In this document: positions 1-64,000 of the stretch, piece by piece
Numbering within the stretch: the stretch's first letter is position 1
How the letters are laid out: every line of letters begins with the position of its first letter
Source: Arthrobacter globiformis
GTDB lineage: Bacteria; Actinomycetota; Actinomycetes; Actinomycetales; Micrococcaceae
Reading direction: 5' to 3'
Assembly: GCF_003261175.1 (NCBI RefSeq)
Contig: NZ_QLNP01000099.1
Span: forward strand, 62,001 to 126,000
DNA length: 64,000 nucleotides
Position numbers and translations under genes: made by a program
Notes under the pieces: generated by a model
Database searches by the model: none
What the model was told of the DNA's origin: nothing
What the model saw: only the letters and a program-made list of their open reading frames with translations

Positions 1-2
1 AC

Positions 3-425
3 GGCACGGAGGTACTGGTGGCCGGCGTGAGGATCGCCACCCAGACCCCACCCATGCGCGGCGGCAGGCGCGTGGTCTTCATCAGCATCGACGACGGCAC
101 CGGGTGCGTGGATTCCGTGTTCTTCCATGAGGCCCAGGAGCATGCTGGACCGCTGCTGTTCGGGACCCGGCTGCTGCTGATCCGGGGAACCACCCGACGG
201 ACCGGTCCGCGCGGCATCAGCCTCAGCGCCAGCATGGCCTGGGACCTCAGCCAGGTGGACACCCTGCCGTTCCCCGAACCGGAAAACGGTGAAAGGGGGA
301 GCGCTGACCCTGGACAACGTGAGCCAGGGGACGCCGGACCAGATCACTCTGAACAGGACTTCTTGCAGCCGGGACCCCTGGAGGGCATCAGCAGAAATCT
401 GGCCATCACCGGCCTGGGAAGCTGA
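3..425 (+). CDS. dnaE2: Error-prone DNA polymerase (DnaE2-type), C-terminal fragment
   Basis: The 5' end is cut by the window edge; about 140 C-terminal codons remain. The readable part runs through an OB-fold nucleic-acid-binding domain, with the stretches VAGVRIATQTPP, FISIDDGTG and RRTGPRGISL that are typical of the C-terminus of actinobacterial DnaE2 polymerases. The last 55 residues or so are low-complexity and poorly conserved. In the known family DnaE2 works with ImuA' and ImuB in damage-induced mutagenic translesion synthesis. No partner gene is visible here. The call rests on recalled similarity of the OB region, so an ordinary DnaE alpha subunit is a less likely alternative. Confidence 0.72.
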   Translation, partial: GTEVLVAGVRIATQTPPMRGGRRVVFISIDDGTGCVDSVFFHEAQEHAGPLLFGTRLLLIRGTTRRTGPRGISLSASMAWDLSQVDTLPFPEPENGERGSADPGQREPGDAGPDHSEQDFLQPGPLEGISRNLAITGLGS

Positions 426-510
426 CCGGCCCCTCCCATTTCCGCTTTTCCGCCACCATGTTCCACTCGGCCGCCACCGTGGCGCTTTGGCTCGCCACTT
501 CCGCAACAGA

Positions 511-516
511 TAGCAT
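511..516 (+). promoter_or_regulatory. Possible thrS -10 hexamer
   Basis: TAGCAT fits the loose TANNNT pattern of actinobacterial -10 elements and lies about 70 bases before the thrS start. A TTGACG overlaps its 3' side and could instead be a -35 box, but no good -10 follows at 17 bases. Weak prediction. Confidence 0.25.
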
Positions 517-584
517 TGACGAGGCTGGCTGTGGTCCCCGTACGCCACAAGCTACGAAGCCTGAACTTTGAATAGGAGACACCC

Positions 585-2594
585 GTGTCAGATGCCCAGC
601 AGATCACCCTCATCGTCGATGGCGAAGAAATGAAGGTGACTACCGGGACCACCGGCGCGGAACTCTTCTTTGAGCGCCGCGACGTCGTAGTGGCCCGGGT
701 CGACGGCGAGCTCAAGGACCTGGACCAGTCCCTTCCCGAGGGTGCCCAGGTTGAAGGCATCACCATCGATTCCCCCGACGGGCTCAACGTGCTGCGCCAC
801 TCCACCGCCCACGTGATGGCCCAGGCCGTGCAGCAGCTGCGCCCGGACGCCAAGCTGGGCATCGGTCCCTACATCACTGACGGGTTCTACTTCGACTTCG
901 ACGTCGAGGAGCCCTTCACCCCGGAGGACCTGCGCCAGCTGGAAAAGATGATGCTCAAAATCGTCAACCAGAACCAGAAGTTCGTCCGCCGCGTCGTCTC
1001 CGAGGACGAGGCCCGCGAAGCCATGAAGAACGAGCCATACAAGCTCGAACTGCTGGGCAAGAAGAACGACGCCGCCGATGCCGGCGAAGGCGTCAACGTC
1101 GAAGTGGGCGCCGGCGACATCACCATCTACGACAACGTCGACCGCAAGAGCGGGGACAGCGTCTGGTGCGACCTGTGCCGCGGCCCCCACCTGCCCAACA
1201 CCAAGCTCATCTCCAACGCCTTCGCCTTGACCCGGTCCTCGGCGGCGTACTGGCTGGGCAACCAGAACAACCAGCAGCTGCAGCGCATCTACGGCACCGC
1301 GTGGCCCACCAAGGACGCCCTGAAGGCGTACCAGGAACGCATCGCCGAGGCCGAACGCCGCGACCACCGGAAGCTTGGCGCCGAGCTGGACCTGTTCTCT
1401 TTCCCCGACGAGCTGGGATCGGGCCTGCCGGTCTTCCACCCCAAGGGCGGCATCATCCGCAAGGCCATGGAGGACTACTCCCGGCAGCGCCACGTGGACG
1501 CCGGCTATGAGTTCGTCTACACCCCGCACATCACCAAGGGCCACCTGTACGAGGTCTCCGGTCACCTGGACTGGTACCGCGACGGCATGTTCCCCGCGAT
1601 GCACATCGACGCGGAGCACAACGAGGACGGCACCGTCCGCAAGCCCGGCCAGGACTACTACCTCAAGCCGATGAACTGCCCCATGCACAACCTGATCTTC
1701 CGCTCGCGCGGCCGGTCCTACCGCGAACTGCCGCTGCGGCTCTTCGAATTCGGCTCCGTCTACCGCTACGAGAAGTCCGGCGTGGTCCACGGGCTGACCC
1801 GCGTGCGCGGCATGACACAGGACGACGCCCACATCTACTGCACCCGCGAGCAGATGAAGGACGAGCTCACCACCACACTGAACTTCGTCCTCGGCCTGCT
1901 CAAGGACTACGGCCTGGACGACTTTTACCTCGAGCTGTCCACCAAGAACGAGGACAAGTTCGTCGGCGACGACGCCACCTGGGAGGAAGCCACCCGCACC
2001 CTGGCCGAAGTGGCCGAGGCGTCCGGGCTGGAGCTCGTTCCGGACCCGGGCGGAGCCGCGTTCTACGGGCCCAAGATTTCGGTCCAGGCGAAGGATGCCC
2101 TGGGCCGCACCTGGCAGATGTCCACCATCCAGCTCGACTTCAACCTGCCTGAGCGCTTTGAACTCGAGTTCCAGGCCGCCGACGGCACCCGCCAGCGCCC
2201 CGTCATGATCCACCGTGCCCTGTTCGGATCGGTGGAGCGATTCATGGGCGTCCTCACCGAGCACTATGCAGGCGCCTTCCCGGCGTGGCTCGCTCCCGTG
2301 CAGGTGGTGGGCATCCCGGTGGCGGAGGCCTTCAACGACTACATGTTCGACGTCGTCGACAAGCTCAAGGCTGCCGGCATCCGCGCCGAGGTGGACATCT
2401 CCTCGGACCGTTTCCCGAAGAAGATCCGCACGGCGAGCAAGGACAAGATCCCGTTCGTGCTGATCGCCGGCGGAGAGGACGCCGAGGCGGGCGCCGTCTC
2501 CTTCCGGTTCCGGGACGGCAGCCAGGACAACGGCGTACCCGTGGCCGAGGCTGTCCAGCGGATTGTGGACGCTGTCCGCAACCGGACCAGCTAG
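585..2594 (+). CDS. thrS: Threonine--tRNA ligase
   Basis: Cytoplasmic class II aminoacyl-tRNA synthetase that charges tRNA-Thr. The 669-residue protein has the full architecture: an N-terminal TGS domain (about 1-65), the editing domain with HSTAH at 72-76 and a later CxxC..H zinc-like cluster (CDLCRGPH), the catalytic core with MNCPMHN and the class II motifs ([19 protein letters not shown]), and a C-terminal anticodon-binding domain. The GTG start is preceded by AGGAGA at 574-579. The stop lies 20 bases before the HIT gene, so thrS, HIT and pgsA probably share a transcript, as in many actinobacteria. Confidence 0.97.
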
Positions 2595-2614
2595 CCGCGG
2601 CGGAGGGGGCACAC

Positions 2615-3202
2615 GTGCAGGAGAACACAGGGTCGGGCTATCCAGGCGACGCGGAGGTGACGGACGATTTCGGCCTCGCCGGCGTTCCGGATGCCTTCCA
2701 GCGGCTGTGGACTCCGCACCGCATGGCCTACATCAAGGGCGGGCAGCACCAGTTCAAGAACGAGGATGACTGCCCGTTCTGCATCGCGCCCGCGCGCACC
2801 GATGAGGAGTCGCTCATCGTGTATCGCGGACGCACGAGCTACGTGGTGCTGAACCTGTTCCCCTACAACCCCGGCCACCTGCTGGTGTGCCCCTACCGTC
2901 ACGTCCCTGACTACACGGACCTGACGGTGGAGGAGACGGCCGAATTCGCCGACCTGACGCAGACCGCGATGCGGGTGCTGCGGAAGGTGGCGAATCCCGG
3001 CGGCTTCAACCTGGGCATGAACCAGGGGGTTGTGGGCGGGGCCGGCATCGCGGGGCACCTGCACCAGCACATCGTTCCGCGCTGGGGCGGTGACGGAAAC
3101 TTCTTCCCGATCATTGCCCAGACCAAGGCGATCACCCAGACGCTCGACGAGGTCCGCCAGCAGGTTGCCGACGCCTGGCCCGGGGAGACGCATGCTGAAT
3201 AG
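2615..3202 (+). CDS. HIT-family nucleotide hydrolase
   Basis: A 195-residue protein with a histidine-triad domain. The C-terminal motif reads HLHQHIVPRW, the H-phi-H-phi-H-phi-phi catalytic signature of HIT nucleotide hydrolases and transferases. A CPFC pair near residue 51 may bind zinc, as in Fhit/HinT-like actinobacterial proteins. The family cleaves dinucleoside polyphosphates or AMP-linked compounds; the substrate here is unknown. The GTG start is chosen because GGAGGGGG ends 6 bases before it and because it lies just after thrS. It overlaps pgsA by 11 bases, implying translational coupling. Confidence 0.88.
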   Translation: MQENTGSGYPGDAEVTDDFGLAGVPDAFQRLWTPHRMAYIKGGQHQFKNEDDCPFCIAPARTDEESLIVYRGRTSYVVLNLFPYNPGHLLVCPYRHVPDYTDLTVEETAEFADLTQTAMRVLRKVANPGGFNLGMNQGVVGGAGIAGHLHQHIVPRWGGDGNFFPIIAQTKAITQTLDEVRQQVADAWPGETHAE

Positions 3203-3812
3203 GCATGCCCGCGGGTTCTTCACCGCGCTGTTTACCCCGCTTGCACGCTGGCTACTGAAAATTGGCGTCTCGCCGGACGCGATCACCATAGTGGGAACGG
3301 CCGGCGTGGTGGTCGGGGCCCTGGTGTTCTACCCGCTGGGCCAGCTTTGGTGGGGAACGCTCTTTATCACCCTGTTCATCTTCTCCGACGTCATCGACGG
3401 CATCATGGCCCGGATGCAGAACCTCGGCGGGCGCTGGGGCAACTTCCTCGACTCCAGCCTGGACCGGCTGGCCGACGGCGCCCTCTTTGCCGGCCTGGCC
3501 ATCTGGTTTTTCACCGGCGGCGCGGATGCCCCCATAGCCATTGCCGCCGTCGTCTGCCTTGTCCTTGGCATGGTGGTCTCCTATGTCCGGGCGAAGGCCG
3601 AATCCCTCGGCTTCCAGGCGAACGTGGGCATTGCCGAACGTGCTGAACGGCTGGTCTCCGTCCTGGTGATCACCGGTCTTACCGGCGTCGGACTGCCGCC
3701 CGTTGTGCTGCTGGCGACCCTCGTGCTGCTGGCGGCGGCGAGCCTCGTCACGGTGGTCCAGCGCGTCCTGGCCGTGCGCATCCAGGCGCTGGAAGACTCC
3801 GAACAAACCTGA
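3192..3812 (+). CDS. pgsA: CDP-alcohol phosphatidyltransferase, probable phosphatidylinositol-phosphate synthase
   Basis: A 206-residue integral membrane enzyme with several hydrophobic helices. It carries the CDP-alcohol phosphotransferase signature DGxxAR-x8-GxxxDxxxD, seen as DGIMAR followed by G-NFL-D-SSL-D. By position behind thrS-HIT it corresponds to actinobacterial PgsA1, which joins CDP-diacylglycerol and inositol-1-phosphate. The ATG start overlaps the end of the HIT gene by 11 bases. In mycobacteria the next genes are the PIM acyltransferase patA and mannosyltransferase pimA; here pdxS follows directly, so mannosylation genes are absent from this locus. Substrate assignment is by context; phosphatidylglycerol-phosphate synthase is the alternative. 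Confidence 0.85.
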   Translation: MLNRHARGFFTALFTPLARWLLKIGVSPDAITIVGTAGVVVGALVFYPLGQLWWGTLFITLFIFSDVIDGIMARMQNLGGRWGNFLDSSLDRLADGALFAGLAIWFFTGGADAPIAIAAVVCLVLGMVVSYVRAKAESLGFQANVGIAERAERLVSVLVITGLTGVGLPPVVLLATLVLLAAASLVTVVQRVLAVRIQALEDSEQT

Positions 3813-3953
3813 TTAAGCCGCGCTGCCGCCGTGGGACTAGTATTAGAACTGCCCGGTCAATGGATCCGGTAATCCGGTGTGTGCGAAAAACGGCATGTCT
3901 GTGCCGTGCCTGCACTCCCGGCGAAGGTCATCTAGCTACCCATAGGGGTTTTT

Positions 3954-4880
3954 GTGTCTACACCTGATGTAAGCAACGAAGCCGGCTCGTCCGCCAACAA
4001 CGTGACGGGCAGCAACCGCGTCAAGCGCGGCATGGCAGAGATGCTCAAGGGCGGCGTCATCATGGACGTCGTCAACGTCGAACAGGCCCGCATCGCCGAA
4101 GACGCCGGTGCCGTTGCCGTCATGGCGCTCGAGCGCGTCCCGGCCGACATCCGCGCCCAGGGCGGCGTGTCCCGCATGTCCGATCCGGACATGATCGACC
4201 AGATCATCGATGCCGTTTCCATCCCGGTCATGGCAAAGGCCCGGATCGGCCACTTCGTCGAGGCCCAGGTCCTGCAGTCCCTCGGCGTTGACTACATCGA
4301 CGAGTCCGAGGTGCTGACCCCGGCCGACTACGTCAACCACATCGACAAGTGGAACTTCAAGGTTCCCTTCGTCTGCGGTTCCACCAACCTCGGTGAGGCG
4401 CTGCGCCGCATCAACGAGGGCGCGGCCATGATCCGCTCCAAGGGCGAAGCCGGCACCGGCGACGTCTCCAACGCCACCGGGCACATGCGCCAGATCCGCG
4501 CCGAGATCGCCAAGCTCGCAGCCCTGCCCGAGGACGAGCTCTACGTCGCGGCCAAGGAACTGCAGGCCCCGTACGAACTGGTCAAGGAAGTCGCCGCCAC
4601 CGGCAAGCTCCCCGTGGTGCTGTTCACCGCCGGCGGCATCGCCACCCCGGCCGACGCCGCGATGATGATGCAGCTCGGCGCAGACGGCGTGTTCGTCGGC
4701 TCGGGCATCTTCAAGTCCGGCAACCCGGCCCAGCGTGCCGCCGCCGTCGTGAAGGCCACCACCTTCTTCGATGACCCGGACGTCATCGCCAAGGCCTCCC
4801 GCGGCCTGGGCGAAGCCATGGTCGGCATCAACGTCGACGAAATCCCGCAGCCGCACCGCCTCGCCGAGCGCGGCTGGTAA
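3954..4880 (+). CDS. pdxS: Pyridoxal 5'-phosphate synthase lyase subunit
   Basis: A 308-residue (beta/alpha)8 barrel that makes PLP from ribose 5-phosphate, glyceraldehyde 3-phosphate and ammonia supplied by PdxT. The sequence is strongly conserved: [41 protein letters not shown] and [13 protein letters not shown], with the substrate-binding lysines in MAKARIGHF and SKGEAG. The GTG start follows AGGGG at 3943-3947. It is separated from pdxT by about 5.7 kb. No divergent pdxR-type regulator is present. Confidence 0.97.
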
Positions 4881-4894
4881 AAGGACTAATAGCG

Positions 4895-4942
4895 ACGACG
4901 ACGGCCGGTCACCTTCCGAGGTGACCGGCCGTCGTCGTTCTT
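4895..4942. terminator. Bidirectional hairpin terminator between pdxS and the M3 peptidase
   Basis: A perfect 20-bp inverted repeat (4895-4914 with 4919-4938) around a TCCG loop, followed on the plus strand by TTCTTT. It lies between the convergent pdxS and peptidase genes and can serve both. Confidence 0.85.
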
Positions 4943-6954
4943 TATTCGAGGCCGCGGCGCTTGAGCAGGGGCACGAGGGCGGCGTCGCGGCCGCGGAGGG
5001 TGCGGAACGACTCGAGCGGATCCCTGCTGTTGCCGCGGGAGAGCAGCTCGGCGCGGAACCGGTCGCCGTTGGCCCTGCTGAGGCCGCCGTTTTCGGTGAA
5101 CCAGTCCACGGTCTCGGCGTCCAGCACCTCGCTCCAGATGTAGGAGTAGTAGCCCGCGGAGTAGCCGTCGCCCGCAAAGATGTGCTGGAAATAGCCCGTC
5201 CGGTAGCGCGGCGGAATCAGCGGATGGGCAACCCCTGCCGCGGCCAGTGCCTTCGCCTCGAATTCCAGGGCATCCTGCGGAACGCCGTCGGCATCCAGGA
5301 CGTGCCACGCCAGATCCAGCAGCGCAGCACCGAGGTACTCCGTGGTGGCGAAGCCCTCGCCCCACAGGCGGGACTCGTTGAGCCGGTCGACGACGTCCTG
5401 GGCCAGCGGCTCCCCGGTGGCGTGGTGGCGGGCGTAGTTGGACAGCACCTCCGGCCACATGATCCACATTTCGTTGACCTGGGACGGGTACTCCACAAAG
5501 TCCCGCGGCACCGACGTGCCGGAGAAACGGGGGTAGGTGACGTCGGAGAACAGCCCGTGCAGGGCGTGGCCGAACTCGTGAAACGCCGTGCGCACCTCAT
5601 CGAGCGTGAGCAGCGTGGGCTCACCCGCGGGCGGTTTGGAGATGTTCAGGTTGTTGATGACCACCGGCTTGGTGCCAAGAAGCGCCGACTGGTCCACCAG
5701 CGAATTCATCCACGCCCCGCCTCGTTTGCTTTCGCGGGTGTAGTAGTCGCCGAGAAACAGCCCCAGCTCCGTTCCGTCCGCCTCCCGGACCTCCCAGACC
5801 CGGACATCCTCGTGGTAGCCGGCGAGGTCCGTGCGCTCATGGAAAGTGATGCCGAAGAGTGAGGTCGCGGCGAAGAACACTCCATCCGTCAGCACCCGGT
5901 CCAGCTCGAAGTACGGCCTGAGGGCCTGCTCGTCCACCGTGTACCGTTCCCGACGCACCTTCGCGGAGTAGTAGGCCCAGTCCCAGGCCTCCAGCGGGTG
6001 GCCTGCGCTCTCGGCCAGGGCCGCGGCCTCGGCGTCGGCGTTCCGGACGGCAGCTGGTGCCAGCCGGTTCAGCATGGACCGGACAGCGCCGAAGTCCGGC
6101 GCCGTCTGCCGGTCCACCACCAGTTCGGCATAGTTGGCGAAGCCCAGCAGCGCGGCCTTTTCGGCGCGGAGCCGGACCAGGGAGTTCACAAGGTCGAGTA
6201 CGTCGAGGTCACCGCCGGTGCTGCCGCGGGCCACTGACGCCTCGAAGAGCCGCCGGCGCACGTCCCGGTTGTCCAGTGCGGCGAGGGCGGGCTGGTTGCT
6301 TGGCTGGATCAGCGTCAGGAGGAACTTGCCGTCATGCCCGGCAACCCGGGCTGCTTCCGCGGCGCTGGCGATCTCATCCGCGGGAAGGCCGGCCAAGTCG
6401 TCGGCACTGTCCAGCAGCAGTGCGGCAGACTTCATCCCCTCCTTGACGCGCTGCCCGAATTCCGTGCCCAGCCGCGACAGCTCGGCGTTCAGCGAACGGA
6501 GCCGGTCCTGGCCGGCGTCGTCCAGCTGAATCCCGGACTGGCGGAACTCCTTGAGGTACTCCTCCACAAGCCTGGCCGATTCGGCGTCCAAACCCGCGGT
6601 ATCCACGGCGGCGAACCGCTCGTAGAGTGCCCGGTTCAGATACACGGCATCCTGATGCGCGGCGAAGCGGGGCGACAGTTCGGTCTCCAGCTTCCTGATG
6701 GCCTCGGAGGCGTCGGCCGAAACCAGGGTAAAGAAGGAAGCCGCGGCGCGGTCCAGCAGCCGGCCGGACTTCTCCATGGCCAGCGCCGTGTTGTCGAAGG
6801 TGGCGGGCCCGGGGTTGTCCACGATGGCCTGGATCTCTGCCAAGTGCTCGGCGAGCCCGGCGTCAACCGCCTCGGCGTAGTGGTCGTCGCCGATGTCGGC
6901 AAACGGCGGCAGTCCGAAGGGCAGGGCACTGGGGGAGAGGAGGGGATTGGTCAT
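4942..6954 (-). CDS. M3-family zinc metallopeptidase (peptidyl-dipeptidase Dcp / oligopeptidase A-like)
   Basis: A 670-residue cytoplasmic metallopeptidase that would degrade short peptides. The catalytic zinc site is HEFGH at 459-463 (context FHEFGHALHGLF), with the third ligand region further on in the helical M3 fold. No signal peptide is seen. Length matches Dcp and PrlC/OpdA enzymes. The ATG start is preceded in sense by AAGGGTTGC. The gene points towards pdxS and away from the CapA-like gene, with about 100 bases of divergent promoter region. Whether it is a strict dipeptidyl carboxypeptidase or an oligopeptidase cannot be read from the sequence. Confidence 0.92.
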   Translation of the reverse strand: MTNPLLSPSALPFGLPPFADIGDDHYAEAVDAGLAEHLAEIQAIVDNPGPATFDNTALAMEKSGRLLDRAAASFFTLVSADASEAIRKLETELSPRFAAHQDAVYLNRALYERFAAVDTAGLDAESARLVEEYLKEFRQSGIQLDDAGQDRLRSLNAELSRLGTEFGQRVKEGMKSAALLLDSADDLAGLPADEIASAAEAARVAGHDGKFLLTLIQPSNQPALAALDNRDVRRRLFEASVARGSTGGDLDVLDLVNSLVRLRAEKAALLGFANYAELVVDRQTAPDFGAVRSMLNRLAPAAVRNADAEAAALAESAGHPLEAWDWAYYSAKVRRERYTVDEQALRPYFELDRVLTDGVFFAATSLFGITFHERTDLAGYHEDVRVWEVREADGTELGLFLGDYYTRESKRGGAWMNSLVDQSALLGTKPVVINNLNISKPPAGEPTLLTLDEVRTAFHEFGHALHGLFSDVTYPRFSGTSVPRDFVEYPSQVNEMWIMWPEVLSNYARHHATGEPLAQDVVDRLNESRLWGEGFATTEYLGAALLDLAWHVLDADGVPQDALEFEAKALAAAGVAHPLIPPRYRTGYFQHIFAGDGYSAGYYSYIWSEVLDAETVDWFTENGGLSRANGDRFRAELLSRGNSRDPLESFRTLRGRDAALVPLLKRRGLE

Positions 6955-7042
6955 GAAGCAACCCTTTCATGCAGCTCTGCGGTGCACAATGATTTGGCGG
7001 CTTCTACGGGCGGGTTGCCCGGCGCCGGCGCGCCGGCGGACT

Positions 7043-7048
7043 TACGCT
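7043..7048 (+). promoter_or_regulatory. Possible -10 box for the CapA-like gene (leaderless arrangement)
   Basis: TACGCT fits TANNNT and ends 6 bases before the ATG at 7055, so transcription could begin at the start codon. The intervening GGGGTC could alternatively act as a weak ribosome binding site. Confidence 0.35.
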
Positions 7049-7054
7049 GGGGTC

Positions 7055-8371
7055 ATGGGGAACAACAACGTATCCGGCCGTGCATTCCAAGCGGCCGCCG
7101 CTGCACTGCTGATGGCGGGGCTGGCGTCCTGCGGCGTGGCCGCCGAGCAGGCCGGGCCGCAGACGGGTAACCAGACCGGCAGTGAATCCGGCAGCCAGCC
7201 TGCCACTGCGGCCCGCCAGCCTTCGGGCCCGGCCGCGCAGTCCAGCGCCGGCAGCACTGCCGCTGCAACGCCGACGGCGGACCCCACCTCGAGCGCCGCA
7301 CCCACCCCAACCCCGGGTGCAGGTCCCGCGTGCGCCTCGGTCCGCTGCACGTCTGTCCTGGTGACCGGTGACATGCTGGTGCACACCCAGCTGTGGCAAC
7401 AGGCCCACGAAGATGCCGTGGCCGGCGGAGTCAGAGGACTGGACTTCGGTCCGCTGCTGGAAGGGCAGCGGCGCTACATCGAACAGAGCGACCTCGCCAT
7501 CTGCCACCAGGAAACGCCGGTGGCGCTGCCCGGAGGACCCTTCTCCGCGTACCCTTCCTTCAACGTCCCGCCCCAGATCGCCGCTGCCGCCAAATCGGTC
7601 GGCTACCGTGCCTGCACCACGGCCAGCAACCACACCATCGACCAAGGCACAGAGGGTCTCACCAGAACGCTGGATGTGCTGGACACAGCAGGGCTGGAGC
7701 ACACCGGCTCCTACCGGACGCAGGCCGAGTCCCAGGGCATCCTCATCATGCAGACCGACGCCGCCCGCATTGCCGTTATCGAGGGCACCTACGGACTCAA
7801 CGGGCAGGTCCCGGAACAGCCGTGGCAGGTGGACATGCTCGACGCCCCCACCATGATCGCCAAGGCCAAGGAGGCGAGGAAGCTGGGCGCGGACATCGTC
7901 CTCGGCGCCATGCACGCGGGGGACGAGTACGCCAGTGCCCCGAACGCCCAGCAGCTGGAGGTGGCGCACGCGCTGGCGGACAGCGGCCAGTTCACCATGA
8001 TCTACGGGCACCACACCCACTCAGTGCTCCCCGTCGAAAAGTACAAGGGAACATGGATCGCCTACGGCTTAGGCAACGGCGTGACAGAACTGTCCCCGAC
8101 GTACGTCGTTAACAACGAGGGCCTCCTGCTCCGGGCACAGTTCAGCCAGGACAGTGCCGGCAAATGGACCGCATCCGACGTCGCCTGGGCGCCGTCGGTC
8201 ATCGTCAGCAGCCCCTACCGCTGGTGCTCTGTGGCCGCTGACGCCCCGCAGGGCGTCTGCGCCAGTCCCGCGGCGGACGCCGACACCCGGCTGCGGACCA
8301 AACAGGTGGTGGAGTCCATGGGCGCGGCGCAGGCCGGAGCCCGCGAGCTGCTGGTCACCAAGGAACGCTGA
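7055..8371 (+). CDS. CapA-family lipoprotein (metallophosphatase-fold, poly-gamma-glutamate capsule-like)
   Basis: A 438-residue exported lipoprotein. Residues 1-26 form a signal peptide ending in the lipobox LASC (Cys26). Residues about 30-90 are a Ser/Thr/Ala/Pro/Gln linker. The CapA/PGA_cap domain follows, with VTGDMLVH, the SNHTIDQG segment, GAMHAGDEY and GHHTHSVLP, which together make the metal-site signature of the calcineurin-like CapA fold. No capB/capC genes are nearby, so capsule synthesis is not implied. It sits beside murT-gatD and may act in the envelope. The ATG at 7055 is chosen because it opens directly into the signal peptide. Confidence 0.83.
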   Translation: MGNNNVSGRAFQAAAAALLMAGLASCGVAAEQAGPQTGNQTGSESGSQPATAARQPSGPAAQSSAGSTAAATPTADPTSSAAPTPTPGAGPACASVRCTSVLVTGDMLVHTQLWQQAHEDAVAGGVRGLDFGPLLEGQRRYIEQSDLAICHQETPVALPGGPFSAYPSFNVPPQIAAAAKSVGYRACTTASNHTIDQGTEGLTRTLDVLDTAGLEHTGSYRTQAESQGILIMQTDAARIAVIEGTYGLNGQVPEQPWQVDMLDAPTMIAKAKEARKLGADIVLGAMHAGDEYASAPNAQQLEVAHALADSGQFTMIYGHHTHSVLPVEKYKGTWIAYGLGNGVTELSPTYVVNNEGLLLRAQFSQDSAGKWTASDVAWAPSVIVSSPYRWCSVAADAPQGVCASPAADADTRLRTKQVVESMGAAQAGARELLVTKER

Positions 8372-8381
8372 CAGCCGTGCG

Positions 8382-8410
8382 CTGAACGGGAGTGTGTCCC
8401 GTTCAGGTTA
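8382..8410. terminator. Hairpin terminator between the CapA-like gene and gatD
   Basis: A 10-bp perfect stem (8382-8391 with 8397-8406) and a 5-base loop lie between two convergent genes. A partly T-rich stretch (GTTATTCCT) follows on the plus strand. Confidence 0.65.
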
Positions 8411-8413
8411 TTC

Positions 8414-9166
8414 CTAGCGCGGCCGGCGGGCCGCGTGCTCGCGGGCCAGAACGGCGTAGCGGTCATCCGCTTCGCCGGGTGTGAAGGTCCCGTACTTGCG
8501 TTCGACGGCGGTCCGGATCAGGAAGTCGGCGATGGCCGGGTTCTTGGGCAGCAGGGAACCGTGCAGGTAGCTGGCCACGATGTTGCGGTACCGGGCTCCC
8601 TCCTGGCCGTCGCTGCTGTTGTTGCCGGTGCCCTTCGCGACCGTCCCCAGCGGTGCGACACCGGGACCCAGGGTGGTCTGGCCGCTGTGGTTTTCGTAGC
8701 CCAGGACCTCGCCGAACTCCGGGGTGGTGACCTTGACGTTGCCGATCAGCCGCTCATCCGTGCCGTGGGTCTCTATATCCAGAACGCCGATGCCGGGAAT
8801 GACCGGGCCTGAGCGGGTCTTGAAGAAGCGGCCGAACAGCTGGTAGAGCCCGCAGATGAGCAGCATAGGCGTGCCGTCCTCGGCCATCCCCTTAAGGAGG
8901 CCGGCGCGTGACTGAAGGTCGTCCTGGATCACAAGCTGGCCGCTGTCCTGACCGCCGCCGCCAAGGATGATGTCGACGCCCTCCGGGAACTCGTCGCCCA
9001 CGTTGTACTCGAGCAGCTCCGGCGTGTATCCGTGCCACTTCAGGCGCTGCTGCAGCACCAGGGCATTGCCCCAGTCGCCGTAGATATTCATTTCCCGCGG
9101 GTACAGCTGCAGGACGCGGATGGTTCCCTTTGACGCGGTAGTGCCGGCAGTCGATTCGGGGGTCAA
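8414..9166 (-). CDS. gatD: Lipid II isoglutaminyl synthase, glutaminase subunit GatD
   Basis: A 250-residue class I glutamine amidotransferase of the CobB/CobQ type. It releases ammonia from glutamine for amidation of the D-iso-glutamate in lipid II by its partner MurT. The nucleophile is Cys105 in MLLICGLYQLFG and the matching histidine is His202 in YLHGSLLPKNP. Its start overlaps the murT stop by 4 bases (ATGA), so the two subunits are translationally coupled. The protein lacks the ATP-binding half of CobB/CobQ, as expected for GatD. Confidence 0.93.
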   Translation of the reverse strand: MTPESTAGTTASKGTIRVLQLYPREMNIYGDWGNALVLQQRLKWHGYTPELLEYNVGDEFPEGVDIILGGGGQDSGQLVIQDDLQSRAGLLKGMAEDGTPMLLICGLYQLFGRFFKTRSGPVIPGIGVLDIETHGTDERLIGNVKVTTPEFGEVLGYENHSGQTTLGPGVAPLGTVAKGTGNNSSDGQEGARYRNIVASYLHGSLLPKNPAIADFLIRTAVERKYGTFTPGEADDRYAVLAREHAARRPR

Positions 9167-10452
9167 GAGACCACCTCCACTGTGGTGATTTTGGACAGCT
9201 CACGGCGGATCGCGAGCATTGCGGTGTAGGTGCAGAAGACGCGCTTCGGCTTGCCTTTCCCCGTGCGGATGAAGTCGGCGAGGGCGGCCGGAATGTCGGT
9301 GTCCACCGACCCGATCTGCACTTCGTCGTACTGCAGGCGCAGGGCCATGTCGTACGCCCGGGAGCCGCTGACCTGGTCCACGCCGTCAGCGCGCAGGGAG
9401 TCGAAATCGACGTCCCACAGCCAGGACATGTCGCGGCCGTCAGCGTAATTGTCGTTGATGGCGATCATGGTGGCGTAGCCGCCCGACGGGAATGACTTCA
9501 GGCCCAGGCGAAAGCCGCTCGGGTTCTTGACCAGGACCAGGTCCAGCGGGAGCCCGTCCACCGTGAGGCTTTCGCCGCGCCCAAATGCCGGGGCCACCTC
9601 GGACAGAGCCTTCAGCAGCGTGCCGTGGTCCGCCGTGGCAGCGCCGCCGCCGCAGATGCTGCGGGCCAGGGCCAGCGCGGCCGCGGCGTTGAAGATGTTG
9701 TAGACGCCGCGGAGCTTCATCCCGGTGGTGACGGTGACGCCGTCGTACTCAAAGTCTGCGTCATCGGCACCCACCCGGCGGAGAACGACGTCGGCCTCGG
9801 GCCTTTGCGGTACCGAAGGCACGGGGCTGCCCGGGCCGGCGCGGAGTTCATCGTCGCTGGGGAAAGTTCCCAGCAGGGAGTCGTCCAGGCCGAAGTAGAG
9901 GACCTCGGGACCCTGCAGCGTTCCGGCGATCCGGGCCACCCGCGGGTCCTCGCGGTTCAGCACCACAGCCCCCGTTGTCTTGGAGGCGATGTGCTGGAGG
10001 AGCTGGGCTGTCTTGTCGATCTCACCGAAGCGGTCCAGCTGGTCGCGGAGTACGTTCAGCAGGAGGCTGTAGCGCGGCGGGACGCGGTTGACGAAATGCA
10101 CGGCGTGGGCCTCGTCCAGCTCTAGCACGGCGATGTCGGCGTCGAGCCGTCCGCGCCAGTCGACATCGCCGATAAGGGCCGCCGCCACGCCCCGGGTGAA
10201 GTTGCTTCCCGTGCGGTTGGTGAACACCTTCAGGCCCTGGCTTTCCAGCAGCTCCACCACCATCTTGGTGGTGGTGGTCTTGCCGTTGGTGCCGCTGACC
10301 ACGGCCACGCCGTGGGGAAGGGTGGACAGGGCCCGCTGCATGAAACCGGGATCGATTTTCTCGACCACCAGGCCGGGGAATGCAGAGCCTCCGCCCCTGA
10401 GCCGGGAGACCCGGCGAACGAATTTGCCGAGCGGAACGCTGAGGGAAAACAT
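9163..10452 (-). CDS. murT: Lipid II isoglutaminyl synthase, Mur-ligase subunit MurT
   Basis: A 429-residue Mur-ligase-like protein with the ATP-binding loop GTNGKTTTT (54-62), the Mur central-domain stretch VLELDEAHAVHF, and a C-terminal DUF1727 domain with NDNYADGRDMSWLWD, the conserved region thought to contact the GatD active site. It activates the D-Glu of lipid II with ATP so that GatD-derived ammonia can amidate it. Only two cysteines are present, so the Cys4 zinc ribbon described in Staphylococcus aureus MurT is missing. A TATATT box stands 7 bases before the ATG with no recognisable ribosome binding site. Confidence 0.93.
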   Translation of the reverse strand: MFSLSVPLGKFVRRVSRLRGGGSAFPGLVVEKIDPGFMQRALSTLPHGVAVVSGTNGKTTTTKMVVELLESQGLKVFTNRTGSNFTRGVAAALIGDVDWRGRLDADIAVLELDEAHAVHFVNRVPPRYSLLLNVLRDQLDRFGEIDKTAQLLQHIASKTTGAVVLNREDPRVARIAGTLQGPEVLYFGLDDSLLGTFPSDDELRAGPGSPVPSVPQRPEADVVLRRVGADDADFEYDGVTVTTGMKLRGVYNIFNAAAALALARSICGGGAATADHGTLLKALSEVAPAFGRGESLTVDGLPLDLVLVKNPSGFRLGLKSFPSGGYATMIAINDNYADGRDMSWLWDVDFDSLRADGVDQVSGSRAYDMALRLQYDEVQIGSVDTDIPAALADFIRTGKGKPKRVFCTYTAMLAIRRELSKITTVEVVS

Positions 10453-10459
10453 GCTCTGT

Positions 10460-10465
10460 AATATA
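10460..10465 (-). promoter_or_regulatory. -10 box of murT-gatD, probably leaderless
   Basis: Read on the minus strand, TATATT ends 7 bases before the murT ATG. That spacing would place the transcription start at the ATG, and no Shine-Dalgarno sequence is seen between them. Confidence 0.5.
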
Positions 10466-10531
10466 TCCCAGCGGCGGCATGCGATGTGGCGGGCGGCCGA
10501 CGGCGGGACCGGCTGGCCGCCGCCGGGACAC

Positions 10532-10537
10532 TATGCT
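10532..10537 (+). promoter_or_regulatory. -10 box of pdxT, probably leaderless
   Basis: TATGCT ends 6 bases before the pdxT ATG (10544), with only GTTTAG in between. No ribosome binding site is present, so the mRNA probably begins at or next to the start codon. Confidence 0.5.
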
Positions 10538-10543
10538 GTTTAG

Positions 10544-11275
10544 ATGACCAATTCCCTTTCCAGCGCCCTTCCGCGCCCGGCCGGCGTGCCCGAAAAGCCC
10601 GGGTCCGGCCTGCGCATCGGCGTTCTGGCACTCCAGGGCGACTTTCGTGAGCACCTCCGGGCGGTCGAGACCGCAGGCGCCACCGGCGTCGGTGTCCGCC
10701 GTCCCGCCGAGCTCGAGGGACTCGACGGGCTCATCATTCCCGGCGGCGAGTCCACGGCCATCGACAAGCTGGCCCGCGCCTTCGACCTCGCCGAGCCGCT
10801 GCGGCAGCGGATCGCCGATGGCCTCCCGGTCTACGGATCCTGTGCGGGCATGATCCTGCTCGCTCACGACATCGCCGACCCCGCCGCGGACCTCGCCGGC
10901 AACCCCCAGCAGACGTTCGGCGGCCTGGACATCACGGTGCGGCGCAACGCCTTCGGCCGGCAGCGCGAGTCCTTCGAGACCGACCTCGACTTCAAGGGCC
11001 TGGAGTTCAGCGCCACCGAGCAGGGCGTGGCTCCGGTTCATGCGGTGTTCATCCGCGGACCCTGGGTGGAGCGCGTGGGCCCCGGCGTCGAGGTCCTGGC
11101 GCAGGTGGAGCCGGCCGACCAGGAGCACGCCTCCCACGCGGCCGATCTGCAGGGGACGGCTAGAATTGTTGCAGTGCGTTCAGGCCAGCTGCTGGCTACC
11201 TCCTTCCATCCGGAAGTGACAGGGGAGAAGCGCGTGCATGAACTTTTTATTCGCATGATCAGAGGAGAAGCGTAA
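10544..11275 (+). CDS. pdxT: Pyridoxal 5'-phosphate synthase glutaminase subunit
   Basis: A 243-residue class I glutaminase that supplies ammonia to PdxS. Visible motifs are [10 protein letters not shown], the substrate loop PGGEST, the nucleophile elbow [10 protein letters not shown] and the catalytic HPEV near the C-terminus. The N-terminus carries about 20 extra residues before [10 protein letters not shown] compared with most PdxT proteins. It is divergent from murT and 3 bases upstream of yebC, so pdxT and yebC are likely co-transcribed. Confidence 0.95.
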
Positions 11276-11278
11276 AGC

Positions 11279-12034
11279 ATGTCAGGCCACTCCAAATGGG
11301 CAACGACCAAGCACAAGAAGGCCATCATTGATAGCCGCCGGGCAAAGTCGTTCGCCAAGCTGATCAAGAACATCGAAGTAGCGGCCCGCATGGGCGGCCC
11401 GGACCTCGCGGGCAACCCCGGACTCGAACTGGCCGTCACCAAGGCCAAGAAGACGTCCGTTCCGAACGACAACATCGACCGCGCCATCAAGCGCGGCGCC
11501 GGGCTCACCGGCGAGGTCGTGGACTACACCGAGATCATGTACGAATGCCGCGGCCCGCAGGGCTCCGCGCTGTTGATCGAGTGCCTTACCGACAACAAGA
11601 ACCGCGCGGCATCCGAGGTCCGTCTGGCCATCTCCCGCAACGGCGGCACCATCGCCGACCCCGGCTCGGTCAGTTACCTGTTTACCCGCAAGGGCGTGGT
11701 CACCCTGCCCAAGAACGGCCTCACCGAGGACGACGTTCTCATGGCCGTGCTGGACGCCGGCGCCGAGGAAGTCAAGGACAACGGGGACAGCTTCGAAATC
11801 CATTCGGACCCGAAGGACCTGCAGGCTGTCCGCGACGCGCTCAAGGAAGCCGGCATCGACTACGACACCGACGAGGCCGAGTTCGTGCCCTCCATGGAGG
11901 TGCCGCTGGACCTTGACGCCGCCAAGAAGTTCATGAAGCTCGTTGACGCCCTCGAGGACCTCGACGACGTCCAGAACGTCTACAGCAACGCTGACCTCAG
12001 CGACGAAGTTCAGGCTGCGCTGGAAGCCGAGTGA
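11279..12034 (+). CDS. yebC: YebC/PmpR-family protein
   Basis: A 251-residue protein of the YebC/TACO1 family with the conserved start [14 protein letters not shown] and the DLAGNPGLE and [12 protein letters not shown] segments. Family members have been described as DNA-binding regulators and, more recently, as factors helping ribosomes through proline-rich stretches. The position directly before ruvC is widely conserved. GGAGAAG at 11266-11272 provides the ribosome binding site just inside the pdxT end. Confidence 0.94.
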
Positions 12035-12065
12035 TTTTCGGCGTGGCTGACCGGGGCGGTTGCAC

Positions 12066-12644
12066 GTGACGCTGCGCGTACTGGGCATCGACCCTGGCCT
12101 GACCCGCTGCGGCATCGGCGTGGTGGACGTCGAAAAGAACCGCCGGGCCACCATGGTGGCCGTTGGTGTGGTGGGGACGTCCCCCGAGGAAACGCTCGAC
12201 CAGCGGCTCTTGGTGATCGCCTTGGCCATTGACGATTGGCTCGACCGTTACGAGCCACACGTGCTGGCGGTGGAACGTGTTTTCTCGCAGCTCAACGTCA
12301 GCACGGTCATGGGCGTGGCCCAGGCCTCCGGCGTCGTCATCGCGGCCGCGGCCCGGCGCGGGATCCCCGTGGCTCTGCACACTCCGTCGGAGGTCAAGGC
12401 GGCGGTGACCGGGAGCGGCTCCTCGAACAAGGAGGCCGTGACCAAGCTGGTGACCAAGATTCTCCGGCTCGACGCTCCGCCGCGTCCCGCGGACGCGGCC
12501 GACGCCCTGGCCCTCGCCATCACGCACGCATGGCGGGCGGGCAGCGGCGCAAGCGTAGCCACCACTGGCCCCGGCAGCCAGTCTCTGACGCCCGCCCAGC
12601 GGGCCTGGGCCGAGGCGGAGGCCAAGGCGCGCCGTGCACGCTGA
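12066..12644 (+). CDS. ruvC: Crossover junction endodeoxyribonuclease RuvC
   Basis: A 192-residue Holliday-junction resolvase that cleaves junctions moved by RuvAB. The RNase H-like fold is visible, with the first catalytic Asp in [11 protein letters not shown], the Glu in AVERVF and the final acidic cluster [12 protein letters not shown] 12066 gives the usual N-terminus ([11 protein letters not shown]) and has CCGGGGCGG 5-13 bases upstream; a TTG at 12060 is the alternative and would add two residues. Confidence 0.94.
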
Positions 12645-12669
12645 ATGTCGCCGGCGCTTGCTAGGGTAT

Positions 12670-12685
12670 TCGTAGATATGTTCGG
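12670..12685 (+). promoter_or_regulatory. Candidate LexA (SOS) box before ruvA
   Basis: TCGTAG-ATAT-GTTCGG matches 9 of 12 defined positions of the actinobacterial SOS box TCGAAC-N4-GTTCGA and ends 41 bases before the ruvA start. The spacer ATAT makes the element more symmetric. It suggests that ruvAB has a damage-inducible promoter separate from ruvC. Confidence 0.5.
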
Positions 12686-12726
12686 ATAGTCGGTTTGTTG
12701 CCGGCGCAAGTTCAGGAGCCCCGGCC

Positions 12727-13374
12727 TTGATTAGTTTTCTCCGCGGAACCGTGGCGCACGTCGGACTGTCCACCGCCGTCATTGACCTCAACGGCGCCGG
12801 CATGAGCGTTAACGCGACGCCGCAGACGCTCAGCAGGCTGCGGACCGGCGAGGAGGGGAAGCTTTTCACGTCCCTGATCGTCCGGGAGGATTCCCTGACC
12901 CTGTTCGGCTTCGCGAGCGACGACGAACGGGAAGTTTTCGACGTTCTGCTCAGTGTCAGCGGAGTGGGTCCGCGGCTGGCCCTCGCGGTCCTCGCCGTGC
13001 ACGATCCCGAGGCCATTCGCGTGGCGGCGCACACCGGGGACAGCAAGACGTTCACCAAGGTCCCGGGCATCGGCCCGAAGGTTGGCGGGCGCATCGTTCT
13101 TGAACTCGCCGGGAAACTGGTTCCGCACGGCACGTCTGCGCCTGCGGGAGCGCCGGCCGCGTCATCGGAAGGCGTCTGGAAGCCGCAGGTCGTGGCCGCG
13201 ATGACCAGTCTGGGCTGGTCCGAAAAGGACGCCACGGGCAGCATCGACAAGGCCCTCGCAGACGCGCCGGAACTCGCCGGCGAAGGCAACGTGGCCGAGA
13301 TCCTGCGCACCACGCTGCGCTGGCTCGGCCAGGACGGAGCCCGCGCGGGCAACAGGGTAGGCAGCCGTGGCTGA
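12727..13374 (+). CDS. ruvA: Holliday junction branch migration protein RuvA
   Basis: A 215-residue protein with the OB-fold N-terminus ([11 protein letters not shown]), two helix-hairpin-helix segments ([10 protein letters not shown] and [12 protein letters not shown]) and a C-terminal domain III that binds RuvB. It forms the tetramer that holds the four-way junction. The TTG start is supported by the standard RuvA N-terminus and by AGGAG at 12714-12718. The gene overlaps ruvB by 8 bases. Confidence 0.95.
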
Positions 13375-14455
13375 GCCTTCCCTGGTCGCCGGGGGAGAAG
13401 AGCCGGAGGAGCGGGCCATCGAGGCGGCGCTCCGGCCCAAGAACCTCGACGACTTCGTGGGCCAGCACAGGGTCCGCAAACAGCTTTCCCTCGTGTTGCA
13501 GGCATCCCGGATGCGCGGGCGCAGCGCGGACCATGTGCTTTTTTCCGGTCCTCCCGGCCTCGGCAAGACCACACTCGCCATGATCGTCGCCTCCGAAATG
13601 AACGCCCCGCTCCGCATCAGCAGCGGCCCGGCCATCCAGCACGCAGGCGACCTCGCCGCCATCCTTTCCTCGCTGTCGGAGGGCGAGGTCCTCTTCCTCG
13701 ACGAAATCCACCGGATGTCCCGTCCGGCCGAGGAAATGCTCTATATGGCCATGGAAGACTTCCGGGTGGACATCGTGGTGGGCAAGGGGGCCGGTGCCAC
13801 AGCCATTCCGCTGGAGTTGCCGCCCTTCACGCTGGTGGGTGCCACCACGCGTGCCGGGCTTCTTCCGGGTCCGCTCCGCGACCGGTTCGGTTTCACGGGC
13901 CACCTGGAGTTTTATTCGGTGGAGGAGCTGGAGCTGGTGCTGCGCAGGTCCGCCGGCCTCCTCGACCTGAAGGTGAACTCGGCCGGATTCACTGAGATCG
14001 CCGGACGGTCGCGCGGCACTCCCCGCATTGCCAACCGGCTGCTGAGGAGGGTCCGGGACTGGGCGCTGGTCCACGGGATCGAACAGATTGACTCCCGTTC
14101 CGCCTCCGCCGCACTGGACATGTACGAAGTGGATAAGCGCGGGCTGGACCGGCTGGACCGGTCAGTGCTGGAAGCGCTGATCACCAAATTCGGCGGCGGC
14201 CCGGTGGGCCTGTCAACCCTGGCCATCGCCGTGGGGGAGGAGCCGGAGACCGTGGAGACGGTTGCCGAGCCGTACTTGGTCAGGGAAGGGCTGCTCGGCA
14301 GGACGCCGAGGGGCCGCATTGCCATGGCTTCGGCCTGGACCCACCTCGGCCTGGCAGTACCGGCGGGGGTCTTCGGGCAGGAAACGCTGGACCTTTTCGA
14401 GTCCGGCCCGGGCGATGAAGAATCGTCATCTGAATGGGTTTCCAGCACCCAATAG
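13367..14455 (+). CDS. ruvB: Holliday junction branch migration helicase RuvB
   Basis: A 362-residue AAA+ motor. It shows the N-terminal RuvB signature [12 protein letters not shown], Walker [12 protein letters not shown], Walker [10 protein letters not shown], sensor stretch GATTRAG with the arginine finger region GPLRDRFG, and the C-terminal winged helix ([15 protein letters not shown]). The GTG start lies inside the end of ruvA, so RuvA and RuvB are translationally coupled. Confidence 0.97.
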
Positions 14456-14523
14456 CAGCGCCCTCCCAGCTTTTCCCTCTAGACTGGAAAGACGCTCGGC
14501 ACGTCCGGGCTTTGTTTCCGTGT

Positions 14524-14537
14524 CCCGCTTCGGCGGG
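14524..14537 (+). other. UUCG-capped RNA hairpin in the ruvB-yajC gap
   Basis: CCCGC-TTCG-GCGGG forms a 5-bp GC stem with a stable UUCG tetraloop. GC-rich inverted sequence follows to about 14571. No U-tract is present, so it may be a processing or stability element rather than a terminator. The rest of the 176-base gap shows nothing recognisable. Confidence 0.4.
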
Positions 14538-14631
14538 CCGCCCGCGCCGGTTTCCCGTGTCCGGGCGGGCAGCCCGGTGCAAAGCGGACGTTGCTGTCAA
14601 CCAGCTACGCAAGTACAGAACGGAACTTCAT

Positions 14632-15084
14632 TTGTTCGCACAAATCAGTGCCCAGGCCCAGCCGCAGGCCGGCGGCGGCATCGACATCATGACCATTCTG
14701 CTGTTCGTCATGCTCGGCGTTTTCATCTTTATGATGTTCCGCCGCAACAAGAAGACACAGCAGCAGCAGGCCAAGCTGCAGTCGGAGTTCGCCCCCGGCA
14801 TAGAGGTGATGACCAGCTTCGGACTGTTCGGCCGCATCGTGTCGATTGACGATGTGGAGAACAAGGTTGTCCTGGAACTGTCGCCGGGCAACCTGGCCAC
14901 TGTCCACCGCCAGGCCGTGACCAAGATCGTGGAACCCGCCGCCGAAACGCACACCGTTCCCGATGACGCGTCCGCCCTGACGGCCGAGGACTCGCTGACC
15001 CCCGAAGCCAAGACCGGCACGGCCGATGAGACCCCGGACGAAACCCTCAAGCGCCTCAACGACGAGGGCAAAAAGGACATCTAG
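14632..15084 (+). CDS. yajC: Preprotein translocase subunit YajC
   Basis: A 150-residue single-span membrane protein that associates with SecDF. The transmembrane segment ILLFVMLGVFIFMMFRR lies near residues 23-39 and is followed by the conserved cytoplasmic part (GIEVMTSFGLFGRIVSID, ELSPG, VHRQAVTKIV) and an acidic tail. The TTG start at 14632 gives the usual short N-terminus; no good ribosome binding site is visible, and the in-frame ATG at 14689 would start inside the conserved region. It lies 100 bases before secD. Confidence 0.88.
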   Translation: MFAQISAQAQPQAGGGIDIMTILLFVMLGVFIFMMFRRNKKTQQQQAKLQSEFAPGIEVMTSFGLFGRIVSIDDVENKVVLELSPGNLATVHRQAVTKIVEPAAETHTVPDDASALTAEDSLTPEAKTGTADETPDETLKRLNDEGKKDI

Positions 15085-15124
15085 TCCGCCGCTTCCGGGC
15101 AGCACAGCTGTCTACGGCTGCGGA

Positions 15125-15157
15125 GCCGCCGGGTGCGAGACGGCTCGCCCCGGCGGC
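15125..15157 (+). other. GC-rich hairpin between yajC and secD
   Basis: A 9-bp outer stem (15125-15133 with 15149-15157) continues, after one bulged T, into a 5-bp inner stem (GCGAG/CTCGC) with an ACGG loop. No U-tract follows, so it could lower read-through into secD or protect the mRNA. Confidence 0.4.
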
Positions 15158-15184
15158 CATCCGCAATTAATAGAAAGATAGGCA

Positions 15185-16942
15185 ATGGCACGAACTGGCC
15201 GCAATAAACCATCCCTTCGGGTGCTGGTCTGGCTTGGCGTAATCCTGGCTGCCATGACGGCCGTCCTTGCGGGCGGCACGATGTCCGGGGTTGCCAGCTG
15301 GAGCCCGAAGCTTGCCCTGGACCTGGAGGGCGGCACCCAGATGATCCTGGCACCCAAGGTTGAGGGAGGCTCGGACATCAACGAGGAGCAGCTCAACCAG
15401 GCGGTGGCCATCATCCGTCAGCGTGTGGACGGCTCCGGTGTTGCCGAGGCCGAGATCAGCACGCAGTCCGGCCGCAACGTGGTGGTGAGCCTGCCCGGCA
15501 CTCCGTCCTCGCAGACCCGCGCGCTCATCCAGGCCTCAGCGGACATGAACTTCCGCCCCGTCCTCGTCACGGGCCCGGGGGCCGTGGTTCCGGCCGACCA
15601 ACGGACGCCTGCCGCGCAGCTGCCGAAACCGACGGCCAAGCCGACGAACGCCAGCGATTCAAACTGGATCACCGCGGACATCCAGAAGCAGTTCGAAGCC
15701 CTCGACTGTGACAACCCGGCCCAGGACAAGCAGGAACGCTCAGACCCGGCCAAGCCGCTGGTCACCTGTGAGCCCGCCACGGACCAGACACCTGCGATCA
15801 AGTACATCCTGGGTCCGGTCGAGGTCAAGGGCGTGGAGATCCAGGGCTCGACGTTCCAGCTCCAGCAGGGCGCCCAGGGTGCAGTCACCAACGAATGGGC
15901 TGTGAACATCCAGTTCAACGCCGAGGGTACGGCCAAGTTCAAGACGGTCACCGAACGCCTCAACCAGTTCTACGTTGCCGCGGGCGGCGAGACCGGCAGC
16001 GATCCGAAGTCGCAGTTCGCCATCGTCCTGGATGACCAGGTCATATCGGCACCGCGTTCCCAGGCAGTGATCACCGATGGACGCCCGCAGATCACCGGCG
16101 GCTTCACGGAGCAGTCCGCCAAGGCGCTGTCCGACCAGCTCCGGTTCGGTGCCCTGCCCATTAGCTTCGACATCCAGAGCGAGCAGCAGATCTCCGCCAC
16201 CCTCGGCGGTGAGCAGCTCCGGATGGGCCTCCTCGCCGGCCTGATCGGTCTGCTGCTGGTGGTCGTCTACTCCCTGTTCCAGTACCGTGCGCTGGGCTTC
16301 GTCACCATTGCGTCGCTGGTGGTGGCGGGTGCGCTCACGTACCTTGCCATTGCCGTCCTTGGCTGGACCGAAAACTACCGGCTATCCCTCGCCGGCGTGG
16401 CCGGCATCATCGTGTCAATCGGCCAGACCGCGGACTCGTTCATCGTCTACTTCGAACGTATCCGCGATGAGCTCCGCGAAGGCCGCGGCCTGGTGTCGGC
16501 CGTGGAGAACGGCTGGAAGCGGGCCAAGCGGACCGTCCTGGCATCGAAGGCGGTCAACCTCCTGGCCGCACTGGTGCTGTACTTCGTGGCCGTCGGCAAC
16601 GTCCGGGGCTTTGCCTTCACCCTCGGCCTGACCGCCATCGCCGACCTCATCGTCGTGTTCATGTTCACTCACCCGACGCTGCAGCTGCTGGCCAGGACCC
16701 GGTTCTTTGGCGAGGGCCACAAGTTCTCCGGTCTTGACCCCGAGCGCCTCGGTGCGGTGCCGCTCTACCGCGGCGCCGGCAGGCTCCGCAGCCCCGAGGA
16801 CAGGCCGTCAGTGGTGCGCGCCAAGAACACCGGTGCCGCGGCCGAGGCTGAGCGCCGGATGACCATCGCTGAACGCCGCCGCGCGGAGCAGCAGGAGCAG
16901 CTCGCCGGTTCCTCCAAGGGCCCGGCCAAGGAGGGCAAGTAA
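15185..16942 (+). CDS. secD: Protein translocase subunit SecD
   Basis: A 585-residue RND-type membrane protein that uses the proton gradient to aid late steps of Sec export. It has a first transmembrane helix (about 15-36), the LALDLEGGTQM motif, a large periplasmic-type domain, and five helices in the C-terminal third (from about residue 340), including GVAGIIVSIGQTADSFIVYFERIRDE. The central loop (about 140-200) is Pro/Gln/Asp-rich and variable. The stop shares one base with the secF ATG, typical of SecDF coupling. Confidence 0.96.
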   Translation: MARTGRNKPSLRVLVWLGVILAAMTAVLAGGTMSGVASWSPKLALDLEGGTQMILAPKVEGGSDINEEQLNQAVAIIRQRVDGSGVAEAEISTQSGRNVVVSLPGTPSSQTRALIQASADMNFRPVLVTGPGAVVPADQRTPAAQLPKPTAKPTNASDSNWITADIQKQFEALDCDNPAQDKQERSDPAKPLVTCEPATDQTPAIKYILGPVEVKGVEIQGSTFQLQQGAQGAVTNEWAVNIQFNAEGTAKFKTVTERLNQFYVAAGGETGSDPKSQFAIVLDDQVISAPRSQAVITDGRPQITGGFTEQSAKALSDQLRFGALPISFDIQSEQQISATLGGEQLRMGLLAGLIGLLLVVVYSLFQYRALGFVTIASLVVAGALTYLAIAVLGWTENYRLSLAGVAGIIVSIGQTADSFIVYFERIRDELREGRGLVSAVENGWKRAKRTVLASKAVNLLAALVLYFVAVGNVRGFAFTLGLTAIADLIVVFMFTHPTLQLLARTRFFGEGHKFSGLDPERLGAVPLYRGAGRLRSPEDRPSVVRAKNTGAAAEAERRMTIAERRRAEQQEQLAGSSKGPAKEGK

Positions 16943-17958
16943 TGTCCAGTTTCGCGAAATTCGGCAACGAGCTCTACACGGGCAAGCGTTCCTATGACTT
17001 TGTCGGGTCCAAGAAGATCTGGTTCATCGTGGCCGCCGTGGCGGTCGCGCTGTCCATCCTCATCCCGGTGGTCAAGGGCGGCTTCAACCTGGGCATCGAG
17101 TTCCGCGGCGGTTCCGAGTTCACGGTATCCAACGTCAAGACCACCGAGGCGTCCTTGGGCGAGAAGGCCGTCCACGACGTCGTTCCCGGCAGTGTGCCGC
17201 GCGTCGCCAACGTTGCCGGAACCACCATGCGGATCCAGACGGACAAGCTCTCCGACGACGAGACCCTCAAGATCAAGGAGGGCCTCACCAAGGCCTACGG
17301 CGTGACTGACAACGAGGTGACGTCCACCTTCGTCGGCCCCACCTGGGGCGCCGACGTCACCAAACAGGCCCTGATTGGCCTGGTGGTCTTCGTTGCCCTC
17401 GCGACGGTCCTGATGGCCCTCTACTTCCGGACCTGGAAGATGTCCCTCTCGGCGATCGCGGGCATGGTCGTCACGATGTTCATTACGGCCGGTGTGTACG
17501 CCCTCAGCGACTTCGAGGTCACGCCGTCGGCGATCATCGGGTTCCTGACGGTGCTCAGCTATTCGCTCTATGACACCGTGGTGGTGTTCGACAAGATCCG
17601 TGAAAACACGGCCGACATTGACTCTTCCACTCGCCGGACCTTCGGCGAGGAGGTCAACCTGGCCGTCAACCAGACCCTGGTCCGCTCCATCAACACCATG
17701 ATGGTTGCCATCCTTCCGGTCGGGGCGATCCTGTTCATCGGGGCCGGCCTGCTGGGCGCCGGAACCCTGCGCGATCTTTCACTGGCTCTGTTCGTCGGCA
17801 TCCTGATCGGCACCGCCGCGACGATCTTCATCGCCGCGCCGATGTACGCCTGGCTGCGCCAAGGCGAGGCGCCGCTGGTCAAGCAGGCCCAGCGCGTCAA
17901 GCAGCGCCGCGCGGACGCCGCAGCCAAGGCTGCAGCCGCCGAGCCTGCTAAAGCCTAG
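16942..17958 (+). CDS. secF: Protein translocase subunit SecF
   Basis: A 338-residue partner of SecD with an N-terminal helix (about 28-48), the GIEFRGGSEF motif, and five C-terminal helices including VLSYSLYDTVVVFDKIRENT. The start overlaps the secD stop by one base (TAATG). The C-terminus is Lys/Ala-rich and cytoplasmic. Confidence 0.96.
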   Translation: MSSFAKFGNELYTGKRSYDFVGSKKIWFIVAAVAVALSILIPVVKGGFNLGIEFRGGSEFTVSNVKTTEASLGEKAVHDVVPGSVPRVANVAGTTMRIQTDKLSDDETLKIKEGLTKAYGVTDNEVTSTFVGPTWGADVTKQALIGLVVFVALATVLMALYFRTWKMSLSAIAGMVVTMFITAGVYALSDFEVTPSAIIGFLTVLSYSLYDTVVVFDKIRENTADIDSSTRRTFGEEVNLAVNQTLVRSINTMMVAILPVGAILFIGAGLLGAGTLRDLSLALFVGILIGTAATIFIAAPMYAWLRQGEAPLVKQAQRVKQRRADAAAKAAAAEPAKA

Positions 17959-17976
17959 TCCCCGTACCTGCCCTTA

Positions 17977-18013
17977 GGCCGGATGCCGTCCCCGTGACGG
18001 CATCCGGCCTTTG
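17977..18013 (+). terminator. Terminator after secF
   Basis: A perfect 14-bp stem (17977-17990 with 17996-18009), a CCCGT loop, then a short TTTG tract. It closes the yajC-secDF unit. Confidence 0.75.
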
Positions 18014-18014
18014 C

Positions 18015-18059
18015 GTTAAGCGCTTGTGCGCCTCCGGTTAAGCGCCTGTGTGCCTTCCG
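18015..18059 (+). repeat. Imperfect tandem repeat of about 22 bp between secF and rel
   Basis: Two adjacent copies, 18015-18036 and 18037-18059, both begin GTTAAGCGC and end TCCG. They differ at two bases plus one insertion. No function is evident. Confidence 0.55.
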
Positions 18060-18180
18060 CCGGGCCGTCCGCGTGCTCCGCTGCGTACGGGCCTGGGCCG
18101 TTGGTGACGGACGCGGTTATCGGTCGGGCCCGGAGCGGGAATACACTGGGATAATTAAACGGGTCGTGAGGGGTACTTCA

Positions 18181-20574
18181 TTGGAAGAGGGTTCGACGTC
18201 GGCGCCAGCGGCTGCCGGAGGCAACGGTCAGGGCCAGGGACAGCAGACTGGTCTGGTGGCTGCCGGGCGCCCGGCGCCGGCCGTGCCCGTGGACAACTCT
18301 GGCGTCCGGCCCACATTCCCGGGCCGGCGTGAGCGCACGAGGTCCCGCCTGGCACGGCTTACGGGCCGGAGCACGGCGACTTACTCACCCATCCTGGAGC
18401 CGCTGCTGCGGACCGTTAGGGCGAACAACCCCAAGGAAGACTTCGACCTCATTCAGCGGGCGTTCGTGGTGGCGGAGCAAAGCCACCGCGGGCAGAAACG
18501 CAAGAGCGGTGACCCCTACATCACCCATCCCGTTGCCGTCGCGACGATCCTCGCCGAGCTGGGGCTGAGCGGTACCACCCTGGCGGCTGCGCTGCTGCAC
18601 GACACCGTCGAGGACACCCCCTACACCCTTGAGGATCTCCGGGCCGACTTCGGTCCCGAAGTCGCCATGCTGGTTGACGGCGTCACCAAGCTGGACAAGG
18701 TCAGCTTCGGCGAGGCAGCCCAGTCCGAGACCGTCCGCAAGATGGTCGTGGCCATGGCCAAGGACATCCGCGTCCTGATGATCAAACTTGCGGACAGGCT
18801 GCACAACGCCCGCACCTGGCGGTTCGTTTCCGCCGAGTCCTCGGCGCGCAAAGCCCGGGAAACCCTGGAAATCTTTGCGCCGCTGGCTCACCGGCTCGGC
18901 ATGAACACGATCAAGTGGGAGCTTGAGGACCTGTCCTTCGCGGCGCTGTATCCCAAGGTGTACGAGGAAATCGTCCGCATGGTGGGCGACCGAACGCCGG
19001 AGCGCGAAAAGAGCCTCAGCGTGATCCGGAACCAGATCGCCGACGATCTGCGCACCGCCAGGATCAAGGCCACGATCACCGGCCGGCCCAAGCACTATTA
19101 CTCGATCTACCAGAAGATGATCGTCCGGGACAAGGACTTCGACGACATCAACGACCTCATGGGTGTCCGGGTCCTGGTGGACTCGGTGCGAGACTGTTAC
19201 GCCGCCCTGGGCACCCTGCATTCGCGCTGGAACCCGCTGCCTGGCCGGTTCAAGGACTATATCGCGATGCCGAAGTTCAACATGTACCAGTCCCTCCACA
19301 CCACGGTAATCGGCCCTGGTGGCAAGCCGGTTGAAATCCAGATCCGGACGCACGAGATGCACCGCCGCGCCGAGTACGGCGTCGCAGCGCACTGGAAGTA
19401 CAAGGACCAGCCAAACCGGACTGCCACCGGACCCGGCAGCCCCCGAGACGGCGACATGGGCTGGCTGCGATCCCTCGTGGACTGGCAGCAGGAAACCTCC
19501 GACCCCGGCGAATTCCTCGACTCGCTGCGGTTCGAGATCAACGCCCGCGAAGTTTTCGTCTTCACGCCCAAGGGTGAGGTCATGGCGCTGCCTGCCGGGT
19601 CCACGCCGGTGGACTTCGCCTATGCCGTGCACACCGAGGTGGGCCACCGCACCATCGGAGCCCGGGTCAACGGCAAGCTCGTGCCGCTCAACAGCGAGCT
19701 GAACCATGGCGACTGGGTGGAGATCTTCACCTCGAAGGCCGAGGGCGCCGGCCCCAGCCAGGACTGGCAGCACTTCGTCAAGAGCGCCCGGGCGCGCAAC
19801 AAGATCCGGCAGTGGTTCAGCAAGGAACGCCGCGAAGAGGCCATTGACCGCGGCAAGGAGCTGCTGACCCGGGCCATGCGGAAGCAGAACCTGCCGCTGC
19901 AGCGCCTCATGACCCACGACGCCCTGGCTGCCGTGGCGGAGGAATTCAAGTACGTCGACATCTCCGGGCTCTACGCTGGCGTGGGCGACGGCCACACCTC
20001 GGCGCAGCACGTCATGGAGAAGCTCGTCGAGATGCTCGGCGGGAACGAAACACCCGATGACGATCTCACCGAAGTCAGCATCCCCACCCAGGTCAGCAAA
20101 GCCCGGTTCTCGGATTCGGGCGTGGTGGTCCGCGGCGTGGGCGACGTCTGGGTGAAACTGGCCCGCTGCTGCACCCCCGTGCCGCCGGACCCGATCCTGG
20201 GTTTCGTCACGCGCGGCTCGGGCGTATCGGTGCACCGCACCGACTGCACCAACGTTGCGGGCCTCAAGGACCAGCCTGACCGGATCGTGGACGTGGACTG
20301 GGCTCCGACGCAGTCAAGCGTCTTCCTGGTGGAGATCCAGGTGGAGGCGCTGGACCGGAAGTCGCTCCTCTCCGACGTCACGCGCATACTTTCGGAAAAC
20401 CACGTGAACATCCTGGCGGCGAGTGTCCACACGTCCACGGACCGCGTGGCCATCTCAAAGTTTGCCTTCGAGATGGGCGACCCCAAGTACCTCAGCCACG
20501 TGCTCAGTGCCGTGCGGAGGATCGACGGGGTGTTCGACGTCTACCGGACCACGGGGAACCACCGGAGGAGCTAA
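18181..20574 (+). CDS. relA: Bifunctional (p)ppGpp synthetase/hydrolase Rel
   Basis: A 797-residue stringent-response enzyme. After an unstructured Ala/Gly/Gln-rich N-terminus it has an intact HD hydrolase domain (LLHDTVEDT, His140-Asp141), the RelA/SpoT synthetase domain ([21 protein letters not shown]), a TGS domain ([22 protein letters not shown]), the conserved Cys pair [10 protein letters not shown] (Cys663-664) and a C-terminal ACT domain. Both catalytic sites look intact, so it should make and degrade (p)ppGpp. TTG at 18181 is chosen because GAGGGG ends 7 bases upstream. Its last 120 bases are overlapped by a convergent minus-strand gene. Confidence 0.95.
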
Positions 20575-21192
20575 CAGCGATAGCTTCTCCAGTGCCGCGT
20601 TCTTGTGCGGCAGCCGTGGCATCGCCTCGACCGCCAGGACCAGGAGCCGGAGCCTGACATCGAGTTCGGGCTTCTCCAGGAGCAGCCGCAGGGCAGGAAC
20701 TGCCCTTTCGGCCTCCACATGCAAGGCGATGTCCAGTGCCGTGCGGAGCGGACTGGAGACCATCAGGCCGCCCAGGCTGACGACGTCGAACGGTCCGAGC
20801 CGGACTTCGTGGAGCGTGCAGCCGCGGGTGGAGCGGAGGCTGGAGATGCGGCGTTTGGCGTCCACCAGGAGGGCCAACCGGTCCGGCTCCCGGGCGCACC
20901 CGTAAATCCAGGCCGCCGTCATCCGCCCCGCCACCACGCGTCGCCGCACCGGCGCCGGCACCCCGTGGGCAGCGGCACGTGCCCGCAGCTGCGGGGAGGC
21001 CGCAGTCCCGGGAACGGTGTAGCCGTGCTGATAGAGCTGCGTGAGCACGCCGTCGGCCGCCATGGACTGCAGTTCCGGCCAGGTGAAGGGCAGCCCCGGC
21101 GAATAGAGCTCCAGCGGCTGTACAGGGGAGTCCGCGGGCGGGGAATCCCCCCGCGTCTGCGAAAAAACAGGGGGCTGGGAGAACGGTGCCAT
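20455..21192 (-). CDS. AbiEi-like / type IV antitoxin-fold hypothetical protein
   Basis: A 245-residue protein resembling the stand-alone AbiEi-like proteins common in Micrococcales. A helix-turn-helix-like N-terminal segment ([17 protein letters not shown], about 47-63) is followed by the AbiEi core feature [27 protein letters not shown], in which a promoter-recognition-like beta region precedes the 'TSPxRTxxDxA' motif. No AbiEii nucleotidyltransferase toxin lies beside it, so a toxin-antitoxin role is not supported. Its 3' end runs 120 bases into the end of rel on the opposite strand. The ATG start has GGAAGGA upstream. Family assignment is by recalled pattern only. Confidence 0.55.
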
Positions 21193-21225
21193 TCCGTCAT
21201 CCTTCCGGATGCGGCCTTGACGGGT

Positions 21226-21267
21226 AAGGCCCCGCCCCGGTTATGTGGATAACCAGAACGGGGCCTT
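21226..21267 (-). terminator. Possible terminator after the DUF349 gene
   Basis: A 9-bp outer stem (21226-21234 with 21259-21267) encloses a second 6-bp inverted repeat, GGTTAT/ATAACC (21239-21244 with 21249-21254). It lies 25 bases past the DUF349 stop. No clear U-tract on the minus strand. Confidence 0.4.
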
Positions 21268-21291
21268 CCTGCTCAGAAGAGTAAATGTTGC

Positions 21292-22956
21292 CTAGGAGAG
21301 CTCGCTCGCCGAACGCTGGATCTGGTCCAGCCATGCCTGGCGGGCTTCCAGGGCTTCCCGGGCGGCCTTGATCTTGCGCTGGTCGCCCTTCTTCTCTGCC
21401 TCGGCCAGGTCATCCTTCAGGCCGGCGATGGCGGATTCGAGCTGGCTCAGGGCGCTGTTGGTGCGGGCCTTGGTCTCCGGGTTGGAGCGCTGCCACTTCT
21501 CGTCCTCGGCCTGGCGCACGGCATCCTCGATCCGGCGCAGACCGGCTTCGATCCGGCCCATGTCCGCACGCGGAACCTTGCCTGCCTCTTCCCAGCGGTC
21601 GTGGATGGACTGCAGGGCCTTCTTGGCGGCGGCGATGTCCTTGACCGGAACGATGCCGGATGCCTCCTCGAGGAGAGCCTCCTTGACCACCAGGTTCGCA
21701 GCGTATTCCTGGTCGATCTCGTCGTTGGCTGCCTGGCGGGAGCTGAAGAAGACGTCCTGCGCGGCGCGGAACCGGGCCCACAGTGCATCGTCATCCTTGC
21801 GGCTGGCACGCGGTGATGCCTTCCACTCGTCCATCAGCCGGCGGTATTCCCCGGCAGCGAAGCCCCAGTCGGTGGACGTCGACAGCGCCTCGGCCTCTGC
21901 AATCAGCTTCTCCTTGGCCGACTTCGCCGCCGAGTTGTTGCTGTCCAGCTGGGAGAAGTAGGCGCGGCGGTGCCGGTCGAAGACGGTCCGGGCGGCCCGG
22001 AAGCGCTTCCACAGCGCATCCTCGTTGCTGCGGCCCAGCCGAACCCCGCTCTTCTGCGCGGTTTTCCAGCTTTCGAACAGCTCGTTCATGCGGGCGCTGG
22101 ACGTCTTCCACTGAACCTGGGCCGGATCGGTTCCGGAAATGGCCTCGGCCTCGGCCACGATGGCCTCACGGGCGGCCAGCTCGGCGGCACGAACGGCGTC
22201 GTGCTGCGCCTTTTCCGCCTTCTCGAGCTCGGTGATCTGGGTGGACAGGGTGTCCAGCCGGCTCTCCGCAGAGCGGATGTCGCCCACCATGTTCCGTTCA
22301 GCGAGCTGCTCGCGCAGGTGCGTCACGGTCTTCTGCATGTCAGTGGTGGGGGCCTTCGAGGCCACGCGCTGTTCCAGCAGGACAATCTGGGCGACGATGT
22401 CGTCATACTTCCGCGCGAAGTAGGCAAGTGCCTCGTCGTTGCTGACGTCCGGGTACTGACCGACCGGGTGCTCTTCGCCGTCGATGGTCAGGAAGACGTG
22501 GCCGTCGCCCTCAACGCGGCCCCAGCGCGCGGCTTCAGCCAGCGAGGTGGATGGCGGTGCCTGCACCGGAACCGCTGTGGCGGCCGGACCTGCCTTGGGC
22601 CGGGCGGCAAAGGCGGCCGGCGTCGGCGCGGGCCGGGGTGCCGGCGTCGGACGCGGTGACGGTGCGGGGCTGGCTTCCGGCTTTTCCTGCTCAGCCTCCG
22701 GCTGGGCGCTTTCCTGCGTGGCGTCGGGCTGTGCCGCATCCCTGGGCTCTGCTGCCTCGTCGGGCTGAGCCGCATCCCCAGGCTCTACTGCCTCGTCGGA
22801 CTGTACCGCCTCGTCGGGCTGCGTCGCCTGCACGGGCTCGGCCGCTTCCACGGACTGTGCGCCATCCACGGCCTGTGCCGCTTCCACTGATTCCGGGGAA
22901 GCCTGGACCTCGGTCACTTCGGCTGCTGTTTCGTCGGATTTCTGACTGTCTGTCAC
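21292..22956 (-). CDS. DUF349 domain-containing protein
   Basis: A 554-residue soluble protein. The first 150 residues or so are Glu/Pro/Ala/Gln-rich and unstructured, with short repeats of the type QPDEA. The remainder consists of consecutive DUF349 helical repeats, recognisable by the recurrent pattern LWxRFRAA/ FRxARxxFFxxR (for example DALWKRFRAARTVFDRHR and DALWARFRAAQDVFFSSR). Such repeats form long coiled or helical rods. No enzymatic motif is seen and the molecular role is unknown. GTG start at 22956. Confidence 0.85.
   Translation of the reverse strand: MTDSQKSDETAAEVTEVQASPESVEAAQAVDGAQSVEAAEPVQATQPDEAVQSDEAVEPGDAAQPDEAAEPRDAAQPDATQESAQPEAEQEKPEASPAPSPRPTPAPRPAPTPAAFAARPKAGPAATAVPVQAPPSTSLAEAARWGRVEGDGHVFLTIDGEEHPVGQYPDVSNDEALAYFARKYDDIVAQIVLLEQRVASKAPTTDMQKTVTHLREQLAERNMVGDIRSAESRLDTLSTQITELEKAEKAQHDAVRAAELAAREAIVAEAEAISGTDPAQVQWKTSSARMNELFESWKTAQKSGVRLGRSNEDALWKRFRAARTVFDRHRRAYFSQLDSNNSAAKSAKEKLIAEAEALSTSTDWGFAAGEYRRLMDEWKASPRASRKDDDALWARFRAAQDVFFSSRQAANDEIDQEYAANLVVKEALLEEASGIVPVKDIAAAKKALQSIHDRWEEAGKVPRADMGRIEAGLRRIEDAVRQAEDEKWQRSNPETKARTNSALSQLESAIAGLKDDLAEAEKKGDQRKIKAAREALEARQAWLDQIQRSASELS
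22735..22830 (-). repeat. Degenerate short repeats in the DUF349 protein N-terminus
   Basis: On the plus strand the phrase GCCTCGTCGG(A/G)CTG recurs at intervals of 18 to 48 bases, encoding QPDEA/QSDEA/EPGDA units. It looks like slipped-strand repeat expansion in an unstructured region. Confidence 0.5.
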
Positions 22957-23028
22957 CGCTAAAAGTCTTTCGCTTGGAGGAAAATACTCATTGGCAAGTC
23001 GCCGGTGGCCGCTGGCGCCACAAGGTTC

Positions 23029-23847
23029 CTACTTCAGAGAAAATGAGTCTATCGTGACTGGTTCCGCAGGTGCGCCGTCCGTGCCGTTTTCGCCCGTCTT
23101 AAGACCTGCCGCCGCAATCTTGGTTACGGTGTCCAGGCCAGAGGTCACCTTGCCCACGATGGTGTAGCCGCCGGCGGAGTCGGCCGGAATGGCGGTGTCC
23201 TTGTAGACGATGAAGAACTGCGTGCCGTTGCCGTAGGCGTTGTTGCCCGTACGGGCCACCGCGATGGTACCGGCGGGATATTTGTTGTCTGCCGGCGTGT
23301 TCTCCAGCGGCCCCCAGGTGTAGTTGGGGTCGCCCTGGCCATCGCCGGTCTTGGAGCCGCACTGCAGGACGCCGAAGTTCTCGCCAGTGGTGAGGCGGTG
23401 GCAGCTGACGCCCTTGTAGTAGCCCTGGTCCGCCAGGGACTTGAACACCGCGGCGGCCTGTGGGGCCTTGGTGCCGTCCAGCTGCACGCCGAGGGTTCCC
23501 CTGTTCAGCTTCAGTTCGCCGGTGAACGTCTTGCCGGCCGCCGTCGCCGGCTTGGGGATGTTTGCAGCATTTGTCTGGGACGCTGACGGAGTCGCGTCGG
23601 GGGATGCCGGTGCGGACGGCGTCGCCAGGTCCGCCTCGGCGGCGGCGAATTCGGCTTCGGTCGGGTTCCCGGCAAACACCGTCAGTTGAAGTACGACGGC
23701 GAGTATCACCGCTGCGGCTCCCGCACCTCCCGCTACCAGGTTGTCCCGCTTGCGGCGCTTCTCCTGGTCACGGCGAAGCTCGCGTTTGGCCTCCATCTGC
23801 TGGATGCGCCTCTTGGCTTCGCGTGTTTCGCGTGGACTGGCCGCCAC
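23029..23847 (-). CDS. Membrane-anchored cyclophilin-type peptidyl-prolyl isomerase
   Basis: A 272-residue protein. A charged N-terminus (many Arg/Lys/Glu, residues 1-35) is followed by one transmembrane helix (about 38-60), an Ala/Pro/Ser linker and a cyclophilin domain with YYKGVSCHRLT, NTYWG-like DPNYTWGPLEN, TIAVARTGN and GTQFFIVYKD. The catalytic Arg of cyclophilins is present in CHRL. It should fold exported proteins outside the membrane. The GTG start has AGGAGGA a few bases upstream. The gene is divergent from hisS. Confidence 0.9.
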   Translation of the reverse strand: MAASPRETREAKRRIQQMEAKRELRRDQEKRRKRDNLVAGGAGAAAVILAVVLQLTVFAGNPTEAEFAAAEADLATPSAPASPDATPSASQTNAANIPKPATAAGKTFTGELKLNRGTLGVQLDGTKAPQAAAVFKSLADQGYYKGVSCHRLTTGENFGVLQCGSKTGDGQGDPNYTWGPLENTPADNKYPAGTIAVARTGNNAYGNGTQFFIVYKDTAIPADSAGGYTIVGKVTSGLDTVTKIAAAGLKTGENGTDGAPAEPVTIDSFSLK

Positions 23848-23970
23848 GGGTCCTCCTCATTGATCGTCACCGCCGGACCGGGCTAGCCCCTGAAGGCATC
23901 CCCGGCTGCAGATTGCGCTGCGGCAGCCCGCCAGCGCCCGGCCTCCGTGTTAGAGATGCAGGCGCCGAAA

Positions 23971-24002
23971 GCATAAACTGACTGCCGCACATAAGTTTAT
24001 GC
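23971..24002. promoter_or_regulatory. 9-bp inverted repeat in the cyclophilin-hisS divergent region
   Basis: GCATAAACT (23971-23979) and AGTTTATGC (23994-24002) are perfect inverted copies 14 bases apart. They are AT-rich in a GC-rich intergenic region of 261 bases between divergent genes. It could be an operator or an RNA hairpin. No other feature is recognisable in this gap. Confidence 0.45.
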
Positions 24003-24108
24003 AGAACAGGCTGGACTCTCGCCGCTGCCGCCGCCGTTTGGTTCACATGTCGACGCGGAACAAGGCGCAGCGGCCCCGGCCTTCGTTTACCTGAGGAGAA
24101 ACTCCACC

Positions 24109-25464
24109 ATGGCACGCACCGCCTCCCTGTCCGGATTCCCCGAGTGGCTTCCCGAGGAGCGGCTGGTGGAGCAGCATGTCCTGGACTCGCTGCGCCGCAC
24201 CTTCGAACTGCACGGCTTCTCATCCATCGAGACCCGCGCCGTCGAAACCGTTGGCCAGCTGCTCCGCAAGGGTGAGATCGACAAAGAGGTGTACGGGCTG
24301 AGCCGGCTCCAGGACGACGAGGGGGAGGAAGCCGGGAAGGGCAAGCACGATCCGCATGCCCTGGCGCTGCACTTTGACCTCACGGTGCCGTTCGCCCGGT
24401 ACGTCGTGGAAAACGCCGGCTACCTGGCCTTCCCGTTCCGCCGTTACCAGATCCAGAAGGTCTGGCGCGGGGAACGCCCGCAGGAAGGCCGCGCCCGCGA
24501 GTTCACGCAGGCTGACATTGACGTGGTGGGCGACGGCGAGCTCCCCTTCCGCTACGACGTCGAGATCGCCCTCGTCATCGCGGAGGCGCTTGGCGCGCTT
24601 CCGATCCCGGAGTTCCGGCTGCGCATCAATAACAGGAAGCTCGCCGAGGGCTTCTACCGCGGCATCGGTCTGACCGACACCGCCGGTGTGCTGCGCAGCA
24701 TCGACAAGCTCGAGAAGATCGGCCCGGCGAAGGTAGCCGAGCTGCTCAAGGCCGAGCTAGGCGCCACCGACGAGCAGGCGCAGGCGGCGCTGAAGCTTGC
24801 CGGGATCAAGACCGAGGACACGTCCTTCGTGGCGCAGGTCCGCTCGCTCGGGGTCAGCAACGACCTCCTGGAGGAAGGCCTGAACGAACTCGAACAGGTG
24901 ATCGAGGCTGCCGTGAAGCGGGTTCCGGGCAAGGTGGTCGCGGACCTGAGCATCGCGCGCGGCCTGGACTACTACACCGGAACCGTCGTGGAGACCGTCC
25001 TGGTGGGCCACGAGCAGCTCGGATCGATCTGCTCCGGCGGCCGCTACGACGCCCTGGCGAGCAAGGGAAACCGGAAGTTCCCCGGCGTCGGGCTGTCCAT
25101 TGGCGTGACCCGGCTCGTCTCGCGCATCCTCAGCCAGGACCTGGCCAAGGCCTCCCGCTCCGTGCCCACGGCAGTGTTCGTGGCGCTCACCTCCGACGAG
25201 AGCTGGGGCGAAGCACAGGACGTGGCCACGGAGCTGCGCAGCCGCGGCATCCCCGCCGAGGTGGCCGCCAAGGCCGAGAAGTTCGGCAAGCAGATCAAGT
25301 TCGCGGACCGGCGCGGCATCCCCTTCGTCTGGTTCACGGACGAGGACGGCAAGCACCAGGTGAAGGACATCCGCTCCGGCGAGCAGGTCGACGCTGATCC
25401 CGCGACGTGGACGCCGTCGGACGAGGACATCCGCGTCCAGGTCAACGCCGCGCCGGCGAGCTGA
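24109..25464 (+). CDS. hisS: Histidine--tRNA ligase
   Basis: A 451-residue class II synthetase. Motif 2 is visible as YQIQKVWRGERPQEGRAREF, the histidine-binding HisA motif as GLDYYTGTVVE, motif 3 as GVGLSIGVTRL, followed by a C-terminal anticodon-binding domain. The ATG start follows GAGGAGA. It ends head-to-tail against the convergent permease gene with no gap between stop codons. Confidence 0.95.
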   Translation: MARTASLSGFPEWLPEERLVEQHVLDSLRRTFELHGFSSIETRAVETVGQLLRKGEIDKEVYGLSRLQDDEGEEAGKGKHDPHALALHFDLTVPFARYVVENAGYLAFPFRRYQIQKVWRGERPQEGRAREFTQADIDVVGDGELPFRYDVEIALVIAEALGALPIPEFRLRINNRKLAEGFYRGIGLTDTAGVLRSIDKLEKIGPAKVAELLKAELGATDEQAQAALKLAGIKTEDTSFVAQVRSLGVSNDLLEEGLNELEQVIEAAVKRVPGKVVADLSIARGLDYYTGTVVETVLVGHEQLGSICSGGRYDALASKGNRKFPGVGLSIGVTRLVSRILSQDLAKASRSVPTAVFVALTSDESWGEAQDVATELRSRGIPAEVAAKAEKFGKQIKFADRRGIPFVWFTDEDGKHQVKDIRSGEQVDADPATWTPSDEDIRVQVNAAPAS

Positions 25465-26733
25465 TCACCGCCGCGCCGGCTTCCTGCACGCAAGCACGAC
25501 GGCGCGCCCGGCGAGTCCGGCGGCCATGACGGCCGCCATGCCTAGTACCGAGGCGGCCGGCAGGGTGAAAGCCAGGACCAGGCACCCGGCAAGCCCGGCG
25601 GCGTTGAGCCATTTGGGCGCGTGCCGGGGCCGGTCCCGGAGCGTGAAGGCGGCGGCATTCGTCACGGCGTAATACAGCAGGACGCCGAAGCTGGAAAAGC
25701 CCACCACCGTCAGCACGTCGGTGGTCAGCAACAGCAGGACGACGACGGCGGCCACCGCCAGTTCCGCGGTTACCGGCACCGGATGGCGCCCGCCCAGCCG
25801 GGCCAGGGGACCGGGGAGGTCACGTTCGCGCGCCATCGCCATGGCCGTGCGCCCCACCCCGGTGATGAGGGCCAGCAGAGCGCCGAGCGAGGCTGCGGCG
25901 GCACCCGCCTGGACCACGGGCGCTCCGGCGGCCAGACGGGACTGTTCCACGGCGTCGAGCAGCGGCGCCGTGGAGGCGGCAAGCACATTAACCGGAAGAT
26001 GCGCCAGGAGCAGCGCCCCCAGCAGCAGGTAGATGACCAGGGCGCCGGCCAGGGCTCCGAGGACCGCGCGCGGAATGACCCGCGCCGGATCCTTCACCTC
26101 CTCGCCGAGCGTGGCAATGCGCGCGTACCCGGCAAAAGCGAAGAACATCAGCCCCGCGGCGGGCAAAATGCCCCAGCCGCTGCCGGCCTGTCCGGCGACC
26201 GGTCCGGAAGCTGTCCCGCCGTCGGCTGCATGCGGCCCCACAATGCTCGCCGCAGCCACGAACACCAGGGTGGCCAGGACCACGGCCAGCAGGATGCGCG
26301 TCAGGAAGGCGGTCCGCGTAATGCCCAGCAGGTTCACGCCGGTCAGTGTGGCGACCGCGGCTACGGCCACGGGGGTGGCGAATCCCGGCGCAACGTACTG
26401 GCCGAAGGTCAGGGCCATGGCCGCACAGGAGGCTGACTTGCCCGTTACGAAACCCCAGCCGGCGAGGAAACCGGGCCATTCGCCAAGCTGCTTCCGGCCG
26501 TAGACGTAGGTGCCGCCGCTCTGCGGATACTTTGCCGCGAGCTGGGCGGAGGCGACGGCATTGCAGTACGCCACGGCGCCGGCCAGGGCTATGGCCGCGA
26601 GGAGCAGCCCTCCGGCCAGCCGGGCTGCCGGTGCGAAGACGACAAAAACGCCGGCGCCGAGCATGGATCCGAGCCCGATCGCTGTTGCGTCGGCCACACC
26701 CAGCCTTCGTTGCAGCTGCTGGTGCTTGGTCAT
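25465..26733 (-). CDS. APC-superfamily amino acid permease
   Basis: A 422-residue membrane protein with about 12 hydrophobic segments. The N-terminal signature [16 protein letters not shown] is the GxG(I/V)F-type substrate-binding stretch of the amino acid-polyamine-organocation family, and [25 protein letters not shown] is the usual loop after helix 2. Likely substrate is an amino acid or related amine; which one cannot be read. The ATG at 26733 ([12 protein letters not shown]) is preferred over a TTG 21 bases upstream that lacks a ribosome binding site. It is divergent from aspS. Confidence 0.85.
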
Positions 26734-26772
26734 GGCGGGGCGGGAACCTTTCAAACGGGTAAACTCGGACGG

Positions 26773-26802
26773 GATCGTTTCCGCAACGATCGTCTTTATA
26801 CT
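26773..26802. promoter_or_regulatory. Palindrome and -10 box in the permease-aspS divergent region
   Basis: GATCGTT (26773-26779) and AACGATC (26785-26791) form a perfect 7-bp inverted repeat with a 5-base centre. A TATACT -10 box for aspS lies at 26797-26802. The palindrome covers the place where the -35 region would be, as expected of an operator. Confidence 0.5.
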
Positions 26803-26832
26803 TCATTCTGTCTTCCTTCTGAAAGGAATGCT

Positions 26833-28620
26833 GTGCTGCGCACACATGACCTCGGATCCCTTCGCTCCGAGCACATTGGACAAACCGTAACCCTGGCAGG
26901 CTGGGTCGGCCGCCGTCGTGATCACGGTGGTGTCGCATTCGTCGATCTGCGTGACGCCTCGGGCGTGGCGCAGGTGGTGGTCCGTGAGGAAGAGGTCTTC
27001 CACGGGCTGCGCAACGAATACGTGCTCCAGGTGACGGGCACGGTCTCCAAGCGCCCGGAAGGCAACGAGAACGCTGCCCTCGCCACGGGCGAGGTGGAGG
27101 TCATGGCGGACAAGGTGGTCATCCTCAACACCGCCGACGCGCTGCCCTTCCAGATCGACGAGCACGTGGAAGTGGGGGAGGAGGCACGGCTCAAGCACCG
27201 GTACCTGGACCTGCGCCGTCCCGGCCCCGCCCGCAACCTGCGCCTGCGCTCTGAGGCCAACCGCGTGGCCCGCGAACTCCTCCACCAGGACGGCTATGTG
27301 GAGATCGAGACCCCGACGCTGACGCGTTCGACGCCGGAAGGCGCCCGCGACTTCGTTGTTCCGGCCCGTCTTGCACCGGGGTCCTGGTACGCACTGCCGC
27401 AGTCCCCGCAGCTGTTCAAACAGCTGCTGCAGGTGGGTGGTTTCGAAAAGTACTACCAGATCGCCCGCTGCTACCGCGACGAGGACTTCCGCGCGGACCG
27501 CCAGCCTGAGTTCACCCAGCTGGATATCGAGGCCAGCTTTGTGGACCAGGACGACATCATTTCGCTGGGCGAAAACATCGTCAAGGCGCTGTGGAAGCTG
27601 ATCGACGTCGAGATCCCCACCCCTATCCAGCGCATCACGTACGCCGACGCCATGGCGCGGTTCGGCTCGGACAAGCCGGACCTCCGCTTTGGCGTGGAGC
27701 TGACCGAGCTGACTGAGTTCTTCAAGGACACCAACTTCGGCGTCTTCAAGGCCCCGTACGTCGGCGCCGTGGTCATGCCCGGCGGGGCATCCCAGCCGCG
27801 CCGTACGCTGGACGGCTGGCAGGAATTCGCCAAGCAGCGCGGTCACAAGGGACTGGCCTATGTCCTGTTCAAGGAAGACGGCGAGCTGGCCGGTCCGGTG
27901 GCCAAGAACCTGACGGACACTGAGCGTGAAGGCCTGGCCGGTGCCGTAGGCGCCGAGCCCGGCGACTGCATCTTCTTCGCCGCCGGCGAGAAGTCTGCAG
28001 CCCGCGCACTGCTCGGTGCCGCCCGCGTCGAGATCGGCCACCGCACCGGCCTGATCGACCCCAGCGCCTGGGCCTTCTGCTGGGTGGTGGACGCGCCGAT
28101 GTTCGAGCCGGCCGCTGCAGCCGTGGCCTCTGGCGACGTGGCCGTGGGTGCCGGCAAGTGGACGGCCGTCCACCACGCCTTCACCTCGCCCAAGCCCGAG
28201 TTCCTCGACACGTTCGACAAGGACCCGGAGTCGGCCCTGTCCTACGCGTACGACATCGTCTGCAACGGCAACGAAATCGGCGGCGGTTCCATCCGCATCC
28301 ACGAGCGCGATGTCCAGGAACGGGTCTTCGAGCTGATGGGCCTGGACCGGGCAGACGCGCAGACCAAGTTTGGCTTCCTGCTGGAAGGCTTCAAGTACGG
28401 CGCCCCGCCGCACGGCGGCATCGCCTTCGGCTGGGACCGGGTGGTGGCCCTCCTGGCAGGCGTGGAGTCCATCCGCGACGTTATCGCCTTCCCGAAGACC
28501 GGCAACGGCTACGACCCGCTGACCCAGGCTCCCGCGCCGATCACGCCGCAGCAGCGCAAAGAGGCCGGCGTCGACTTCAAGCCCGAGGCCAAGAAGCCCG
28601 AAGAGAAGAAGGCCGACTAG
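26833..28620 (+). CDS. aspS: Aspartate--tRNA(Asp/Asn) ligase
   Basis: A 595-residue bacterial-type class II AspRS with an N-terminal OB-fold, motif 2 ([22 protein letters not shown]), the bacterial GAD insertion and motif 3 ([13 protein letters not shown]). Residue 31 is His in [10 protein letters not shown]; His at this position is associated with non-discriminating AspRS that also charges tRNA-Asn, whereas E. coli-type discriminating enzymes have Leu. This implies Asn-tRNA formation through GatCAB, which is not in the window. The GTG start follows GAAAGG and gives exactly this residue numbering. Confidence 0.95.
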
Positions 28621-28648
28621 CTTCAACAAAGCTGGTTGGCTGAACGCA

Positions 28649-28686
28649 GCAAGAGCTCCCCGGAAACGGGGAGCTCTTGCTCTTTA
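28649..28686 (+). terminator. Terminator after aspS
   Basis: A perfect 14-bp stem (28649-28662 with 28667-28680), a GAAA tetraloop and a TCTTTA tail. Classical Rho-independent form. Confidence 0.88.
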
Positions 28687-28736
28687 CAGGACAGCTGCCC
28701 TTTACTGCACAGCTGCGGCGGATGGAGGATACCCGC

Positions 28737-29531
28737 GTGGAAGTGTTGTCCGGTCTGGAAGCCTTGATGGATGCCGCCTGGCCCGCGCCCGAACGTCACG
28801 ACACCGGCGAGTGGGTGCTCCGCGCGGCCGGTGGTGTAACGCAGCGGGCGAACTCCGTCTGGCCTCGGGTGCCTGCCGCAGACGACGCCGCGGCCGTCCG
28901 GGACGCCGCGTCCTGGTACCGGCTTCGGCGGCTGCCGGTGATCTACCAGATCTTCGACCATGCCGGCGCCGCCCCGCTGAATGCCGTGCTGGACAGCCTG
29001 GGTTACACCAGGCAGTCCGAAACGCTGGTCATGTCCCGGCGTGCGGAGCCGCAGGACGGTCTTCCGGCAAGTGCCGGCGTCGAAATCTCGGAGCATCCTT
29101 CAGCGGAATGGCTGGAACTGTGGTGGTCCGTGGACGGCCGCGGCGGCGCCGCCGAGCTGGAGACCGCCCGTGCCATCCTCACCGGTTGCCCGGCGCTGTA
29201 CGCCCTGGTGAGGGACGACGACGGCGGGCCGGCCGCCGTCGGACGCCTTGCTGTTGTTAACGGCTGGACCGCTGATCCCGGCGGGGCTGCCAGCTGGGGC
29301 GGGCTGTACTGCATGGCCACCAGACCCGACTCCCGGCGCCGCGGCTACGCCACCCGGATCCAGCAGGCCCTGGTCCGTGCGGGTGCGGAGCGGGGACTGG
29401 CCGGCTACTGGCTGCTGGCGATGGCGTCGAACACCGCTGCCCGAGAGCTCTACTCCCGGGCAGGCTTCTCTGAGGTGTCCCGCTATTGCTACCGGCAGGA
29501 GCGGCCGCGGCGGGCCCTGACCGGCTGCTGA
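28737..29531 (+). CDS. GNAT-family N-acetyltransferase
   Basis: A 264-residue protein with an N-terminal region (GEWVLRAAGGVTQRANSVWP) seen in a group of two-part actinobacterial GNAT proteins, and a C-terminal acetyl-CoA-binding GNAT domain. There the segment LYCMATRPDSRRRGYATRI carries the (R/Q)xxGx(G/A)-type pyrophosphate loop, and NTAARELYSRAGF is the usual final helix-strand. The substrate is unknown. GTG 28737 is chosen because GGAGG lies 7-8 bases upstream; an ATG at 28722 would overlap that site. Confidence 0.85.
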   Translation: MEVLSGLEALMDAAWPAPERHDTGEWVLRAAGGVTQRANSVWPRVPAADDAAAVRDAASWYRLRRLPVIYQIFDHAGAAPLNAVLDSLGYTRQSETLVMSRRAEPQDGLPASAGVEISEHPSAEWLELWWSVDGRGGAAELETARAILTGCPALYALVRDDDGGPAAVGRLAVVNGWTADPGGAASWGGLYCMATRPDSRRRGYATRIQQALVRAGAERGLAGYWLLAMASNTAARELYSRAGFSEVSRYCYRQERPRRALTGC

Positions 29532-29566
29532 CTGTGCTTCCATCCCGGCGCGGAAGCTGCGGGGTG

Positions 29567-29704
29567 TTACCTGCCTTCGGGCAAGTAGTGCAGGCCCAGC
29601 CACGGGGCGGTGGTGAGCTCGCCGGGCTCCACCGCTTGTGAGGGTGCCGCAAGCGCCGGCTCGGAGGCGGACGCCTCGGCGGCTTCGTTGTCGTGGGCGT
29701 TCAT
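29567..29704 (-). CDS. Possible small protein downstream of the MHS transporter
   Basis: A 45-codon reading frame starting 10 bases after the transporter stop. It is Ala/Glu/Ser-rich and ends WLGLHYLPEGR. Position and codon use suggest it could be the last gene of the leftward unit, but no ribosome binding site is visible and I recognise no family. It may be spurious. Confidence 0.3.
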   Translation of the reverse strand: MNAHDNEAAEASASEPALAAPSQAVEPGELTTAPWLGLHYLPEGR

Positions 29705-29714
29705 GGCGTGCAGG

Positions 29715-31130
29715 TTAGCGCACATCGACGGACGGCTGCCGCGACGGTGTTTGCTGCCCTGCTGCTTCGGCCTGCCGCCGTCGTGCGGTGCCTTCCAGGT
29801 ATGGTCCTCCGAGCTCCGCAATGGGCGTGGCGGCAGTCTCCCTTGACCAGAACGCGCATCCTGCCGCAATGAGCATGCAGACGGTGCCGAAGACGGCCAC
29901 CGGCACCCAGCCCCAGACTCCGGGAGCAAGCAGCATCCCGGCGATCATCGGGCCAAAGCCGGCGAGGACCAGGCCGAACTGGTTCCCCAGCGCCATTCCG
30001 GAGTACCGGACGGGCGCCGCGAACTGTTCGGCGAAAAATGCCGGCCAGATGCCGTTGAAGCCCGAGTACAGCACCGTCATGTTCACGAAGGCTGCAAGGA
30101 AGACCAGCACGATGTTTCCGGAGGACAGCGCCAGGAAGTAGAGGAAGATCGTGACGGAGCAGCCGATCGCGGCCGTCAGCAGGAGAGGGCGGCGGCCGAC
30201 CCGGTCGGACAGCCTGGCCGCCAGCGGCATGGCGAACATGGACAGGCCGATGGCCACTGCGTTCACGGTCAGGATGGCCGCCCGGTCAAATCCCGCGCCC
30301 GAGGTGGCGTAGGCGAGTCCAAAGACCGTGAAGATGGTCTGCATCACGGACATAATGGACATTCCCGCCACCCGTAACACGTCTGGAGCTTGGAAGCGGA
30401 GCACTTCCTTGACGGGCATGGGGGCCACCTGGCGGCGTTCCTGGGCCTCCTCGAAGACCGGTGTTTCGTCCAGATGCGTGCGGACCCAGTAAGCGATGGC
30501 CAGCACCACGATGGAGAGCCAGAACGGGATGCGCCAGCCCCAGCTCATCATGGCCTCCCGGGGCAGTGCCGTAACTGGGATGAAGACCAGGGTGGCCAGC
30601 ACCATGCCGGACGCGTAACCCGTCATCACGAAGCTGGTGAAGAACCCGCGCCTGCCTTCGGGCGAGTGTTCCAGCGTCAGGGTGGAGGCGCCCGCCGATT
30701 CCGCGCCGGCGGAGAAGCCCTGGGCCAGCCGGCCCGCCACCAGAAGGATGGGGGCCCAGACGCCGAGCTGTTCGTAGGTGGGCAGGAATCCGATGCCGAG
30801 GGACGCCAGGCCCATGATGCCGAGCGTCAGCAGCAGGATCTTCTTGCGGCCCAGTTTGTCGCCGAAATGTCCCATCACCAGTCCGCCAACAGGCCTGGCC
30901 ACGTACGCGACGCCGAAGGTGGCGAAGGCGCCGATCAGACCGATGGCCGGGTCCGCGGAGGGGAAGAACAGGTGGGGGAACACAAGTGCGGCGGCGGTGC
31001 CGTAGATGAAGAAGTCGTAGTACTCCAGCGTGCTGCCGAGGAAGGAGGCCAGGGCTGCCTTTCGGGGCGTCTTCCGCGGGGGCGGCTGGGAAGCCTGCAG
31101 CGGAACCTGCGGTGATGGGGTAGTGGTCAC
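29715..31130 (-). CDS. MHS-family (metabolite:H+ symporter) MFS transporter
   Basis: A 471-residue, roughly 12-helix permease. The N-terminal signature FLGSTLEYYDFFIYGTAAALVFPHLFFP and the loop GHFGDKLGRKKILLLTL are typical of the MHS family, which includes the shikimate, alpha-ketoglutarate, citrate and proline/betaine carriers. It is the distal gene of the SDR-FAD-Dabb unit, so it probably imports the substrate; shikimate, a hydroxylated cyclohexene carboxylate, is a chemically close known substrate of the family. GTG 31130 is chosen for the GGAG 7 bases upstream. Confidence 0.88.
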   Translation of the reverse strand: MTTTPSPQVPLQASQPPPRKTPRKAALASFLGSTLEYYDFFIYGTAAALVFPHLFFPSADPAIGLIGAFATFGVAYVARPVGGLVMGHFGDKLGRKKILLLTLGIMGLASLGIGFLPTYEQLGVWAPILLVAGRLAQGFSAGAESAGASTLTLEHSPEGRRGFFTSFVMTGYASGMVLATLVFIPVTALPREAMMSWGWRIPFWLSIVVLAIAYWVRTHLDETPVFEEAQERRQVAPMPVKEVLRFQAPDVLRVAGMSIMSVMQTIFTVFGLAYATSGAGFDRAAILTVNAVAIGLSMFAMPLAARLSDRVGRRPLLLTAAIGCSVTIFLYFLALSSGNIVLVFLAAFVNMTVLYSGFNGIWPAFFAEQFAAPVRYSGMALGNQFGLVLAGFGPMIAGMLLAPGVWGWVPVAVFGTVCMLIAAGCAFWSRETAATPIAELGGPYLEGTARRRQAEAAGQQTPSRQPSVDVR

Positions 31131-31140
31131 GGGAATCTCC

Positions 31141-31470
31141 TTAAGACTGCGTTGTCTCAATGGGTGCCGGCGTAGGGTCCGGAAGGTGGAAGTCCACCGC
31201 GAGGATCTGCCGGCTGTTGGGGAACGAGTACGCCTTTAGCGGCTCGTGGAGGGGGTGCGTGTTGTAGACAGCGATGTCCTCGACGCTTTCAAAGTCGGCC
31301 ACGATGGCGTAGTCGAAGGAGCGTTCGGTGTTGAGGACGTCAGGGCCGTGGCTGAGGCTGAGCATGCCGGGGATCTTTCCGGCCATGGTGTTGAGCCCGT
31401 CAATCCAGGCCTGCCGGTCGGCCGGCGGGAAGCCGGGCTTGAACTGGAAGAGCACGGTGTGGCGGATCAT
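31141..31470 (-). CDS. Dabb (stress-responsive A/B barrel) family protein
   Basis: A 109-residue dimeric alpha/beta-barrel-type protein, recognised by the N-terminal MIRHTVLFQFKPG, the central FDYAIVADFESVEDIAVYNTHPLHE and a short C-terminal strand. The Dabb family includes small proteins of unknown role and some cyclases. It starts one base after the stop of the upstream flavoprotein gene, so the two are translationally coupled and probably act on the same substrate. Role within the pathway (for example isomerisation of a dienone intermediate) is speculation. Confidence 0.85.
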   Translation of the reverse strand: MIRHTVLFQFKPGFPPADRQAWIDGLNTMAGKIPGMLSLSHGPDVLNTERSFDYAIVADFESVEDIAVYNTHPLHEPLKAYSFPNSRQILAVDFHLPDPTPAPIETTQS

Positions 31471-31471
31471 T

Positions 31472-33178
31472 TCAGACGCCCGCCTCGACAAGCCCGGCCA
31501 CCGGTGACAGGGCTGCTTGGTCCTCTGGGGACCGGTAATCCGGGGACTGGCCGGCAAGGGTGCGGCCAGCGAGGTAGCCCATGGTCATGATGGGTCCGAG
31601 GGTGGCGCCGGCGCCGGGGTAGCCTGCCGCGTAGGCGTTTTCCGTGGTGTTGCCGGCGGCGAACAGGCCCGGGATGGGGCTGTTGTCGACGTCGAGCACA
31701 CGGGCTGACCCGTCGGTAGCCACGCCGCCGTTGGTGCCAAAGGCGCCGTTCACCACCTCCAGCGCGTAGAAGGGCCCGGATTCGAGCGGACCCAGGGACG
31801 GGTTCGGCCACGGGCAGTCGGCGTCGCCCCAGTATTTGTCGTAGGCGCTTTCGCCGCGGCCGAAGTCGGGGTCCTCGCCCCGCGCCGCGAACTCGTTGAA
31901 CCGGACCACTGTGGCTTCCAGGTTCTCCGCGGGAATGCTGATCTTCGCGGCGAGTTCAGCCAGCGTGGGCGCCTCGATCAGGTAACCCGGCGTCGGCTGG
32001 CCTGCGCGGTGGGCAAGGATGCCGTAGCGCTCCAGGTAGCCGTGGTCCACGATCACGTGCGCCGGGGTGTTCAGCGTGCGGTTCGCGGCGGAGTCCCAGG
32101 ACTGCAGGCTGCGGGCGAGGTCATTGTAGTTCTGCGACTCGTTGGCGAAGCGGCGCCCGTGGCGGTTCACCATGATGGAGCCCGGGCCCTGCCGCTCGAA
32201 CCGCAGCAGGGTGCCAACCGGCTGGCCGTCGCGGGTGTCGCCGGTGACGGACATCGGCGCCCACCAGGCCTCGCGCGTGCCGCGGGTCTGGCCGCCGATG
32301 CGCTGCGACATCCGCAGCCCGTCACCGGTGTTCGAGGGTGGCGAGCACATGGTGTGGAGCCGGGACGCGAGCATCGAGTCGGCCAGGGCCTTGTCCCATT
32401 CGAAGCCGCCTGTCGCGAGCACCACGCCCTCGCGGGCATGGAACGCCTCACCGGTTTCCAGTTCGACGCCGGTCACCCGGCCGCCGTCGGTGAGCGGACC
32501 ATCGGTGAGCAGGCGGTGCCCGCGGGCCCCGGTGACGAGTGTGGCTCCGTCGCGGACCAGGCTGGCGAGCAGCATGGAAACGAGCGCCTGCCCCTTGGCA
32601 ACGAGGCCCTTCTCCTGGCGGCTGGCCAAGTCCTCCCACGGAAACTTGGTGAAGGCGCCCCACTCTTCGTATTCCTGCATGGTGAACGGGGCGCGGCCGT
32701 CACTGCGCACGTGCACCCGGAGGGCGCCCAGCGCTTCGGTGCTGTTGAACAGCTCCGGCTCAATCGTGCGGCCGCCCGCCACTGCACCCGGGAGATCCTG
32801 CCGGTAGTCGGGGAAGTTGTCGAGGAAGATGAAGCGGACGCCGCACTCCTCCTCGACGAAGCGCAGCATCTGGTCGCCGTAGTTCAGGGCGGCGTCCAGC
32901 AGATCCTCACGGCCCCTGCCGCGGGCGACGGCGCGCACGTACGCCGCTGCTGCTGCCTTGGAATCGGTGATCCCGGCCTTCCGTGCGTGATGGTTGTCCG
33001 CCACCCAGAGCATGCCGCCAGACACGGCCGAGGTCCCGCCCAGCAGGTCACTCTTTTCGAGGACGACGACGGACTTGCCGGCATGGGCGGCGGTGGCCGC
33101 CGCGGTGAGTGCTCCCGCACCGGAACCGACGACGACGACGTCGTAAGTGTCCGCGGGGGTGCCGTTGACGAATTTCAT
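31472..33178 (-). CDS. FAD-dependent ketone desaturase, 3-ketosteroid delta-1-dehydrogenase-like (copy 1)
   Basis: A 568-residue flavoprotein of the fumarate reductase/KstD superfamily. The N-terminal dinucleotide fold reads VVVVGSGAGALTAA with the FAD-ribose acid in VVLEKSDLLGGTSAVSGG; a second FAD segment is VVLATGGFEWD. Near the C-terminus YPGAGATLGP (Tyr about 520) keeps the Y-x-x-x-G pair that in KstD polarises the substrate keto oxygen. It therefore probably introduces a C=C bond next to a ketone. In context with the SDR and P450 I infer a 4-oxocyclohexanecarboxylate-type desaturase; a steroid or terpenoid substrate is the alternative. Confidence 0.85.
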   Translation of the reverse strand: MKFVNGTPADTYDVVVVGSGAGALTAAATAAHAGKSVVVLEKSDLLGGTSAVSGGMLWVADNHHARKAGITDSKAAAAAYVRAVARGRGREDLLDAALNYGDQMLRFVEEECGVRFIFLDNFPDYRQDLPGAVAGGRTIEPELFNSTEALGALRVHVRSDGRAPFTMQEYEEWGAFTKFPWEDLASRQEKGLVAKGQALVSMLLASLVRDGATLVTGARGHRLLTDGPLTDGGRVTGVELETGEAFHAREGVVLATGGFEWDKALADSMLASRLHTMCSPPSNTGDGLRMSQRIGGQTRGTREAWWAPMSVTGDTRDGQPVGTLLRFERQGPGSIMVNRHGRRFANESQNYNDLARSLQSWDSAANRTLNTPAHVIVDHGYLERYGILAHRAGQPTPGYLIEAPTLAELAAKISIPAENLEATVVRFNEFAARGEDPDFGRGESAYDKYWGDADCPWPNPSLGPLESGPFYALEVVNGAFGTNGGVATDGSARVLDVDNSPIPGLFAAGNTTENAYAAGYPGAGATLGPIMTMGYLAGRTLAGQSPDYRSPEDQAALSPVAGLVEAGV

Positions 33179-33247
33179 GGGGTGTTGCCTTTCAAAAGGA
33201 AAATGATGGGTGCTGCCGCAGGTGGGAGCTGCTGGGGTGGTCCGGCG

Positions 33248-34009
33248 TCAGACGGCTGTGTAGCCGCCGTCGATGACCAGCTCTGAACCGGTGGTGAAGC
33301 GCGACTCGTCAGAGGCCAGGTAGAGCACGCCGTACGCGATCTCGTCCGGTTCGCCCTGGCGGGGCAGCGGGTTGGAGCCCACCAGTTGCTTGTAGTAGGC
33401 CTCGGCACCGATGTCCGACTGCTCCGCGGAGCGGCGGCTCATCCTGGTGTTCATGGATCCGGGGTGGATGGAGTTGACCCGGATGCCGTAACCGCCGTAG
33501 GCCGCCGCGTCCGACTTGCTCAGAAGCCGCACAGCGCCCTTGGTGGCGTGGTAGAGCGGGACATTCCGGCCGCCGGTGAGGCCGTGGATGGAGGAAAAAT
33601 TGACGATGCTGCCGGTGCCTTTTTCGATCATGCCGGGGACCACGTGCTTGGTCATCAGCCAGACGCCCTTGACGTTGACGCTGAAAATCGTGTCGAAGTC
33701 GGCCGTCGAGGCCGTGTGCGAGGCTCCTGCCGGGCCGATGATGCCAGCGGCGTTGACCAGGATGTCCGGTGTGCCCAGTTCGTCCCGGACCCGGCGAATG
33801 GCGTCGGCTACGCTGGCCTCGCTGGTGACATCGACGTCGTACTCACTGATGTTTTGGTGGGCAGCGGCGGCCGGGATGCCGGCAACGTCCAGGCTGGCAA
33901 CCTTCGCGCCGTGCTCGGCAAGGAGGGCGGCGGTGGCACTGCCCAGGTCTCCGCGGCCTCCGGTGACAATGGCGGTCTTTCCGGCCACGCGGTTCTGGAT
34001 GGGATTCAT
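33248..34009 (-). CDS. Short-chain dehydrogenase/reductase, probable alicyclic alcohol dehydrogenase
   Basis: A 253-residue classical SDR. The cofactor loop reads TGGRGDLG (Asp in place of the central Gly), the NAG motif is VNAAG, and the active site has Ser in NFSSIHG and YHATK. Asp in VASLDVAG after beta-2 favours NAD over NADP. The C-terminus has the usual SELVIDGGYTAV. It is the first gene of the leftward unit. In the proposed pathway it would oxidise the P450-made hydroxyl group to the ketone used by the two flavoproteins. The ATG start follows AGGAGC. Confidence 0.9.
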   Translation of the reverse strand: MNPIQNRVAGKTAIVTGGRGDLGSATAALLAEHGAKVASLDVAGIPAAAAHQNISEYDVDVTSEASVADAIRRVRDELGTPDILVNAAGIIGPAGASHTASTADFDTIFSVNVKGVWLMTKHVVPGMIEKGTGSIVNFSSIHGLTGGRNVPLYHATKGAVRLLSKSDAAAYGGYGIRVNSIHPGSMNTRMSRRSAEQSDIGAEAYYKQLVGSNPLPRQGEPDEIAYGVLYLASDESRFTTGSELVIDGGYTAV

Positions 34010-34089
34010 GTGTTGCTCCTCGTGATCCTGCAGCCTCATCGCTGCTTCCCAGCCAGCGTGGCAGGGGACCTGTGAGGCGAACCACACAA

Positions 34090-34106
34090 TTGCCGATGAA
34101 CGGCAA
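34090..34106. promoter_or_regulatory. Candidate IclR-type operator before the SDR unit
   Basis: TTGCCG-ATGAA-CGGCAA is a perfect 6-bp inverted repeat with a 5-base centre, the general shape of IclR-family sites. Its core CCGATGAACGG recurs exactly upstream of the P450 gene. It lies 81 bases before the SDR start. Confidence 0.6.
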
Positions 34107-34128
34107 AACCGGATTTCAGTGGCCTTGC

Positions 34129-34914
34129 TCAGTGACTCTGGCGAAGAGTGCCCTTCAGCTCGCCCCGCCAGCCCAGCGCCCGGGAGATCCCGCGCGCCGC
34201 GGCCATCAGCACGGGCACCCGGGCCGGGGCGTTCTCCTCGTTGCGCGGCACCACGACGCTGAGCGCGGCGCGGACGGTGTTGTCGGAGCCAAACACCGGC
34301 ACGGCGATGCCGCTGGACTCGGGAACGATCACTCCCGGCATGGCAGCGAAGCCACGCTGCCGGATCTCGGCCAGGTGGCGCCGGAGCGCGGCCGGCTCGG
34401 TCAGGGTGGTCTCGGTGAACTTCGTCAGCGGCCGGGCCAGGAAGGCGTCCTGGTACGCGGCGGGGGAGTGTGCCAGCAGTACCAGTCCCGAGGATGTGGC
34501 GTGGACCGGCAGCCTGCCGGCGATCTTGGTGATGTCCACGATCGTTTTGTCCGAGCCGAGCCGCTCGATGTACAGGACCTCGTCCGAATCGAGGATGCCC
34601 AGTGTGGTGGAGTGCTGCACCACGGCCTGGATATCCTCCATGAATGGCAGCGCGGCTTCCCGCAGGCCCAGCATCTTGGAACCGCGGGAGGCCAGTTCCC
34701 ACATCCGCGTGCCGACGTGGATGTCCCCGTCGGGGTCGCGTTCCAGCAGACGCTCGAGCAGCAGGTCGTTGACCAGTCGGTAGGTGGTGGTCACCGGCAG
34801 GCCGGTGCGTCGCCCCAGCTCGGCGACGCTCATGGCAGGGTGCCGGTCATCGAAGGCGCTCACGATTTTCACGAAGCGGCCGATGATCGACTCGCCGGAT
34901 GCGGAGTTGGCCAC
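34129..34914 (-). CDS. IclR-family transcriptional regulator (copy 1)
   Basis: A 261-residue regulator. The N-terminal winged helix-turn-helix (about 8-60, MSVAELGRRTGLPVTTTYRLVNDLLLERLLERD) is followed by the IclR effector domain with LPVHATSSGLVLLAH and HLAEIRQRGFAAMPGVIVPESSGIAVPV. Such proteins usually bind a small organic acid, often aromatic, and control catabolic genes next to them. It is a close paralogue of the regulator at 36829-37581. GTG 34914 is supported by AGGAGGA 6 bases upstream. It lies between the two metabolic units and is divergent from the second flavoprotein. Confidence 0.92.
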   Translation of the reverse strand: MANSASGESIIGRFVKIVSAFDDRHPAMSVAELGRRTGLPVTTTYRLVNDLLLERLLERDPDGDIHVGTRMWELASRGSKMLGLREAALPFMEDIQAVVQHSTTLGILDSDEVLYIERLGSDKTIVDITKIAGRLPVHATSSGLVLLAHSPAAYQDAFLARPLTKFTETTLTEPAALRRHLAEIRQRGFAAMPGVIVPESSGIAVPVFGSDNTVRAALSVVVPRNEENAPARVPVLMAAARGISRALGWRGELKGTLRQSH

Positions 34915-34929
34915 TGTTCCTCCTGTCGA

Positions 34930-34946
34930 TTCCCGCTCAATGGTAA
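34930..34946. promoter_or_regulatory. Degenerate IclR-type operator in the regulator-flavoprotein divergent region
   Basis: TTCCCGCTCAATGGTAA matches 12 of 17 positions of the reverse complement of the perfect site at 34090-34106. It lies in the 133-base divergent region, where a regulator could control itself and the rightward unit. Weaker than the other two sites. Confidence 0.35.
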
Positions 34947-35047
34947 TCCTCCTCCCGGGCGGCCGTGCTCCCGGCTCTACTGGGGGTTTGTCAGCAAACG
35001 CCTGCCGCCGCAAAGGAGTGGCCCGCAGGCAGAACGGAGCAGGAACC

Positions 35048-36808
35048 ATGACAGAAACTTTGGCAGAAACCGCAAAGACGGCGGTCTGTGACGTCCTCGT
35101 CATCGGATCGGGTGTGGCCGGGATGGCCGCAGCATTGAAGGCCGCATCGCAGGGACTGAGCGTGATCGTCGCGGAAAAGGAGCAGCACTTCGGCGGAACC
35201 ACCGCCATTTCCGCGGGCTGGGCATGGGTCCCCGGCAACAAGCACGGCGTGGCGCAGGGCGATACCCGCGGGGACGCCGAGAGCTACCTGAAGAACCTGG
35301 CGCCGGAGACGTACAACGAGGCAGGAGTTCGGAACTTCCTGGACACCGTGCCTGAAGCGATCTCCTTCTTCGAAAACGAAACCGAGGTGAAGTTCACCTA
35401 CCCGGAGAAGGCCCCGGACTACCAGATGGACCTGCCTGGCGCGAGGCTGTCCGGCCGGGCCATCCTGCCGCAGGACGTGGATGCACGGGTGCTCGGGGAC
35501 AAGCGGCTCCTGATGCAGCCGTACATGAGTTCCTACACCGTCTTCGGCTACATGCCGCAGGTGGGGCCGGACATCAACGAGTTCTTCCACGTGAACCAGT
35601 CGCTTAAGTCCTTCATCTACGTGGCCAGGAAGCTGCTGCGCACCTGGGCCGATGCCGCCCGCTACAAGCGTCCGGTCCTGCGCTCCAACGGCAACGCCCT
35701 CATGACCCGTATGGTCAAAAGCGCCGACGACCTGGGCATCCGGCTGTGGAAATGCTCACCGGCGCTGTCCCTCACCAGGGACGACGCCGGGACCGTCACC
35801 GGTGCGGTCATCGGGGGAGAGCACGCCATCACCGTCACTGCGCGGGCGGGCGTCATCCTCGCCGCGGGCGGATTCTCCGGAAACCGGGAACTACGGCAGC
35901 GGTATTTCCCTCACGACGCCGGCGGCGACGACCACTTCACCCCCACCGTGGGCCACGGCGGCGACGCCGCCACACTGGCGATCGCAGCCGGAGGCTACAT
36001 CGACGATTCCGTGTTCAGCGTTGGCTCCTGGGCCCCGGTGACCGTGTTCAAATATCTCAGCGGTGAACAGCGGCTCTTTCCGCATCTGCGGGCCATCGGC
36101 CTGCCCGGACTGATCGCCGTCGACCGCCACGGCAGGCGCTTCGGTAACGAGGCCCTGAGCTACCACGACTTCGGCTGGGCCATGATTGAGCACAACAAGG
36201 ACGAGGTCGGAACCTTCGGCTACGTGATCGGCGACGCGAAAACGATGCACAAATACGGCATCGGCTATGCCAAGCCCTGGCCGATGCCCCGCGGCTACTT
36301 CTACAGGACCGGCTACCTGGTCAAAGGGAACACCCTTGCTGAGCTCGCCGGAAAGCTCGGCATCGATGCAGCGGGCCTGGAGGCCACCGTCGCCGGATTC
36401 AACCCGGCGGCTGAACGCGGCGAGGACCCGGCGTTCGGCCGCGGTTCCACCCAGTACAACCACTTCCGGGGCGATCTCGAGCACAAGCCGAACCCGAACC
36501 TCGCGCCGGTGGGCAAGGGCCCGTACTACGCGGCGAAGATCCAAATGGGCGATCTGGGCACCTTCGCCGGCCTCGGCGTCAACGAGCACTCCGAGGTGGT
36601 CACGGCGGAGGGCTCGGTGGTGCCCGGCCTGCTGGCCGTGGGTGCGGCCGCGGTGAGCGTCTTCGGCGGCGGTTACCCCGGCTATGGCTCCCACATCGGG
36701 CCGGCCCTGGTGTTTGGCTACCGCGCGGGCCGGGACATCGCCAGGCTTGCCGCTAAGAGGAACGCGGACCAGACAGGGGCGCGTCCGGCCAACGTGGCGG
36801 GCAACTAG
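35048..36808 (+). CDS. FAD-dependent ketone desaturase, 3-ketosteroid delta-1-dehydrogenase-like (copy 2)
   Basis: A 586-residue flavoprotein homologous to the protein at 31472-33178. The FAD fold reads VLVIGSGVAGMAAAL with EKEQHFGGTTAISAGWAWVPGN, then VILAAGGFSGN. The C-terminal YPGYGSHIGP (Tyr about 543) keeps the Y-x-x-x-G keto-binding pair. Two such enzymes in one cluster suit two successive desaturations of one ring. ATG 35048 follows CGGAGCAGGAACC. The stop is 20 bases before a second IclR gene, so both are probably co-transcribed. Confidence 0.85.
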   Translation: MTETLAETAKTAVCDVLVIGSGVAGMAAALKAASQGLSVIVAEKEQHFGGTTAISAGWAWVPGNKHGVAQGDTRGDAESYLKNLAPETYNEAGVRNFLDTVPEAISFFENETEVKFTYPEKAPDYQMDLPGARLSGRAILPQDVDARVLGDKRLLMQPYMSSYTVFGYMPQVGPDINEFFHVNQSLKSFIYVARKLLRTWADAARYKRPVLRSNGNALMTRMVKSADDLGIRLWKCSPALSLTRDDAGTVTGAVIGGEHAITVTARAGVILAAGGFSGNRELRQRYFPHDAGGDDHFTPTVGHGGDAATLAIAAGGYIDDSVFSVGSWAPVTVFKYLSGEQRLFPHLRAIGLPGLIAVDRHGRRFGNEALSYHDFGWAMIEHNKDEVGTFGYVIGDAKTMHKYGIGYAKPWPMPRGYFYRTGYLVKGNTLAELAGKLGIDAAGLEATVAGFNPAAERGEDPAFGRGSTQYNHFRGDLEHKPNPNLAPVGKGPYYAAKIQMGDLGTFAGLGVNEHSEVVTAEGSVVPGLLAVGAAAVSVFGGGYPGYGSHIGPALVFGYRAGRDIARLAAKRNADQTGARPANVAGN

Positions 36809-36828
36809 GCGCCGGGCCGGAGACAGCC

Positions 36829-37581
36829 ATGGCCAACTCGACATCGGGGGAATCGGTGATCAGCCGCGTGGTGCGGCTCATGAGCGCCTTCGACCGGGAC
36901 CTGCCGGCCATGACGCTCTCCGGCCTTGCCCGCCGCGCCGGCCTCCCGCTGACCACCGCGCACCGGCTCGTGGATGACCTGGTCCTCCACGGTCTGATTG
37001 AGCGGCTACCGGACGGGAACCTCTGCTCCGGGATGCGCATGTGGGAGCTCGCTGCCCGGGGCTCGCGCGCGCTGAACCTGCGCGAGCTGGCGCTGCCCTT
37101 CATGGAGGATGTCCAGGCCGCCGTCCACCAGCACACCACCCTGGCCGTGCTGGACCACGGCACTGTGCTGTATGTGGAGCGGCTCTCCTCTCCGCACTCC
37201 AGCCTTGACGCCGCCCATATTGCCCAGCGGATGCCCATCCACGCAGCCTCGTCGGGCCTGGTGCTGCTGGCGTTCTCGCCGCCCGTTGTCCAGGCCGAGG
37301 TGCTGGCGAAGCCCCTGAAGGCGGCGACCCCTGAAACCATCACCGATTCAGCCCTCATCCGTAAGCATCTGGCCGAGATCAGGCAGCGCGGCTACGTGGC
37401 GCTGCCCGGCATCGGAGTCACAGAGTGGACGGGCGTTGCCGTGCCTGTCTTTGGGCCCGGCAACACGATTGCTGCAGCGCTCAACGCCATTGTGCCGCGG
37501 CAGGACGCCGCGGTTCCGTTGATCGTCCCCGCCCTGCTGACCGCAGCCCACGGAATCTCCCGCGCCCTGAAATCCGCTTAG
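36829..37581 (+). CDS. IclR-family transcriptional regulator (copy 2)
   Basis: A 250-residue IclR protein with the same layout as the one at 34129-34914: helix-turn-helix MTLSGLARRAGLPLTTAHRLVDDL, then the effector domain with MPIHAASSGLVLLAFSP and HLAEIRQRGYVALPGIGVTEWTGVAVPV. Of the first 51 residues 31 are identical to copy 1, which points to duplication within the cluster. Differences in the effector domain (IGVTEWTG against VIVPESSG) suggest a different ligand, perhaps the substrate for one and a product for the other. Confidence 0.92.
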   Translation: MANSTSGESVISRVVRLMSAFDRDLPAMTLSGLARRAGLPLTTAHRLVDDLVLHGLIERLPDGNLCSGMRMWELAARGSRALNLRELALPFMEDVQAAVHQHTTLAVLDHGTVLYVERLSSPHSSLDAAHIAQRMPIHAASSGLVLLAFSPPVVQAEVLAKPLKAATPETITDSALIRKHLAEIRQRGYVALPGIGVTEWTGVAVPVFGPGNTIAAALNAIVPRQDAAVPLIVPALLTAAHGISRALKSA

Positions 37582-37636
37582 TCCCCAGGCCGGACCCGCC
37601 GAATCCGCCTGGCCCGGCGAGCCGGCAAACTTTCGC

Positions 37637-37651
37637 AACCGATGAACGGAA
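37637..37651. promoter_or_regulatory. Candidate IclR-type operator before the P450 unit
   Basis: AACCGATGAACGGAA contains the 11-base core CCGATGAACGG found also in the perfect palindrome at 34093-34103. It lies 91 bases before the P450 start. The reverse complement begins TTCCG-N5-CGG, the form common for actinobacterial IclR sites. Confidence 0.55.
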
Positions 37652-37742
37652 GACCTGTGGGGGCGGCCGCAGCACATCCCGCAAGGTGGACTGAGAGGCG
37701 GATCACATCCGAATTCGCCGCAGCCCACCGGAAAGAAGGACG

Positions 37743-39002
37743 ATGATGTCTGCTCTACAGACGGAAATCCTGCCCCCGTACTCGCATGAACTCGACTGGC
37801 CCGAGGGTATGGCGCCCTTCAAGGTGGTGGACGACGGGACCCAGGGCGATCCTTACCGGCACTATCAGTGGATGCGAGAGAACGCCCCGGTGCTCCGTGC
37901 CCATTCACCCGTATCGGATGTCTGGTTCATCTCCCGGTACGACGACGTACGCCGGGCCATGCGGGCACCGAAAGTCTTCTCGTCGCAGGTCGTGGACCCG
38001 GTTCCGCTGACCTTCCTGACGCTGTTCGACGCACCCAACCACACCCGTCTGCGCCAGGTCGTGGCGCAGGCCTTCATTCCCAAGGCCATTGCCCGCTTCG
38101 AGGACCGGGTGCGGGAGAACGCGGATAAGTACTTAGCGCCGATGCTCGCCGCCGGCGGCGGTGACGCCGTGGACGACTACGCCATCCCCCTGAGCATGTC
38201 CACCATCAGCGCCCTGCTCGACGTTCCTGCCGAGGACTTCGAGAAGATGAAGTTCTGGTCGGACGAGACCTTCAGCTACTTCGGCCGGCTGGCCCGCAAC
38301 GCCCAGGGCACAGGCACCGACGAGCAGAGCACCTTCGAGTTCTTCGCCTACCTGAAGGACACGATGGAGCGCCTGTACCGCGAGGAGAGCGACTCCGTCG
38401 GCGGACACATCGCCCGGATGTGGAAGGAAGGCCTGCTCAGCGAGAAGGAGGCCAAGGAACTCTGCGCCTTTGTCTTCGTCGCAGGCCATGACACCACCAC
38501 CATTCTTTTGGCCAACGCATTCCGGATGTTCAGCGAACAGCCGGACCTGCTGGACAGGATCCGACGGAACCCCAACGACGCGAACCTCTTCGTCGAGGAG
38601 TTGGCCCGCTACCGCGGCACCGTCCAGCGTGCCAGCCGGATCACCACAGAGGAGGTGGAGGTTTCCGGTGTGACCATTCCGGCCGGCGCCATCGTGCGCC
38701 TGCTGCCCGCCGCAGCGAACCGGGACAGCAGCAAATATCCCGACGGCGAGCGCTTCGACATCGACCGCGACACCGACGGCCACCTGGGCTTCGGGCACGG
38801 AGTCCACAGCTGCCTCGGTGCGCCCCTCGCCAGGCTTGAGGTCCTGGTGACCGTCAAGCTCCTTGCCGAAAAGCTGACGTCACTCACGCTGGATCCGGAC
38901 AAGCCCATCGAGTATGTGCGCGGCAACAACCTAACAAACTCGGGCCCGGAGCACCTGCACGTGATGCTCGGACAGATCAATGCAGGGCAGACCAATGCAT
39001 AG
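37743..39002 (+). CDS. Cytochrome P450 (bacterial class I)
   Basis: A 419-residue soluble P450. The I-helix oxygen-activation motif is AGHDTT (247-252), the K-helix ExxR is ELAR, and the heme loop is FGHGVHSCLG with the thiolate Cys357. It is followed by genes for its own ferredoxin reductase and [2Fe-2S] ferredoxin, forming a complete three-component hydroxylase. In the proposed pathway it would hydroxylate a cyclohexanecarboxylate-like acid at C4. The substrate cannot be read from the sequence. AAAGAAGGA precedes the ATG; a second in-frame ATG follows at once. Confidence 0.93.
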   Translation: MMSALQTEILPPYSHELDWPEGMAPFKVVDDGTQGDPYRHYQWMRENAPVLRAHSPVSDVWFISRYDDVRRAMRAPKVFSSQVVDPVPLTFLTLFDAPNHTRLRQVVAQAFIPKAIARFEDRVRENADKYLAPMLAAGGGDAVDDYAIPLSMSTISALLDVPAEDFEKMKFWSDETFSYFGRLARNAQGTGTDEQSTFEFFAYLKDTMERLYREESDSVGGHIARMWKEGLLSEKEAKELCAFVFVAGHDTTTILLANAFRMFSEQPDLLDRIRRNPNDANLFVEELARYRGTVQRASRITTEEVEVSGVTIPAGAIVRLLPAAANRDSSKYPDGERFDIDRDTDGHLGFGHGVHSCLGAPLARLEVLVTVKLLAEKLTSLTLDPDKPIEYVRGNNLTNSGPEHLHVMLGQINAGQTNA

Positions 39003-40299
39003 CCCTGAAACCACACGCCACGAAACCGGGAACGGAACCGCAGCGCCGGTGGTCATCGTCGGCGCGGGACACTCCGGCGTCGCTGTCGCCGCGGGGCTCC
39101 GCTCCCGCGGCTGGGAAGGCGGCGTCATGCTGATCGACGCGGAGAACGAAGTGCCCTATGAACGGCCGCCGCTCTCCAAGGAACTCCTGAAGGACGGCGC
39201 CCCCGACGAGTCCGCCGTGCTCCGCAAGGAGAGGTTCTATGCGGACAAGGGCATCGGCCGCCTCGCCGGGATAACCGCGGAATCCATCGACAGGAACAGC
39301 CGGACTGTATTGCTGTCCGACGGGACGGGGCAGGCCTACCACCGGCTGGTCATCGCCACAGGCTCGCGGGCACGGCCCCTCACCTTGCCAGGCGCCGGTC
39401 TTCCCGGCGTCAGATGCTTGCGGACCCGGGATGACGCCCTCGAACTCAAGCGGCTGCTGGTCGCGGGGGCCCGCGTGGCCATCATCGGCGCCGGGTACAT
39501 CGGGCTGGAGGTGGCCGCAGCGGCGGCGGCGAGGGGCTGTGACGTCACGGTGCTCGAATTCCAGGACCGCGTGATGAGCCGGGTAACGTCAGCCCCCGTC
39601 TCGCGCTATTTCGAGCAGCTGCACGGGCGCCACGGGGTCCGGTTCGTCTTCGGCGCCGCCGTAACGTCGATCGACGGCGGACAACGGGCCGAGCGCGTGA
39701 CCGTCGCCGACGGCACCGTCTTTCCTGCCGACGTCGTCCTCGCCGGGATCGGCGTCCTGCCCAACCAGGAGCTGGCCGCGGACGCCGGCCTGGAGTGCCG
39801 GGACGGCATCCTCGTTGACGGGGATGGCAGGACGTCCGATTCCGCCGTCTATGCCAGCGGGGACGTCACGCGCTTCACCAGTCCCGTCGACGGCGCCAGC
39901 CAGCGGCTCGAGTGCATCCAGAACGCGCAGGCACAGGCAGACCGGGTGGCAGCGCACATCACCGGCCAGGCCGCCGCTGAACCGGAAATCCCCTGGTTCT
40001 GGACCGTCCAGCACGGTGTACGGCTGCAAACCGCGGGCGTCCGCCAGCCGGAGGACGAGGCGATCGTCCGCGGAGAACCCTCCGGCGGCAAATTCTCGGT
40101 GGTCTACCTCCGCGACGGCCGCCTCGCCGCCGTCGACACCATCGCGAACCTGGCCGACTTCCGCACGGCCAAACGGCTGATCGCCCAGGGAGCCCGGATC
40201 GACCCGGTGTTGGCCGCGGACCCCGGCATCCCCCTCGCCGAAGCCACTTCCAGCACACCCAACCACTCCGACGCTGACCTTGCAGCAGCGCGATCCTAA
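38995..40299 (+). CDS. NAD(P)H-dependent ferredoxin reductase (putidaredoxin reductase type)
   Basis: A 434-residue flavoprotein that passes electrons from NAD(P)H to the ferredoxin at 40310. It has the FAD-binding VVIVGAGHSGVAVA, the ERPPLSKELL segment, the NAD-binding VAIIGAGYIGLEVAAAA and the second FAD motif VYASGDV, followed by the reductase C-terminal domain. ATG 38995 overlaps the P450 stop by 8 bases; an in-frame ATG at 38980 would add five residues. Confidence 0.93.
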   Translation: MHSPETTRHETGNGTAAPVVIVGAGHSGVAVAAGLRSRGWEGGVMLIDAENEVPYERPPLSKELLKDGAPDESAVLRKERFYADKGIGRLAGITAESIDRNSRTVLLSDGTGQAYHRLVIATGSRARPLTLPGAGLPGVRCLRTRDDALELKRLLVAGARVAIIGAGYIGLEVAAAAAARGCDVTVLEFQDRVMSRVTSAPVSRYFEQLHGRHGVRFVFGAAVTSIDGGQRAERVTVADGTVFPADVVLAGIGVLPNQELAADAGLECRDGILVDGDGRTSDSAVYASGDVTRFTSPVDGASQRLECIQNAQAQADRVAAHITGQAAAEPEIPWFWTVQHGVRLQTAGVRQPEDEAIVRGEPSGGKFSVVYLRDGRLAAVDTIANLADFRTAKRLIAQGARIDPVLAADPGIPLAEATSSTPNHSDADLAAARS

Positions 40300-40309
40300 G
40301 GAAACCGAC

Positions 40310-40648
40310 ATGAGCAACACCAGCATGAGCAGCAATACACTGACCGTCGTCGACCGCGATGGCGCCACCCACGACCTTGAATGGGAACCGGACCAGAGCA
40401 TGATGGAAGCCCTCCGGGACAACGACCTGCCCGTGCTGGCATCGTGCGGCGGCACCGCCTCCTGCGCCACCTGCCACGTGTTCGTGGAGCAGGAAGTCTT
40501 CGACACCCTGGAAGAACGCAGCGAGGACGAACTCGAGCTCCTCGTGGAGGCCGAGGGGTACCGGGAATGCGGCTCGCGGCTCTCCTGCCAAGTGGCCTTC
40601 AGCCGCGACCTCAACGGTGTCACCGTGACGCTGGCACCAGAGGGGTAG
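40310..40648 (+). CDS. [2Fe-2S] ferredoxin (putidaredoxin/adrenodoxin type)
   Basis: A 112-residue electron carrier. The cluster ligands are Cys46, Cys52, Cys55 and Cys93 (C-x5-C-x2-C, then Cys in RLSCQ), the adrenodoxin-type pattern of P450 partner ferredoxins. The ATG at 40310 follows AAGGA with good spacing, 10 bases after the reductase stop. An upstream in-frame ATG at 40280 lies inside the reductase gene and is not preferred. Confidence 0.94.
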   Translation: MSNTSMSSNTLTVVDRDGATHDLEWEPDQSMMEALRDNDLPVLASCGGTASCATCHVFVEQEVFDTLEERSEDELELLVEAEGYRECGSRLSCQVAFSRDLNGVTVTLAPEG

Positions 40649-40662
40649 ACTGCTGCGCTCCG

Positions 40663-40724
40663 TTTCGACGGTTCCCTGCCCACACGTCGTTGCGAAGCGT
40701 CTAACGGGCGGGGAACCGTCGAAA
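40663..40724. terminator. Long inverted repeat between ferredoxin and acVLRF1 genes
   Basis: A 19-base arm (40663-40681) pairs with 40706-40724 with a single G-U pair, around a 24-base loop. The outer ends are TTT and AAA. It lies between convergent genes and is probably a bidirectional terminator, although the loop is unusually long. Confidence 0.6.
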
Positions 40725-40747
40725 TGGCGGTGGCTCCGGCGGCAGGG

Positions 40748-41437
40748 CTACCAGGGAGGCGGGTCCGTCACCGTTACCCGCACCGCGCAGGCGTCCGCCG
40801 CGGCCTTCTTCAGGACGGCGGCCCGGGGGTCGGGAACATCGAGGTAGGCCAGGCGCGGCAGGCCTGCCCAGGGCTTCAGAGCAGGGTGCGCCAAAACTTC
40901 GTCAGCCAGGCCGCGGTCGCCGCCCGGGAGGATGTACCCGAAGACCTGGCCACCGAAGACCAGCCGCGCCTGCTCCGCCACCGCCTCCACCATGGCGTCC
41001 GCCTGGTTGGCGCGGCGCCGGGCGAACCGCTGCTGCGACTGGCCGCCGGCCGCGGTCCGGGACTGCACATACTTGGAACCGGTCTTGGCGGCGAGGATGA
41101 CCCCTTCACTGGCGACGGCCACTCCGTATCCTCCGCGGCGGACCAGGAGCAGGCCGACCGTGCGCGGCTGGGAAGCCAGGGAAGCCAGCCGTTCCACGAG
41201 GCCGGATCCGCGCCCCGGCCGCCCGTCGTCGGGCCACGGCGCCACCAGCAGCGCGGTGGCGCCGTCCGCGGCGGCCAGCCGTACGCCGTCGTCGTGGTCC
41301 TCATACCCCAGGTCACCGTGGCTGGCGGCGAACCGTTCAACCCAGCCGGCCAACCGCGGGCCGGGGATGAACGCGGTCCTGGTGGACCCCACACGTCCCT
41401 GCGCTGCATGTCCCTGTTCCGGACGGCTGCCTGGCAT
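40748..41437 (-). CDS. acVLRF1-family peptidyl-tRNA hydrolase (actinobacterial Vms1/eRF1-like)
   Basis: A 229-residue protein of the actinobacterial VLRF1 group, related to the eRF1-like domain of eukaryotic Vms1/ANKZF1. The catalytic loop is visible as AAGGQSQQRFARRRANQ, with GGQ at 131-133, preceded by GSKYVQSRT. Family members are thought to release nascent peptides from tRNA on stalled or split ribosomes. It is convergent with the P450 unit and divergent from rarA. Identity rests on the GGQSQQRF motif and overall layout; the ribosomal role here is inferred. Confidence 0.82.
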   Translation of the reverse strand: MPGSRPEQGHAAQGRVGSTRTAFIPGPRLAGWVERFAASHGDLGYEDHDDGVRLAAADGATALLVAPWPDDGRPGRGSGLVERLASLASQPRTVGLLLVRRGGYGVAVASEGVILAAKTGSKYVQSRTAAGGQSQQRFARRRANQADAMVEAVAEQARLVFGGQVFGYILPGGDRGLADEVLAHPALKPWAGLPRLAYLDVPDPRAAVLKKAAADACAVRVTVTDPPPW

Positions 41438-41498
41438 TCCCGATTCCCTGCTTTCGTGGCCGGATTTATCCTGCTGAATCTAGAAGTAGCCTATCTAT

Positions 41499-42992
<1,494 letters not shown>

Positions 42993-43066
42993 GGTTCTGG
43001 TAAGCTTGATCGTTGTCTGGCAAGGCGCGGACGCACAATCCACCGAATTTCTTATTTGATGAGGTT

Positions 43067-43129
43067 ATGCCTGTGCCCAGTAGCAAAAGGCAGCGGTTGG
43101 CCGATGCTCTCCATCTTGGAGGCCAGTAA
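43067..43129 (+). CDS. Possible 20-residue leader peptide before rpsD
   Basis: An ATG-to-TAA frame of 20 codons with basic residues (SSKRQR) lies in the 170-base rarA-rpsD gap, ending 33 bases before rpsD. GAGG stands 2 bases before the ATG, too close for a good ribosome binding site. It could be a regulatory leader of the S4 mRNA or chance. The rest of the gap shows a TAAGCT hexamer at 43001-43006 that may be the -10 box. Confidence 0.28.
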   Translation: MPVPSSKRQRLADALHLGGQ

Positions 43130-43162
43130 CACTGACACACCGCAGATATTGGAAGGACACAA

Positions 43163-43789
43163 GTGGCTAACAACACTCGTGCTCGCCGTACCGCACGCCT
43201 CTCGCGTGCACTCGGCATCGCTCTGACCCCCAAGGCCGCCAAGTACATGGAGCGCCGTCCGTACGGCCCCGGCGAGCATGGCCGTGCCCGCAAGAAGCAG
43301 GACTCCGACTACGCCGTACGTCTGCGCGAAAAGCAGCGTCTGCGCGCCCAGTACGGCATCCGCGAAGCCCAGATGACCCGTGCCTTCGAAGAAGCACGCC
43401 GCACCAAGGGCCTGACCGGTGAAAACCTGATCGAACTGCTCGAAATGCGTCTCGACGCCCTCGTGCTGCGTGCAGGCTTCGCCCGCACCATCGCACAGGC
43501 CCGCCAGCTGGTTGTGCACCGCCACATCCTGGTTGACGGCATCCGCGTTGACCGCCCGTCGTTCCGCGTCGGCGAAGGCCAGCTCGTTCACGTGCACAGC
43601 CGCAGCGAGACCATGGTCCCGCTCCAGGTTGCAGCAGCCGGCGCACACCGCGACGTCCTGCCCCAGGTTCCGGCCTACCTGGACGTCAAGCTTGACGCCC
43701 TGCAGGCCCGCCTGGTTCGCCGCCCGAAGCGCTCCGAGGTCCCCGTGACCTGCGAAGAGCAGCTCGTCGTCGAATTCTACGCACGCTAA
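43163..43789 (+). CDS. rpsD: 30S ribosomal protein S4
   Basis: A 208-residue primary-binding protein of the 30S subunit. The N-terminal region RARRTARLSRALGIALTPKAAKYMERRPYGPGEHG is typical but lacks the zinc-binding cysteines of the C-plus form, so this is the zinc-free type. The S4 RNA-binding domain (MRLDALVLRAGFARTIAQARQLVVHRHILVDG) follows. The gene stands alone, outside the rpsM-rpsK-rpoA operon, as in other actinobacteria. GTG start with GGAAGGA upstream. Confidence 0.97.
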   Translation: MANNTRARRTARLSRALGIALTPKAAKYMERRPYGPGEHGRARKKQDSDYAVRLREKQRLRAQYGIREAQMTRAFEEARRTKGLTGENLIELLEMRLDALVLRAGFARTIAQARQLVVHRHILVDGIRVDRPSFRVGEGQLVHVHSRSETMVPLQVAAAGAHRDVLPQVPAYLDVKLDALQARLVRRPKRSEVPVTCEEQLVVEFYAR

Positions 43790-43806
43790 ATTCCGGCAGC
43801 GTATCC

Positions 43807-43845
43807 AAAGAAGCCCGTGGCAAGCGCCGCGGGCTTCTTTGTATG
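43807..43845 (+). terminator. Terminator after rpsD
   Basis: A 15-bp stem (43807-43821 with 43826-43840, one T-G pair) and an AAGC loop; the descending arm ends in TTCTTT. Strong Rho-independent form. Confidence 0.9.
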
Positions 43846-43934
43846 TAAGGTACTTGGGGGACATTTGCGGCTGCAGTACTTTGGCCGCCGCGCTCCCGGT
43901 ACGGTTCCACGGAGTTTCAAGGAGATGAACGTCT

Positions 43935-44309
43935 ATGTCTGGTGGCGATATTGCCGGCCTGATCGCGGCCGGGGTATTTGCGCTCCTGGTCCTGTTGCTT
44001 GCTGTGCCCATCCTCAAGTTGGGGCGGGTGTTTGACGAAGTGCGGACATCCATCCGCTCCATCAGCGACGGCGCCACCCCGCTCATGGACGAGGTCACCG
44101 CAACGGTCTCCACCACCAACCAGCAGCTGAAGAAGGTGGATGGCATTGCCTCCAACGTTTCGGATGCCTCGGCCAACATCTCCGCGCTGTCCTCCCTCGT
44201 GGCCGCGACCGTCGGTTCGCCGCTGATCAAGGTGGCCGCGTTCAGCTACGGCGTCCGTTCCGCGTTCGCCGCCCGCAAGAAGCCCGCCACCGGCCGCCGC
44301 AGCCGCTAA
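43935..44309 (+). CDS. DUF948 domain-containing membrane protein
   Basis: A 124-residue protein with one N-terminal transmembrane helix (about 5-27), a helical DUF948 segment (LMDEVTATVSTTNQQLKKVDGIASNV) that is likely to form a coiled coil, and a basic C-terminus. Function is unknown. Its place between rpsD and alaS, followed by a second small membrane protein, is conserved in actinobacteria. AAGGAG lies at 43919-43924. Confidence 0.85.
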   Translation: MSGGDIAGLIAAGVFALLVLLLAVPILKLGRVFDEVRTSIRSISDGATPLMDEVTATVSTTNQQLKKVDGIASNVSDASANISALSSLVAATVGSPLIKVAAFSYGVRSAFAARKKPATGRRSR

Positions 44310-44328
44310 GCCCACCCGGAGAACTGAA

Positions 44329-44559
44329 ATGAAACGACTTGTCTGGATGGGAATCGGCGTGGCCATCGGGGTCATCGCGTTCCGCAAGGTCACCGAGGCG
44401 CAGTCCGCGCTTGGTCCCGAAGGCCTGAACCGGGCCGTGGGCCGCCTCGCCGACGGCGTCTACGACTTCGCCGACGCCGTCCGCGCCGGCATGCGCGAAC
44501 GGGAAACGGACCTTCGCTCCGCGCTGGGCGTTGAATCCCAGGACCTCGCCCGCCGCTAA
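44329..44559 (+). CDS. DUF6167-family small membrane protein
   Basis: A 76-residue protein with an N-terminal hydrophobic stretch (VWMGIGVAIGVIAF) and an amphipathic remainder. I recall the DUF6167 family at this place between DUF948 and alaS genes in actinobacteria. Function unknown. It begins 19 bases after the DUF948 stop and is presumably co-transcribed with it. Confidence 0.75.
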   Translation: MKRLVWMGIGVAIGVIAFRKVTEAQSALGPEGLNRAVGRLADGVYDFADAVRAGMRERETDLRSALGVESQDLARR

Positions 44560-44665
44560 ACGCGCGAGAATTAAAACCTGCAGTGCCGTCCAACACCGGG
44601 ACTGCCTTTGAATCAAACTGTCACGCGCCAGCATGCGTGAACCAAGAAGGGTAAGTAATCAGCTC

Positions 44666-47344
44666 ATGAAGTCGCAGGAGATCACAAAGCGCTGGGTCGA
44701 TTTTTTCGTCAGCAAAGGCCACACAGCGGTTCCCTCCGCATCGCTGGTCTCCAGCGACCCCTCCCTGCTGTTCACGGTTGCCGGCATGGTTCCGTTCATC
44801 CCTTACCTGACCGCGCGCGAGGAACCGCCCTACTCCCGGGCCACCAGCGTCCAGAAGTGCATCCGCACCGGTGACATTGAGGAAGTGGGCAAGACCGCCC
44901 GCCACGGCACCTTCTTCCAGATGTGCGGGAACTTCTCCTTCGGGGACTACTTCAAGGAAGACGCCATCAAGTTCGCCTGGGAGCTGCTCACCACGAGCGT
45001 TGCCGACGGCGGGTACGGACTTCCGCCTGAGCTGCTGTGGGTGACGGTCTACGAAGAGGACGACGAAGCCGAGGAACTCTGGCTCAAGAACACCGGAGTC
45101 CCCGCCGAGCGCATCCAGCGCATGGGCAAGTCGGACAACTACTGGTCCACCGGCCAGCCCGGCCCGGCCGGCCCCTGCTCGGAGATCTACTACGACCGCG
45201 GCCCGGCCTACGGCGCCGAGGGCGGGCCCGTCGCCGACGAGAACCGGTACGTGGAGATCTGGAACCTCGTGTTCATGCAGTACCAGATCGACAACGTCCG
45301 CTCGAAGGTCGAGTTCGACATCGTGGGCGAACTGCCCAAGAAGAACATCGACACCGGCCTGGGCATGGAACGCCTCGCCATGATCCTGCAGGACGTCGAG
45401 AACATGTACGAGACCGACCAGGTGCGCCCGGTCATCGACATGGCCGCCAAGCTCTCCGGCAGGGAATACACCTCCGCGGAGACCGAAGACGATCCGCACC
45501 ACACCGACGACGTCCGCATGCGCGTCGTTGCCGACCACATCCGGTCCTCCCTGATGCTCATCGCCGACGGCGTCACGCCCTCCAACGAGGGCCGCGGCTA
45601 CGTGCTGCGACGCCTCATCCGCCGGGCGGTCCGCTCCATGCGCCTGCTGGGCGTGGAACAGGCCTGCCTGCCGGACCTGCTGCCCGCCTCGCGCGACGCC
45701 ATGAAGGGCGTGTACCCCATCGTGGACACGGACTTCGACCGCATCAGCCGGATCGCCTACGCCGAAGAAAAGGCGTTCCTGCGCACCATCGCCTCCGGCA
45801 CGGCCCGTCTTGAGGATGCCGTCAACGAATCGAAGGCTGCCGGGCGTGCCCTCTCCGGCGCTGACGCGTTCGCGCTGCACGACACCTACGGCTTCCCCAT
45901 CGACCTGACGCTCGAAATGGCCGAGGAAGCCGGCCTCAAGGTGGACGAGCCCGGGTTCCGCAAGCTCATGCTCGAGCAGCGCCAGCGCGCCCAGGCCGAC
46001 GCCAAGGGCAAGAAGGGCGGCCACGCCGACCTGTCCGCCTTCCAGGAACTCCTGGCAGAAGGCGAAACCGTCTTCACTGGCTACACCGACCTCGAGGGCG
46101 AATCCCGGGTCCGAGGAATCCTCAGCGCCGGCAGCAAGGTGTCCCAGGCAGCCACCGGCGACGAGATCGAACTGGTGCTCGCCGAGACCCCGTTCTACGC
46201 CGAGGCCGGCGGCCAGGCAGCCGACACCGGCCTCATCACCGGTGACGGATTCGTCGTCGAGGTCCTGGACGTCCAGCGTCCGATCAAGGGCCTGAGCGTG
46301 CACAAGGCCATCGTCCGCGAAGGTGAGATCGCCTCTGACGCACTGGTCCGCGCCGCGGTGGACCGCGAACGGCGCCACGCTGCACAGCAGGCGCACACCG
46401 GAACGCACATCGTGCACGCTGCGCTTCACCAGATCCTCGGCCCGCAGGCCACCCAGCGCGGTTCGTTCAACAAGGCCGGGTACCTCCGGTTTGACTTCGC
46501 CTGGGGTGAAGGGCTGAGCGCCGCCACCAAGTCCGAGGTCGAGGAAGTCTCCAACCTGGCCATCCGCAACAACTTCCAGGTGGACACGAAGGTCATGGGA
46601 CTCGCCGAGGCGAAGGCCCTCGGCGCCATGGCGCTGTTCGGCGAAAACTACGGCAGCGAGGTCCGGGTTGTGGAGATCGACGGCGCGTGGTCCCGCGAGC
46701 TGTGCGGCGGCACCCATGTGTCCAACACCTCCCTGATCGGCAGCCTGTCCCTGCTCGGCGAGCAGTCCGTCGGATCCGGAAACCGCCGCGTCGAGGCCTT
46801 CGTCGGCATGGACGCCTTCCGGCACCTGGCCGCTGAACGCGCCCTCGTGACCGAACTGACCGAGATGCTGAAGGTGCCCTCCGGACAGCTGGCGGACCGC
46901 ATCTCCGCGACCCTAACCAAGCTGAAGGCCACGGAAAAGGAACTCGAGCGGCTCCGCAAGGAACAGCTCGCGGCCGCCGCGGCCCAGCTCGCCGGAACCG
47001 CCGTGGACGCCGCCGGCGTCCGGGTCATTGCGCACGACGCCGGCCAGGTCAGCGGTGCCGACGACATCCGCGGCCTGGCCCTGGACCTGCGCAACCGGCT
47101 CGGCTCCGAAGCCTCCACGGTTGCCGTGGCCGGCGTCAGCAACGACCGCCCCGTCATCCTGGTGGCCACCAACGAAGCCGCCCGTGCAGCCGGAGTCAAG
47201 GCCGGCGCGCTGGTCCGGCTCGCTGCCGGGATCCTCGGCGGCGGCGGTGGCGGCAAGGACGACGTGGCCCAGGGCGGCGGCACCGACGCCTCCAAGGTCG
47301 GCGCCGCACTGTCCGCCGTCGTCGATTCAATCACCAGGCGCTAA
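44666..47344 (+). CDS. alaS: Alanine--tRNA ligase
   Basis: An 892-residue class II synthetase with its catalytic domain (PYSRATSVQKCIRTGDIEEVG, GNFSFGDYF), the editing domain with HTGTHIVHAAL and the CGGTHV zinc motif, and a C-terminal DHHA1 domain with a glycine-rich GGGGGGKDDVAQGGG end, all as expected. ATG 44666 gives the standard MKSQEI start; an ATG 33 bases upstream is possible but adds a non-conserved leader. It begins the run alaS-ruvX-mltG-aroE. Confidence 0.96.
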   Translation: MKSQEITKRWVDFFVSKGHTAVPSASLVSSDPSLLFTVAGMVPFIPYLTAREEPPYSRATSVQKCIRTGDIEEVGKTARHGTFFQMCGNFSFGDYFKEDAIKFAWELLTTSVADGGYGLPPELLWVTVYEEDDEAEELWLKNTGVPAERIQRMGKSDNYWSTGQPGPAGPCSEIYYDRGPAYGAEGGPVADENRYVEIWNLVFMQYQIDNVRSKVEFDIVGELPKKNIDTGLGMERLAMILQDVENMYETDQVRPVIDMAAKLSGREYTSAETEDDPHHTDDVRMRVVADHIRSSLMLIADGVTPSNEGRGYVLRRLIRRAVRSMRLLGVEQACLPDLLPASRDAMKGVYPIVDTDFDRISRIAYAEEKAFLRTIASGTARLEDAVNESKAAGRALSGADAFALHDTYGFPIDLTLEMAEEAGLKVDEPGFRKLMLEQRQRAQADAKGKKGGHADLSAFQELLAEGETVFTGYTDLEGESRVRGILSAGSKVSQAATGDEIELVLAETPFYAEAGGQAADTGLITGDGFVVEVLDVQRPIKGLSVHKAIVREGEIASDALVRAAVDRERRHAAQQAHTGTHIVHAALHQILGPQATQRGSFNKAGYLRFDFAWGEGLSAATKSEVEEVSNLAIRNNFQVDTKVMGLAEAKALGAMALFGENYGSEVRVVEIDGAWSRELCGGTHVSNTSLIGSLSLLGEQSVGSGNRRVEAFVGMDAFRHLAAERALVTELTEMLKVPSGQLADRISATLTKLKATEKELERLRKEQLAAAAAQLAGTAVDAAGVRVIAHDAGQVSGADDIRGLALDLRNRLGSEASTVAVAGVSNDRPVILVATNEAARAAGVKAGALVRLAAGILGGGGGGKDDVAQGGGTDASKVGAALSAVVDSITRR

Positions 47345-47350
47345 CAAGCC

Positions 47351-47950
47351 GTGACTTCTTCCGCTGAGCCGCACGTCCACCCCCGGGGCATCAAACTGGG
47401 GGTGGACGTGGGGACCGTCCGCGTTGGCGTCGCCATCTGCGACCGGGACGAGATCCTGGCCACACCGCTGAAGACGCTGGACCGCAACCCCAAGAAGAAT
47501 TTGGATGTCCGAATCATTGCCGCCCTGGCCGCGGACCGGGGAGCGGTGCAGATTTTCGTGGGCCTGCCGCGGACCATGAAAGGCGAGGAACACGCCTCAG
47601 CCCGGATGGCCACGGAATACGCACAGCTGCTGGCTGACGCGCTGGAGCGGGCCGGTTCGGACGTCCCGGTACACCTGGTCGACGAACGGCTCAGCACCGT
47701 CACGGCCCACCGCAACCTTCACGAAGCTGGCATGAGCAGCAAAAATCACCGTAAAGTGGTGGATCAGGTTGCGGCTGCGGGAATCTTGCAGCACGCCATC
47801 GACATGCAAAAAGCCAGGGGAACGGATGTGGGGAGCCGTGTGCGCGCGCTTCCCCTTACGGGGCTGCCCGGACAAGCCGCCGCAGATACTGCCGAACGGC
47901 CTGACCCGGAAAAGGAAACACGATCTTCAGAGGATGGAAAGCTACAGTGA
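47351..47950 (+). CDS. ruvX: Holliday junction resolvase-like protein RuvX (YqgF)
   Basis: A 199-residue RNase H-like protein with LGVDVGTVRVGVAICD, VGLPRTMKG and VDERLSTVTA, the three parts of the YqgF active site. Proposed roles are 16S rRNA maturation and junction resolution. The C-terminal 50 residues are charged and unstructured. GTG start 6 bases after alaS; the 3' end overlaps mltG by 4 bases. Confidence 0.92.
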   Translation: MTSSAEPHVHPRGIKLGVDVGTVRVGVAICDRDEILATPLKTLDRNPKKNLDVRIIAALAADRGAVQIFVGLPRTMKGEEHASARMATEYAQLLADALERAGSDVPVHLVDERLSTVTAHRNLHEAGMSSKNHRKVVDQVAAAGILQHAIDMQKARGTDVGSRVRALPLTGLPGQAAADTAERPDPEKETRSSEDGKLQ

Positions 47951-49569
47951 GCCCGGTCAATAGCGACGACTCCTCCGGCGACCCCTTCACGGACGCCGGA
48001 CTGCCCCTGACACGCAAGGAGATCCGCGCCCGCGAGAAGGCCGTCACCTCCGAGTCCGGCGATGCCGTGCCCGAGCAGGCCTACGAGTCCGGCGAAGAGG
48101 TGCACGTTGAGGAGGGGGCTGCACAGCAGCCGGGGGCTTCGGCTTCTGACTCTGCCCGGACGGCGGCCATGCCGGCTGCTCCGGCGGCGAAGCCGGTTCC
48201 TGCTGCCGAGCCTCTTGCACCCGATGAGGTTCCCGACGTTCCGCCGGTCCCGCCCACCATCCACGGCCCCGTCGCAGATGCAGACGCTGGGCCTGAGGTC
48301 CACGACGCCGAGTCGGAAGATGCGCCGCAATTCGCCCAATTCGCGCAGGGCCACCATGCCGAGTTTGAGCCCGGCCACCATTACGAGGATGGCCACGACT
48401 ACGACGAGCACCACGAAACTTACGAGGACCACACGCCCTACGAGCAGCAGGCCGTGGGGCACCAGCTCCTGGCCGGCGCCGAAGACGTAGCCCCGGCGGC
48501 CCGGCCATCCAAGAAAGTCCGGCGCCGCCGCCGCCTTGTGGCGCTGCTGCTGACGCTTGCGCTGTTCGTCACCGCCACCGTCGTCGGGGCGCAGTTCCTG
48601 AAGCCGCTGCTGGGGAACGACAAGCCTGGCGACTTCCCCGGGCCCGGCACCGGCCAGGTCAAGGTTTCGGTCGATCCGGGCGAAGGTCCGGTGTCCGTTG
48701 CTGCCAAGCTGGAAGACGCCAAGGTGGTGGCCAACGCAGAAACCTTCATGGCAGCCCTGACCGCATCGGGCGGCACCCTGTCGCCGGGGGAGTACGACTT
48801 CAAACAGGAAATGAAGAACTCCGACGCCGTCTCCGTACTTCTCAACGAGGGACAGGCGAAGGTCATGTACTTCGCCCTCAACGCAGGCCTGCGCATCGAT
48901 GAATCCCTGCAGGCGATCTCGGAGGGCTCCGGTCTTTCGCTGGCGCAGCTGAAGGCACTCAGCGACGCGCCCAAGCAGTTCGGACTGACGGCGAAGGCGA
49001 AGAACCTGGAAGGGTTCCTGGCGCCGGGGGAGTACCGTTTCCCGCTGGGAACCACCGCCAGGGAGATCCTTACTAAGCTGGTGAAGACCACCCAGGACGA
49101 ACTGAAGGCTCAGGGCGTCACGGACGCCGCCAAACAGTACGACGTTGTCACCGTTGCGAGCATCGTGCAGGCAGAGGGCGGCCAGGCCGAGTACAAGGAC
49201 GTGGCGGGCGCCATCTACAACCGGCTGAAGCCCACCAACACCGAGACCAATGGCCTGATCCAGTCGGACGCCACAGTCACGTACGGCCTGGGCAAGAAGA
49301 CCTTCCACATCGACGAGGCCGAGAAGGCCGACAAGTCCAACCCGTACAACACCTACGCCATCCAGGGCCTGCCCGCCGGGCCCATCGGATCGCCGGGCAA
49401 GAATGCCATCGACGCGGCAGCCAAGCCGAACGACAACGATTACCTGTACTGGGTGACCATCAACCTCGACACCAAGGAGACGAAGTTCTCCAAGACGCTT
49501 GCCGAGCACAACGGCTACGTCGAGCAGTACAACGCCTGGTGCGAGGCCAACCCGGGCCGCTGCGTATGA
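47947..49569 (+). CDS. mltG: Endolytic transglycosylase MltG (YceG-like)
   Basis: A 540-residue membrane enzyme that cuts nascent glycan strands and so limits their length. It has a long cytoplasmic N-terminus (about 195 residues, Ala/Pro/Glu-rich, with a His-rich stretch at 135-162), one transmembrane helix (about 196-219), a LysM-like part and the YceG catalytic domain. The catalytic Glu lies in VTVASIVQAEGG and is followed by AGAIYNRL and LIQSDATVTYGLG. It overlaps ruvX (GTGA) and aroE (ATGA) by 4 bases each. Confidence 0.93.
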   Translation: MSPVNSDDSSGDPFTDAGLPLTRKEIRAREKAVTSESGDAVPEQAYESGEEVHVEEGAAQQPGASASDSARTAAMPAAPAAKPVPAAEPLAPDEVPDVPPVPPTIHGPVADADAGPEVHDAESEDAPQFAQFAQGHHAEFEPGHHYEDGHDYDEHHETYEDHTPYEQQAVGHQLLAGAEDVAPAARPSKKVRRRRRLVALLLTLALFVTATVVGAQFLKPLLGNDKPGDFPGPGTGQVKVSVDPGEGPVSVAAKLEDAKVVANAETFMAALTASGGTLSPGEYDFKQEMKNSDAVSVLLNEGQAKVMYFALNAGLRIDESLQAISEGSGLSLAQLKALSDAPKQFGLTAKAKNLEGFLAPGEYRFPLGTTAREILTKLVKTTQDELKAQGVTDAAKQYDVVTVASIVQAEGGQAEYKDVAGAIYNRLKPTNTETNGLIQSDATVTYGLGKKTFHIDEAEKADKSNPYNTYAIQGLPAGPIGSPGKNAIDAAAKPNDNDYLYWVTINLDTKETKFSKTLAEHNGYVEQYNAWCEANPGRCV

Positions 49570-50426
49570 GCCTGCGGGCGGCCGTCCTGGGGCACCCCAT
49601 CGGCCATTCGAAGTCACCGGCGCTCCACCTTGCCGCCTACGCGCGGCTCGGTGCGGACATCGGCTACAGCGCCATCGATGTGACTGAAGAGTCACTGCCG
49701 GCGTTCATGGACTCCGTCCGCGCCGAAGCCGGCTGGCGGGGACTGTCCGTCACCATGCCGCTGAAGAAGGCCATGGTCTCCGAGGTGGACGAGGTCCGCG
49801 GCGTGGCCCGGGTCCTGGGCGTCATCAACACCGTGGTCTTCGAAGGTGCCGGGGAGGCCACCCGGCGGGTCGGCTACAACACCGACGTCGCGGGGATCGT
49901 CAACGCCCTCCGCAACGCCGGGGCCGGCGACGCCCCCTCGGGCGTCATCCTTGGCGGCGGCGGAACCGCCGCCGCGGCAGTGGCTGCCCTGCAGGAGCTT
50001 GGCGCCGTGTCCGTGGACCTGTACGTCCGGAACACCGCCCGGGCTGAAGAAGCCAAGGCCGCAGCCAGCGGGCTCGGCATGGACATCACCGTCCACGCCC
50101 TCGACGGTGCCGTCGAACGGATGGCCGGTGCCGGCGTCGTAATCTCCACGCTGCCGCCCCGGGCGGCCGACGGCATGGCAACAGAGCTGGAGGCGCTGGG
50201 GCGGCGCACTGACGGCGTCCTGCTGGACGTCGCCTACGATCCCTGGCCCAGCCGGATAGCCGCCGCCTGGCACGCCGGCGGCGGAACAGTGGTCCCCGGC
50301 CTTGAGATGCTGCTCTACCAGGCGGTGGAGCAGGTCCGGCATTTCACCGGCCTGGCAGAGGCCGGCAGTGCCGACGTCATAGATGTGATGTGCGACGCAG
50401 TCGGGGCACCCCGGCGGGTGTCCTGA
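49566..50426 (+). CDS. aroE: Shikimate dehydrogenase
   Basis: A 286-residue enzyme that reduces 3-dehydroshikimate. The N-terminal substrate site has [15 protein letters not shown] and VTMPLKK with the catalytic Lys, plus NTDVAG; the cofactor domain has [11 protein letters not shown]. The nearby [10 protein letters not shown] after the second strand suggests NADP binding. ATG 49566 overlaps the mltG stop by 4 bases. Confidence 0.93.
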
Positions 50427-50452
50427 CCGCCAGACATGGCAGGATGGTTTTT

Positions 50453-51651
50453 ATGTTGCGTTGGTTGACCGCCGGTGAGTCCCATGGCCCGGCACTGGTC
50501 GGAATTATTGAAGGCGTCCCCGCAGGTGTTGAACTCACCAGCGGGCAGATCGCCGATGCCCTTGCCCGCCGGCGGCTCGGTTACGGCCGCGGGGCACGGA
50601 TGAAGTTTGAGCAGGACGTCGTCACGATCCTCGGCGGTGTTCGCCACGGCATCACCCAGGGCGGCCCCGTCGCCATCCAGGTGGGCAACACCGAATGGCC
50701 CAAGTGGGAACAGATCATGTCAGCCGATCCCGTGGCCCCTGAGGAACTCGAGGGACAGGCCCGCAACGCCCCGCTGACCCGGCCGCGCCCGGGACACGCC
50801 GACTTTACCGGCATGCAGAAGTACGGCTTCGACGAGGCTCGTCCCGTGCTTGAGCGCGCCAGCGCCCGGGAAACCGCCACGCGTGTTGCCATGGGCACCG
50901 TTGCCGCACAGTTCCTGAAGCACCTGGGCATTGAGCTAGTGAGCCACACGGTCTCCATCGCCAGCGTGACCGTTCCCGAGGGCCGGCCGCTGCCGATGCC
51001 GGACAACGTGATCGCGCTCGACGCCGATCCGCTGCGCTGTTTCGACCGGGAAACGTCCGACGCCATGGTTGCGGAGGTGGACGCCGCCCACAAGGAAGGC
51101 GAAACCCTCGGCGGCGTGGTGGAGGTGCTTGCCTACGGCCTGCCCCCGGGACTCGGCAGCTACGTCCACTGGGACCGCCGCCTCGATTCCCGCCTGGCCG
51201 CCGCCCTGATGGGCATTCAGGCCATCAAGGGCGTTGAGGTGGGCGACGGTTTCCTCACCGCCGCACGCCGCGGGTCTGCCGCCCACGACGAGATCGTCAA
51301 GGAAGCCGGCGGCAGGATCATCCGCACCAGCAACCGCGCCGGCGGCATCGAAGGGGGCATGAGCATTGGCGACGTCCTGCGCGTCCGCGCCGCCATGAAG
51401 CCCATCGCCACCGTGCCGCGCGCCCTGAAGACCATCGACATCAGCACCGGCGAGGCGGCCAAGGCCCACCACCAGCGCTCGGACGTCTGTGCGGTTCCGG
51501 CCGCCGGCGTGGTGGCGGAGGCCATGGTTGCCCTGGTCCTGGCTGAGGCCGTGACCGAAAAGTTCGGCGGCGATTCCGTGGCCGAAACCGCCCGCAACAT
51601 CAGGGGCTACCTCGAGAGCATTCCGGCGTCGCTGGATACGATCGGACTCTA

Positions 51652-51652
<1 letters not shown>
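50453..51652 (+). CDS. aroC: Chorismate synthase
   Basis: A 399-residue FMN-dependent enzyme that turns EPSP into chorismate. Signatures include [50 protein letters not shown] and the C-terminal [18 protein letters not shown] 50453 gives the typical [12 protein letters not shown] start, with AGGATGG just upstream. It shares one base with aroK (TAGTG). Confidence 0.96.
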
Positions 51653-53377
<1,725 letters not shown>

Positions 53378-53378
<1 letters not shown>

Positions 53379-53896
53379 TGCGCGACGACCAGGGCGGAAC
53401 GACCGAATGGCCCGACGGCGGGTTCCCGGGAATCCGGATCAACCCTCAAACCCTGCTCCCTGAAATCACCAGTGAGGACGCGTGCGCCGCCGCTCTCGAG
53501 GCGTCCACCGACCCCGCCGACCGGGTCCTGGTGCTGCTGGTAGAGGGGCACGCCGCCGACGCGGCCGAACTGCTGGCCGAGGCCCGCTACAGGGACCCCG
53601 AATCTTTCCGGCTCCGGGCCTACGAGGCTGACGTCCTGCGGGTGGCCCACCGCTACGACCGCGCCATTGAGCTCTTCCGGCAACTCCTCGGAGAGGCGCA
53701 CGGCACGGCCAACGAGGACCTCGCCCACCAGTACCTCGGAAGGATGTACTTCGTCGCGGGGAACATCGGTGCCGCAGTGGAATCCTTCGCCCGGGCGCTC
53801 GACCTGCGCGTAGCGCAGTCCGCCGATGCGGCGCTCATCTATTCCTCCACGGTGGCCCTGCAGCGGGCGCGTGACGTCCTCGAACTGGCTTCCTGA
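53378..53896 (+). CDS. TPR-like hypothetical protein
   Basis: A 172-residue soluble protein. The second half reads as two to three tetratricopeptide-like helix pairs (FRLRAYEADVLRVAHRYDRAIELFRQLL and LAHQYLGRMYFVAGNIGAAVESFARALDL). It would serve as a protein-binding scaffold; the partner is unknown. The ATG shares one base with the aroB stop, so it is part of the aro unit. Confidence 0.8.
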
Positions 53897-53905
53897 CAGG
53901 TCTTC

Positions 53906-53938
53906 CGGCGCGGCCGGAGCGGTCCTCCGGCCGCGCCG
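53906..53938 (+). terminator. GC-rich hairpin after the aro unit
   Basis: A 14-bp stem (53906-53919 with 53925-53938) with a CGGTC loop begins 10 bases past the TPR gene. There is no U-tract, so termination is probable but not certain. Confidence 0.55.
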
Positions 53939-53974
53939 CCGGGCGGCCCCGAAAACTGTGCCTGCCTTATCCGC

Positions 53975-53980
53975 TAGAAT
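53975..53980 (+). promoter_or_regulatory. Possible efp-nusB -10 box
   Basis: TAGAAT fits TANNNT in an AT-richer patch 105 bases before efp. No convincing -35 is seen. The remainder of the 188-base gap holds only the hairpin listed separately. Confidence 0.35.
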
Positions 53981-54084
53981 AGTTTCTGGATTTTTGATAA
54001 CTACACGCTGGCGCGCCGTTCGGCATGCCTGCTTGAAATAACAGCTGGCAGCCAGAACCAGTCAGACACAACCAGAGGAAACCA

Positions 54085-54648
54085 GTGGCAACCACAAACG
54101 ACATCAAGAACGGAACTGTCCTGAAGCTTGAGGGCCAGCTCTGGAACGTCATCGAGTTCCAGCACGTCAAGCCGGGCAAGGGTGGCGCGTTCGTGCGCAC
54201 CAAGATGCGCAACGTCATGTCCGGCAAGGTCGTCGACAAGACCTTCAACGCCGGCCTCAAGATCGAGACCGCCACCGTGGACCGCCGCGACTACCAGTAC
54301 CTGTACCAGGACGGCGCCGACTTCGTCTTCATGGACACCTCGGACTACGACCAGATCACCGTTTCCGGTGCCACGGTGGGCGATGCCACCAACTTCATGC
54401 TGGAAAACCAGATGGTCAACATCGCCATCCACGAAGGCAACCCGCTGTACATCGAGCTGCCGCCGAGCGTTGTCCTTGAAATCACCTACACCGAGCCGGG
54501 CCTGCAGGGCGACCGCTCCTCCGCCGGCACCAAGCCCGCCACCCTGGAGACGGGCTACGAGATCCAGGTGCCCCTGTTCGTCGAGAACAACACCAAGGTC
54601 AAGGTCGACACCCGCGACGGCAGCTACCTGGGCCGGGTCAACGACTAG
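54085..54648 (+). CDS. efp: Elongation factor P
   Basis: A 187-residue three-domain factor that helps ribosomes form bonds in polyproline stretches. The tip loop reads [13 protein letters not shown] with Lys32 at the position that is modified in some bacteria; no modification gene (epmA, earP) is in the window. The C-terminus ends in the conserved [15 protein letters not shown] start with CAGAGGAAA upstream. Confidence 0.96.
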
Positions 54649-55058
54649 TGAGCGCCCGCGGTAAAGCCCGCAACAGGGCTCTTGAGGTCCTCTTCGAAGC
54701 CGAGCAGCGCTCTGTCTCGGCCTTCGACGTGCTGCGTGCGCGCCGCGAGAGGACCGACCAGATCGTCAATCCGTACACCCTCGAGATTGTTGAAGGCGTG
54801 GTGTCGATGCAGGCCACCATCGACGAATTCCTGGAGACCTACTCGCAGGGCTGGACCCTTGAGCGGATGCCGTCCGTGGACCGCATCATCCTGCGGATCG
54901 GCACCTGGGAGCTGCTCTACAATGACGACGTTCCCGACGGCGTCGCCGTCAGCGAGGCTGTCGCTCTCGCCAAGACGCTCTCCACCGACGAGTCGCCGTC
55001 GTTCATCAACGGCCTCCTGGGACGCCTTCAGCAGCTGAAGCCGTCCCTGCTCGCCTGA
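54648..55058 (+). CDS. nusB: Transcription antitermination factor NusB
   Basis: A 136-residue all-helical protein that, with NusE, loads on boxA RNA in rRNA transcripts. Typical segments are ARNRALEVLFEAEQR, RMPSVDRIILRIGTWELLY and VAVSEAVALAKTLSTDESPSFINGLLGRL. The GTG start shares one base with the efp stop (TAGTG). Confidence 0.95.
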   Translation: MSARGKARNRALEVLFEAEQRSVSAFDVLRARRERTDQIVNPYTLEIVEGVVSMQATIDEFLETYSQGWTLERMPSVDRIILRIGTWELLYNDDVPDGVAVSEAVALAKTLSTDESPSFINGLLGRLQQLKPSLLA

Positions 55059-55078
55059 GCTGAGTACCACTACGCAGA

Positions 55079-55112
55079 AAGCCCCTGCCGGGTTCCCGGC
55101 AGGGGCTTCCTG
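55079..55112. terminator. Terminator after nusB
   Basis: A 14-bp perfect stem (55079-55092 with 55095-55108) with a minimal loop, ending CTTCCTG. It lies between convergent nusB and the PrsW-like gene. Confidence 0.75.
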
Positions 55113-55121
55113 CGTCTCTGA

Positions 55122-55190
55122 TGCTGTTGGACCGGACCTTACTGCTGGACTGTTCCCTACTGCTGGACTGTTCCCTACTGCTGCACTGCG
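55122..55190 (-). repeat. 18-bp tandem repeats over the stop codon of the PrsW-like gene
   Basis: Two exact units lie at 55140-55157 and 55158-55175, with partial or degenerate units on either side (55176-55190 and 55122-55139). Read on the minus strand each unit encodes (G)TVQQ followed by an in-frame stop, so the C-terminal codons and the stop are repeated three times (TAG, TAG, TAA). Confidence 0.85.
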
Positions 55191-56419
55191 GCCCGAAGCT
55201 CGGTCAGGTGGCGCAGCTGCTGCACCTCGTCCTGCTGGTGGGACCGCACATCCCTGCCGCTGAGGATCCGCTGCCGGGTGAATGCCAGGCGCGTCGCCGC
55301 CTTAACGAACTCCTTCATCTGATCGGCCCGGTTGTAGGACGCCGCCCAGCGCACAGCCTGCCGGCGGCCTCCGGGAGTGGACAGCAGCTCCACCTCGGCC
55401 GGCGCGAACCATCCCGCTGCGGCGTACTCCTGGAGGCGCTGCCGCGTGAGGCGCGTTTCCGCCACCCTCAGTACCACGATGCAGGCCACGGCGAGCAGGA
55501 AGATGGGGACCTGCACCAGCACGTACTGGGCAAGGAAATCCTGTCCCATGCTGTTCCACCTGTTGTGCAGGATCATGGCGGGAACCAGGCCCACGACGAA
55601 GGCGAGCACGGAGACGCCGGAATGCCAGCGCCGGGCGGCCAGGCCCATGATCAGGCCCGTGGTCCCGGTGAAGATGGCGTGCGCAAACGGCGACATCACC
55701 CCGCGCAGGAAGAAGATCTGGACCAGGTCGCTGCCGGGCGTGCTGGACTCGGCGATCGCCCGGCCGAAGTACAGGATGTTCTCGGTGAAGGCGAAGCCGC
55801 CCGCGATGGTGAAGGCAAACACCACCCCGTCCACGGGGCCGTCAAAGTTGCGGCGGGCGAAGAGGAGAAGCAGCAGCAGGCCCAGGGACTTCGCGAATTC
55901 CTCCACCACCGGCGCTTGCACGGTGGTCATGAAATCGCGGAAGGACGCCTCATCGGTGGCCGGGGCCGCGAGGGCAAAGACCGGCTGAATGAGCAGTGTC
56001 ACGGCAATGGACACAGCCGCTCCCCAGGTGAAGGCAAACAGCAGCAGGCGCTTTGGCTCGGGTTCCCAGCGGTCAATGACGGCGACGGCGAACAGCACCA
56101 CCGCCAGCGGGATGAGGGAGGCAACAAAACCGATGACGAAGCCGGTGACGCCGGTGCTGGACAGGAGGAACGGCACCACGAGGAAAAGGCTGACGAAGGC
56201 AAGGATCCCGCCGCCCACCACGAGCCCCAGCGTCCCTGCCCCCGGGCGGGCGGCCACCGTGGACGCGGCCTCCGGGATGACCTGGTGCACGGCACCGCCG
56301 CGGTGCCCGGGCGCCGGCCGGTAGTTCTGCGGCTGGACGTGGCCCATCCAGCTTGGATTCGCGGGCTGCCCGTTGAACTCTGGTCCGGGGAACTGCCTCT
56401 GCTGCGGGTTCATCGACAT
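55175..56419 (-). CDS. PrsW-family intramembrane metalloprotease
   Basis: A 414-residue membrane protein. A Pro/Gln/Asn-rich cytoplasmic N-terminus (about 1-55) is followed by about eight hydrophobic segments. The PrsW/CPBP-like motifs are present: EE in APVVEEFAKSLG, FTEN in GFAFTENILYF and H in PFAHAIFTGTTG. The family includes the protease that cleaves the RsiW anti-sigma factor in Bacillus; the substrate here is unknown. The C-terminal cytoplasmic tail is charged. ATG 56419 is chosen; a GTG 6 bases upstream is possible. Confidence 0.86.
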   Translation of the reverse strand: MSMNPQQRQFPGPEFNGQPANPSWMGHVQPQNYRPAPGHRGGAVHQVIPEAASTVAARPGAGTLGLVVGGGILAFVSLFLVVPFLLSSTGVTGFVIGFVASLIPLAVVLFAVAVIDRWEPEPKRLLLFAFTWGAAVSIAVTLLIQPVFALAAPATDEASFRDFMTTVQAPVVEEFAKSLGLLLLLLFARRNFDGPVDGVVFAFTIAGGFAFTENILYFGRAIAESSTPGSDLVQIFFLRGVMSPFAHAIFTGTTGLIMGLAARRWHSGVSVLAFVVGLVPAMILHNRWNSMGQDFLAQYVLVQVPIFLLAVACIVVLRVAETRLTRQRLQEYAAAGWFAPAEVELLSTPGGRRQAVRWAASYNRADQMKEFVKAATRLAFTRQRILSGRDVRSHQQDEVQQLRHLTELRAAVQQ

Positions 56420-56487
56420 AGACACGAGCCTAGTCTGGTGTGACGGACGACGCCCTCTGCGGGGGCCGGGGGCTGACGCCCGTGTGG

Positions 56488-56493
56488 TAATTT
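56488..56493 (+). promoter_or_regulatory. Possible -10 box of the pyr operon
   Basis: TAATTT fits TANNNT and would start the transcript near 56500, giving a leader of about 55 bases that includes the whole candidate PyrR hairpin. Confidence 0.35.
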
Positions 56494-56509
56494 TGGAAGG
56501 CAAATGTTC

Positions 56510-56547
56510 CTTTTTTAATTCCGTCCCGTGAGGCGGGGAAAGGGGAG
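56510..56547 (+). promoter_or_regulatory. Candidate PyrR-binding hairpin covering the pyrR ribosome binding site
   Basis: CCGTC (56521-56525) pairs with GGCGG (56532-56536) and presents the hexaloop CCGTGA, which fits the PyrR-binding loop consensus CNGNGA. Below it, the T-rich run 56511-56516 can pair with AAAGGG from 56539, leaving unpaired AA on the 5' side, as in known PyrR sites. The lower stem would occupy AGGGGAG (56541-56547), the pyrR ribosome binding site. This predicts translational repression by PyrR-UMP, as described in Mycobacterium smegmatis. Confidence 0.6.
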
Positions 56548-56554
56548 ACGAGCG

Positions 56555-57139
56555 ATGACTTCTGTCACGCAGGCACCGGTTCCGGCCAGGGTTGTACTCA
56601 ACCAGGCGGACATTGACCGTGCCCTCACTCGGATCGCCCATGAAATCCTCGAGGCCAACAAGGGCTCCCAGGATCTGGTGCTGCTCGGCATTCCCCGCCG
56701 CGGCTACCCCCTTGCAGTCCGGCTCGCCCATAAAATCGCCGCCGCCGATCCCGCCGTGGACGCCGCCGCCATCGTCGGCCAGCTGGACGTCACCATGTTC
56801 CGGGACGACCTTTCCCACCAGCCCACACGGCCGCCGCACCGTACACAGCTGCCGCTGACGGGCATCGACAACAAGGTGGTCGTGCTGATCGACGACGTCC
56901 TGTACTCGGGCCGGACCATCCGCGCCGCCCTGGACGCGCTCGTGGACCTCGGCCGGCCGCGCATTGTGCGCCTCGCCGTCCTGATTGACCGGGGCCACCG
57001 CGAGCTTCCCATCCGCGCCGACCACGTGGGCAAGAACCTGCCCACGTCCTCCGCCGAAAAGGTCCGGGTCCGGCTCGAGGAGACCGACGCCGTCGACGGC
57101 CAGACTGTCAACGAAGTGGTAATCGAGGGCGGCGCATGA
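56555..57139 (+). CDS. pyrR: Bifunctional pyr operon regulator / uracil phosphoribosyltransferase PyrR
   Basis: A 194-residue phosphoribosyltransferase-fold protein that binds pyr mRNA when UMP is high. The PRPP loop is [18 protein letters not shown], preceded by [12 protein letters not shown] and the YRDDL-like FRDDLS segment. ATG 56555 follows AGGGGAG at a suitable distance. It overlaps pyrB by 4 bases, making it the first gene of the pyrimidine operon. Confidence 0.94.
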
Positions 57140-58131
57140 AGCACCTGCTCTCCACCGAAGACCTTAGCCTGGCCAACGCCGTCCGCATCCTCGACACCGC
57201 CGAAGAAATGTCGAGCGTGGGGGAGCGCGAGGTCAAGAAACTCCCCGCCCTGCGCGGACGGACCGTGGTGAACCTCTTCTTCGAGGATTCGACCAGGACC
57301 CGCATTTCCTTCGAAGCCGCCGCCAAGCGGCTCTCCGCCGACGTCATCAACTTCGCCGCCAAGGGATCGTCGGTCTCCAAGGGCGAGTCACTCAAGGACA
57401 CCGCCCAGACGCTGTCCGCCATGGGTGCTGACGCCGTCGTGATCCGCCACTGGGCCTCCGGTGCACCGCACCGGCTGGCAGCCACGGACTGGATCGACGC
57501 CGCAGTCATCAACGCCGGCGACGGCACCCACGAACACCCCACCCAGGCGCTGCTGGACGCCTTCACCATGCGCCGGCACTGGACCAAGCTCTCCGGCCTG
57601 CCCTCCGCAGGGGCGGACCTGCGCGGCATGCGCGTCGCCATCGCCGGCGACGTCCTGCACTCCCGCGTGGCCCGTTCCAACGTCTGGCTGCTGCGCACGC
57701 TCGGAGCCGACGTGACCCTGGTGGCGCCACCCACCCTGCTGCCTATCGGCGTCGAACGCTGGCCCTGCAGCATCAGCTACGACATGGACGAAACCCTGGA
57801 AAAGGGCGTCGACGCGGTGATGATGCTCCGCGTCCAGGGCGAACGCATGAACGCCTCGTTCTTCCCGTCCACCCGGGAGTACTCCCGGCGCTGGGGTTTC
57901 GATGACAACAGGCTCCGTGCGCTGGACAGCCTGGGCCTGAAGGACACCATCATCATGCACCCCGGTCCCATGAACCGGGGCCTGGAAATTTCCGCGGCCG
58001 CCGCCGATTCGCCCCGTTCCACCGTGCTCGCGCAGGTGAAGAACGGCGTGTCGATCCGCATGGCCGCCCTGTATTTGCTGCTCTCCGGGGATACCCGTGA
58101 ACCAGCCGCCACCCTGAAGGAGAGCAACTGA
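57136..58131 (+). CDS. pyrB: Aspartate carbamoyltransferase catalytic subunit
   Basis: A 331-residue enzyme that joins carbamoyl phosphate and aspartate. The carbamoyl-phosphate motif is [23 protein letters not shown] is the 80s-type loop and [11 protein letters not shown] the conserved HPTQ segment. No pyrI regulatory subunit is present, as usual in this group. Its stop shares one base with the pyrC ATG. Confidence 0.96.
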
Positions 58132-59504
58132 TGGCTGAAGAAACCACGTACCTTATCCGCGGCGCTGCAATCCTTGGCGGCGACGCCGAGGATCTGCTCA
58201 TCCGCGACGGCGTCATCGCGGCCCGCGGAGCCGACCTGTCGCAGACAGACGCGGCCGCAGACATGGCAGCCCGTGCCATCGTGATCGCCGCCGACGGACT
58301 CGTCGCGCTGCCGGGCATGGTTGACGTCCACACCCACCTCCGCGAACCGGGCCGCGAAGACGCCGAAACGGTGGAAACCGGCACCCGCGCCGCAGCCCTC
58401 GGCGGCTTCACGGCCGTGCACGCCATGGCCAACAGCACCCCGGTGGCGGACACCGCCGGCGTCGTGGAACAGGTCTACAGCCTGGGCCGTGCCGCCGGCT
58501 GGGTGGACGTCCGCCCGGTGGGCGCCGTCACCGTGGGTCTTGCCGGCGAGCAGCTCGCGGAGCTCGGCGCGATGGCCGACTCCCGTGCCCAGGTCCGGAT
58601 GTTCTCCGACGACGGCATCTGCGTCCACGATCCCGTCCTGATGCGCCGCGCCCTCGAGTACGTCAAAGCGTTCGACGGCGTGGTGGCCCAGCATGCGCAG
58701 GAGCCGCGCCTCACCGCCGGGGCCCAGATGAACGAAGGCGAAGTGTCCGCTGTCCTCGGCCTGACCGGCTGGCCGGCAGTGGCCGAGGAAAGCATCATCG
58801 CCCGCGACGTCCTGCTGGCCCAGCACGTGGGTTCCCGGCTGCACGTCTGCCACGTGTCCACCGCAGGCTCGGTCGAGATCATCCGCTGGGCCAAGAGCCG
58901 CGGCATCAACGTCACTGCCGAAGTGACCCCGCACCACCTGCTGCTCACCGATGACCTCGTCCGCAGCTACGACCCCGTCTACAAGGTCAACCCGCCGCTG
59001 CGCACCAACGACGACGTCCAGGCCCTGCGCGCGGCCCTCGCAGACGGCACCATCGACGTCGTCGGCACCGACCACGCCCCGCACCCCAGCGAGCACAAGG
59101 AATGCGAGTGGGCGCAGGCGGCCATGGGCATGACGGGGCTGGAAACCGCGCTGTCCGTGGTCCAGCACGCCATGATCGAGACCGGCCTGATGACCTGGGC
59201 CGACTTTGCCCGGGCCACCTCCACCGCCCCGGCCGGCATCGGACGCCTGGCAGACCAGGGTCGGCCGCTCGAAAAGGGCGAACCCGCCAACATTGTCCTC
59301 GTGGACCCGGCCGCACGCTGGACCGTGGACCCTTCCGTGATGGCCACCATGGGACGCAACTCGCCGTTCCGCGGCATGGAACTCCCGGGCAAGGTGGTGG
59401 CCACATTCTTCAAGGGCCACCCCACGGTCCTGGACGGCAAGCTGAACACGCCCTACCGCTACCCCTCGGAAGCGCCGGTTGCCGGCGCCGCGGGTGCGAA
59501 CTGA
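58131..59504 (+). CDS. pyrC: Dihydroorotase
   Basis: A 457-residue class I amidohydrolase that closes the pyrimidine ring. Metal ligands begin with DVHTHLREPG; further His residues lie in QHAQEPRLT and CHVSTAGS, and the catalytic Asp is in VVGTDHAPH. ATG overlaps the pyrB stop by one base; the stop in turn overlaps the next ATG by one base. Confidence 0.95.
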   Translation: MAEETTYLIRGAAILGGDAEDLLIRDGVIAARGADLSQTDAAADMAARAIVIAADGLVALPGMVDVHTHLREPGREDAETVETGTRAAALGGFTAVHAMANSTPVADTAGVVEQVYSLGRAAGWVDVRPVGAVTVGLAGEQLAELGAMADSRAQVRMFSDDGICVHDPVLMRRALEYVKAFDGVVAQHAQEPRLTAGAQMNEGEVSAVLGLTGWPAVAEESIIARDVLLAQHVGSRLHVCHVSTAGSVEIIRWAKSRGINVTAEVTPHHLLLTDDLVRSYDPVYKVNPPLRTNDDVQALRAALADGTIDVVGTDHAPHPSEHKECEWAQAAMGMTGLETALSVVQHAMIETGLMTWADFARATSTAPAGIGRLADQGRPLEKGEPANIVLVDPAARWTVDPSVMATMGRNSPFRGMELPGKVVATFFKGHPTVLDGKLNTPYRYPSEAPVAGAAGAN

Positions 59505-60013
59505 TGGAAAAAGTCCTTCCCGGGCTGGCGATGCTGGCGGTGGTCGCCGTCGTTTTTGTCCTGATCTGGATCGGCTGGCGCAGCCGGCTCCGGCGGCAGT
59601 CCGACATCGAACAGCTGCCGGCGGTACCTGCCGGGCTGGGCGAGCCGCTGGTTTCGGCGGAGGGCCAGTACGTGGCCTCCACCACGGCGGGGGACTGGCT
59701 GGACAGGATTGCCGTGCATGGCCTCGGCATCCGCACCAACGCGCAGATCGCCATCCACCCGGAGGGCGTGCTTCTGGACCGCTCGGGTGCGCGGCCGCTG
59801 TTCATCCCGGCGTCCTCGCTGGCCGGTGTTCGGCAGGACAGCGGCATGGCCGGTAAATTCGTGGAAAAGGACGGCCTGCTGATCCTTAGCTGGTCGCTCG
59901 GAACCCACGCCCTGGACACCGGCTTCCGCACCCGCCGCGCCGCGGACAAGCCGGCCGTCCTCCAACAACTTCAGGAAATGATCTCCCCAGGCCCCCAGGC
60001 GGGTGCCCAATAG
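59504..60013 (+). CDS. Small membrane protein conserved between pyrC and carA
   Basis: A 169-residue protein with one N-terminal transmembrane helix (about 7-25) and a beta-rich remainder resembling bacterial PH-like domains. It corresponds by position to Rv1382 of Mycobacterium tuberculosis, which also lies between pyrC and carA. Function is unknown. One-base overlaps on both sides show that it is translated with the pathway enzymes. Confidence 0.82.
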
Positions 60014-61320
60014 TGGAAAGTAATAAAGTGACGGAAACCGAAGTGACAGTAAACGCAGGAACTGCGCCGCAGGCCGCAGCATCCGCCCCCGCCGTCCTGG
60101 TGCTCGAGGACGGCCGCATCTTCCGCGGCCGCAGCTACGGCGCGCAGGGCACCGCCCTCGGGGAAGCGGTCTTCGCCACCGGCATGACCGGCTACCAGGA
60201 GACCATTACCGACCCGTCCTACGCACGCCAGCTGGTGGTGCAGACCGCCCCGCACATCGGCAACACCGGTGTAAACAGCGAGGACGCGGAATCCCGCCGC
60301 ATCTGGGTGGCCGGCTACATCGTCCGTGACGCCGCCCGCCGCCCGTCGAACTGGCGCTCGGAGCGATCTCTCGACTCCGAGCTCGTCGAGCAGGGCATCG
60401 TCGGCATCCAGGGCGTGGACACCCGGGCCATCACCCGCCACCTGCGCGAGCACAAGACCATGCGCGCGGGTATCTTCTCCGGCGAGGCGGCCAAGGCCAC
60501 GGACAAGGAACTCGTCGACGCCGTGCTCGCCAGCGAGCCGATGGAAGGCGCCCGGCTTGCCGAGGAAGTCAGCATCGACGAAGCCTATGTCGTGGAGCCG
60601 AAGGACCACGGCTGGGACGGTGACGCGCGCTTCAGCATCGCGGCGATCGACCTCGGCATCAAGGCCATGACGCCGGTGCGCTTCGCCGAGCGCGGCGTCC
60701 GCGTGCACGTGCTGCCCGCCACGGCCACCATCGACGACGTCAAGGCCGTCAGCCCCGACGGCTTCTTCATGTCCAACGGCCCCGGCGACCCCGCCACCGC
60801 CGACAACCAGGTCAAGCTGCTCCGCACCGTCCTGGACGAGAAGCTGCCCTACTTCGGCATCTGCTTCGGCAACCAGATCCTGGGCCGCGCACTCGGCTTC
60901 GGCACCTACAAGCTGCGGTACGGCCACCGCGGCATCAACCAGCCGGTCATGGACCGCCGCACGGGCAAGGTGGAGATCACCTCGCAGAACCACGGCTTCG
61001 CCGTCGACGCCCCGCTGGACGGCCCCACCAACGCCCCCGAAGAGCGCTACGGACGGGTCGAGGTCAGCCACGTCAGCCTGAACGACGAGGTCGTGGAAGG
61101 CCTGGCCTGCCTGGACATCCCTGCGTTCTCCGTCCAGTACCACCCGGAAGCTGCCGCCGGCCCGCACGACGCCGCCTACCTCTTTGATCGCTTCATCGAG
61201 CTGATGGAAGGAACCCGGGACGGCCGCACCGCCAACCTGTCCAAGGAACCCGTGGACGCCCAGCACCCCGCAGAGGCCCCGCAGAACACGACTGACAACA
61301 AGACTGAGGACAAGAAGTAA
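60013..61320 (+). CDS. carA: Carbamoyl-phosphate synthase small (glutaminase) subunit
   Basis: A 435-residue subunit that supplies ammonia to CarB. After a variable N-terminus of about 30 residues come [13 protein letters not shown] and [11 protein letters not shown], then the class I glutaminase domain with the nucleophile in [12 protein letters not shown] and [13 protein letters not shown]. The C-terminal 35 residues are Glu/Asn/Thr-rich and not conserved. GTG start with one-base overlap to the upstream gene. Confidence 0.95.

Positions 61321-64000
<2,680 letters not shown>

Follow-up and report, generated by a model that had tools for sequence, protein, structure and literature searches.

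A modular chc-type gene cluster for the predicted aromatization of cyclohexanecarboxylate in an Arthrobacter-type genome

The window, a 64-kb stretch of DNA analysed here as a whole, carries ten contiguous genes between positions 29715 and 40648. They encode an MHS-family carrier, a Dabb-domain protein, two flavoproteins, an SDR, two IclR regulators and a P450 with its ferredoxin reductase and ferredoxin. The carrier, the Dabb protein, flavoprotein 1, the SDR and the first regulator are encoded on the minus strand and the other five proteins on the plus strand; the gene starts are inferred. A sequence-only reading had listed these genes as a contiguous set, and each was found where it had been placed. 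The grouping is not due to chance, since the same genes co-occur in many loci of the Arthrobacter group.

Flavoprotein 1 (31472–33178, minus strand) scores 1012.3 bits with the curated model NF053676 for the desaturase ChcC1, 4-oxocyclohexanecarboxylate 2-dehydrogenase (cut-off of 1000 bits, a margin of only 12 bits). Flavoprotein 2 (35048–36808, plus strand) scores 1012.4 bits with NF053677 for ChcC2, the second desaturase, 4-oxocyclohex-2-ene-1-carboxylate 5-dehydrogenase (cut-off of 900 bits). Both remain below the three equivalog models of the steroid dehydrogenases (KstDs), with scores of 400 of 789 (NF009478), 395 of 788 (NF005882) and 298 of 793 bits (NF009479) for flavoprotein 1, and of 388, 347 and 313 bits with the same models for flavoprotein 2. 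The earlier reading had proposed comparing both proteins with chc proteins and steroid KstDs; on the cut-offs of the NCBI curated models, chc wins, and the predicted desaturase identities rest on these models. The 3-ketosteroid delta1-dehydrogenases (for example, PDB entries 4c3x and 7p18) share with both proteins a sequence family and four catalytic residues, and differ in that the flavoproteins here are assigned by family to monocyclic keto acids. The KstD residues, given in PMC5348764 as Tyr119, Tyr318, Tyr487 and Gly491, correspond to Y125, Y351, Y520 and G524 of ChcC1, which are invariant in 58 of 58 sequences; all four are also matched in ChcC2 (invariant in 42 of 42). They are read here as marking the likely mechanism of the two flavoproteins, not KstD membership.

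The SDR (33248–34009, minus strand) is neither ChcB1 nor ChcB2, both identities being ruled out by its curated-model scores of 162 bits (cut-off of 400) and 147 bits (cut-off of 350), respectively. It belongs to a clade of its own (40 rows, support 100/99) with the motif TGG(R/S)GDLG, in which N112, S140, Y153 and K157 are invariant across 40 sequences and the Tyr and Lys are carried by YHATK. Elsewhere in the genome, no protein exceeds the cut-off of either model, the best scores being 285 of 400 and 231 of 350 bits. The assignment of the second step, as a proposed 4-hydroxycyclohexanecarboxylate dehydrogenase, thus rests on gene position, and the SDR would be at best an analogue of ChcB and not an ortholog. 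The claim that every step of the route has a matching gene is supported for the desaturases by the curated models and needs correction for the SDR, which falls outside ChcB1 and ChcB2.

The three genes of the P450 system are adjacent. The P450 (37743–39002, plus strand; PF00067, 81 bits) is a candidate ChcAa and proposed ring 4-hydroxylase; it contains the motifs FGHGVHSCLG and AGHDTT and is 74–77% identical to the P450 at the corresponding position of three Sinomonas loci, and the curated models gave no ChcAa match. Among its relatives of solved structure are hydroxylases of macrolides, vitamin D and steroids. The FAD-dependent ferredoxin reductase (38980 or 38995 to 40299, plus strand; Pyr_redox_2, 226 bits; Reductase_C, 88 bits) and the 2Fe-2S ferredoxin (40310–40648, plus strand; Fer2, 41 bits; cysteines C46, C52, C55, C87 and C93) are 58–62% and 64–67% identical, respectively, to their counterparts in the same three loci. 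The carrier (29715–31130, minus strand) resembles the MHS family of shikimate-transporter-like MFS proteins at the family level and is below every curated cut-off (TIGR00883, 371 of 443 bits; the shikimate transporter ShiA, NF007414, 321 of 538 bits); a relative is present in 51 of 59 ChcC1 loci.

The Dabb-domain protein (31141–31470, minus strand; PF07876, 69.4 bits, cut-off of 25), a candidate ChcX, is encoded in 56 of the 59 ChcC1 loci, and its residues H4, Y69, H72 and H75 are invariant in 57 sequences. Its best match is 3bgu, a protein of unknown function. Olivetolic acid cyclase shares the Dabb domain and is a distant relative (E = 1.6e-05); Y69 and H75 align with its Tyr72 and His78, residues taken from PMC7962319, when the numbering of the cyclase chain is read, as we do, as 3 higher. 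This Tyr/His pair is common to other Dabb proteins and so is no proof of the same reaction. The Dabb protein is proposed to be a tautomerase or isomerase.

The first regulator, IclR1 (34129–34914, minus strand; IclR_C, 108 bits, and HTH_IclR), starts at a GTG codon preceded by the ribosome-binding site GGAGG and is the proposed regulator of the gene set on its strand, referred to below as the core. The second, IclR2 (36829–37581, plus strand; IclR_C, 84 bits), a candidate ChcR, adjoins the P450 block; over 247 residues it shares 57% identity with IclR1. Three operator-like sites, all given on the minus strand, lie in the gaps around these genes. Palindrome A (34927–34949; GGATTACC-N7-GGGAATCG) precedes IclR1 in the stretch that separates it from ChcC2, palindrome B (34087–34109) lies between IclR1 and the SDR, and site C (37633–37655) falls between the IclR2 and P450 genes. 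The arms of A and B are missing from site C, which shares the motif centre. The 11-base motif CCGTTCATCGG has two exact copies in the window, at 34093–34103 in site B and at 37639–37649 in site C. Exact copies occur in 31 of 36 IclR1–SDR gaps (0 of 720 shuffles) and in 12 of 18 IclR2–P450 gaps (0 of 360 shuffles). Ahead of IclR1 the motif is not enriched, with two exact and three one-mismatch copies among 55 stretches. With one mismatch allowed, the window holds six copies against 2.2 expected, which is mildly over chance (5 of 100 shuffles had as many).

Of 55 gaps or upstream stretches, 22 contain the arms of site A, matched at 13 or more of 16 bases, in a count made without a shuffle control; the arms form a perfect inverted repeat in locus L047 and, among core-only loci, are present only in L020. 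The motif is found with one mismatch (L049) or two (L051, L072) in the Sinomonas P450 gap, and with one mismatch in the Cryobacterium core gap of L061 and L062; L060 and L064 have no copy within one mismatch there. Both regulators probably read one operator type, which would tie the P450 block to the core. Genome-wide there are 12 exact copies, 10 of them outside the cluster, against three for the reversed motif; two non-cluster copies (L139, L147) equal site B in symmetry (6/9), and more regulatory targets are possible.

For Sinomonas cyclohexanicum ATCC 51369, a chc gene cluster was reportedly described by Yamamoto et al. in 2021, a study cited in PMC9795900. The name and order of that cluster are reportedly chcC1-X-T-C2-B1-B2-R-Aa-Ab-Ac. 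Comparison was made with other Sinomonas genomes, in which three loci hold the same kinds of genes in one cluster, in another order from that found here. Their order matches the reported cluster name, with the letters X, T and R corresponding to the Dabb protein, the MHS carrier and the IclR regulator. ChcC1 and ChcC2 (by curated models), the three-component P450, the carrier, the Dabb protein and an IclR regulator are common to both systems. However, Sinomonas has ChcB1 and ChcB2, the two SDRs of L049 passing both cut-offs, where the cluster here has the one SDR of a separate clade, and its genes run in one direction, whereas those here form two divergent arms. The suggestion that the Dabb protein and the second regulator are undescribed parts did not survive this comparison, as the three Sinomonas loci carry both, together with the carrier, in the same cluster. 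By gene content, the cluster is best described as a predicted variant of this known system, carried by a genome of the Arthrobacter type.

The pathway from cyclohexanecarboxylate to 4-hydroxybenzoate is described in PMC9795900. Other routes share the growth substrate, namely chcpca of Rhodococcus aetherivorans BCP1 (PMC5906575) and bad/ali (PMC9795900), and differ in being, according to these sources, of the beta-oxidation type or linked to benzoyl-CoA; the enzymes here are expected, by family assignment, to use the free acid.

Taken together, the cluster is very likely an Arthrobacter-type chc variant that aromatizes cyclohexanecarboxylate to 4-hydroxybenzoate, and the earlier proposal that a saturated ring acid is converted to an aromatic one appears largely right, both desaturases being over their chc cut-offs. 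The carrier would import cyclohexanecarboxylate, and the P450, receiving electrons through the reductase and ferredoxin, would hydroxylate C4; the SDR would then oxidise the 4-hydroxy alcohol to 4-oxocyclohexanecarboxylate. ChcC1 and then ChcC2 would each remove two hydrogens beside the ketone by the KstD mechanism, and the resulting dienone would become 4-hydroxybenzoate, with the Dabb protein probably helping enone tautomerisation at or after the ChcC1 step. Within this scheme, we infer the transport function, the substrates of the P450 and the SDR, the role of the Dabb protein and the regulation. Onward degradation would fall to two enzymes whose genes lie at other places in the genome, a PobA-like hydroxylase and a protocatechuate 3,4-dioxygenase. 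The former (G000:C31:58089-59246) scores 417 bits with TIGR02360 (cut-off of 539), and such proteins are below this cut-off in 20 of 20 genomes searched; PcaH, a subunit of the latter (C31:93058-93714), is over its cut-off.

The gene set is modular, with a core of IclR1, SDR, ChcC1, Dabb and MHS genes and a separable ChcC2 and P450 block. ChcC2 is present in 41 of 59 ChcC1 loci and is over its cut-off in 23 of the 39 genomes searched; the core occurs in 15 genomes with no ChcC2 over the cut-off. A nested loss series is seen at one chromosomal site. Spread on plasmids was rejected, the plasmid collection having no ChcC1 match at E ≤ 1e-150. Among the literature matches listed, no paper on core-only chc modules was found.

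By itself, the core lacks one of the two desaturases that the known route requires; it may act on a different substrate, or ChcC1 may desaturate twice. Tentatively, the core could be mainly a pathway in its own right, for a ring acid that is more oxidised than 4-hydroxycyclohexanecarboxylate by one level. Conceivable candidates are hydroxycyclohexene- or dihydroxycyclohexane-carboxylate, perhaps shikimate-like. Starting from such an acid, a single alcohol oxidation and a single desaturation would be enough to give 4-hydroxybenzoate or protocatechuate, with the Dabb protein acting as a tautomerase beside the one desaturase. Cyclohexanecarboxylate use might then arise, equally speculatively, where ChcC2 and the P450 block join as bolt-on modules, which may be connected through a single operator type and may have been lost or unlinked several times. 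Consistent with this, 16 of the 39 genomes have ChcC1 and no ChcC2 over the cut-off, and in three of them (G005, G030, G034) the ChcC2 profile matches nothing but ChcC1 itself at E ≤ 1e-15. Purifying selection acts on the core genes, all of them intact (w of 0.035–0.132, L031 against L037 and L038); in Cryobacterium, pobA, a PobR-like gene and pcaH accompany the core in four of four core-only loci; and the core-only state needs three changes on the ChcC1 tree (11 for the full state, whose group takes in L043, L048 and L066 with an unlinked P450). However, no position of the ChcC1 alignment sets the core-only sequences apart from the rest, so the enzyme itself gives no sign of a different substrate, and a more distant flavoprotein (334–507 bits on the ChcC2 profile), found in 11 of the 16 genomes, could serve instead.

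It is unlikely that core-only ChcC1 performs both desaturations, with entry at 4-hydroxy- or 4-oxocyclohexanecarboxylate and ChcC2 merely speeding the last step. The same absence of a core-only residue pattern would fit, as would the ChcC1 proteins of L020, L031, L038 and L044, which pass the same equivalog cut-off, and the pobA gene adjoining the core in Cryobacterium. Yet the four Cryobacterium ChcC1 proteins are just under that cut-off (961–984 bits), and the frequency of ChcC2, together with purifying selection on it in the two pairs tested (w of 0.072 and 0.115), suggests that it is needed. A steroid or terpenoid ring-degradation cluster with KstD-type enzymes, suggested by 3-ketosteroid dehydrogenases, which are the closest structures solved for relatives of the flavoproteins, and by steroid hydroxylases among the solved relatives of the P450, is very improbable and was rejected on the curated scores (298–400 and 313–388 bits against KstD cut-offs of 788–793, with the chc models passed), and in relatives the core lies beside pobA and pcaH.

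Cyclohexanecarboxylate is a model naphthenic acid, and naphthenic acids are toxic petroleum pollutants. Read as a chc variant for this substrate, the cluster would widen the known range of the aromatization genes beyond Sinomonas, to many Arthrobacter, Cryobacterium and other actinobacteria. The core-only loci raise the question of how one KstD-type desaturase beside 4-hydroxybenzoate genes leads to an aromatic ring, and the answer could point to the natural soil substrate of these enzymes.

Gene calls and domain searches found every gene that the sequence-only reading had named in the ten-gene cluster at 29715–40648, each where that reading had placed it. Along the window, the minus-strand arm encodes an MHS carrier, a Dabb protein, flavoprotein 1 (31472–33178), an SDR and the regulator IclR1, and the plus-strand arm encodes flavoprotein 2 (35048–36808), the regulator IclR2, a P450, a reductase and a ferredoxin. 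The cluster is flanked by hisS, permease and GNAT genes on one side and by VLRF1, MgsA and alaS on the other. A tRNA-Ala (AGC) called by ARAGORN at 41263–41361 on the minus strand, within the VLRF1 release-factor gene (40748–41437), is probably a false call. Assigned by family, the cluster is a chc-type pathway, a variant of the known one; gene functions beyond family assignment are those that we infer.

On NF053676 (4-oxocyclohexanecarboxylate 2-dehydrogenase; cut-off 1000), flavoprotein 1 reaches 1012.3 bits, and on NF053677 (4-oxocyclohex-2-ene-1-carboxylate 5-dehydrogenase; cut-off 900) flavoprotein 2 reaches 1012.4 bits, compared with just 328 and 271 bits when the models are swapped. On KstD models, both score far below their own chc models. 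The catalytic residues of KstD, as listed in PMC5348764, are Tyr119, Tyr318, Tyr487 and Gly491; their counterparts, read by eye from printed alignments on the assumption that the 4c3x chain numbering is 20 higher, are Y125, Y351, Y520 and G524 in flavoprotein 1 and Y125, Y372, Y543 and G547 in flavoprotein 2. These residues are unchanged across all 58 aligned sequences of flavoprotein 1 and all 42 of flavoprotein 2. Judged by model scores and invariant residues, the flavoproteins are very probably ChcC1 and ChcC2. The nearest relatives of the window ChcC1 are in Arthrobacter, for example A. ipis (93%) and A. globiformis (92%), which places the window in a genome of Arthrobacter type. Distant ChcC1-like proteins (38–42%) occur in loci L075–L087 and L089–L091 (sphingomonads, Mycobacterium, Acidimicrobiaceae and others), where no Dabb or carrier relatives were found beside them.

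In the known pathway, as outlined in PMC9795900, a P450 hydroxylates position 4, the product is dehydrogenated to the 4-oxo acid, and two desaturations then yield 4-hydroxybenzoate. The Sinomonas loci L049, L051 and L072 differ from the window in their order of ChcC1, Dabb, MHS, ChcC2, SDR, SDR, IclR2, P450, reductase and ferredoxin, with an additional IclR ahead of ChcC1. This order matches the name chcC1XTC2B1B2RAaAbAc, reportedly given to the cluster in the original 2021 paper; if the name is correct, Dabb is chcX, the carrier chcT and IclR2 chcR.

The SDR pair of L049 exceeds the cut-offs for ChcB1 (449 versus 400) and ChcB2 (410 versus 350), the hydroxyacid dehydrogenases of the known pathway. 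The window SDR is 37% and 40% identical to this pair and reaches 162 bits on the ChcB1 model and 147 on ChcB2. In a 73-row tree it lies in a 40-row clade (support 100/99) apart from both ChcB types; three long rows were flagged (L055 and L063 very long, L073 less so), all outside this clade, and the attachment of L063 to the window-containing part is possibly false. The clade replaces the usual TGxxxGhG with TGGRGDLG (34 rows), TGGSGDLG (4) or TGARGDLG (1), one of the 40 rows matching none, and D21 is invariant (40/40). Among 33 genomes searched, a set without that of L051, ChcB1 is over cut-off in two, both Sinomonas, and ChcB2 in three, the two Sinomonas and the genome of L073. Neither was over cut-off in the window's genome or in 14 other Arthrobacter-group genomes with both P450 and ChcC2 (full type), so, judging from position, a different SDR would fill the alcohol-oxidation step. 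In L069, from a Microbacterium MAG, the genes after ChcC1 encode a member of the ChcB1-like SDR clade and ChcC2; no Dabb or carrier was found there.

Across 59 loci with ChcC1 of at least 60% identity (L068 and L088 being pieces of one genome), ChcC1 is accompanied by Dabb in 56, IclR1 in 56, MHS in 51, ChcC2 in 41, the window-type SDR in 39 and the P450 in 19. Of the three loci without Dabb, L048 and L088 stop at a contig edge and L069 genuinely lacks it. In the 39 genomes whose locus was without ChcC2 or P450, ChcC2 is over cut-off in 23 and absent over cut-off in 16, mostly drafts. Fifteen of these 16 hold the whole core (IclR1, window-type SDR, ChcC1, Dabb and MHS) in the locus and are termed core-only; in the other, G036, no carrier was found in its two pieces. 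The SDR is placed after Dabb in the four Cryobacterium core-only loci. Three of the 16 (G010, G011 and G015) have an unlinked ChcAa-like P450 adjoining its own IclR2, reductase and ferredoxin; in G011, the genome of core-only locus L038 (Paenarthrobacter aurescens TC1), the P450 match of this block (L116) is interrupted by a stop codon. In a profile search at E ≤ 1e-15 covering five of the 16, the ChcC2 profile matched nothing except ChcC1 itself in G005, G030 and G034, and besides ChcC1 found just weaker matches in G017 and G031. In the other 11 of the 16, a more remote flavoprotein (334–507 bits on the ChcC2 profile) might serve as a replacement desaturase.

The core-only state requires three changes on the 58-row ChcC1 tree, falling in Cryobacterium, in ten Arthrobacter/Paenarthrobacter that form one clade, and in A. 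silvisoli; the full state requires 11, or eight under the initial labels. Nested states occupy one chromosomal site: the window and its relatives are complete, L024 and L030 lack the P450 block, and in L020 (A. silvisoli) VLRF1 directly adjoins IclR1, so the ChcC2 and P450 half is absent. Core genes give w of 0.035–0.132 for L031 versus L037 and L038, 0.066–0.118 for the window versus L020, and 0.056–0.238 for Cryobacterium L060 versus L064 (SDR highest; excluding Dabb, fused by the frame call). Purifying selection acts on the core genes of core-only strains.

Exact CCGTTCATCGG occurs just twice in the 64 kb, at 34093–34103 (IclR1/SDR gap) and 37639–37649 (IclR2/P450 gap); with one mismatch allowed, six sites were found versus 2.2 expected. 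Among relatives, whose kinship makes the counts non-independent, 31 of 36 IclR1/SDR gaps have an exact copy as their best site (33 with at most one mismatch), as do 12 of 18 IclR2/P450 gaps (15 with at most one), versus 0/720 and 0/360 exact in shuffled gaps. Two of the three IclR1/SDR misses, L043 and L071, have an exact copy within the predicted IclR1 frame. A similar-armed site lies upstream of IclR1 (34927–34949; arms in 22 of 55), CCGATCATCGG precedes ChcC1 in Sinomonas L050–L052 and L072 but is absent there in L049, and the motif is present twice in L113, the unlinked P450 block of core-only genome G015. IclR1 and IclR2 are 57% identical and would both act on one operator type.

The Dabb protein is remotely related to olivetolic acid cyclase (E 1.6e-05); its top solved-structure match is 3bgu, of unknown function. 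Its Y69 and H75 align with Tyr72 and His78, described as catalytic in the cyclase (PMC7962319), and Y69, H75, H4 and H72 are invariant (57/57). Proton-transfer chemistry is suggested but unproven, because the same residues are common to other Dabb proteins. Since Dabb follows ChcC1 in core-only strains as well, it would act at or after the ChcC1 step. The window's genome also has a similarly built cluster beside sugar-acid genes (L132, G000:C71:6000–25999, at 11213–18564). Besides two IclR genes and a YCII protein, this one encodes a zinc alcohol dehydrogenase, a KstD-like flavoprotein (37% to ChcC1) and an MHS carrier (50% to that of the window); it may act on another cyclic hydroxy acid.

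The core-only product is probably 4-hydroxybenzoate or protocatechuate, because the Cryobacterium core-only loci themselves contain pobA (4/4), a PobR-like regulator (4/4) and pcaH (4/4); pcaB is present in three of four. The L060 pobA passes PRK08243 (541 versus 351) and the L064 pcaH passes TIGR02422 (353 versus 296). Outside these loci, pobA was found only in L045, which is full-type with the carrier missing at its usual place. A PobA-like protein is present in all 16 genomes without ChcC2 over cut-off (20 of 20 searched), none of the 20 over the TIGR02360 cut-off. In Cryobacterium lactosi (L061, 14255–19746), the genes after the core's carrier encode a further IclR, a P450 of another kind (29%) and two PEP-synthase-like proteins, possibly another feeder route.

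Conversion of 4-hydroxycyclohexanecarboxylate to 4-hydroxybenzoate removes six H (one alcohol oxidation and two desaturations), whereas one SDR and one desaturase cover four; thus either the core-only substrate is more oxidised, already having a double bond or second hydroxyl, or ChcC1 carries out both desaturations. That ChcC2 has been kept by selection in other genomes favours the more oxidised substrate and argues against ChcC1 of core-only strains performing both desaturations. No residue of ChcC1 tells core-only sequences apart from the rest, which mildly favours double desaturation and counts mildly against the more oxidised substrate. The stand-alone core poses a testable puzzle within the chc-type pathway.
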